Below, piece after piece: positions 1 to 51,654 of a DNA stretch of 51,654 bases (position 1 is its first letter; each line of letters begins with the position of its first letter). This stretch comes from Phlegmacium glaucopus. Lineage: Eukaryota > Basidiomycota > Agaricomycetes > Agaricales > Cortinariaceae. The notes beneath the pieces are model-generated. The model was given only the letters and a program-made list of their open reading frames with translations, was not told the DNA's origin and ran no database searches. A program made the translations under genes and the position numbers. The stretch spans positions 35,286 through 86,939 of the forward strand of contig MU130477.1 in NCBI GenBank assembly GCA_015039465.1, in the 5' to 3' direction.

Positions 1-1
1 A

Positions 2-784
2 CGGATCTGGAATACAGCCACAGGAGAGTGTGAAGCAGAGCTAGAAGGACATTCATATGCAGTTATTTCTGCTGCCTTCTCTCCTGATGGCATGCATATT
101 GTGTCTGCAGCTTATGATTACACTGCACGGATCTGGAATACAGCCACAGGAGAGTGTGAAGCAGAGCTGAAAGTAGATTCACCCAGTGAATTTTCTGCTG
201 TCTTCTCTCCTGATAGTATGCATTTTGTGTCTCCACCCTATGATCATGCAGTACAGATCTGGAATACAGCCACAGGAGAGTGTGAAGCAGAGCTAAAAGG
301 ACATTCATCCCAGGTCCAATCTGCTGTCTTCTCTTCTGATGGTATGCATATTGTGTCTGTATCTTCTGATGACACTGCATGGATATGGAATACAGCCACA
401 GGTGAGTGTGAATCAGAGCTAAAAGAATATACCTCTGTTCCATCTTCATCTGATAATACTCAATTACATGTTGTAATGCCACTTCCTGATGGTGTTTTTA
501 CCTGGAGAGATTCTTATGGCCACATTCATCTCTCATCCCAGCCATCTTTCCTTGTAATATCTGAAAACACCATATTTCACACCAAAAACCTTCAGAGAAT
601 CTGGGTTCCACCTTCTTTCTGCAAACCAAAAACTATCAGTCAACATTTGTCTAAGATATGCCTTGGATATACATCAGGAGAGGTTTTAGTTTTAGAGGTA
701 TGTGTGATTCTTAAATTTTACCAAGCATTTTTCCTTCATTGCTCAACTTTCAACTTTTGTTCTCAAATATAGTTTCTGGATTAA
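2..784 (+). CDS. WD40-repeat protein, C-terminal part (5' end outside window)
   Basis: The frame is open from base 2 and shows at least three WD40 repeats. Each ends in a near-identical block (IWNTATGECEAEL) followed by a GH-type turn and an FSPDGMHIVS strand. Beyond about residue 140 is a non-repeat tail with RIWVPPSFCK and CLGYTSGEVLVLE. A GT-AG intron of 75 bp (698-772) fits better than read-through. It follows the codon for the E of VLE, and the second exon adds FLD and stops at 782-784. Such tails are common in fungal NACHT-WD40 (NLR-like) and other multi-WD40 proteins. The near-identity of the repeats suggests recent repeat amplification, as in fungal recognition genes. The N-terminal effector/NACHT part would lie to the left of the window, so its presence is inference. 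WD40 propellers act as protein-interaction platforms in the cytosol. Confidence 0.8.
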
Positions 785-2009
785 AATTGTAAACTTCTCA
801 TCAAGCCTGACTGATTGTTACCACAAGACAATTATTTTCCATTCCCTTATTGTTGTCACTTGTCAATCTTTTTTGCCACCTCTCATTATGTTCTTAGATC
901 CACTTCCATTTTCTTGGTCTTTTTACTCTACATGTAGTGCTTTGAATTGGGACCAGTGAAGTGTCAGGGAATGCCTTAGCTATGCCACTTATTTACCTTC
1001 TTAGTGTACACATCCACCACCTCTTCTTTTTTTACACACACATTTGATCCACAGTTACAAATGTTTGCCATCTATATTTAATTTCTCTATTGATAGTTAC
1101 CTGTTGGAGTATGTAATTGTAAGGAATAGAGAATTCCTATGCACAGATTAAAAACAGCATCACATGACACAGGTCAGAAGGACTTCTCATTTTGGTATCT
1201 CGTGAGTGGCCCTCTGTATGTGGCTTACATTGTTTGAAGTAGTAGAAATACAGTAGAAATGTACAGAGAATATCATTATTCTTTACCCAGTTATCCCCCT
1301 TGATATTTGTGGCATTTGAACCTGCACCCTTAATCTATATTACATCTGGAGCCCACCACCATTGTGAACCTAGTCAATGGATTCCATACCCATAAACCCA
1401 TCGGAAGCCACACACCACCACAAACCACACATCATCAAGGTGAACCACCCACCCACCCACCCACCCCCATCATTCCAAAGCCACTGTTACGACTTCAAAC
1501 GATTCAGAGGATTCTGATTGTAGACAGTCGTTTAAAGATCAATTCATCGTAATAAGAGCTCAGAAGAATACTAAGAGAGTTGTTCTCGAAGTAGAGTCTT
1601 AGGAGTTTGAGGAAGTTCAAGAGCAAAGTAACCAAGTTAGATTCTCAAGAATTAGCTAAGGTTACATCGAGTAGTAAATACTGTTTTTATAGTGAAGAAA
1701 GAGAGTTGTGTATATGATGAAACAGGTGCATGGTAGGAAGGTATGCATATGTATAAATAGACAAAACAATGAAAGAGGGGAGGTAAGCATGTGGGGACGG
1801 AGATGAAAAGAAGAAGTGAAGGTGCATGTAGATGAAACGGGCATGTGTTCGGTGGAGATAAATAAAAAGAAAAAGTTCGTAACAGCCACAGCCACCTGTC
1901 AGGAGTGCCAAATGATCATTAAGGAGTGACTGAGCTGTCCCCATGCCTCTTGTCCTCTCACCAAAACATAAATGACTCTCCAGCACGTAGCCACCACTAT
2001 CAGTGCATT
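785..2009. other. Gene-free stretch
   Basis: No recognisable gene. AT-rich, with a short CCCA-type simple repeat near 1445-1470. Minus-strand ORFs here are low-complexity hydrophobic shadows. Confidence 0.5.
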
Positions 2010-2215
2010 GAAACACAGCACTGAAAGTGAGAACAGTGAAAGCAAGTGCACCTAAAGTGAGAGTGCTCAAAGTGAGAACACCAAAAAGTGAGAATGAGAG
2101 TACTGTGAGTGAATGCACCAAGAGTGAGAATACTGCAGGTGAACACACCAATAATGAGCACATCACAAACGAGAGCACCAAGAGCAAGGACACAGAGAGC
2201 AATCTTACCTGTTCC
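2010..2215 (+). repeat. Degenerate minisatellite (AGTGAGAAYRCC-like)
   Basis: A short unit resembling AGTGAGAACACC recurs imperfectly about a dozen times. It gives a Ser/Glu/Thr/Asn-rich reading in one frame and a hydrophobic one on the other strand. I see no gene start or domain, so I treat it as a repeat rather than coding sequence. Confidence 0.5.
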
Positions 2216-2351
2216 GGAAAATTGGACAAAAGCAAGCCAACAAGTTACAACTGGTAGAAGAAACATCAGTACAACCAAGATAAGAGGGGGAAACAAGGAA
2301 GGACTTACCATGGCAAAGGGAATTTGTGCTATGCCAGGGCCAGGAACCAGA

Positions 2352-4642
2352 CACATTATCACACACCAATACTGATTGGTAGTGTGGGTACAAAGCTTAA
2401 AAGTTGCCATCATGAAAATAAGCGGACTTTGAATTCACTTACCTCTTTTGGAAGCAGCCCTGAATCACATTCCTGGTCAACAAATCATTTGTTCAACATT
2501 ATCATCCTCATTGCTCATCATATTCTCAATGTCTCACACTATGCTATCTATCATTTACACTATCAACATGCTCCTAAACATCTACCATCCTTTTGTTCCT
2601 TGGCTAGCTATTCAACAAAGCGATCAATCCACTATTCACATTGGTCATCAGCTCACGTTATAAATCATTGTTTGTGTTGTTATAACACTAACCAGAGAGA
2701 GTGGACCAGTCTTTAGGTCAAGAGACTCCCTGTTGTTCATTTAGGGAAGGTGTAACCTTGACTTATAACACACTTGAAAGGTGGTTGAGGCACAAGAGTA
2801 AGGAAGAGGATGAGGATGAAAAAGAAAGAGTCTTTGGTGAGACTATAGCGGTTGACAGTAGAGGACAGTGACAGTAAGGGACTGAAAAAGCGAACTTAGA
2901 GGGAGGAATTCACTGGAATTCCACTGAGAAGATGACTGTTGGGGAGTAAAAATGAATTGAGGTGAACTACCTATCCTGGTACAAAAGAGCAGTATTTATA
3001 CCCTAAGGATGAGGCTATGTAGAACAATAACAAGGAAAGAAGTACGTGCTGTCAAAGGAAGAAAGATAAAGAGAGGACAGCTGTGAGAAGAAAAGAACAA
3101 TGGAAAAGAAGAAGGAACAATAAAAAAAAATCTGTAAAGTGTCAAAGTGTGAGAGAAAAGAAGAGAAGGCAGTGTACATAAGTCCAATAGCAAAAATATA
3201 TCAACTCCATAGGTGTGTGGTCATGTCAAAAATGTGAAAGGTCCTGAGTCAACACTTGAAAGGCACAGCCTTGTTCCCCAGAAAATACTACTTGCCCATG
3301 ATCCCATGTCATGCAGCCTTGATACATCAGGAAAAACACTTTGGCTCTAAGAGTCTCTCAGAGCAACCTCAAAAATTTAAGTCTACAAATCATTAAAAAA
3401 TGCATTTGAAACATATTTATTTTTTTGAGCTTGGCCTGAGAGACTCCCAGAGTAGCTAGAGTGTCTTAGAGCTACAGTGTTTTTTCTGATGCTATCCAAG
3501 GACACCTCAGGACAACCTAGGACAGCATAGATAAAATTTTGAGTCTCACACATTTGCTCAGGACACCTTTAGTGTATCCTGGTGCATTGACCATCTGGAT
3601 TAAATCACATCAGGAGGCCCTGGGAGTCCCTTAGATTTATTTGCTAGACAATATTCAACCGCCGTGTCCAGAAAAGGATTTTGCAATTTTCTCAATAAGG
3701 AGAGCTGCTATTAATATAATTTAAACATATTCAGGGTCCTAAAACAATTCTCTACCACCTTTAAAAAATTTCCTTTTTTGGAATTTTATGTAATCTACCC
3801 TGACCATATGCTCGAAATCATGCTTATCTGTGATCATGTGACCAATGGTCTGTGCGCCATCCAAAAGATATATAAACCACCCACAATTTTGTTTTCTTAT
3901 TTCCTACTTCCCCCAGTATTATAGTACTAGTATATAACTTTGTATCACTATTTTATTATTATTTTATTACTAGTATATATGAATTGAATATGATTTTATT
4001 ATATTATTATTATTCTGTTGTGTGAGACTATTTAAATATCTGGTTTATATATGCTCTAGCATCAGATCCAAAGGGACTAAGGCTGCCTCAGGGATGCTCT
4101 CAGGTTGCCTCAGGACACTCTTAGGTTGCCCCAGGACATACCCAGGACATACCTAGGACCTCTGAGTTTTCAAAAAAAAAAGACATTGGAATAATACCTT
4201 CTTAGAGCACTCTTGGAGCTCTAAGAGCTCTAGGGGTGTCCTAGAGTATTTTAGAGTGTCCTTAGAGTGTCCTAGGGCAAAAGTGTTTTTCCTGATGTAA
4301 CACTTGACACACTGTGAGAATAATCCTCTGCTGCTGATTCATCTGCAATTCCTGCTTAGTCATGATCCTCCTGGACTTCCTAAATTGTCATAAAGAGGGT
4401 GGGAAGGTACCATGTGAATGATGGCTTTGGTAGTGAACAATAAGATAAGAGGTAGATAATTGAGGATAGGGGACTGAGTGTGATCCAAGAGCGAGGGATG
4501 GCAAGATAGATGGCTGAAGTGAAAACTTGTGGGTCCATAGCCACAACAACAATGACAAAGCCTCTGACATAATGGGAGATGTAGCTGATGCATCCATAAA
4601 GAGGCCGTTCTTGAAATGATGGACCAAAGATATGATCGAACA
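2352..4642 (+). mobile_element. TRIM/LTR-element copy A (internal piece plus LTR-like block)
   Basis: Bases 2352-2663 match the reverse complement of 6080-6376. Bases 2678-4642 match the reverse complement of 6377-7405 once the MITE at 3325-4297 is removed, leaving about 1.0 kb in both copies. The block begins TGTTATAACAC and carries no coding domains. Copy A is arranged internal-then-block and copy B (reverse strand) block-then-internal. That is expected if the block is an LTR of a short non-autonomous element (TRIM/LARD) and each copy kept only one LTR. ORFs in the block are translated repeat sequence. The LTR identity is inferred, not proven by a binding site. Confidence 0.55.
3325..4297. 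mobile_element. 973-bp MITE with CATCAGGAAAA termini, TA target duplication
   Basis: Perfect inverted termini CATCAGGAAAAACACTTT are flanked by TA on both sides (3323-3324 and 4298-4299). The empty site is visible in copy B near 6735, which has a single TA. Internally it is rich in TCCTGAGG/CTTAGAG-like motifs. A second copy lies in opposite orientation at 16197-17115. It has no transposase. The CATCAG ends and TA duplication match the Plavaka elements in this window. Confidence 0.85.
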
Positions 4643-5089
4643 TGAGCCAATTGTTAGGGCAACTGCGACGCTGACTTAGTCAAGCTAGCAGGGGATCCAA
4701 AGTTAATAATATTTCAGAAAAGATATCTACAAATGACTTACCTAGCAGGGGATCCAAAGAGGAAAGGATGGGGATCCCTGCTAGGCTGGGGGTGTTTAAG
4801 TACTAATATGGACATAACGGAGATATAAAATAAATAAAGGAATGATACAATAATAATTAATTAATTAAATAAGAAGTGGTGTGATGTGAAAAATAGAAAT
4901 AAAAGACAGAGTGAAACGGAGGATCGGAGTCGGAGCGGTGATACACTGTCAGTACGCTAGGTGCTGTACTAACTGAGGTGTGATGCGGCTCGGGGCTTCG
5001 GTGGCCTAAACACTGAGTCAAGTGTATGCAGAAAGGTTCCAACTAAGGTAGGGCGACGGGATATGAGACGAGCAAAATGAGGAGCGATG
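4643..5089. other. Gene-free stretch
   Basis: No gene seen. The motif CTAGCAGGGGATCCAAAG occurs twice (about 4685 and 4742), a short direct repeat of unknown meaning. Confidence 0.4.
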
Positions 5090-5280
5090 TAATGACGAAA
5101 GGGCGACGAAGTAACGAAGTGGCGACGCAGTGATGAAGGGGAGACGCAGTGACGAAGGGGAGATGCGGTGATGAAGGGGAGACGCAGTGACAAAGGGGAG
5201 ACGCAGTGACGAAGGGGAGACGCAGTGATGAAGGGGAGACACAGTGACGAAGGGGCGACGCAGTGACGAAGTATAGTCGC
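5090..5280. repeat. Minisatellite, about 19-bp unit (GACGCAGTGACGAAGGGGA)
   Basis: About ten head-to-tail copies of a 19-bp unit with few substitutions (ACG/ATG, GGGGAG/GGGGCG). The long minus-strand ORFs (SPLRHCVSPSSLR-type repeats) are translations of the repeat and not genes. Confidence 0.85.
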
Positions 5281-5764
5281 TGTATGGGCGACTCGCAGTA
5301 AAACACAAATGAAACGAAGGCAAACGACGAGAGAGACGATGACAAGACTTAATTCTATACTCTGGGGAGAGAGGCGAATACTTTCTTATTGTTCTGTAAC
5401 TAAGTTACATGGGTTTTTTATAGTAGAGGTGATTAGAATAAATGGGGAAATGAAGCACAAGGTGTGTGGAGTAAATAGCATCAAAAAGCCTAAGGAGTTA
5501 AGTGAGAAAATACAAAAAGTCGCACCATAAGATAAAAGGAGCATGGAGAATAACTGGTAGCTAGGTAACAGTAAAATGATGTGAACATGATTTTGGCACG
5601 GTGAGGGGATGCATAAAAGTAGGAATGATAGGAAATCAAAAGAAGCAAAGTGATGCGCAGCATGGGCGACTTTTAGGAAAATAGGTAATGATGAAGATGG
5701 TGAACAGGGTGGAAAGGGCGATGTAGCAACAAGAGGGGTGATGTAGGACTGAAAGGTGTGACAT
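5281..5764. other. Spacer between two minisatellites
   Basis: No recognisable gene or domain on either strand. Confidence 0.4.
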
Positions 5765-5915
5765 AGTGACAAGGGCAATGTGGCAATGAGAGGGGCGATA
5801 TGGCGACTAGAGGGGCGACATGGCGATGAGAGGGGTGACGTAGCGACGAGAGGGGCGACGTAGCGATGAGAGGGGTGACATAGCGACTAGAGGGGCGACA
5901 TGGCGACAAAAGGGC
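5765..5915. repeat. Minisatellite, about 20-bp unit (GACGAGAGGGGCGACGTAGC)
   Basis: About seven copies of a 20-bp unit. It shares the core GGGGCGACG-AGTGAC/AGCGAC with the array at 5090-5280, suggesting common origin. The direct copies are contiguous, with no unique spacers, so it is not a CRISPR array. Confidence 0.75.
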
Positions 5916-6079
5916 AATTCCAGTTGGTAGAGCATAGCCATGTTCATCAGCGGAACTATGGGGTTCTGGAGTAAAGCGGTGATGGAAGTGGAGTTGGACG
6001 GAAGGTTGGAGGTTGTTGGAAAGGTGGGGTGTATGATTCTGAGGTTGAGGTTTGGGTTGAAGTCGGGTGTCCCCTAACA

Positions 6080-7405
6080 CCGATGACCAATGCGAATAGT
6101 AGATTGATCGCTTTGCTGGATCGCTAGCCAAGGAACAAATGGATGGTAGATGCTTAGGAGCATATTGATAGTGTAAACAATGGAGAGCATGGTGACAGAC
6201 ATTGAGGATATGATGAGCAATGAGGATGATAATGTTGAATGAATGATTTTATTGACCAGGAATGCAATTCAGGGCTGCTTCCAAAATAGGTGAGTGAATT
6301 CAAAGTCTGCTTATTTTTGTGATGGCAAATTTTAAGCTTTCTTCTCACACTACCAATCAGTATTGGTGCGTGATAGCGTTTGATTGTATCTTTGGCCCAT
6401 CATTTCAAGAACAGCCCATTTATGGATGCATCAGCTACATCTCCCATTATGTAAAAGGCTTTGTCATTGTTGTTGTGGCTATGGACCCACAAGTCTTCCC
6501 CTCAGCTATCTACCTTGCCATACCTTGCTCCTGGATCACACTCAGTCCCCTATCCTCAATTATCTACCTCTTATCTTATCATTCACTGCCAAAACCATCA
6601 TTCACGTGGTACCTGAAGCCTTCCCACCCTCTCTATGACAACTTAGGAAGTCCAGGAGGATCACAACTAAGCAGGAATTGCAGATGAATCAGCAGCAGAG
6701 GATTATTCTCACAGTGTGTCAAGTGTTATCAAGGCTGCATGACATGGGATCATGGGCAAGTAGTATTTTCTGGGGAACAAGGCTGTGCCTTTCAAGTGTT
6801 GACTCAGGACCTTTCACATTTTTGACATGACCACACACCTATGGAGTTGATATATTTTTGCTATTGGACTATGTACACTGCCTTCTTTTCTTTTCTCTCA
6901 CACTTTGACACTTTACAGATTTTTTTATTGTTCCTTCTTCTTTTCCATTGTTCTTTTCTTCTCACAGCTGTCCTCTCTTCATCATTCTCCCTTTGACAGT
7001 GCATACTTCTTTCTTTTTATTGTTCTACATAGCCTCATCCTTAGGGTATAAATACTGCTCTTTTGTACCAGGATAGGTAGTTTCTCCCAATTCATTCTTA
7101 GTCCCCTACAGTCATCATCTCAGTGGAGTTCCAGTGAATTCCTCCCTCAAGTTCGCTTTTTCAGCCTTTTATCTGTTACTGTCCTATACTGTCTACTGCT
7201 ATAGTCTTACTGAAGACTCTTTCTTACCCATCCTCATCCTTGTCCTCTACCTCAGTCACCTTCCAAGATCTTCATCCTCATCCTCCTCTACTCTCTTCTA
7301 ACCAAGTGTGCTTGCTAGTCTCTGGTTATACCTTCCCTAAATGAACACAGGGGGATATTCTGACCTAAAGTCTGGTCCAGTTCCCTCTGGTTGGTGTTTT
7401 ATAAC
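6080..7405 (-). mobile_element. TRIM/LTR-element copy B
   Basis: Inverted relative to copy A. 6377-7405 is the approximately 1.0-kb LTR-like block (uninterrupted, without the MITE) and 6080-6376 the internal piece. It preserves the empty target site for the MITE in copy A. The ORF at 6319-6687 is a conserved but domain-free translation of the block. Confidence 0.55.
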
Positions 7406-9716
7406 TGTTAAATGAGTAGTTATCTTATCTACTAGATTAGATTAGATACAAGTAGATACTCGTAGTGTAGATGTCCGTACCACCAGACCAACATGTGATA
7501 GCCATCACACATGTGCGATCCTTATCACGCATATGCTACCCCAGGTAGCTTCTAGGGGCTGTGTTGTAGGCATGCACACAGACCATCTACAATAGTATAT
7601 AAGCAGTAGATACAACCGCTAATATACTTCACTTGGATATACATCTAAGTACCTAGTTAGTAGCACACTCTACATACCAAAGGTAAGCTAGTAAGATAAC
7701 CACGACCAGCTCTGCGCATACAAGCAACTAGTTTGCTGCACAACAATAACAACACAAACAACAATTTATACCGGACCAGAGTAATGTATAACAGAATGTA
7801 ACAATTTTGCAGATAATAAAGAAAAATTTGATGTCTCACTTAGGTGCTCTGTGTCATATTCCATTATACATTACTCCGGTCCAGTAATGTAACTGCACAG
7901 AGGTTGTTGAGAAAAAGTGTATTTTCAAGATTATAAAATCTCTACTCAAAACAATAACTCAATCAATACTTTATACAATCTTATAATGCAAGTTGGGTTT
8001 TCTAGAAAGTATAACCTTTCCAAAACTTTGAATTTCACTTCAACTAGTACACACAATAACAACAATGATTTGGATCAATTGAAGGATGATCAAACTTTTA
8101 AGTAGTCTTGCAATTTATGGCTTGCACCAACAATCAGTCAAAGAATTCCTAAGACTTTACTGATTGATTTAACTTGTGTACACAAAAGTCCAAGACTTTA
8201 TTACAACTTCAAAAAATTTGCATACACTAGAAGACTCCTTGCTTCTGCTATGACTTTAACACAATCACAACTTTTACAACAATTCAACAATTGTTATAAC
8301 AAGTCCAACACTCTGAGAAACTGATCTGTATTCAATACCCAAATCTCAAAGACAAGTGTTCTTGCTCAATGTCTAAGACAGTGAGCTGTACTAGGTTGCA
8401 AATGAGGGGGGAAAGAAAGAATCCAATTTTCTGACTATTTACAAACCCTGGGAGGTATTTTATACATTTGAGATATTTAAAAATAGATAATGTCCAAAAA
8501 TAGATATACTGGTTCCTGGTACCCTTACTTTGGTTCTGGCACCATGTGCACTCATTGTTCCTGAAAATATAGGGGTTGTCTATTTTTAGCCCCATGTTAC
8601 TAATTTTAGGTAGTTTCCACCCCTCTTGATGATAACTGTGCCTATTGTGCCTGGAAACAATCTTTATGATTGTTCAGCACTCCCCCTATCCTTAATCATC
8701 ATGATTCCCACACAATCACATGGTTCCACTATCTTGGTTATTCTGCTTCCACTGTTGCTAGGGCACCAACCTTCCCCTGAATATTTATTAATAATATTCT
8801 GTTGCTCCACAATCACACCCCATGACATTGCTAACCCAATATTGTTTATTTAACTTTTCCTGTGCCAAGTCTATAAGGATATTCATGGATTTATTGGTTT
8901 TAATCCAGACATGCAATTTGTAGTGTAACAAATGATAGTCTATTGACCACACTTATTAACTATATGCATTTAAGTCACACAGTAATAGGTCTCATCAGCA
9001 GTTGTAGGGTAGACAACTCTGATTCCCTTGTTTATTATCAGCTGTATTAGCCAGTTATTGGTGCATTAATTAATATTTATGCTGAAATAATAGATAAAAA
9101 TTGCAAAAACCATGCTTATGCAGATTTAAATCATATCACCAGCTCCATTGGAGTTGTCTCCAGTAGTCTGTACTCCATACCAGTGCTTTCCTTTACTTCC
9201 GGAATTACTCTTTCTTCATCCAACTCCAAGACTTCTCTGTATCATTCCAGCTCTTCCAACATTACTCCAAACATTTCCCTCATCATCACCATAATGACTA
9301 TTTCTTTGTCATCACTTTCCCACTATCAGTTAGCACACCTGCTACAGATTATTCACCCAAGAATGCAGGACCTTCCAGGAGAAGAACACAGCACTTTATA
9401 TTTATCTTTTATATTTCAGTTGCTATTCCTTTTATTATTTAAGTACTCGAAGCTTGTATGTATTCCTCAGTTTCAATTATCAACTTAGTTTCCTCCTCTT
9501 GTTTGTCCTCTAAGTCTCTGAGGCTTCCATCTTATTCCTTTCTCTTCCAGTTCCAAAATCAGGACACTATAGGAGTTGGGCGGCACAGCACATACACTGA
9601 GGCCATAGTCCTTTCCATTACTTGTTCTGGTTCTGTTCCATCCATGCAATGTTGAATACATGGGGGATTTTTGCACATTGGCTGGGTACTAGTAGACTTG
9701 CTGGGACTTGTTGTTA
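7406..9716. other. Gene-poor stretch, probable retroelement debris
   Basis: No domain recognised. Contains an imperfect inverted repeat (7773-7797 with 7858-7882) and AT-rich sequence. The stretch 9480-9716 lies just downstream of the Gag-like ORF and may be its 3' region, but I see no protease, reverse transcriptase or integrase motif. Confidence 0.4.
7773..7882. repeat. Inverted repeat with 25-bp arms
   Basis: GGACCAGAGTAATGTATAA at 7773 is matched, inverted, at 7858-7882 with a few mismatches. The 60-bp loop holds AATAAAG. It could be a tiny foldback element or a transcript-end hairpin. Confidence 0.5.
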
Positions 9717-11267
9717 TTACCTGACGTGGGCTCGGTGGTACTGGAAATGGCATGTGATCCAGGAATTTGGTATGTATTTGATTTGTTTCATATGGTGTGC
9801 AGCAGTTTCATGTGATTTCAGATAAATGGTAGATGTCTGCATTGTCTGGGGCGACTTATGATGAGGGGTAGTGAATGGAGATGCTTCGAGACGATTTCGA
9901 ACTGTGTTACTGGCATTGCTATTACTATATTTGCCCTTCAGCATGCCCATCTTTTCGTGATGGCGTACAAGCCTAGGCCTAGTCGATAATTCATTTGGTA
10001 ATTCTTTTGGTGCATCTTTTGAGGGTGTGACCTTGGGATTGGTAAATGGTGGTGATGCATCGAGTACTACTTCTGTACTAATAGATTGTTTGTTTGATAA
10101 TTTGGTGTCTTGCAGCAACAAAATGATCTTTGATTTGATAAGGCCGTCAATGGCCTGTTGGGTCTTTGTGATCTCCGGAAATGAACCAGTAGCGAGTTTG
10201 CTTGATGATTTCTGCTGCGTTGTTGGCAGAGAGAGGCTTGACGATGTGTGGCATGGCAACGAGGCCACATCTGACTTGTTATTCAAAATTTCGGGGAACG
10301 GTGGAGGTGAACTAATCATCAATCCGATATTGCTCGCTTGTTGAGTCTTCAAGCTCTTAGTGATTGAAAATAAGCATAGGCTTTCATTTAGCAATGTTGG
10401 ATAGGTGCTGGGACCTCTGGATGGCTGACTATTCGAGTGTATTGGGCTGGGATGTGTCTCTGGCTCGGATTCACAGACGTTCAGAATCTCTGGTATGATT
10501 TCTTTAATTGATGGCTTGACTATATCAAAGGTTTTGGATTGAAATGGCACAGGTGTGATGAGCTGGGGTAAGCGCGTAGTGGCTAAATTCGTAGATGGAC
10601 ATGTTTCAAGTGTTGAATCCAATGGGACAGGTAGCGATGTTGAGGATTTGATTGAATCTTCTTGTACTTTGATCTTGGGCCTAGATTCAGTGATAGTTGA
10701 CGATGTGAGAATGAAAATTGATGCAGAATATATGTCTTTGAGTGGCCAGGGGTCATCTGGGTGATGGAACAGGTTTTTCATGCGTAATTGAAGTCGTACT
10801 TGAGCTTGGAGGTTTGCCTGAAGGCCTCGAAGGAAAAAATTGCTAACTTCTCGGTTACTGAGTCTTGATTTTGACTGAAGATACATGGCAATACGTAAAA
10901 ATGACCAATAATACTGTCCAAACTCGTCTTGATTCCTAATTGATGTGAGTACTTGATTTTCTACAAGTTTCTCGAGATCCGATATCAAGTATTTCCAGCT
11001 GTCTATAGCTCCAGGATACAAATTAATGAGTTCTGCCTTGAAATTTGCCCAATTACTCATATTTACTGATGTCTGCATGCTCCATAACTTGTATTCTTCA
11101 TCTGGTGCATAACGGATGGTCCATATAATAAGCTCTTGTTGGCTGAGACCATGTTGAGTTCCTAGTTGAGCAATTTCATCAAGAAATCGGATGAGCGATG
11201 ATGGTTTTCCGTCAAATTTGGGCACAGATGGATCATATCGAGACAGCATTTTGAAAAATGAATCCAT
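9717..11267 (-). CDS. Retrotransposon Gag-like protein
   Basis: Uninterrupted 516-codon frame. Residues about 10-170 resemble the helical retrotransposon Gag domain of fungal LTR elements: PKFDGKPSSLIRFLDEIAQL, then Trp/Tyr-rich helices (IIWTIRYAPDEEYKLW, NWANFKAELINLYPG) and a final leucine-rich segment. The remaining 340 residues are Ser/Thr/Pro/Lys-rich with no zinc knuckle seen. No pol gene follows, so this is either a Gag-only remnant or a domesticated or non-autonomous element. The start at 11267 is the first Met of the conserved block. It would form particles if part of a live element. The family assignment rests on pattern only. Confidence 0.6.
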   Translation of the reverse strand: MDSFFKMLSRYDPSVPKFDGKPSSLIRFLDEIAQLGTQHGLSQQELIIWTIRYAPDEEYKLWSMQTSVNMSNWANFKAELINLYPGAIDSWKYLISDLEKLVENQVLTSIRNQDEFGQYYWSFLRIAMYLQSKSRLSNREVSNFFLRGLQANLQAQVRLQLRMKNLFHHPDDPWPLKDIYSASIFILTSSTITESRPKIKVQEDSIKSSTSLPVPLDSTLETCPSTNLATTRLPQLITPVPFQSKTFDIVKPSIKEIIPEILNVCESEPETHPSPIHSNSQPSRGPSTYPTLLNESLCLFSITKSLKTQQASNIGLMISSPPPFPEILNNKSDVASLPCHTSSSLSLPTTQQKSSSKLATGSFPEITKTQQAIDGLIKSKIILLLQDTKLSNKQSISTEVVLDASPPFTNPKVTPSKDAPKELPNELSTRPRLVRHHEKMGMLKGKYSNSNASNTVRNRLEASPFTTPHHKSPQTMQTSTIYLKSHETAAHHMKQIKYIPNSWITCHFQYHRAHVR

Positions 11268-12040
11268 GGCTTTGGTGAACTATTTCGGGTTGACAGTATG
11301 TGGACGAATATCAATGGGAGTTTAATTGATGGGGATTCCAAGTCCAATAGTTAGATAGTGATGTGCGAGGATGTCTTTGACGATACAGACCCTGAAAGGG
11401 TGAAACGAGATCTATGATTGGGCTGCTAAGCTTAACTTGACGCTGGTGAAATTTGGATATGTGATATGCGAAGGGTGTTCCTGATCAGATGTGATGTGAT
11501 CGTAGATCGATGTTGATAGATGTGGCTAGTAATGACTGTGGGCTTTTGAGATGATGGATGCTGTTGTGCTGTCTTGACAACCAAATATGGAACTTGCCCC
11601 CTTGCAGTGGGCTCCAATTGTGGGGAATAGTTTCTGGGTGTGAGTATATAGGGGGGGAAGTTGACTCCGTCAACTTGAGTGATCCAATTTGTTGTTTTTT
11701 GGTTTATTATTTAAGTGCTTCCGTTTTTCCATGTTATTATACTACAATATAACTACAGCTTTTTATACCTTTAGTTTGTAGTAGTAGTATAGTACTATGT
11801 TTTGAAAATGGATATATGGGAATCTAAGATCCGAGAGTAAAAACGGAGAGATAAATTTGTATGTAAGAATGTAATTTCGGGGTAATTTCCAAAGGGGGAA
11901 TGGATTTGAAATTGATAAAATAGGAAATGTACAAATTTAGAAAATGTAACACGGTACAAAATTCCGTGTATGTAACATGTGATATAATGAATTTGAGATT
12001 ATTAAAATGGTAATAATTCGAGGTAGGGAGAATTCCCTCC
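11268..12040. other. Upstream flank of the Gag-like ORF
   Basis: No gene recognised. AT-rich with a TGTAACACGGTA...CCGTGTATGTAACA inverted motif near 11947-11975. It may hold LTR or leader sequence of the Gag element. Confidence 0.35.
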
Positions 12041-13545
12041 TCACACTTGCTAAACTTGGGGAAGGTTGTTCAGATACATCAAACAGCATTGAGTCAAAGA
12101 CTCACAAATCGGATATTACAGCCTCTGAGCATGCTGCCTTGTTCCTCATCACAACAAAAGGAATTATTTAAACATGTGAAAGAACAAAAAAATGTGAAAC
12201 CAGTCAAGCTCCTTGATATGAAAGTACAGTAGAGTTCAACATACATTATGCTCCACCAAACTGAGTCACAGTGTGAGGTGAGTTTCTTAAATTATATAAT
12301 GTCCAAGTCTTATTAACTCTACAATCCTTGTATTGACTAGGCTGTTAACATACTTGTCTACAAGACAATGTTGAACAGTGAAGGAAGATTGATGCACTAA
12401 CATTAAGTGATGATGCATGGGATTTAGTTGGTCTATTCTGTGATCTCTTAGGGGTACATCAAAAACATATCTACACCTCTTATTGTGCTTTAACTTTAAT
12501 TATTATATTTCTAGTATGCAGATAAGGCTCAGCAGACATTTTCAGCTGTGAAAATGCCCTCATTACACACTGCTCTACCTGCTATTGAAGCCCTTCATGC
12601 CACTTGGAGCAAGAGGACAGAAAGGCAAAGTATGCACCATTTAAGGAGGTGTTATAGAACACTACATAGGTACACCCATACACTTACTCACTCTATCACA
12701 ACCTCCTGCTAGTATGGTATTATGAACAGTTACTAGTAGTACTAACAAACATTCCTTAGTAGTGTACACATGTGCGTCTCTGGGTAGATAGTTATCACAT
12801 GTTCCTTATAGAACATGTCCTCTAGGTCTATATTTACTATATGATTGTTATCAGGTCCTGGGGTAGTTACCTGGGGCCTTCTGTATATAGGGTAATAGGT
12901 GTCATCCGTAGACGACACCTTTGTATTAAACTTGGTTACTAGCAACTCCCATCTTCTCTAAGTCATAGTACTGTTCTATGGTATAGTTGGTCTCCCCTAA
13001 CAGGAGGCACTTGAGGCAGCAACTCAAAATCTCAATGATTATTATCAAAAAACAGCTGAATCTGATGCCTTCATTCTTGCTATGGGTTCATTAAATGTCT
13101 CATTACTTCTAACTTAGTTTCTTAAGTGATTAATTGATATTTTCTTATAGTTTTACATCCTGGAAGGAAAATCTCATTTCCAAAAGTATTGGGATTGGAT
13201 TTGGAAGAAGAAGTTCTTAAACTTCTCAAAGTGTTATGACTTCAAAGAATTTAGATTGATATATCTAATTCTAGACAGTCATTTGTTGTTCAAATTTAAA
13301 GACTGAGCTCAAAAGAATGGTATCCTACATGGGCATCACTTGCATGCAATTATGGCATCATCAGTATCTAGCAAGCAATCCTTTTCTCCAGCTGGCATCA
13401 CTATTAGCAAGCACTGCAACAGGCTCAAGGAAGATATCATTGAGGCCTTGCAATGTCTGAAGTGTTTATATCATAAAGAGCTTATTTTTTGTGAGGTTTT
13501 AACATCCACAGAGGAAGCGCTTGAAATGGATGCTACTGAGAATCT
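12041..13545 (+). pseudogene. hAT-family transposase relic
   Basis: Several frames, each broken by stops, spell successive parts of a hAT transposase. First come LSDDAWDLVGLFCDLL and YADKAQQTFSAVKMPSLHTA. Then LPAIEALHATWSKRTER and YYQKTAESDAFILAM follow, then LHPGRKISFPK. The C-terminal dimerisation region (13340-13545) reads SSKQSFSPAGITISKHCN, RLKEDIIEALQCLKCLYH. The N-terminal BED finger and first catalytic Asp are missing. A solo LTR splits the gene at 12650-13002; removing it joins YAPFKE to ALEAATQNLNDYYQK in frame. A hAT MITE interrupts the last codons. Clearly inactive. Confidence 0.8.
12650..13002. mobile_element. Solo LTR, 353 bp
   Basis: Begins TGTTATAGAAC and ends CCCCTAACA (TG...CA), flanked by a perfect 5-bp duplication GGAGG (12645-12649 and 13003-13007). 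Excision restores the hAT reading frame around it. No internal coding region, hence a solo LTR left by recombination. Confidence 0.85.
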
Positions 13546-13805
13546 TAGTGTTTGAAAGTCTGGTCTTTTGCCTTTTTTGGCAATTTTGCAGCTGGCATGT
13601 TATCCTTGAAATTCTCCAATGAAACTAGGGTGCCCAAAAAGGGAAATTTTTCTGGTTAATTAACAGAAAAAAGACCAGACCAACCCTGAAATTTTGCGTT
13701 CTAAACCCCTAATTATGGTGGGGAATTTTTATGGCAATGCTCTAGCTCAAAAAGTTGCCAAAAAAGGCAAAAGACCAGATGGCAGTGGCAGACTTTCAAA
13801 CACTA
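13546..13805. mobile_element. hAT-type MITE, 260 bp
   Basis: Ends are TAGTGTTTGAAAGTCTG and its inverse, and inner arms TTTTGCCTTTTTTGGCAA and TTGCCAAAAAAGGCAAAA pair too. The flanks ACTGAGAATCT and ACTGAGATCT are a slightly eroded duplication. No coding capacity. Confidence 0.8.
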
Positions 13806-13903
13806 ACTGAGATCTTACTGGATAATTCATGCAGAAATAAAACTCTGACTCAGGTGTAGTAGTATTGAAATAAGCTTAGCAATCAGCACATCAAAAGTCT
13901 GTA

Positions 13904-14078
13904 CATCAGTAAGTTTGGGTTTTGCTATGGGTGCTATGGAGCACTATCTAGCGCTGTCAATCAAAGACCCTTTGCTATGTCACTATAGGTTGCTATGGGA
14001 CTCTATATAGTGCTTGACAGCTCTTGGCAGTTTCCCATAGTGCCATTTTTTGACCCTGAAAACCTGAATTTACTGATG
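13904..14078. mobile_element. 175-bp MITE with CATCAGTAA termini, TA duplication
   Basis: Inverted ends CATCAGTAAGTTTGGGTTTT and CATCAGTAAATTCAGGTTTT, flanked by TA (13902-13903, 14079-14080). The first nine bases fit the ends of Plavaka-1, so it is probably mobilised by a Plavaka transposase. Between the ends are repeated GCTATGG(G) motifs. Confidence 0.8.
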
Positions 14079-14080
14079 TA

Positions 14081-14556
14081 GTGAGATATGATTTCACGTT
14101 TGACCTCGGTGAGCTCATGAGGCAAATGGATGGGTAGTTACAATAAAATCTACCTACTTTATATACCCAATAGGACAAAAGGAGTAAACTACAAAGAAAC
14201 AATAAGATAACTGAATATGGAAATCTCAGTGGCACATTGTGCATGCTTGCACAAACTCCGGAATTCCAATAAGTAGTTGATGACATGGATGAATTTTCCT
14301 GGGATCAGCTTGTACATGACAATGATTCTGATATAGAGATAATATAATTTGAATTTGAATTCTAATTGTCTTATTGGATAGTTAAGCCAAAGCCAACATG
14401 AAGCCAAATTTTGACCAGAAGCCATGGCCTGGCTTTGGCTTCACTTTTGCCAGGCCAAAGCTAAGCCAGCACATCACTAAGGATGATGTCTTATACCACT
14501 AAGGGAAATAAGACGTCCAAATAACATATGCATGATATCCATGTAATAGTTATTGC
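14081..14556. other. 3' flank of the permease gene
   Basis: No gene. Bases 14395-14480 are rich in GCCAAAGCC/GGCCTGGC motifs like those inside the hAT MITE at 22368-22953 and end in CATCACTA, so this may be an eroded relative. Confidence 0.4.
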
Positions 14557-14961
14557 TCAGAAAAGGATGGCTGCAATGTGCTCTCCAAAATGCTTCGGTG
14601 GTTGCTCTGGTAATTCGGTTTCCTCTGGAGTAGGAATACCCTGTAAAAAAGGAAAGCAGATCATCAATTGGTAGCTCGTGGTTATGCTCGTCATCTGGGA
14701 CTAACAGTGACAAAGTCCATTTCGGAGGGTTTCCAGATTTTGGTGCGCATGAAAATTTTGTATCCAAGGTAAAAGACCACAAATATTGGGATAACAAAGG
14801 CAATTCCGAAAGTCAGCCGTGAAGAGAGACATCGTTGATAAGAGTGTACATACAGGCTACAAGGAACTCTGAAGTGTTGAAATCCCAGAACACAGCATAG
14901 CCATTGACAAAGACGAAGAAAAGCGTCCAAAAAATGCCCCAGTAGGCAATATAAGGTTGCA
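14557..14961 (-). pseudogene. Permease block 3 (last two TM segments and C-terminus)
   Basis: Resumes with MQPYIAYWGIFWTLFFVFVN, then GYAVFWDFNTSEFLVA (to 14854). Next is an intron with donor GTATGT but a non-canonical TTTCGG acceptor, then FVIPIFVVFYLGYKIF (to 14706), a 65-bp GT-AG intron (14641-14705), and GIPTPEETELPEQ...HIAAILF ending at the TGA at 14557-14559. Confidence 0.85.
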
Positions 14962-14987
14962 TACATCAGTAAAATAGCATATTGGCT

Positions 14988-15058
14988 TTTGACCGCTTTT
15001 TCCACTTTTAAAAGTGGAAAAAGCGGTCAAAGTTGAAAAGCGGCAGCCGCTTTTTCAA
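14988..15058. repeat. Subterminal palindromes of Plavaka-1
   Basis: 14988-15031 is a perfect 44-bp palindrome centred on TTTTAAAA, with arms TTTGACCGCTTTTTCCAC. It is followed by a second hairpin, GAAAAGCGGC/GCCGCTTTTTC (15034-15058). The AAAAGCGG and AAAAGTGG words recur near the other end (23385-23430). Confidence 0.85.
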
Positions 15059-15240
15059 GCTAGGTGTGTTTACTTTTAAAGCACTTTCAAAGGGGATTCA
15101 CCTTTTATAATTGACCAAAAGCTCTCGTCAAAGCGTCCTCAAAGGGGATTAGAAGTGGTGCAAAGTTCAAGAAAATGTAAAAATTTCGTAGGATATATCA
15201 GGATACAGATGTTTTTGTGGGTATACTACTATTGAGATAC

Positions 15241-18200
15241 CTAATCTTCGTCTTCAAGGTCACTATCATCATCCACAAGGTGGAATTCCGGTTCTGGTTC
15301 AGGTGTGCCGGCTGTCACCTGTGGTGCGACAGTTTCCTTCCTTATCTTTGAGGCCTGGGTAGCTGCGTCGAGGATTTTCTTCCACTGCTTCTCCTTCAGC
15401 TGCGAGACGAGGTGCACAAGGTTGGAGGTTGTCTTGATTTGCACAATTCTTCCTTCCCGGGTTTCCGTGTGATCACCCCAGTTGGCCTTCGAGTAGTCAC
15501 TGTAGGGACGGATTGGTCGATGTTCCTCACCGCTCGTCCACCAGCTGATTGCCCGCTTAGCCTAAATACATGAAACATCAGGTTCATTAAGCTCACCGCT
15601 TGGATACTGTGGATCAGTGCACCCACAGGCCGCTTCTCTGAACGCGAGAGTGGGTTGATGACAGAAATGCTCGACATGTGGGTACCAAGGATGGAGGTGA
15701 TCAGTGGTAGTTGAAAAATGCCCTTCAAAAAGCATTGTATGAGACTAGGAACCCTATTCAAACATGACTGGAACATAGTAAGTACTCACCGAAGACTTTT
15801 TTCCCCCTTCATTCTCTTCGTATTCACGATAATAGAACGGTTGGTCAAAGTCAGTGCGAGAGATTGCCCAAGTGCACCATTCGGCACGCGAGTCCCTTGA
15901 GTTATTTGGTAGCAATGGAAAGTGAACTTGGCGAAGCATTGCAAGCACCGATGAACCAAATTTATTCCTCCATGCAGCAAGGCGATCTTTGATCTGTGAT
16001 TGCCATGAGCATCAATACATAGTGGCCAAAACATACTCACCAATTTCTTGACGATGATACCTAATCGGATGCTGAAATTGAGCGCCGGTTCTTGAGGGAA
16101 CACCTCAGCCCATAGAGCTATGAATTCGTCATCAGTGGGCTGCTCCCAGGGAGGTGCGCATCCAAAAGCCTCAATCAGACGTGGTGTGAAGTGAGGCATC
16201 AGGAAAAATGACTTCTGCCCTAGGCTGTCCTGAAATGTCCTGGGGTGCCCCAGGCAGCTCAGGGCGCTCAGGTCAAGAGGTCGCCCTGGGGTGCAAGTTA
16301 CCTATGTATGAAAAGTCTTAGGCTGTCCTGGGGCAACCTGAGGCAACCTGAGAGCGTCCTGAGGCAACCTGAGGCAACCTGAGAGCATCCTGAGGCAACC
16401 TGAGAGCAACCTGAGGCAGCCTTAGTCCCTTTGGATCTGATGCTAGAAAACATATATAAACCAGATATTTGAGTGGTCTCACACAACAGAATAATAATAA
16501 TAATAAAATTATATTCAATTATTCTAAACATCATATATACTAGTAATAAAATAATAATAAAATAGTGATACATAAATATACTAGTATAATACTGGGGAAG
16601 TAGGAAATAAGAAAACAAAATTGTGGGTGGTTTATATATCTTTTGGATGGCGCACAGACCATTGGTCACATGATCACAGATAAGCATGATTTCAAGCATA
16701 TGGTGCTGGGTCAGGGTAGATTACATAAATTCCAAAAAAGGAAATTTTTTAAAGATGGTAGAGAATTGTTTTAGGACCCTGAATATGTTTAAATTATATT
16801 AATAGCAGCTCTCCTTATTGAGAAAACTGCAAAATACTTTTTTGGACGCAGCGGTTAAAGATTTTCTAGCAAAATTCATAAATTCTAAGGGACTCCCAGG
16901 GCCTCCTGATGTGATTTGGTCCAGATGGTCAATGCACCAGGATACACTAAAGGTGTCCTGAGAAAATGGGTGACACTCAAAATTTTACCTGTGCTGCTCT
17001 AGGATGTCCTGAGGTGTCCTGAGGTGCCCTGGGGTGTCCTGGGGTGTCCTGAGTAGTGATGTGATACTAACAAATTACCCAAGGCTACCTAGGGCCAAAA
17101 TCATTTTTCCTGATGAGTGTTGAACTTGTAATGAAGGTGGGATGGCAAATGGGTAATCCGAATATCCTCCTGTCTTTCACGGGAAGAGACAACTTGTGTA
17201 CTCGCTTTGGGCTCAATGAAGGTAGGAACAGAGGTGGTGGGGACAATTTTAGCAAGCGAACGAATCTGATAACAGTATGAAAAGAATCATCAGTTAATTG
17301 TGTGTATCCAGCTGTGCAAGAATAACTGTGACCCACTCTTGATCCCAACACCTTGACATCGGCCTTCCTACCAGACAATGCGAAACGTTCTCCCACTTCA
17401 CCTGCGTCATCACTGATCCCTCCTGCCAGTGGTTCCTCATCTGACAGGCCCTTAGAACCTCCGCCAGGAGTCATTGCAAGTGGAGCACTTGCACTTGAGA
17501 CGGACATGTGTGAACTTGATGAACGCGAATGCCCAACTTGAAGGGGGAGATAAAAATCTTCCATCATATCTATGTCATCGTCATTGCTGTGACTCGGAGC
17601 AGATTTCTCCAACCAGTCTGAATGGAGACCAGTGTCGATTTTTTTCACCTTCTTCCAGGGATGTCGACCCTCGTCATGGCTGTGGGATATGTGATGATTA
17701 AGGAACTTTGTCAACAGATTATCATCAAGAATACTCACATGTTACTGGCAGAATCCTTCTCAACCTTACGTTTTCTGGGGGCCACCATGGCAAATTTCTC
17801 GGCCGCAGTACCCACCTGGGCTCTTAGAGTTCCCTTTGGCTTCTTTCCTTTATGTTCATGTGGTTTTTTGGCTGTTTCTTCTTCTGAGATATCAAGTTTT
17901 CCATCCTTGTCATCGTCCTCTTTGTCATCGTCTTCCTCTGGTGCTGGCGCAACGTACTCATCCATGCTGTCACTGCTAAGATCTTGAACCTCCACAGGCT
18001 CCGAGTCTATTTCCACCTCTGGTATGTTAAGACAATGAGAGAAACTCAGACGCAAAGGATAATCATAGTAAGTACCTGCGGTTGTGGTCTTGGCTGCTCG
18101 GGGACGAGTTACTTTCTTCTGTGTAGTTGGAGGTGGGTGATTGGCGTTCCGAAGCTTCTCTTGGTACTGTTCTTCAAGTTCATTTTCAACTCGGGCTGTT

Positions 18201-18403
18201 TCTGCGATGGCCTTCTCTCGATCCTTCTGCCCATCAAGTATGGCTTTCTGCTTTGCAGCTTTCTCAGCCTGGACTTCTTGTGTACTTCTCCTTGAACGCG
18301 CCTTGTCTGGTGCTCCGGGGTGTTTCTGGCTCTCTGTGGTACGAGCTCAAAGTGAAGGAGGTAGTGGAATGCTGGCGGACTTTGGCACTGACTTTGGGGC
18401 CAT
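15241..18403 (-). pseudogene. Plavaka partner protein (cargo ORF), copy 1
   Basis: Lies next to the transposase and is divergently transcribed. N-terminal part (18403-18070) has a basic stretch and coiled coil: RSRRSTQEVQAEKAAKQKA, ARVENELEEQYQEKLR. The middle is acidic and low complexity (EEDDDKEDDDKDGKLDISEE). The C-terminal part is the conserved domain: PHFTPRLIEAFGC, AWRNKFGSSVLAMLRQVHF, GIFQLPLITSILG, RPVGALIHSIQA and AKRAISWWTSGEEHRPIRPY, then an acidic tail ending at 15241. Several GT-AG introns. Damage: an in-frame TGA at 18347-18349 and the MITE at 16197-17115, which splits HYKFNT from PHFTPRL. Proteins of this type accompany Plavaka transposases in basidiomycetes; their function is not known to me. 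Confidence 0.75.
16197..17115. mobile_element. 919-bp MITE with CATCAGGAAAAATGA termini
   Basis: Same family as 3325-4297 but inverted. Matching interior includes the stretch around 16620-16700. It lies in a coding exon of the partner gene. Exact removal of CATCAGG...CCTGATG rejoins the partner frame. Unlike the other copy, no TA duplication is visible (flanks AGG and AGT), so the target duplication has mutated or insertion was atypical. Confidence 0.85.
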
Positions 18404-18561
18404 GGTTGAACTGGTTGAACTTCGGGAGGAGTTGGTACAACAGTTAAGCAAAACAATTTCAACAAAACCCAACCGTTGAACACTGATCATGTGAGGGGCT
18501 TTCCCTCCAACTTAGAATAGATTCTTTTTCCTTTTATTTCTCCCCTCAGCCGCTCTTTTCA
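18404..18561. promoter_or_regulatory. Shared divergent promoter of Plavaka-1
   Basis: The 158 bp between the partner gene (-) and transposase (+) start codons must hold both promoters. A pyrimidine-rich TTTCTCCCCTCAG just before the transposase ATG could also be a 5'-UTR splice acceptor. Inferred from gene layout. Confidence 0.4.
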
Positions 18562-19297
18562 ATGCAAGCTCATCAGCCCAAACGCAAGTCATTCCGACCA
18601 GCAGTCTTTGTTTGCGATGTGCCAGGATGTTCCAAGGCTTGCACAACTGCACGCGGCCTGAGACAGCACCACAACACCAAGCATATAATCCCAGCCGCAC
18701 TGCTTTTTCCGGTAAACACCTCTCCGAGTCCAAGTCCTTCGAGCGACTCTCAGCCAAACCCAAATTCTCCCATTCCTCCAAGTCCAACATTCTCTTCTCG
18801 CCGTTCTCCACACCGCACATCAGCAGGATCTCCTATCTTGGTGCCTCGAAGTCCTCGACCCCTCATTTTGAATGGTCTCCAGATTGAGAAGCACCCACTC
18901 CTTGACGGTGCGAGTTTAAATCAACTTCTGTGTTTGAATAAACTGTATTGAAATTATCACAGGAGTTCCTTGCGACTCTGAGGGGAATGACCTCGAAACA
19001 GGTTCAGCCCCTCCACTTCCAAAACCTCGCGCTGAAGATGACTACTCGCCTTTTCTGAGTCGTGCCGAATTTGAGCTTGCCGAATTCTTGTTTGTTCATG
19101 AGGAGATGTCAGCAGGAAAGATCGATAGGCTTATTAACATTCTTGGTGCATTATATGACGATGCCCCACCAGTCTCTGGTCATAAAGAATTGTATTCGAT
19201 TATTGACTCAATTAAGCAGGGTGATATACCCTGGGACAGCTTTTCAGTATCATACGATGGTGAAAGACCTGCAGAAGGACAACCACAACCTCCATGG

Positions 19298-19985
19298 TAG
19301 GGCTACCAAAGTTCAGTTCAGTTCAGTTCTTCACCTCCTTAACCTGAACTGAGAACTGAACTGATACCCTCTCAGCTGAACTGAACCTGAACTGAACTGA
19401 ACTATGTAGAACCAGTTCTAATCAGTTCAGTTCAGTTCTAAACTGGTTCGAACTGATGAACTGATTGTAAAATCAGAAAATTAAGAATTTATTGAAAAAT
19501 ACCTGAGAATATACTGCACTTGCTTAATATTTACTTGATTAACTACTGTAAAAGCTTTAAAACTTTCATGAGCATCAGCTTCATATGTAACATTGAAAAT
19601 GTTGTATATTTTCCCAAATAGGTAGTGCTAATATATGGTTATATAATGTCATCACTTACAAAATGTGGCCATTACCTCTTTCCTCAGCCATTATTCTATG
19701 CCCAAAAAGCCTGCCAAATCATTCACAATGTTCATACATTACCAAGAGATCAATTTTCAGAAAATAGCAAGTCAAAAAGTAGGAATTTCCCATCCTCCCA
19801 GGGTAAAATAGTTCAGCAGTTCAGTCCAGTTCAAACCAGTTCAGAAATTTTTAAGAATCCCTGAACTGCGAACCAGAACTGACTGGTGTAAGGCTGAACT
19901 GGAACTGAACTGAACTGAACTTTCAGTTCAGTTCAGTCAGTTCTGGTTCTCTGCCTCAGTTCTGAACTGAACTTTGGTAGCCCTA
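19298..19985. mobile_element. hAT-type MITE, 688 bp, CAGTTC-rich
   Basis: Ends TAGGGCTACCAAAGTTCAG and its inverse, flanked by a perfect 8-bp duplication CTCCATGG (19290-19297, 19986-19993). Both ends are packed with CTGAACTGAA repeats in opposite directions. Deleting it joins PQPPW to MDQKYEVWF in the transposase. Confidence 0.93.
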
Positions 19986-22367
19986 CTCCATGGATGGATC
20001 AAAAGTATGAAGTATGGTTCCGTGACCCCTTAAAGGTCATGGAAAGCCAGATTGGCAATCCAGACTTCAAAGGTCACATTGACTATGCCCCGAAGCGTGT
20101 ATTCAGAAAGGATAAGCGCCGCTATCGTGATCTCATGTCAGGAAATTGGGCATGGGAACAGGCAGTGCGTACCGCATGATTCTAAGTCATTCCTGCTATG
20201 ATTTTGACTGACCGCTGACATCAGGATAAGATTGGGGAGGATGAGACAATGCATGGTGCTATGTTTGCACCTGTTGTTCTTGGTAGTGACAAGACAACAG
20301 TCTCTGTCGCAACAGGACAGAATGACTTTTATCCTTTGTACGCATCGCTGGGCAATGTCCACAATTCAGTAAGACGAGCCCATCGGAATGCTGTTGCACT
20401 GATTGGGTTTCTTGCCATTCCAAAAAGTGAGCACCTGCCGTTTGACATTTTTGAAGGCTTCTATTGACACCTGCCACACGTAAAGCAACGCGTGAATATT
20501 CGGATAAGGCAGACTTTCGTAAATTTTGTCAACAACTTTTTCACTCCTCGTTGGAGCACATTCTTTCTTCCCTCTGCCCCCATATGACCACACCCCGTAT
20601 AACGCTCTGTGGTGATGGACATTATTACTGTGTAATCTATGGTCTTGGACCTTATATTGCTGATTATCCCGAGCAAGCTCTCCTTGCTTGCATTGTCCAG
20701 AACTGGTGCCCAAGGTTCGTTCCAATTTATACTCATTAATGTCTCACTAATTCTTTCCAGATGTACAGCCTCTCCAGAAAATTTGGATGGTGAAGGTGGA
20801 CTGCGGTCTCGTGTGCACACTGATGTACTACTTGAATCAGCAGCAATAGATCTCAAGGAGCTGTGGGATGATTATGGAATTGTTGGAGACCTTATTGTGC
20901 GTTTTTCTCCTTGTTCTACTTGGTATAACATTTGAGGTAACCATTCCTTCATACAAAGCCATTTACGAACAACTTTCCGAGGGCTGACATTCACGAACTC
21001 CTTTCACCCGACCTTCTTCATCAAATCATCAAGGGGACCTTCAAAGACCACCTCGTGGACTGGGTCGAGCAATACATTAAAGACTCATACCCAAAATCAA
21101 GAGCGGATGCAATCCTTGCTGATATTGACCGCCGGTGAGTCCAAATGATTCCCCTTGCCAGACGGAACATGACTTATGGTTTCCTACTGAATTTTTTAGA
21201 ATATCAGCTGTGCCATCGTTTCCTGGCCTGCGCCATTTTCACGAGGGACGAGGATTTAAACAGTGGACAGGGGATGATTCTAAAGGACTAATGAAGGTGA
21301 GCGGCACTAGCGTCGGCGTTGGGGATGAGCTACTAATCTTACTATAATTTCTATAAAGGTCTACCTTCCTGCCATTGCTGGCCACGTTCCTACGCAGATG
21401 GTGCAAGCTGTTTCCTCACTCATCCATTTCTGTTACCTGGTCCGACGCAATGTCATTGACGAAGATGCACTCTCGGAGATCAACATGGCCCTCTCTCATT
21501 TCCATGAACAACGAGAAATATTTCGAGAGGTTGACGTCCGACCTGAAGGATTTTCGCTTCCACGCCAACATTCTTTATCTCATTATCCATTTCTCATCAC
21601 ACAGTTTGGCGCCCCGAATGGACTCTGTTCATCAATTACGGAATCAAAGCACATTAAAGCCGTAAAGAAACCCTATCGAAGATCAAGCCGAAACAAACCC
21701 CTGGGCCAAATGCTCATTACCAACCAACAAATTGACAAGATCGCGGCTGCGCGCGTGGATTTCGAGGCCTGTGGAATGCTGGACGGTCCTAACGTGGCAG
21801 GGAATATCGCATCACTGCTTTCTTTGCATGAAGCTCCGAAACCTATCCAACCTCAAGCTGGTGAAGGGGATGAAGGAAGAGGCTTGGAAGAGCGGAACCG
21901 AGATGATGCAGGAGCTGTTGATGAGCCAGAGTCTCAGGCAGAGGTTAAGCTTGCACAAACCCACAGTAAATCATATTCATTGTTTAATGACATTTAACAA
22001 CTCACCTTCTTGAGTTAGTCCGTCGGTTGCCTCGTGACATCCACCTGCTTGCCAATGCAGTGAATCAACCCCACCTGCCGTTGCTCACTCGCCACTTCCT
22101 TTTCAATATGCTCAACCCCGATTCTGACATCCCAGCTTCACGCTTACCCACCACCGACCTTCCTGAGATTCCAGGAAAGGTATATGTCTACAATTCTGCT
22201 CGAGCTGTCTTCTATGCACCCAGTGACTTGTCTGGAATTGGTGGCATGCGCCATGAACGAATAAGATCTGTTAAGTCATGGTATGGTGGTGCGCCCCGGC
22301 GGGATTGTATTTTTGTAGGAAACTCAGACTCAGATGCCCCAGGGTTCGAAGGTTTGCTTGTTGCTCG

Positions 22368-22953
22368 TAGTGCTGTTCCGGCCCGGCTTGGCCTCAAAGC
22401 CCCGGCTTTGGCTTGGCCTGAGGCGGCTTTGGCTTTCCTAATCCTCAGGCCAAGCCAAAGCCGTCAACCACGGCCTGGCCCTGGCTTGGCCCGGCTCAGG
22501 CCACAGCTTTTGCCAAATTTTATTTTTATTATTTTTATTATTTTATTTTAATTTTAATTTCTACTAAGTACCTGCTAACATAAGGAGAATAGGGTTTCAA
22601 GCTATACTATAGTGATGGTCACGAGAAAAAGGCATCAGTGCATGCTTTGCCACTCAGCTGGACGCCGTTGGCTGTCCATTAATAGATATTACTAATAATT
22701 TACTACTATATATCATCAATTTTCACATTTAAATACAATGTTCATCTGTTTATATGTTACTACTAACTATATAACACCAGTATACAGCTGGAAAAATAAA
22801 TAAAAAACCTAAAAAAGCCTACTGAAAAGCCGCGGCCTGATGGCTTGGCTTTGGCTTTTCAAATCCCAGGCCAGGCCAAAAGCCGTCACAGGCCGTTACT
22901 TTGGCCCGGCTTGGCCTGGCTCACGGCCTGAAGCCGGGCCAAGCACAGCACTA
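22368..22953. mobile_element. hAT-type MITE, 586 bp, GGCCTGGC-rich
   Basis: Ends TAGTGCTGT...ACAGCACTA, flanked by GTTGCTCG (22360-22367) and GTTGCTTG (22954-22961), an 8-bp duplication with one mismatch. GC-rich ends with GGCTTGGCC/AAGCC repeats and an AT-rich middle. Removal joins EGLLVA to VFLFFSFKHEG in the transposase frame. Confidence 0.9.
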
Positions 22954-23458
22954 GTTGCTTGTGTTTTTCTCTTTTTTTCTTTCAAACATGAGGGCATTAC
23001 ATATCCATGTGCCCTCGTTCATTGGTTTTCAACAGTTGGAGACAGTCCTGACGACGAAACTGGAATGTGGATGGTAGAACCAGACTTTCAGCGAGGGCAG
23101 CGGGTACTCGAAGTAATTCATCTGGACAGTGTTTTGCGCGGTGCACATTTGATTGGGGTTGCCGGGCCACAATTCCTCCCCTCGGATCCATTATTTAATT
23201 TTTCTAGATCATTAGATGCCTTTAAAACATTCTATGTAAACAAATATGTAGATCACCATGCACACGAGATTGCCTTTTAATATCTAGGACCAACTTATAG
23301 GGCGGAAATTTCAAAAGCTAGCAAAGCTCCCAAAGCTGCAATAGGTACAGAAAAGTTGACCTGGAAGGCAATTTAAGCGGCCACAAAAGTGGTTGAAAAG
23401 CGGAAGCGATAAAAAGTGGCCCAAAGGGACTCGAAAAGGGGATGCTGTTGTACTGATG

Positions 23459-25165
23459 TACGGTTGTTATAAGCATTCTTTGTCAAGTCGAACCCTTGTG
23501 CTATCATCCCCCGCCCTAAAAATATTTAGTCAGGAAATGCCTAAAAATGTACATAGTAGACTGACGGAAAAAGATGTATGTCAAATTCATCGCAAACCAG
23601 CTGGAGAAACCTGCGGTAGTTGACAGATTGACGAACCAGCTGCGGAGAGCAGTTAAATTCGCAACAGGAAAAGAAAAAGGACACATTACTTGAAGACTGT
23701 CGCACCACCATTTGACACGTTTATGAAAGCAAACCAGCTGAAAGCGCTCTAGTTGATCAAAATAAAGAGGGAAGATTAATTCGCTATTGAAACCAAGTAT
23801 ACACCTACTGAGAACAAAACGGCAAATAGAGGAAGACCATTCTTGGTGCAATAGGTAAAGAATCTTGGCGCTTGTCCTCGAAGTGCAAGCCCATAAAGAA
23901 CTCTGGACGAGCAGAACAGGAAACTGTTCCCGGCTGAGAATGCACTAGTGAAAACAGCTCCATTGATAATATGAGGAAGAACTGTGTTTTTGTGGGGTGT
24001 TAGTGACTAAACCAGGAATGGAGTGAAATATAAGTACCTTTGACGCCAGCACGATTCATTGCGATTACAAAGGGTGATTGTGCAGCAGTGCCAGCCTGAG
24101 TCGCTGTTTTGTTAATTATCAGTGCCAATTGTCTTTGTAGTTGCAAACTCTTTTACAATTGAGTAAGTTAGGATCATCAGATGCGACCAACATTCCTATG
24201 ATAAGAATACCAAGAATCTATGATAGCACCACATCATCAGCTGTTGTGTAAAAATGTGATTAACTGTATGGCATACATAGAAAATTAGAATGCGGTAGAA
24301 AACTCGATTGACAGCCTTGGTAATGTTGCGACGAGGACTTTCGGTTTCTGATGCAGCACTAATGGGTCCAACATCAGAAATAAGAACTAAAAAGAGACAG
24401 GCTCGGACATAATCTGTCCCAACTTACATGACGACCAGTTCCATGCCTTGGAACGAGAAGGCAGCTTGAACAATGACACCCAAAATTGCGAGGAAACAAT
24501 CTACACCAATATGTGAATGCACCAAACCAGCACGAGCAATAGGACCGGGATGTTTCCAGAACTGTTAAGTTTATTAGTCATTGTCAAACCTGCAAAGCGA
24601 AGACACATTTACTCTAAAGCCAATGCGATCATGGTCAGGGCCTCCTCCTAAGTCAATAACGAGGCCGGCAAGGATTAGACTGGTGATAAGAGTTACTAGA
24701 AGCGGATGATAAGAGTATGATAAGAGAGGATAAGTTGGAATGAAGATATTAGGACCCGATCATTTGAAACACACATTTGATAAGAGAGAATGCAAATTCA
24801 GCTGAGAATCATTCCATCCGAGTCAGCGTTGTTGGATTTTAGGATCAAAATGACCTTACATTCTCCAAAGTATCTGAATAGAAGTAAGGTTAGAACATAG
24901 ATGGTTAGAGGGATGGGTCTAATTTACCGAACACCCAAGATGTTGACCAAAGAAACGAGTACACAAAGAACCTTGATGTCAAGGAATGAGGTCCAATTTC
25001 GATACAAGTAGGTGGTTGTTGAAGCTTACACCAGTGTATGCTGGCACGTGAGATGTCTATATTGAGTGTTTACAATCAGCAAAACGAAGAACAAGTTTGC
25101 TTATGTTGCTGTCCCAGAAAGACAGAACAATAACAGCAGCTGTGATTTCGACAGGTGTCGATATG
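23459..25165 (-). pseudogene. Permease block 2 (TM4 to TM10 region)
   Basis: Exons: 25165-25093, 25056-25030, 24971-24928, 24873-24860, 24801-24775, 24695-24613, 24561-24428, 24358-24277, 24217-24157, 24103-24038, 23981-23803, 23748-23690, 23639-23566, 23515-23459. Every intron is GT-AG and phase keeps throughout, with no stop. The block ends at AQGFDLTKNAYNNR exactly where the TA target of Plavaka-1 begins. Confidence 0.88.
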
Positions 25166-25832
25166 CTATACAGTCGTATGTTAACTTGGAGTGCCCAGGT
25201 GCCAGTGATCAATCCCATTTGTCTGAAAAATCAAATTCATCCGATCAGGCATTGTGGCACCTGACAGCCTCATAGGGCAAAATAAGATTTGACAAAGCCT
25301 GACCAGGTCCGGCGGTGAAACATATCAAGTCCTTTTCAGGTGAGTATAATGATTGGTAATTGATTTATATATCCTGGTCACCACTTGCACGGTCTGCCAA
25401 CTGCCTCATAAGACCTGATCAGCATTGGCCTGTGAGATTATCAGCACATGTAAGGTTACTATACACTGTGACCAGCTTCTGAAATGAAGTCTACATGGGC
25501 TGTATCAGCTCAATATAATTTCTAGTCAGCTGAGACATTCCTTTATTGAGGGTAGAGTTTTAAACAGATTTTATTGTACATTAAATTCTCTGGTGATCAA
25601 TTTCCTGCTCATAGATATATATCACCATTGGTTATATCTACAAAATAATGCAATCCCTGGAAATTTTAGATTCATGTCATCAACAGTGGTGTTAAAGTGG
25701 TAAAGCAAGTTGGATAAGTATAGAACAACCCACATTTGTGATGGGCTCCATTTGCATCATCATTGGAGCATTGGAGCTCCTTGAAGAACTTAAAAATTAT
25801 ATCATTACTTTAACTTAGTTTTTTGATTATAA

Positions 25833-26302
25833 TATATATACTCTGCCCTCCTGACTAAATAATATATTCTGGCACTTCCTGAAGGGCTACTACCATGTAT
25901 TTTATACCAAAATGTTCAGAAAAATGAGGGTAATCCATTGGTAATAAAATAGTGATGTGAAACACACATCTGATGTGTGCTTTTATGCACTTTATGTGTA
26001 TTAATGTTTCAAAAATGCTCATATTCCCACGCTCATAATATGGTTAGATTCCCCCAATGTGTAGCTTTCTAACGATATACAATATGTCATGGTAGGCATA
26101 TTTATAAGCATAGAGCACATCATTTTACTGGATATTTTGCACTATTTTGCATATAACATGTATAAAAGTGCGTTCAACATCACTATTTTATTACCAATGG
26201 ATTCCTCTCATTTTTCTGAACATTTTGGTATAAAATACATGGTAGTAGCCCTTCAGGAAGTGCCAGAATATATTATTTAGTCAGGAGAGAAGGGTATATA
26301 TA
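25833..26302. mobile_element. Foldback MITE with 126-bp terminal inverted repeats
   Basis: 25833-25958 and 26177-26302 are inverted copies with only a handful of differences (TATATATACTCTGCCCTCC versus TATATATACCCTTCTCTCC, then near identity). A 218-bp AT-rich loop lies between. No coding capacity. Confidence 0.9.
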
Positions 26303-26327
26303 GCTGTTAGTTTCTTTATGTATACAT

Positions 26328-26400
26328 GGAATAATGGTATAGTGGTCTTTAGTGCTGTGACTTGTCATAATGGGTCATGTGTTCGATTCCCGGTAGATGT
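26328..26400 (+). repeat. tRNA-like sequence with Pol III A and B boxes (possible SINE head)
   Basis: TGGTATAGTGG (26335-26345) fits an A box and GTTCGATTCC (26381-26390) a B box, at tRNA-like spacing. Parts resemble a tRNA-Asp, but the anticodon stem and acceptor stem do not pair well, so I do not call a functional tRNA. A repeat-rich AT tail follows. Confidence 0.5.
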
Positions 26401-26660
26401 TAAAATCTTTCCCTTTTGCCTAACTCACAATACTAATAATAATACTACTACTAACAATTAATTAAGTAACTAGTTAAGTGGCCGTAAATACTACTAATGT
26501 TAATAATAATAATGAGTAAAATACTACTAGTAATACATCAGCAAGTTAGCATTTTACTTTTTCACTTTTCAACCCTTTTCAGCCTTTTCTGGGTTTCGCA
26601 AAAAGTGAAAAGCTAAAAAGTGAAGAAGCTAACTACTGGTCAACAAACTAGACTAAATTA

Positions 26661-29600
26661 CTAATCTGACAGAAATTCGTGGCAATGATGGTCTATGTAT
26701 GGGTTCACGAAGTAAGTTTGGAATGTGTCGAGGGCATTGACATGCGTAACGTAGTCAGGCAACATCCCAACACCATATTTAGGCAATAGATGAGCTCCTC
26801 TTGCAATGCTCTTCAACGGTATCACCTGGACTGGCTGATGCCTTCGTATCCCTTCAGGTTTGACGGTCCACATGCCAGTATCGGGGTCACGCTGTTCAGA
26901 AGCAGGCACAAACCAGCTCACAAGAGCACACTGAATTTGTTTTCCTGCTTCGTTGGTCTCGTAATCTGTGAACGAGAACAGGAGGCGAATTCGTGCAATG
27001 TGCATCCCTTGCATCCCAGGCTGATTCTCGTCTTCGACAACAAAAGCAGTATCATGTCGGGGGTGGCCATACCATGAGGGATTGCATCGAATGCGTTGGC
27101 GGTACATCCCACAAGGGCCACAAAGGTCACTGGGGGCATAGAAGCAGGTAATGGCAGAATGAAAAACGTAGATCTTGCTGCTGAAATTGACCCGGGTTTC
27201 AACATCATCTGGGACTGGGCAGTTAGGGTGTCGGATGGAATAGAGGAATGACTTGAATGCAGACGGGAGGTTGGGTTCATTGATGTACTGTGCCAACTTG
27301 TGAAGGTCTTTTGGATACCGTCTTACTGAGAAACACGATAAGTATATATTCAATATTGAACATAGACTTTTGAAATACCTGGTGTAGCCGCCAACATGAT
27401 CAATGAAAGAGATGGTGGTCCATTCTCAGGCCCTGCATCGTCCAGACGCCCCTCAACACCTTGCTTCTCTTGGTTTGCATCCTCATCATCATCTGATCCA
27501 CCACCCCTGTTGCTGCCAGCTGGTTCATCACCATTGAGCTCACCTTCTTCACCTTGATTTGAAGCAAAATGAGCCGCTGTGCTGCCACGGAGCAATCCTT
27601 CTCTTAATAATCTACATCATAATGCAGCAAGCTTTTCCATCCAAATGATTGTCCATAGCATTTGGATGAGCGCCCTGAAGCGACTTGACCGGCACCAAGG
27701 CTCTTTCACAGCTTTGATATGCTTTGATTCTGTGATTGACAAACAAAGGCCATTGGGGGACCCAAACAAGGTAATTGAGGTGAGATAATGAGGGAGTGCA
27801 TGCTGGTGTGGCAAAGAAATCGACTCGCGAACACCTTCTGTGATAAAGATGCAGCGGAGTTCATGGAATCACTTGAGGAGTGCTTCGGCAGTCGCAAGGG
27901 CACTGGCAGTAATTGCATTTCGCCGGAATATGTAACAGAGGTCCATAAATGTTGATATGCACTGGACCATTGTTGACGGTACATGGCCAGCAATTGCAGC
28001 AATATAAACCTATTTGCAATGTGAGTATTGTTGCATTCAGGCATAGATAGGGTTCAATAGTACCTTCATTAATGCCTTTGAGTCATCTCCAGTCCATTGT
28101 GCGAAGTCTCGACCCTCGCTGAATCAGCGAAGCCCTGCATATGATGGAACTGCAGAGATGCTATTGAGGGTCAGGTTAGGTTCAATATATTGTATACTAG
28201 GCATTATTACTTACCGTCGATCAATGTCATGTATTATTTCAAGTGCTCGAGCCTCACCATACTTGATGTGGAGATAGTCATTCACCCATGTCACTAGGTG
28301 GTCCTTAAAGGTACCTTTGATGAGTTGATGAAGGAGATCGGGTGACAGAAGGGTGTGGATATTGGCACGTGGAAATCCATGAGTAAATGACTTAGAGTTT
28401 GATTAATTCAAGATAAGTGTTTGAAATCAGAACGACTTACAACGACATCACTCCGGATCCCATAATTTTCCCAGACAGTGCCGGGATCAAAGCATTTGAT
28501 GATGAAGTCAGTCCTTTCATGTTTACGACGGCGGGTCTCATTGAGGTTATCATCCAAATTATCTGGCTTTGCCTCGCATCTAAGATGTCGATTAGCTCTG
28601 AGTTAACATAGACTATGATTGAAACACATACTTCGGACACCAACCCTGAACAATTCCTGCCAGCCAAACCTGTTCAGGATAATCAGCAATATATGGCCCA
28701 AGACTGTAGATCGCTCTTCTGAAATGACCGTCAGGGCAACGGACAACCTCTGGGACCGTCATTCCTGATCGAAGTGGTGCGAAAATTCGGGCAAGGCACA
28801 TGTGGTACATCTGGCGGACAAAACACTGATATTCAGGTCATTTTCATTGACGTTTGTTTGCTACAGTGATATAATAGGTTAGTGAAATATGTCGAAGCAA
28901 AAAAAAAATCATGACAAACTTTTCGGGATAGAAAGGAATGCGACTGGAAGGACTGCATTCCCATGAGCGCGTCGAGCAGTATTTGTGATGATCCCAGGCG
29001 ACTCATAAACTGGGTGATATTCTTGATGCCCAGTTGCGACGGAAACCGTCGTTTTGTCGCTGCCAGATATAATGGGTACAAGCATAGCCCCATGTGTACG
29101 TTTGTCTTGAGTAATTGTATCCTGAGATTGGAGTTAGTACAATGTACAGAAGTTTTGTCGAATACGCACTGCTTCATTCCATACCCAATCTCCAGACATC
29201 AGATTAGACCACACACGATCACCAGTGTGATCAAATTGGCGGTAAGGTCTGGGAGTGAAGGTACTTGTGAAGTCAGTCGTGGCAAGTTGGTGGTGCAAGA
29301 GGGTTCGAGCATTTCGTGTACAGAGTTCATATGTTTCTGTCATCCAGGCTGGCGGGTTGGGATGAATTGGACCTGCATATTTGAAGCAGATGGTGTCAAA
29401 TGGTGCGTCTCCCTCTTGAATTGCATCAATTGTTTGATAGATTTCCTCTGCTGAAGACCAAGGTAGTGGTGTGTCATCGCCCGCTTTTAAACTTGCGGCG
29501 AGCCAAAGGTTCAAGCCCTTGTTGATTTCACGCTCGGATGACTGAAGCTCTGCAAAGTGGTAGTAGGCCCAGTCGAATGCAAGTCGATCTTCAAAAGGGT

Positions 29601-29908
29601 GGTACATATTGTCTTCGGTTGCATCAGGTGCATCAAGAGGTGGTGGTCGAGTATGCGCAGGTAGAAAATTCCCATCCTTGTCGCAGGGCAAAGCTGTAAA
29701 GTGCAATCAGCAGAGAGTCTTCCACAAAATGGGATGGGTACGTACCATTTAGCTTCGGGTGATATTTGATGTGGAATTCATGAGCTGGATCAGGTTCAGA
29801 GTCGGGGGACAGTGGGCAATGATGAGTGTTATAATGTTGTGTTCGGTTGCTGGGTCGCTTAAAGGTGCGATGGCAGCCAGGATGAGTGCAAGGGAAATCT
29901 TTGGGCAT
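26661..29908 (-). pseudogene. Plavaka-family transposase, copy 2 (three in-frame stops)
   Basis: Starts with a C2H2 finger (C7, C12, H25, H29/30; PCTHPGCHRTFKRPSNRTQH). Then come PFEDRLAFDWAYYHF, LMSGDWVWNEA, SGSDKTTVSVATGHQEYHPV, GMTVPEVVRCPDGHFRRAIY, SLGPYIADYPEQVWLAGIVQ, DLLHQLIKGTFKDHLVTWVN and FAQWTGDDSKALMK. They continue with LCLSITESKHIKAVKEPW, an acidic linker (GGGSDDDEDANQE) and YVFHSAITCFYAPSDLCGP, with the end YFVNPYIDHHCHEFLSD. Introns are mostly at the same places as copy 1. TGA codons at 28126-28124, 27871-27869 and 27619-27617 fall where copy 1 or the family pattern has another residue, often Arg. No nested insertions, so this copy decayed by point mutation. Confidence 0.87.
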
Positions 29909-30247
29909 GGAAGAAATTGGTCAAGAAGGGAGATGTATTGTGGGGAGTCTGACTTGGTAAATATCAATACGTCTTAAGGTTACAAACAAACAAGGAAAAC
30001 ACACAACTTTGGGGATTTTGACCAAGATCCATGCCTGACCAAATAAAATGTGTCAGCCCCAAGCTAACACCTCTTCCCCAACCAAACGAACGGAGACTGA
30101 CACGTCTCCACCCTAACACAACAAGCCTTCCAACTTCATCTCAAAACTAATATCCACATTAGCTTCTCAACCCACATCTTAGAGTTAAGCCACGCTTACT
30201 TTGAGGTCAACCCCATTTTGAATCCTATCCAAACCTGAACCACAAAA
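29909..30247. promoter_or_regulatory. Shared divergent promoter region of Plavaka-2
   Basis: 339 bp between the two divergent start codons. Contains AC-rich runs (AACAAACAAGGAAAACACAC). Its role is inferred from layout only. Confidence 0.35.
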
Positions 30248-32491
30248 ATGGCTCGTACCCATGACATTCCCCTCACAATGCAGAAAGCTGGTGCCACGAA
30301 GGGCAAGCGGTCTCTTGAGGTGGATACCCTCGATGTTGTAGAGGTGGCACAGCCTCCACCAGGCAAGAAAGCTAAGACAGCTGTCAGCAAGTCTAAACAG
30401 CAGGTCAAAGCCGACAACCCACCAACCAGTGAACCTGACCAAGTGGTCGCCACCAGGACGACAAGGACAAGGAAGGAGCCGAAGCAACCCGAACCTGAGG
30501 CTCAAGTACGACGCTCAGATCGAGCTCACGTCGCAAAGCCTGCAGGGCCTCAGAAACGGAAACGACGAACTAGGGAAGAGATAGCCGCCGATAAGGCTAA
30601 GGCAGAAGCGGAAAAGAAACGACAAGATGAACTTACCAAGGAGAATCATCGCATAATGGCAAAGATGGACATCGACAAGGACATTGACAGGGCTGAAACT
30701 GCCATCCGAACCATCAGGACCTTTGCCGAGATTGAGGATGAAAGTGGTGAGGAGTTCATAGGGTACGCAGCCATTGAGGATTCCGAATCTGAATCGGATG
30801 GTGGGGCTGAAGATGCACTGACACTGAAGGTCAGATTTCCAAGTTGAATTCAGGCTACCAAAGTACTCACCTTGCCTAACAGGAGACGAACAAAGCGCTT
30901 CAACAGCAGATCAAAGCGCTCAAAGCACAAGTAGACAGTGGTAAGAAGAAAGGGAAAGGTGGGAAGAAGTGAGTCACAGCCTGGCGTTTACAAATGACAT
31001 TGATTGATAAGATAACAGGACATCCCAAAAGGTCACTTTTGCATCCGGGCTTCTCCCAGATTGGAACTTGGAGGCCGATTTGATCAAGGAACCTGTGAAA
31101 AAGCAAATGCATGTCCAGATTTTGGCCGGTGGACTCGAAGATTCTGATGCAGAAGGTGTCAATCTGTTCCCTCCCTCATCGAAGCCTGGACCTCACACAC
31201 TCACCGAAGAAGAGCTGACGAAGGGTGCTCAGCAAGCCAAATGAGACCTCTCACTCCGAAATGAGGCAAGTACCTTCTCTACAAATTTATAAAATTTCTG
31301 ATATGGAGTCAATCAAGCTTGTGTCTATTGAGGAGGAGTATGCTCCTCGTGCAGCTGCAAAAATGGTTGCAGTGAAGATCCCACCCCTGGTTCACGTCAA
31401 GACAGAGAAGCATAAGGAAGATTCCATGCCAGTCAAAGCACAAATGTCCAAGAAAGGCTCTGTAGTCAAGACCACAGTCACCGTGAAGTCAAAGCCTCAA
31501 TGCTTGAATGGTAATAATGTCCAAATGTCTCATCTCCTAGAATTCACAGAAGCAGAGTGGCGGGGCAGCTTCCTTCCAACACTTTATGACAAATTCTTCA
31601 GCTCTGATAAGCCATTTGATGCCTTCTATCATGGAAGCGATTGATTTGTTGCCTTGCTGCAGGTCATCATCGAAGAGGTTTACCCCAACATTGAGTATAC
31701 AATTACCTCGTCAGATGCTATCTATTTATTGCTGAGCCATTTTTTCTGTTCTATTATCACAATTTTGATTCTCTTTTCTGTCTAGGTGTATAATCATGTC
31801 AACGAGAAACAGTCCAATATCGGTTCCAATGCCATCAACCTTGTGAAAAAGCAGCTCGACACTTTCAAAGATGAGCAAGCAGCCAAGCACTGGCTTCGGT
31901 GGGCTCTATGTGTCACAGATGGTCCACTTTTTTCAAGGAGCCATCGCCAATGGGTTCGCCAATTGACCAGAAAGATCTGGCATATGAAGTAAGCTAATAT
32001 TTCTGCCCCAAAGAAGTATAGCTCTGATAGATACAGTTTCCTGGAGGTCGCTTGCTCAGCCCTTTCATCATCAACCTTGCTACCCCTCTTCTTAGCCTCA
32101 GGGCTGGCTCAGTCTCGGACAATGGATATCCAAAAGGTCTTGTCGCGTTGATCATGGGAGCGGTAAGTACAGCCCAAGTAATGATAGATCTCAGGCTGTT
32201 TCTCACAGGCTTGTATTCCAGCTTGAGCGTGCTGTCAAACATCTTTCCAAGCCATCCACTAAGGTGAAGGAATTCTCGAAGGAGTTTTGGGGATCACAGG
32301 TTGATACATACTACGACGGTTTCAAAGGAAAGAAAGGTGTCCCAGAAACTCGCTGGAAAGAATTGGTGGCGGCCTGTTTGGGACATTCCGAGGACAGCGA
32401 TGACAATACACTTGACGCCGATTTGTCTATCTTGGACAATGATCGTGCTTGTGTCTTCAATTTTTGTAGCCCAGTCAAATCTTGTGCTTGA
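30248..32491 (+). pseudogene. Plavaka partner protein (cargo ORF), copy 2
   Basis: N-terminal basic region with RRSDRAHVAKPAGPQKRKRR, then a coiled coil (EEIAADKAKAEAEKKRQDEL, ENHRIMAKMDIDKDIDRAE) and an acidic stretch (EDSESESDGGAED). The C-terminal domain contains FTEAEWRGSFLPTLYDKFFS, SDKPFDAFYHGSD, VIIEEVYPNIEYTITSSD, SPFIINLATPLLSL, LERAVKHLS and FWGSQVDTYYDGF. It shares its overall plan with the partner gene of Plavaka-1. Several GT-AG introns. TGA codons in frame at 31242-31244 and 31642-31644 make it a pseudogene. The high charge and coiled coil suggest nucleic-acid or protein binding, but no function is established. Confidence 0.75.
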
Positions 32492-33058
32492 TCCTGCATT
32501 TAATACTCATAATACTTGTCAGCAGAATTATATAGATACATACTTCGCTTTTCCTAGCTTTCTGTCACTTTCTGTAGCTTTTCTGCTTTTCCTTTCCCTT
32601 GAGCAACGTAAAAAGTAGCCAGCTTTTTTGAATTAGGCACGTGGCTTTTTGAACCTGCCGCTTTTGTCCCTTTTTGCCACTTTTTTCCCTTGTACAAGCA
32701 GAAAAAAGCTATTTGCTAAACTACTGATGCTAATAAGTAAGTAAATACTTGATAAGTAAGTAAGTAAAGTAAGGTCGGAAATTCTGGTAAGACAGTAAGT
32801 GTAGTATTTTTCACCTGATAGCCTGGGTCTCTCAGTACCAACAAGGTGGATCAGGATATGTCAGGCCCTACCCATCCTGGTACAGTTTTTAAGTATTGAT
32901 AGTGTCTGTATACAGTGCAGAGTCTATCAAAGATTATAAACGTTGATTGAAAGTGACATAGTGACCTGCCACCTGACAACCTTATAGCACCTGACATGGT
33001 CCTCTATCACTCTATGATACCCCATATGTTTTTTTTGATTTTTCAGACATTTACTCAC

Positions 33059-34481
33059 GCATTGGTATAAAAATAGTTCTGAGCGCTTCCAATTTTAGAG
33101 GGGCGGGGGTAATAGACGACATCCAGTAACTTACCCATCCAACAGCAAAACCCAAAGCAGGATCGACCCATCTAGCAGCTTCACGTTGCGTTGATAAATA
33201 CTAGGTCGTCTCTGCAGAGTTCTGCCATTATGGCAAAATTGACGTACCAAAGTGAGGAAATGCAAGGGGGCACCGGGATCAAAAAAAAATACCCAGGGTC
33301 GATTTATTTTTTAAGCCAACTTTGGGTGGACTAACTAACTTATGTAATCAGGCACACATCTATATATGGCAATATGACATCATCCTATCCTCACCTCTTC
33401 CTTGCCTCCCCTTGCCTCAGAAGACACCTTGCAAGCAGTGCAAACCTAATTCTGGGGCTCCAACTCTAGGTATTAGAGGTGATACTAACATCTCAGGTAA
33501 GTAATGCAGCACAATCCTACCTGATAATGTGGTACTTACCCATTGAGTTTCACAGCCAGACTGATTATTGCTGATTACATTTGATTGTGCCACCTGATCA
33601 ACCATCAAGTACCTGGGTGAAGGGATATTCAGTGCATTTCAAACTGCCTATAGATACTGGTTGTAAATAGTGTGATCACCCATAAAATATGAATATTACA
33701 GTCTTATCTACCTACACCAGACCTATGCTACTAGAGAAACTCATTTCTGCACATCTTATGCATGTAGTAAGGCCTTACTAGCTTCAAATTGATGTTTTAA
33801 ACCCCTGTTCTGGTGAAGTCCTTTTTTTTTTTTCAGGGCCTCCGGCTGGACTAACTAACCAGGTACCGGTCCGGCATTTTGATCCCGGTGCCCCCTTGAG
33901 GAAATGTTCCTGATATTGGTGCCCATGTAGTCATTTCACCAATCGCGCAAAGAGAACTGTAGAACGCTAGTTAGCTTTACGGGAACCCTAGTAGCACAGC
34001 GAATGTACAAACGAATTCGGAATAGGCAACGGTCCCCACCAGGGCATAAGCTATCAAGGCCCCTAGCGGACCTGCGCCTTGCAGAGCATGACCAGAACCC
34101 AAGAACAATCCTGTCCCTATGGTTCCGGCAATCTTCGACCAATGATTAGACGCAGGCTTATTGGAACTGATAGGAATGATGTTCTTACAGCAATCCTAAT
34201 GGTTTCATGAGCCCTGAAAAAATGGAATATAATCTATGGAATACATACATCTGTACATGGCGTTGCTTCAGGCATCTTTGGACGCGATCGAGGTCGTGGG
34301 CGTCAAAATGAAATCTAATGGGTGTTAGTGGTCACTGATGGCAGTGAAAAACAGGAGAAGGAATTTACTTCGGATTCGCCTGTACGACATACACCCGGGT
34401 GTCTGACAGACCATCCTCATTGACCCGGGTGTCTGGCAGACCATCTTCTAATCCTGGGTTCAGACCTTTTTCGTTATCCAT
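33059..34481 (-). pseudogene. Permease block 1 (N-terminus to TM3)
   Basis: Exons by splice sites and frame: 34481-34369, 34314-34249, a 7-nt microexon 34195-34189 (gives M-I-A), 34132-34020, 33956-33899 continuing at 33254-33248 across a hAT MITE, 33178-33135 and 33078-33059. All introns are GT-AG, apart from the exon 4 donor, which is displaced by 7 bp. ATG at 34481 precedes an acidic cytosolic tail with a repeated DGLPDTRV/DGLSDTRV motif. Confidence 0.85.
33263..33898. mobile_element. hAT-type MITE, 636 bp, in permease exon 5
   Basis: Ends CAAGGGGGCACCGGGATCAA and its inverse, flanked by a perfect 8-bp duplication AGGAAATG (33255-33262, 33899-33906). Removing it with one duplication copy joins GTFP to HF and keeps the permease frame. 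Confidence 0.93.
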
Positions 34482-36008
34482 GGGTAGTGGTGGGAGAGGA
34501 AAAGGGTTGGTAGACAGAATAAAGTAGTGCACACTATATACCTGACAGGTGTTTGCGCGGATCCATACACTCTCCAAGCGATCAAAAATAGCACAACATC
34601 TATCTCTCAACGTACTTACTCCTGTCAACAAGATAAAGAGCATACGACTATCTGACTTTTTTAACTACTAGTAACTACTGAGGGGGATCTCTGTATCAGG
34701 AAATATGGCAGGAGAAGAACCTATCCAAAGATTCGAAACCTTTTGAGAGATTTTATTGAAACCATCATCCTTAGAACTACGACACGTGGGAGATAATCGA
34801 TAAGGTGTGCTTAGATGTCCTAGATATAAATTATTCTCCGACGTGATCGTAATATGTAACCTCCTGGATAGTTGTCTAGAATTTGATCGACCTGAGATGT
34901 ACACAGAAGATCCAAAAACTATTCTGGTTGGCAGCTTACCGTACAGTTCAGATTTTCCATCATTGATATTTTACCTCCGACTGTTCCAAGCCTTCAATAA
35001 TGACATTGCGACCAGGAATCGATTCCGAGACTGTCCAATAAAAGGTGGCCATCATACGTGCAAGATGTGGCGGAACAAAAGCCCAACAAAAGCCTGCCTT
35101 TGGTGACAAATATCTGACAGAAGACGAGGTCTGGGGCCAAAATCCTTGGGATTATTGAGGGCTGTACGAAACAAGGAAAAGCCATGGCGCTGAATCGGGG
35201 TATAAATGAAATGCAGCGCTCAGCCAGTCACCCTTAAAACACTGCATTTTCTAATATCAATATATTACGAGTCCTATTTATTTATAGATAGGTCTTGCAA
35301 CGAGCTTTGCAAGGTGGCTGTGTATCCAACCTTTTTCCTTTTGAGGTTTTTAAGGTTTGGGGGGGGGGCAAATTCTCGGGCATATCTGTGATGCACGGAC
35401 TTTTACTGGCGAGGATTTTTTGAAAAGAAATCAAGTGCACGCAATATATATTCACACGGTTGCTAGTAGATCACGTGCACCACTTTTGGCTTCATTTCCT
35501 ACCGACGAGGCAGTCACATAAACACCCATCCTCTGAGCCCCAAATTTTAATTTATATGGTGCCTAGCTAAATATAACAATTTTCATACTAAAAGATAGCA
35601 AAAGGCCTCTGTCGTCGCGTGAACTCGACGCGACGGGAATTCAAAGTCCGAAGATTACATAACGATTTTCTAGCACAGGTTTGGGGGCGTGGTAAAAACA
35701 GGACATGGGTCGCACAGTAATTCATGTGTTCAAATTCAAATTTTTTGTAGTAGTGTACTATAGTCTCATTTTTACTCAATATGTATCAAAAGACTCGACA
35801 CACGCGAAAATTGGGAGACATGAGCCAGCAGATGTTACCAGCATCATGTGGCTCTTGTGGATCGCTGTTCAAGCTTCAAGTCTTTGAGCACACCTGTACC
35901 ACCATTTTCAATCTATCATAGAGGTAACCACCCTGCTCCACTTATCCCTCCTTCAAATTCTCTCCCAGTACCACACAATCGGCCGCAGCAAATAAACTCA
36001 AGCGGGTT
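34482..36008. other. Upstream region of the permease, no gene recognised
   Basis: Contains the presumed permease promoter (minus strand). A G-run at 35358-35368 and a few short ORFs without domain character are all I see. One plus-strand ORF (35848-36048) is Pro/Ser-rich but has no recognisable start context or homology. Confidence 0.4.
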
Positions 36009-36333
36009 CAACTTTTTCAAGACTTACAAAAGGGACTCTAACAGTTAAGAAAACGCGAGAGAGAAGCCGGAGGACGTATATTTGAGCTTTCCCTAGCGCC
36101 TTGAATGAATTTTGAGCGCCCCTGCCAGGGCCATTTCCTACAATCCCTTGTAGACATTGAACACGTTATTAATTTATTGCCTAATACCGAACAAAAATCG
36201 GCGGGAAGCTCAGACACCCACTATTGATCAACCCTCCTCCAAATCCTTATGTACGGAAAGCATAAAATACATCCTACAAAATGTATAAAACTAAGAGTTC
36301 CAACAGAGTGATTCACAAACATTGATGACAATC

Positions 36334-38887
36334 TCAAGGGTCATCATTCGTCGTATCAGGATCATATACAATCTTCGTCGCGCTCCTACAATAATAACAG
36401 ATATAAGCTAGAGCAACCAACTGAGAAAATGAAAGTTTAACTTACCGTTTCTCAGATCCCTAAAAAACCACATCATCGTCAATGAATCCGATGTTCATTT
36501 CCGTTTGAAAGATGAAACCACTCACGTTCTCCTTCCAGGCTATCTGTGCTTTCAGTTCAGTCATTCCGAACAAAAGAACGATATCGTAATCAACTCGGTA
36601 GAAATTTCCCTTTCCTGCAGCTTTTTGTCGAGGACGCAGAGGTACCCGAGAAAGATCGGCCTCTATGGTACAAAGCTTGGTGTAATGATCTACCAAAAAT
36701 ATTAAACCTCACCAAGGTGCACCAACAATGGTGGTAATAATGAAACTCAACTGGTATCAATGTCTTTCCACTTTGGAGTTGCGACGTCTCCTCGATAACA
36801 CCAAACAGAAAAAGTACCAGATCTAAAATCAGCTGCAGACTCTGATTCTCTGAAATAAGACTTTTTGAATTCTTTCGTCTCCGATACTTGGGTATTCTAC
36901 ATAAAGATATATTGAGGAAGGGATGTGCACTAAGGAAAGGTACACACAACTCACTTTAGGTAAGATGATATCGAAAGAGTCACTTATCCGCTTGTTACCA
37001 GAGACGGAGGTAAACACCTTGTGAGACCGTGCTTTGTGGTCTGAAGCGGTTCCGTCGTACGGGATGTGGCAGAAGTTTCCATATGTGATTTTAGAAACGC
37101 GAGTTTTCACAAAGTGGTCGAGGTAGAATGAGATGGCTCCATCTGACACGGCCTTGTTGCTGAATATTGAGGGAAAATAAGATAAAAAACATGAATTATT
37201 GTTTGAACATTAGAGAATACTTACACGTGGTTTTCAGGACGGATAATATTCAGCCCAAGGGGACTAAGCACATCGTGTACCTTGGTGTATAGCCAGTCAC
37301 TAGCTGCGAACCCGCCCACGAGCACGACATGCTAAATTCGCAAGTTGGAAAACGATTGTTTGGAGAACGGCGTACAAAACTTACGAAGATCGGTTTATGT
37401 GCAATCCTCTTCTGGTCAAGGACTGCTTTGACAATACAATCCACTGAAGGTTGAAAAAATTGGGCTACATCAGGCCTAGAAAAAGATTGAGGTCGGGCAA
37501 ATTCGAATCTAATCAATGACAAGGACTAACCCCATCAACTTTAGTTGACCGAAGCGAATGTTGTAGCTCTCGTCGTTGTCTCTCGTCGATCCAAATTTCA
37601 CATATTGGGGTTCATCGGCCTTCCTAAATCGAAGTTTCGTTGTCTTGTCAAAACAACGGACGATATGGTCCAAATCGTCGAGAAAAGGTGAATCAGCCAA
37701 GTAACCTACGCAACGAGGATCAATCATACTATGATGGTCATAGTTTGGTGGAGACATACTCTCCAAGAACAGTCTTGCATGCATGGTGACGAAAACAGAT
37801 CCATGGAAATGACCTGATGTATATAGTGAGCGGGAGCAGGAATATTTCAAAGCAATGGTAACGGACATTGTGGGGCAGCTATTTCTTCAAAGCTTTCCTT
37901 TGGCGAATTTGGGTTTCTGTTATACGAACTAATATCGATGGTTCCACCTCCTGCATCGACGATCACGATACCATCACCATTCTAGCGATATATATCAGTA
38001 TTCCATCTGAATGCTTTGACTTGCACTGCCTACATACCCTCATCGCTCCGGCTGGCAATCCATTCTGGACAGAGAAGTGCAAGCTAGCCTCTCCTTCAGT
38101 CACGAACGACAGCCGAGCATGACCACTCGTGTTATCAGGAATAAGCCCCGCTAGTATCGCAGCTTTCCGCATCTCACTCTGTTGTGTACCCTCCCACCCA
38201 TTCGGATGCGAAAGAACGAAATCGATCTGAAACTTCACTGAGTTCCATAGGTCGATGCCATTGACATGGGTATCTTGGATATAAGTAGATGCACATTCCA
38301 GGAGGTATCTGAGGAAGTCTGCGAAGACTTCTACCACAGTCTTGTTGAGTGGAAGTGGGGGTATATCACCACCGACAGTACGACCAGCGCCAACTTTCGA
38401 TCTAAGGTGCAGCTTAAACCTGGGAGGAGCCATGTCGATGATGAATAAATGTAGTATCCTGGAGTCGTATTAATAGGATTACCATTCTGCTTTCACCCAG
38501 TTCTCATCTTCAGCTACCTCGAATATGCCCTCTTTCATCGCTTCCGCACCCACTGCTTTAACCTTTCCATTCTGATCGTAGTAGATCACTGTGGGGATTT
38601 TGGAGGCTCCACTGATGTGCTCATGAGCGGGAAATCTACACTCAGGATGGTCAACACCTGATGATTGTTGACTGGCACCCAGGTAGTATTACTGAACCTT
38701 GTAACTCCTTTGATTTCAGGCACTTGACCGGGGTCGAGCACGCTATGATGAGAGTATGAGTATGGTTACCTATTGAACGAAGTCTTGAAGTTTTTTACCT
38801 GTAAGAAATGCCACTATATGTCGTTCCCACATCGAATGCAAGCACTAATTTGCGTCGGGAACCGCGATAGACTGATCTGGTCGACAT
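36334..38887 (-). CDS. Hsp70-family/actin-like ATPase protein, copy 1
   Basis: Starts MSTRSVYRGSRRKLVLAFDV. Phosphate-1 motif: AFDVGTTYSGISYS (residues about 17-30). Then VTRFPAHEHISGASKIPTV, FVLSHPNGWEGTQQSEMRKA and FVTEGEASLHF. Phosphate-2: IVIVDAGGGTIDISSY. Then HFHGSVFVTMHARLFLE, CFDKTTKLRFRKADEPQYVK, FFQPSVDCIVKAVLDQKRIA. Adenosine motif: VVLVGGFAASDWLYT. C-terminal part: FYLDHFVKTRVSKITYG and VDYDIVLLFGMTELKAQIAW, ending KIVYDPDTTNDDP. About ten short GT-AG introns. This type has an Hsp70-like ATPase domain with a divergent substrate part and is strongly expanded in Agaricomycetes. It is probably cytosolic, with role unknown. I saw no stop or frameshift. Confidence 0.85.
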
Positions 38888-39574
38888 GTTAGAGAAGCAA
38901 GGGTGCCTGACGGTGTCGACAACAACGGGCCTTCGGCACTGTGACAGTTGTTCAACGGCGTCAAAAGCTATGTCCTCGGCACCAGCCTGACACAAGCCTC
39001 ATGTTGATCAGGTGGGAATTGGCGCTAAGGCGCTCGCCGCTGAGGATTCTAGATCTTATCTAATCATAACTTGAACATTCACGGTCACTGGTTCTCATCT
39101 ATGGTATAACCTACAATATATAGAGCATATGCCCAGTTTCCACACGAATCATACACCAAGTTGCGACGAGGATCTGGTTGAGAATGGACGGCTGCGGCGC
39201 CTTCTATTCTAAACTCCTATCCTTTTGGCCCCACACTCAGCTGTATAATAGTTGTGTGAGAAGTATCACTGCAGGAGCGCTTGTAACCTTCAGCCTGTTT
39301 GACACCCTGATCGACATGAGATCAGCGACCCACCAGGACTCAGATAGTGCCCATCGTCGATCGAGCACAGCACCTCAGCAGGCTTAACAACCTGTCAACT
39401 GGACCAATTGTAGCATGCTCCGTATCCATAACTGTATGATTTCTGTCCTAGTACTAGTAGCTGACAGAGATCTATCAGCTGGGCCGTATTTGGGGACTAC
39501 TCTACTACACTACCTCAGGTATCAGTGCTACGTTACGACGTAGCTCTACGTAGATTTGACCTTTTCTCCTGAAG
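38888..39574. other. Intergenic spacer 1 of the Hsp70-like array
   Basis: Upstream region of copy 1, shared with the other units. Contains TATA-like AATATATAGAGCATATGCCC near 39113. The ORF at 39178-39387 is not conserved as protein. Confidence 0.5.
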
Positions 39575-39887
39575 TTTTTCAAGACTTAATACAAAAGGGA
39601 CTCCAACAGTTAAAAAAAGGCGAGAGAAGCTGGAGGACGTGTATTTGAGCTTTATCTATCGCCTTGAATGAATTTTGAGCGCCCCTGAGGGCTATTTCCT
39701 AGAATCCCTTGTCGACATCATTAAATACGTGATTAATTTATTGCCTAGTACCGAACAAAAATCGGCGGGAAGCTCAGACACCCGCTATTGATCAACCCTC
39801 CACATGAACGAAAAACATAAAATAAATCCTATAAAATGCATAAAACTAAGGTTCCAACAGAGTAATTTACAAACATTGATGCCAATC

Positions 39888-42428
39888 TCAAGGGTCATCA
39901 TTCGTCGTATCGGGATCATATACAATCTTCGCCGCACTCCTACAATACCATATATAGATATAAGCTAGAGCAACCAACTGAGAAAATAAAACTCTAACTT
40001 ACCGTTTCTCAATTCCCTAAAAAGCCACGTCATCACCAATGAATCCGATGTTTATTTCCATTTAGAAGATGAGAAACCACTCACATTCTCCCTCCAGGCT
40101 ACATGTGCTTTCAGTTCAGTCATTCCGAACAAAAGAACCATATCGTAATCGACTGTGTAGAATTTTCCCTTTCCTCCAGCCTTTTGCTGAGGACGTAGAG
40201 GTACCCGAGAAAGATCGGCCTCTATAGTACAAAGCTCGGTGTAATTATCTGCCAAAAATATTAAACCTCACCAAGGTGCACCAACAATGGTGGTAATAAT
40301 GAAACTCAACTGGTATCAACGTCTTTCCACTCTGGAGTTGCGACGTCTCCTCGATAACACCAAACAGAAAAAGTACCAGATCTAAAATCAGCTGCAGACT
40401 CTGATTCTCTGGAATAAGACTTTTTGAATTCTGTCGTCTCCGATACTTGGGTATTCTACATAAAGATATATTGAGGAAGGGATGTGCAGTAAGGAAAGGC
40501 ACACACAACTCACTTTAGGTAAGATGATACTGAAAAAATCACTTATCCGCTTGTCACCAGAGACGGAGGTATACACCTTGTGAGACCGTGCTCTGTGGTC
40601 TTTCGCGGTTGCGTCGTACACGGTGTGGCAGAAGTTTCCATATGTGACTTTAGAAACCCGAGTTCTCACAAGGTGGTCGAGGTAGAATGAGATGGCTCCA
40701 TCTGACACGGCCTTGTTGCTGAATATTGAGGGAAAATAAAAATAAAATCATTGTTTCAACATTGGAGAATACTTACACATGGTTTTCAGGACGGACAATA
40801 TTCAGCCCAAGGGGAGTAAGTACATCGTGTATCTTGGTGTATAGCCAGTCACTAGCTGCGAACCCGCCCACGAGCACGACATGCTATATTCAAAAGTTGG
40901 AAAATGATTGTTTGGAGAACGGCGTACAAAACTTACGAGAATCGGTTTATGTGCAATCCTCTTCTGGTCAAGGACTGCTTTGACAATACAATCCACTGAA
41001 GGTTGAAAAAATTGGGCTATATCAGGCCTAGAAAAAGATTGAGGTCGGGCAAATTTGAATCTAATCAATGGGAAGGACTAACCCCATCAACTTCAGTTGA
41101 CCGAAGCGAATGTTGTAGCTCTCGTCATTGTCTCTCGTCGATCCAAATTTCACATATTGGGGTTCATTGGCTTTCCTAAATCGAAGTTTCGTTGTCTTGT
41201 CAAAACAATGGACGATATGGTCCAAATCGTCGAGAAAAGGTGAATCAGCCAAGTAACCTACGCAACGAGGATCAATCATACTATGATGGTCATAGTTTGG
41301 TGGAGACATACTCTCCAAGAACAGTCTTGCATGCATGGTGACGAAAACAGATCCATGGAAATGACCTGATGTATATAGTGAGAGGGAGCAGGAATATTTC
41401 AAAGCAATGATAACGGACATTGTGGGGCAGCTATTTCTTCAAAGCTTTCCTTTGGCGAATTTGGGTCCCTGCGATACGAACTAATATCGATGGTTCCACC
41501 TCCTGCATCAACAATCACGATACCATCACCATTCTAACGATATCAGTATTCCGTCTGAATGCTTTGACTGCATTGCGTACATACCGTCATCGCTCCGGCT
41601 GGCAATCCATTCTGTGCAGAGAAGTGCAAGCTAGCCTCTCCTTCAGTCACGAACGACAGCCGAGCATGACCACTCGTGTTATCAGGAATAAGCCCGGCTA
41701 ATATCGCAGCTTTCCGCATCTCACTCTGTTGTGCACCCTCCCACCCATTCGGATGCGAAAGAACGAAATCGATCTGAGACTTCACTGAGTCCCATAGGTC
41801 GATGCCATTGACATGGGTATCTTGGATATAACTAGATGCACATTCTAGGAGATAGCTGAGGAAGTCTGCGAAGACTTCTACCACAGTCTTGTTGAGTGGA
41901 AGTGGAGGTATGTCACCGCCGACAGCACGACCTGCGCCAACTCTCGATCTAAGGTGCAGTTTAAACCTGAGAAAAACCATGTCAATGATGAATAAATGTA
42001 GCATCATGGAGTCATATTAATAGGATTACCATTCAGCTTTCACCCAGTTCTCATCTTCAGCTACCTCGCATATGCCCTCGTCCATGGCTTCCGCACCCAC
42101 TGCTCTAACCGTTCCATTCCGATCGTAGTAGATCACTGTGGGAATTTTGGAGGCTCCACTGATGTGCTCATGAGCGGGAAATCTACACTCAGGATGGTCA
42201 ACGCCTGAGGATTGCTGACTGGTACCGAGGTAGTACTACTGAACCTTGTAACTCCTTTGATTTCAGGCACTTGACCGGGATCGAGCACGCTATGATTAAA
42301 GTATGGTTACCTATTGAGCCAAGCCTTGAAATGTTTTACCTGTAAGAAATACCACTATATGTCGTTCCCACATCGAATGCAAGTACTAACTTGCGTCGAG
42401 GACCGCGATAGACTGATCTGGTCGACAT
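39888..42428 (-). CDS. Hsp70-family/actin-like ATPase protein, copy 2
   Basis: Same exon plan as copy 1, from ATG at 42428 to TGA at 39888. All nucleotide-binding motifs are kept (DVGTTYSG, DAGGGTID, LVGGFAASDW). Differences are mostly conservative, for example FRLHL-region MVFLRFKLHLRSRVGAG, and YLADSPFLDDLDHIVHCFDK. The stretch YTSVSGDKRISDFFSIILPK is the most diverged. No disabling change seen. Confidence 0.83.
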
Positions 42429-43469
42429 GTTAGAGAAGCAAGAGTGCCTGAGGGTGTCGACAAGAACGTGCCTTGGGTACTGTGACAGTTGTTAGACAGC
42501 GTCAAAAGCTATGTCCTCGGCACCACCCTGACACAAGCCTCATGTTGATGAGGTGAATTGGCGCTCGCCGCTGAGTGCTTGTAATGGTTCATCTATGGTA
42601 TGACCTACAATTTAGAGCATATCCCCGGTATCCGAATCATGAACCAATTTGAGACGACTCGGAGGACCTGAATGGGCGGCATTAGACTCAAAAGCTAAGT
42701 ACTGCACAGCCTTCTATTCTAAACTTCTATCTTTTTCCCCCACACTCAGCTGTATACGTATACTAGTTGTGTGAGAACTTAGAAGCATCACTGCAGGAGC
42801 AGACGATCTGAATCCAATTCATCAGCAGCTTGTAACCTTCAGCCTGTTTGACACCCTGATCTACATGAGGTCAGCGGCCCACCAGGACTCAGAAGGTGCC
42901 CATCGTCGATCGAGCACCCACCTCAGCAGGGTTAACAACCTGTTAACTGGACGCATTTCCCAATTGTAGCATGCTCCTGTAAGAACGACAGCAAGAATCT
43001 AATTTATTCGAGTACTGGATTTATATACGCTATGGCTTGTAGTAGATAGTACGAATGTGGCTTTTAATTAATTCAACTCGGGCATGGCAACGCCGAGAGC
43101 GCTGATCAAGCGCTTGATGGTGCCTAATGCTGCTTGTGACCGTTTGCCCGGCGGACAACACATTCCAACAGCTCCGTATCCATTACCGTATGATTTCTGC
43201 CCTATTACTAGTAGCTGACATTGACCGGTATCTATGTGGACGTCAGTAGTTGTAGTAGTCACAATAGAGTTGGTACTCGCATAGCAGTCTATTGGAGTCA
43301 ATATGAACTACCGTATTACAAGTGTATGCTACATCATACTACTGAATGCCAACAGAGATCTACCAGCACTCCATATGAATAATGAGGGGACTACTCTAGT
43401 AACTCTAACTCTACCACACTACCTCAGGTATCAGTGCTACGTAGCTCTACGCAGATTTGTCCTTTTCCC
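42429..43469. other. Intergenic spacer 2 of the Hsp70-like array
   Basis: Homologous to spacers 1 and 3 with extra sequence (about 42990-43350). No gene recognised; the minus-strand ORF at 43068-43301 has no clear domain. Confidence 0.5.
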
Positions 43470-43633
43470 CTGAAGTTTTTCAAGACTTACAAAAGGGACT
43501 CCGACAGTTAAAACAAGCGAGAGAAGCTGGAGGACGTGTATTTGAGCTTTCCCTATCGCCTTGAATGAATTTTGAGCGCCCTGAGGGCCGTGTCCTACAA
43601 TCCCTTGTAGACATTGAACACATTAATTTATTG

Positions 43634-43661
43634 TTCCGGCCGATTTTTGTTCGGTATTAGG
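43634..43661. other. 28-bp micro-inversion in unit 3
   Basis: Units 1, 2 and 4 read CCTAATACCGAACAAAAATC and on (unit 2 CCTAGTACC) after ATTTATTG. Unit 3 has the reverse complement of that 28-bp segment in the same place (starting TTCCGGCCGATTTTTG), with a short deletion just after it. Confidence 0.8.
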
Positions 43662-43798
43662 GCTCCCACTATTGATCAACCCTCCTCCAAATCCTTGTGC
43701 CTTATGTACGAAAAGCATCAAATAAATCCTACAAAATGTATAAAACTAAGGTTCCAACCAAGTTCCAACAGAGTAATTCACACACATTGATGCCAATC

Positions 43799-46337
43799 TC
43801 AAGGGTCATCATTCGTCGTATCGGGATCATATACAATCTTCGTCGCACTCCTACAATAACAGATATATATAAGCTAGAGCAACCAACTGAGACAATAAAA
43901 CTCTAACTTACCGTTTATCGATTCCCTAAAACACCACGTCATCACCAATGAATCCGACGTTCATTTCCGTTTAGAAGATGAAACCACTCACATTCTCCTT
44001 CCAGGCTACATGTGCTTTCAGTTCAGTCATTCCGAACAAAAGAACGATATCGTAATCGACTCGGTAGAAATTTCCCTGTCCTCCAGGCTTTCGTTGAGGA
44101 CGTAGAGGTACCCGAGAAAGATCAGCCTCTATGATACAAAGCTCGGTGTAATTATCTGCCAAAAATATTAAACCTCACCAAGGTGCACCAATAATGGTGG
44201 TAACAATGAAACTCAACTGGGATCAACGTCTGTCCACTTTGGAGTTGCGACGTCTCCTCGATAACACCAAACAGAAAAAGTACCAGATCTAAAATCAGCT
44301 GCAGACTCTGATTCTCTGGAATAAGACTTTTTAAATTCTTTCGTCTCCGATACTTGGGTATCCTACATAAAGATATATTAAGGAAGGGATATGCAGTAAG
44401 GAAAAGTACATACAACTCACTTTAGGTAAGATGATATCGAAATAATCACGTACATACGTGACGCCAGAGACGGAGGTGAACATCCTGTGAGACCGTGCTC
44501 TGTGGTCTGAAGCGGTTGCGTCGTACGGGATGTAGCTGACGCTTCCATATGTGACTTTAGAAACGCGAGCTTTCACAAAGTGATCGAGGTAGAATGAGAT
44601 GGCTCCATCTGAAACGGCTTTGTTGCTGAATATTGAGGGAAAATAAAAATAAAAATACATAAGTCATTGTTTTAACATTGGAGAATACTTACACGTGGTT
44701 TTCAGGACGGACAATATTCAGCCCAAGGGGAGTAAGCACATCGTGTATCTTGGTATATAGCCAGTCACTAGCTGCGAACCCGCCCACGAGCACGACATGC
44801 TAAATTCACAAGTTGGAAAACCATTGTTTGGAGAACAGCGTACAAAACTTACGAAGATCGGTTTATGTGCAATCCTCTTCTGGTCAAGGACTGCTTTGAC
44901 AATACAATCCACTGAAGGCTGAAAAAATTGGGCTACATCAGTCCTAAAAAAAATTGAGGTCCGGCAGAATCTAATCAATGGGAAGGACTAACCCCGTCAA
45001 CTTCAGTTGACCGAATCGAATGTTGTAGTTCTCGTCGTTGTCTCTCGTCGATCCAAATTTCACATATTGGGGTTCCTCGGCCTTCTTAAATCGAAGTTTC
45101 GTTGTCTTGTCAAAACAACGGATGATATGGTCCAAATCGTCGAGAAAAAATGAATCAGCCAAATAACCTAGTACGCAAAGAGGATCAATCATAATATGAT
45201 AGTCATAGTTTGGTGGAGACATACTCTCCAAGAAAAGTCTTGCATGGATGGTGACGAAAACGGAACCATGGAAATGACCTGATGTATAGTGAGCGTAAGC
45301 AGGAATATTTCAAAGCAATAGTAACGGACATTGTGCAGCAGCTATTTCTTCAAAGCTTTCCTTTGGCGAATTTGGATTTCTGTTGTACGAACTAATATCG
45401 ATGGTTCCACCTCCTGCATCGACGATCACGATACCATCACCATTCTAGCGATATCAGTATTCCGTCTGAATGCTTTGACCCGCACTGCCTACATACCCTC
45501 ATCGCTCCGGCTGGCAATCCATTCTGGACAGAGAAGTGCAAGCTAGCCTCTCCTTCAGTCACGAACGACAGCCGAGCATGACCACTCGTGTTATCAGGAA
45601 TAAGCCCGGCTAGTATTGCAGCTTTCCGCATCTCACTCTGTTGTGTACCCTCCCACCCATTCGGATGCGAAAGAACGAAATCGATCTGAAACATCACTGA
45701 GTTCCATAGGTCGATACCATTGACATGGGTATCTTGGATATAACTAGATGCACATTCTAGGAGGTATCTGAGGAAGTCTGCGAAGACTTCTACCACAGTC
45801 TTGTTGAGTGGAAGTGGGGGTATATCAGTACCGACAGTACGACCGGCGCCAACTTTCGATCTAAGGTGCAGTTTAAACCTGGGAGGAGCCATGTCGATGA
45901 TGAATAAATGTAGCATCCTGGAGTCATATTAATAGGATTACCATTCAGCTTTCACCCAGTTCTCATCTTCAGCTACCTCGTATATGCTCTCTTTCATAGC
46001 TTCCGCACCCACTGCTCTAACCGTTCCATTCTGATCGTAGTAGATCACTGTGGGGATTTTGGAGCCATTGATGTGCTCATGAGCGGGAAATCTACACTCA
46101 GGATGGTCAACACCTGATGATTGCTGACTGGTATCGAGGTAGTACTACTGAACCTTGTAACTGCTTTGATCTCGGGCACTTGACCGGGGTCAAGCACGCT
46201 ATGATTAAAGTATGAGTATGGTTACCTACAAGTCTCGAAATTTTTTACCTGTAAGAAATACCACTATATGTCGTTCCCACATCGAATGCAAGCACTAATT
46301 TGCGTCGAGAACCGTGATAGACCGATCTGGTCGACAT
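43799..46337 (-). CDS. Hsp70-family/actin-like ATPase protein, copy 3
   Basis: Same plan, from ATG at 46337 to TGA at 43799. Motifs are intact. It lacks one residue in the HINGSKIPTV loop and has LRFKKAEEPQYVK. The stretch MFTSVSGVTYVRDYFDIILP differs from copies 1 and 2. The intron before DVAQFF has shortened and begins its exon TDVAQFF. Appears full length; expression unknown. Confidence 0.82.
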
Positions 46338-47235
46338 GTTAGAGAAGCCAGGGTGCCTGAGGTGTCGACAAGAACGGGCCTTCGGTACTGTGACAGTTGT
46401 TGAACGGCGTCAAAATCTACAATAGAAGTTCTCATACTGCATAGCCTCGGGACCAGCCATAGGGTTATGCATTAATAAATTTATGCAGGACGAAAAGTGT
46501 CACAATGTGTGACATGTGACCCATTAGGCGACACCAGCCGCTCAATTCTAGATCTTGTCTAATCACAATATTCACACGGTCTCACTGCCATGGTTTATCT
46601 ATGATGGATATAACCTACAATATAAAGAGCATATGCCCGGTTTCCACATCGAAGCATAAGCGATGAGGACCTGGTTGAGAAAAATGGACGGCGTCACACT
46701 CAAAAGCTAAGTACTGCGTCGCCTACTATTCTAGACTCCTATCTTTATGGCCCAGCTGTATAATAGTGAGAAGCGTCAGGAGCAGATGATCCAAGTCATC
46801 AGCAGCTTGTAACCTTCAGCCTGTTTGACACCCTGATCGACATAAGGTCAATGGCCCACCAAGACTCAGATGGTGCCCATCGCCGTCGATCAAGCACAGC
46901 ACCTCAGCAGGCTTAACAACCTTGAACCTGTTAACTGGACGCATTTGCCCAATTGTAGTATGCTTCGTATGCATTACCGTATGATTTCTGTCCTAGTACC
47001 AGTAGCTGACATTGACCGTTGTCTATATGGACGTCAGTAGTTGTAGTAGTCGCAATAGAGTTGGTACTTGCACAGCAGTCTAGTCAATATGAACTACCGA
47101 ATTACAAGTGTGTGCTAAATCATACTACTGAATGCCAACAGAGATCTACCAGCACTGGGCCGTATTTGGGGACTACTCTACGACACTACCTCAGGTATCA
47201 GTGCTACGTAGCTCTACGTAGGTTTGTCCTTTTCC
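46338..47235. other. Intergenic spacer 3 of the Hsp70-like array
   Basis: Homologous to the other spacers. No gene recognised. Confidence 0.5.
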
Positions 47236-47550
47236 CCTGAAGTTTTTCAAGACCTACAGAAAGGCCTCCGACAGTTAAAAAGAGCCAGAGAAGCTGGAGG
47301 ACGTGTATTTGAGCTTTCTCTATCGCCTTGAATGAATTTTGAGCGCCCCTTGGGGCCATTTCCTACAATCCCTTGTAGACATTGAACACGTTATTAATTT
47401 ATTGCCTAATACCGAACAAAAATCGGCGGGAAGGCCAGACACCCACTATTGATCAACCCTCCTTATGTACGAACTAAACCTTACAAAATGTATAAAACTA
47501 AGGTTCCAACCCAGTTCCAACAGAGTAATTCACAAACATTGATGCCAATC

Positions 47551-48504
47551 TCAAGGGTCATCATTCGTCGTATCAGGATCATATACAATCTTCGCCGCAC
47601 TCCTATAATACCATATATATATATATAAGCTAGAGAAACCAACTGAGAAAATAAAACTCTAACTTACCGTTTCTCAATTCCCTAAAAAGCCACGTCATCA
47701 CCAATGAATCCGATGTTCATTTCCGTTTAGAAGATGAGAAACCACTCACGTTCTCCTTCCAGGCTACATGTGCTTTCAGTTCAGTCAGTCCGAACAAAAG
47801 AACCATTTCGTAATCGATTCGGTAGAAAGTTCCTCGTCCTCCAGCTTTTTGTAGAGGATATTGAGGTACCCGAGAAAGATCGGCCTCTATGGTACAAAGC
47901 TCGGTGTAATTATCTGCCAAAAATATTAAACCTCACCAAGGTGCACCAACAATGGTGGTAATAATGAAACTCAACTGGTATCAATGTCTTTCCACTTTGG
48001 AGTTGCAACGTCTCCACGATAACACCAAACAGGAAAAGTACCAGATCTAAAATCAGCTACAGACTCTGATTCTTTGTAATAAGGCTTTCTAAATTCTTTC
48101 GTCTCCGATACCTGGGTATCCTACATAAAGATATATTGAGGAAGGGATGTACAATAAGGAAAGGCACACACAACTCACTTTAGGTAAGATGATATCGAAA
48201 AAATCACTTATCCACAGGACACCAGAGACGGCGGTGAACACCTTATGAGACCGTACTCTGTGGTCTGAAGCGGTTGGGTCGTACAGGAGGCAGCAGACGT
48301 TTCCATATGTGATTTTAGAAACCCGAGTTCTCACAAAGTGATCGAGGTAGAATGAGATAGCTCCATCTGACACGGCTTTGTTGCTGAATATTGAAGGAAA
48401 ATAAAAAATAAAAAACATGAATCATTGTTTTAACATTGGAGAAGACTTACACGTGGTTTTCAGGACGGACAATACTCAGCCCAAGTGGAGTAAGCACATC
48501 GTGT
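47551..48504 (-). pseudogene. Hsp70-like copy 4, truncated (C-terminal part only)
   Basis: Equivalent to the last part of copies 1-3, from about VLSPLGL through NKAVSDGAISFYLDHFVRTR and EMVLLFGLTELKAHVAW to the shared end. At 48504 homology stops within the codon after HDV; sequence 48505 on is unrelated. All three ATP-binding motifs are gone, so no working ATPase can be made. Confidence 0.88.
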
Positions 48505-49235
48505 TGTAAGGAACGGAAATTGTTCAGACGCGTATTTCGCAAGCGTATCCCGTTTTAGCAATACGTCACGCGTGACTTTTCCCATTCCGGAAAAGTGACG
48601 CGCACAGGAAAAGGCAGAAAGTTCCGGAATCCGAATTTACGAGCCGTCCGAGTCATACAAGCCGTACGAGCCCATGCTGACCAAGCTTGCTGTGATCACA
48701 CAGCACTCGCTCATACCCTGACGTCCATCACCAAGTCAACCCCGCGCGATATCACAATACCTTGAACCGTATGTTCTTTCTGTTTCACAGGGTGAGTGCT
48801 CTGCTGTTCACGGAAATTAGCCTGATAGTTGATTTGTGCTCTTTCAGCTCGACATCGACTAACCCATCTATGCCTCATAAGTCAACCCCGCACGATATCA
48901 CAATACCTTGAACCGTACGTTCTTTCTGTTTCACAAGGTGAGTGCTCTGCTGTTCACGGAAATTAGCCTGATAGTTGATTTGTGCTCTTTCAGCTTGACA
49001 TCGACTAACCCATCTATGCCTCATAATACTCAAAAGGAGTCCATCGCTACGTCAACCCTGTGCGATATCACAATACCTTGAACTGTATGTTCTTCCCATT
49101 TCACGAGGTGAGTGATTGGCTGTTTACAGACACTAGCTAATAGTTAATGTGTGTTCTTTCAGCTCGACATCAACTAACCTCTATATGCCCTCATAATGCT
49201 CGAAAGAAACCTCACAACCGTGAAATAGCCGTGGA
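48505..49235 (+). repeat. Leader with a threefold repeat carrying intron-like sequence
   Basis: After a junction at 48504 comes unrelated DNA starting TGTAAGGAACGG with CG-rich hairpin words (GTCACGCGTGAC). Units starting GTCAACCC(C/T)G lie at 48735, 48881 and 49051. Each of about 146-170 bp contains a donor (GGTGAGTG) and an acceptor (CTCTTTCAG or TTCTTTCAG) about 55 bp apart. They precede the start of a zinc-finger gene, so this is probably a duplicated 5' leader exon-intron module. It may be the left end of a transposon that truncated Hsp70-like copy 4. Confidence 0.6.
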
Positions 49236-49436
49236 ATGGAAGTTGCGCTACCCGTTTGCCCCAACTGTGGCCGCCAGGTTCCATACCAGCAAGTGTCGAC
49301 GAATGTGAATGGGAATCAGGGACGCCTTCTGGCAAAGGTGAGTAGCTCACTTGATGGGCTCTAGGTGGGCAATTCTCATGATGTCCCAGTGCAACAAATG
49401 GATCCATCCGTACACGCCATTCCTCACCGAAGACAA
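49236..49436 (+). CDS. GRF-type zinc-finger protein, 5' part (continues only in mirror reading)
   Basis: Exon 1 (49236-49337) encodes MEVALPVCPNCGRQVPYQQV and on to GNQGRLLAK. After a GT-AG intron (49338-49389), exon 2 begins TGC and reads CNKWIHPYTPFLTED. This is three of the four zinc ligands of a GRF finger (C8, C11, C35) with the GN-GR core. In the given orientation a TAA follows at 49438. If the sequence from 49437 is replaced by the backward reading from 51654, the frame continues as K-V-T-K-I-QCNFFRW. That supplies the missing Cys and the aromatic FFRW end of a GRF finger. GRF fingers bind nucleic acid. In basidiomycetes this N-terminus occurs on repeat-associated proteins of unknown function. 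Confidence 0.7.
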
Positions 49437-51654
49437 CTAAATAGTTATTCATAGAAACTGGTATAGTACTATTGTAATCCTTAAGTAGTTCGCTTGGAAA
49501 GCTTAGTTACCCGTCTACGGTTTGGTGTAAAAGAAGCTGTTATTAACGTCAGAACGCTTTGTACACTTCTTACTGGGCCTTAAGTTCCTACAACCCGAGA
49601 GACAACTACAGAAAGTAAAGTTAACATTCGTAAGAGTTTTCCTACAGAAGACGGTTTACTTGACATTGGGACGGGAAAAAGGCCTCGATGAAAGACTCCT
49701 ACCCGTCCCTACCATGAAGTTAAGAAGTTAGCGTCTCGTCTGTTTACAAACCAACCCACCAAAAGTACGTTAACAAGCACTTTACGACCACCTGTCCATA
49801 TTAAAGAAGGAACTACTTTACTAAGAAGATGCTTTAGTCTACTGAGTACATTTCAACCGCTTTCGTCCTGTGACGGGATACATATCTTGTACTATTATCT
49901 TATGTTTTATGATGTTTAGTTATATCTTATGTACTTTTATACAAGAACTCAGATGCCAACTTATTGATTATATAACATTCTCGGGATGTATAGCAGCGGG
50001 CTCAGGTGTCTTCTAAGTTAACTCCATCCGTGACTTCGGTCGAAGTACGAAACCGCAAACTGGGCAAACGCACGCCGGAACTATAGACGTAGTCCACGTG
50101 CTCGGTAGAAGTACTTTAGACTGGTCCTGGGTAGTCGTTATAGTGCCGACAGGACGCGACGTGCAAAGGTGGCGACCTCTACTGGTATCATTCACGGTAA
50201 CTGTATTCCTTGGAACTTGTGGAGAAGTTTCGGGGAGAACTGGCACATCAGAGCAGCTCATCGGTCAAGGAGTTAGAATGCTTTTGGTAACCTTTGGAGG
50301 TAGTGTCTCTTTAGCCACCCGGTCCTGAAACAACTCTCCCCCCGGTTCAATCGCGAACGACAGCAAAGTCCACTACCGAGAAGAAACTGTTCCGCGAACT
50401 CAACGAAGGATATTCTGCGCCGACTATACTGTTGACCTGATAGTCTCAGTGATAGTGACGGTACTTAGAGTTAGTGTAGCGATCTAGCTCCAGCGAAGAA
50501 GGACTGTCAACACCGCGACCCCAGGAAACCACCCCCCACACCCCACCAACCCTACCACCCACGCCTCGGCAGCTGCGCCGCCCACTATAGGAGGAACGCA
50601 ACACAACTTCTGTTACCACGCAAGGCTTAAAGTAGGACGTCCCATGCGACCGCCTATATACGTGCAAGAGGACACTGTAGGTCAGCCGGGGACCCTCCAC
50701 GTTACTGTCCGTTACACACAAACTGTTCTGAGAACGTCAGAGCGTGTAGTTGGTAGAACTACTTCTGTGCCAACAAGAGTCAGTCGAGCTGTTGCACTGG
50801 TGTTAATTGTTCTCAGGTGTAGGGTTCGCTGCACGCCTTCTCCAACTCTGCCCGTTGTAATCGGTACGGTTGAACGCGGTCGTGTCGCGACAAGTTCTGG
50901 TCCACTCCGGTGCACTTTGGAAGGACTTGGAGTTACTGTCATCCGAGTTATAGCAGGACACAGGCTAGGTACTCGTTGACTGATACGCCCTCAACCTTCT
51001 TGAATGGACTTCGGTGTGCATATACTTCTGACACACGAACCAGAAGACGTTTAAAGGGTTGAAGCGGCGTAGAACGAAGGAGACACGGAGTGCGTTCGAT
51101 ACGAGGTACCGGGTGGCGAGACATTTCTGTCCGTCGTACACTCTGCGTACTCATCCGTGGCGAACCCTCTCACGGGACCAACGTTGGCCGTACCGTCCTC
51201 CGACCCAATACCGGTCACCCTATACTTAACCCCTTGAGGTACATCCGAACCCAGCTATTGCCTACTCTCACCACCCAGACACTTCCATACTCAGCTCCAA
51301 CTCCTATAGCCATTCCTCACACCCCATCCCTCCTACCTGAGGCCACCTTATAACGGTACACTGTCCGTAGGTGGAGCGAGGAACGTCACCACGAACGTCG
51401 CAACCACACACGTAGGAAAAGCCTACGCACAGCTCAACGTTGACGAGCACTCCGTAAACGGTAACTGATCTGAACTTCAACGATGAACCCTACCTCGTCC
51501 ACCGTCCCACTTCGCGACTCTGTCTCGGTCACCACCTCCTTTCTTCAGCTGTCCTACCTCAACTGATCTACTCCCTTCCCAACCGCTCTCCCTGACACTC
51601 GGCGTTGTCCTCGAACCCATGGTCGCTTTCTTCAACGTGACATAAAAGCACTGG
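49437..51654. other. Mirror-polarity block: gene readable only backwards without complement
   Basis: Read from 51654 down to 49985 as a plain reversed string. The first exon gives TKIQCNFFRW, then a Cys/His-rich part (CNSTRIRKGCTHQRCKHHCK, ERGGCLSHGN), then HMLPVFTERWAMEHSLREAQ. A canonical intron GTAAGT...GGACACAG follows (51006 down to 50957). A 323-codon open frame then runs from 50956 down to a TAG at 49987-49985, with EGFTWPHLVLNSAVL, VNCGHVVELTENNRVFIK, KKRPRSSDVIEIHGSDSDSD and GTYYGHLQRWKRAAQDSRD. An AT-rich 3' flank follows. One frame change or extra intron lies near 51290-51180. The six ordinary frames here give nothing longer than 111 codons and no recognisable protein. A physical inversion would give reverse complement, so a record error is the likeliest cause. 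Confidence 0.85.

Follow-up and report, generated by a model that had tools for sequence, protein, structure and literature searches.

The edge of a probable assembly gap in Phlegmacium glaucopus is string-reversed, and such mirroring recurs beside other N runs of the assembly

Draft assemblies carry errors at the edges of gaps, where wrong text stands beside the gap and inside repeats. The case described here is alike in both respects and differs in that the text is mirrored, i.e., reversed without being complemented. Mirrored text is, to our knowledge, no standard class of misassembly, and a search of the open-licence literature (reversed or mirrored sequence, gap-filling faults, this assembly) found no report of mirrored gap edges. 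The mirrored text resembles the KDZ (Kyakuja-Dileera-Zisupton) transposons in its transposase piece and in the CxC5 and CxC6 clusters of its relatives; the element itself looks ordinary, and only the text in the window is reversed. According to the relevant part of PMC3242753, sequence evolution is taken not to proceed by reversal, and reversed sequences serve as a negative control for homology searches. Those control sequences are likewise reversed without complementing, but deliberately, whereas the present text is unintended assembly output. For mycorrhizal fungi, the part of PMC7550596 that concerns us describes hybrid assemblies in which ALLPATHS-LG was followed by PBJelly patching with long reads; we cite this pipeline as an example of a gap-writing step only, as nothing in that part ties the present assembly to it.

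The window, i.e., the whole stretch of 51,654 bases that was analysed, corresponds to C164:35286-86939, on a contig of 1,241,598 bases (contigs are given C numbers) in a genome of 60,534,613 bases and 259 contigs. It is free of N and ends exactly where a 1,695-base N run (C164:86940-88634) starts. The last 2,245 bases of the window (49410-51654), which reach that N run, are string-reversed and not complemented. The longest stop-free frame of the reversed tail has 367 codons, against at most 163 codons in the six ordinary frames. When the tail was shuffled 2,000 times, the longest of six frames was 260 codons, so that none of the shuffles (0/2,000) reached the reversed frame. When the rest of the window was cut into 22 control blocks of 2,245 bases, the given text held the longest frame in 21 of them and the reversed text did so in one (143 vs 111 codons), with no reversed frame in any of the 22 exceeding 187 codons. 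Using a strand-symmetric composition model that compares reversed with given text, the tail scored -74.1, while the 22 same-length control blocks averaged +58.1 and never fell below +18.9 (z = -5.9). All 49 one-kb blocks before 49001 were positive at four model orders, several only slightly, so that by this model no other negative part was found at the 1-kb scale among them. Composition is blind to the difference between reversal and complementing in place, which only the joints discriminate, i.e., those of the window, of C162 on the left and, less sharply, of C226 on the left.

Protein searches gave the same orientation. With the reversed reading, 7,995 candidates, namely those sharing most words, were scored, yielding 16 homologs with a best E of 6.6e-135. 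All 16 matched the reversed tail at E 3.8e-41 or better; against both strands of the given text, 15 of them aligned somehow (best E 0.16) and one gave no alignment. Because these homologs had been found with the reversed reading, frames of the given text were searched as well. The longest given-strand frame (163 aa) had no match at E 1e-3 among 412 candidates, and the longest reverse-complement frame of the tail (96 aa) had none at E 1e-3 among six. Pfam assigned no family at E up to 1 to any of five tail frames (two reversed, one complement, two given), and relatives were therefore needed to name the element. An initial sequence-only reading of this DNA had held that the tail codes for protein only when reversed without complementing and that the ordinary six frames are poor, and had proposed that mirrored, given and reverse-complement strings be compared by protein search; that comparison, made with the reversed reading and with the longest given-strand and reverse-complement frames, returned matches for the mirrored string only, the six-frame limit of 163 codons agrees with the second claim, and frame, composition, homologs and a genomic copy on C162 all confirm the first. 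Its mirrored block stands, with a changed start: it had been placed at 49437, and the true start is 49410, 27 bases earlier.

The joint between 49409 and 49410 was placed by alignment to that copy. C162:48706-50156 on the minus strand is 99% identical over 1,453 bases to the reversed tail, which it joins directly to window base 49409; 1,437 of the 1,453 positions agree, two of the 16 that differ are gaps, and one mismatch lies at the joint. Having matched the window as far as 49409, the minus-strand C162 text runs on into the tail read from 51654 backwards. A second copy, on C226, is itself mirrored and matches the given text of the window from 49410 onwards (99.0% over 887 bases). Composition alone put the change point at 49425. 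With the tail reversed in place, the sequence is contiguous at the joint again, as seen both in the C162 alignment and in P0015, a related protein that reads unbroken across it: the window's CNKWIHP, continued beyond the joint by VTKIQCNFFRWYP, matches CNQWIHPVTNIRCNFFYWHP of P0015.

Once the tail is reversed, a spliced gene can be followed across the joint. Exon 1 (49236-49337, plus strand, 34 codons) is in ordinary orientation, and its MEVALPVCPNCGRQVPYQQVSTNVNGNQGRLLAK was aligned to P0015 and P0016. Intron 1 (49338-49389, plus strand, 52 nt, GTGAGT...CAG) is absent from P0015, and P0016 appears to read through the equivalent stretch. Exon 2 begins at 49390-49409 (plus strand), 20 nt that are the last correctly ordered bases before the joint and that C162 (minus strand) and P0015 continue into the reversed tail; the rest of it, at 51007-51654, is read from 51654 to 51007 without complementing. 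Intron 2 (50957-51006, GTAAGT...ACAG, 50 nt) is read in the same manner from 51006 to 50957, and P0015 reads IQDDVEPT across its site. The last exon (49985-50956), read from 50956 to 49985 without complementing, comprises 323 codons and TAG, and 14 of the 16 homologs align to it with 66-74% identity over 284-307 residues. The 50-nt intron and the 323-codon frame ending in TAG were thus found where the sequence-only reading had seen them, and its statement that the ordinary gene continues in frame into the backward text is borne out by the P0015 match and the unbroken text of C162. Compared with the C162 copy, exon 2 of the window copy carries a frame shift, and as a result the joined reading as it stands stops after 189 residues. 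P0015 has an N-terminus that is similar to a GRF zinc ribbon, but its match to Zn_ribbon_GRF_2 reached 21.5 bits, below the Pfam gathering cut-off of 27; the gene is therefore named only GRF-zinc-ribbon-like, or GRF-like. Directly upstream of it, at window 48733-49206, stand three tandem copies of about 160 nt that are roughly 82% alike, with related copies in C162.

A second gene, which the sequence-only reading had not mentioned, is present in the tail as the 3' piece of a predicted KDZ transposase at about 49480-49890, read from left to right in the complement, i.e., on the opposite strand of the corrected text. This piece is 81% identical over 134 aa to a copy on C147, whose overlapping upstream ORF carries Pfam CxC6 (E 7.5e-26); the upstream part of the C226 copy carries CxC5 (E 5.3e-18). 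The KDZ-associated CxC clusters are present in these relatives and not in the window piece, and the window's own 137-aa piece matched no Pfam family at E up to 1. Judged by these relatives, the tail belongs to a repeated, putative KDZ-type transposon whose two genes face each other; the N run conceals the far end of the window's copy. In the real chromosome the element is most likely a KDZ-type transposon of the ordinary kind, with its facing GRF-like gene.

The mirroring is not a single accident and recurs beside other N runs of the assembly. On C226, the stretch 298927-300774, left of the N run at 300804-310319, had a composition score of -82.8. When this left edge is reversed it becomes collinear with the KDZ copies, and later KDZ parts then follow the CxC5-bearing text at its left, which favours reversal over complementing in place. 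On C162, positions 45723-46904 are mirrored, left of an N run at 46905-48705: C162:45528-45723 matches C226:298073-298272 in ordinary order, and the stretch after 45723, which contains an inserted 585-base repeat, aligns to C226:298272-298863 in reversed form only. To the right of the C226 N run, at a distance of 98 bases, 310417-311160 shows a 97.6% mirrored match to 311167-311914; it may have been either reversed or complemented in place. With the mirrored half corrected, this stretch (C226:310417-311914; L019) would form a pair of inverted arms, each about 748 bases long, or a direct repeat if complemented in place. At the start of C164, right of an N run at 1-3730, composition was mostly negative to about 7500, with positive bins at 3501 and 6001, and a reversed 127-codon ORF there has a 98% copy in ordinary orientation at C105:738575-738955, the best of 26 matches. 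Mirrored cases thus occur at both left and right edges, and those on C164, C162 and C226 extend about 0.8 to 3.8 kb from the N run. Three of the N runs, on C164, C162 and C226, sit in copies of a single mobile element that are nearly identical. Five edges (C164 27733, 35286 and 88635; C162 48706; C145 554053) are unmirrored as judged by composition or homology, and the error is therefore not universal.

The 585-base repeat (C164:102716-103300; L023) was used as a probe for mirrored copies. In its ordinary form it gave 1,140 first-look candidates, of which 40 were scored, and as a mirrored string 59, of which 40 were scored; the remaining candidates being unscored, the ratio of ordinary to mirrored copies is only rough. 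The mirrored string yielded at least 43 match rows on at least 30 contigs, the seven best copies being 94-98% identical over about 580 bases. That the repeat might itself be mirror-symmetric was rejected, as it has no self-match of reversed against given text and its mirrored copies reach this 94-98%. Four of the five highest-scoring mirrored places were fetched with 4 kb of sequence, the top one, at the end of C147, being left out; their distances to an N run were 1, 5, 37 and 864 bases. The 864 bases at the last of these, on C224, include ordinary-looking text (+13 at 119100), so that the mirrored text there may not extend to the N run. In the examined loci, which were mostly picked via matches and are not a random sample, the distance to an N run was 1 to 2,356 bases for seven mirrored rows, the two farther ones lying at 1,863 and 2,356 bases, and 735, 8,094, 9,143 and 14,082 bases for four ordinary rows. 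The three long ordinary copies (485-585 bases) are those whose nearest known N run is 8-14 kb away, and the row at 735 bases is a 121-base piece cut by the end of the fetched sequence. The C162 copy of the repeat is inserted in the KDZ element, and about six bases of C226 text are common to both of its flanks, suggesting a target-site duplication.

Taken together, we are all but certain that 49410-51654 was string-reversed beside its N run, likely when a gap-filling or contig-extension step took a filler from the minus strand and complemented it but did not reverse it. Letter for letter, reversing a text is the same as complementing its reverse complement, and a minus-strand filler that was complemented and left unreversed would give exactly the observed text; a correct filler reversed by mistake would give an identical one. 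Either route would be a software slip made while writing sequence into gaps or extending contig ends. We infer a gap-writing step because the mirrored stretches sit beside N runs, in left-edge as well as right-edge cases. N runs in general need not all be gaps; that at C164:86940-88634 presumably is one. At near-identical copies of a mobile element an assembler would stop, and a filler would be called in. The sequence-only reading had favoured a data-handling error, in the form of a simple reversal of the tail, and the joint and the homologs support it; the recurrence beside other N runs lay beyond what that reading could see.

A one-off reversal of the tail, by hand or by a slip in handling this record only, would account for the window taken alone; mirrored stretches on several contigs beside several N runs, among them the C226 edge, and the mirrored repeat on its 30 or more contigs lead us to reject it as very unlikely. 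A fault introduced into the analysed genome copy by masking or format conversion, with the deposited assembly intact, draws on the fact that N in the analysed copy may also stand for masked stretches. Yet the mirrored stretches on C164, C162 and C226 have the lengths that fillers would have, and masking, which swaps letters, would have no reason to reverse their neighbours; we regard such a fault as highly improbable. Real DNA of mirrored polarity, which would call for some unknown copying process that adds bases in the opposite 5'-3' order, has as its sole support that the text exists, and in more than one place. Against it, none of the examined mirrored places is more than 2.4 kb from an N run, reversing in place recovers both order and frame for the window and the order for C162, and sequences are, in the relevant part of PMC3242753, held not to evolve in this way, which makes it extremely improbable. 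A chance open frame in noncoding DNA has a vanishing probability, for although the given text also has modest frames (163 codons), it is ruled out by the homologs (E 6.6e-135), the 99% genomic copy and the shuffles.

The mirror is a record artefact that recurs in this assembly and brings nothing biologically new. Annotation would miss gene ends and repeat copies lying in mirrored gap edges, false frames could arise there, and primers or probes based on such text would be spoiled. It is possible, if on balance doubtful, that a publicly used gap-filling or polishing step emits half-done reverse-complements and that mirrored gap edges are numerous in this assembly and in other published assemblies of eukaryotes. 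If so, these would have been overlooked by all six-frame and strand-symmetric searches, and a mirror-versus-given composition scan together with a reversed-repeat search would expose mirrored stretches wholesale. Searching a genome with a reversed repeat is a cheap test that can flag affected assemblies; the artefact itself serves mainly as a warning on this assembly.

Several other repeats were observed in the window. Long tandem units, 87-91% alike and starting about 3.5-3.9 kb apart, occupy 36010-48504, with further copies in the stretch spanning the C164 N run (L006). Dispersed duplicated blocks of 294, 351, 663 and 681 bases, 86-91% alike, lie at 2357-7401 and 16368-17020, and a strong GC skew (0.343) was found at 4001-6000.
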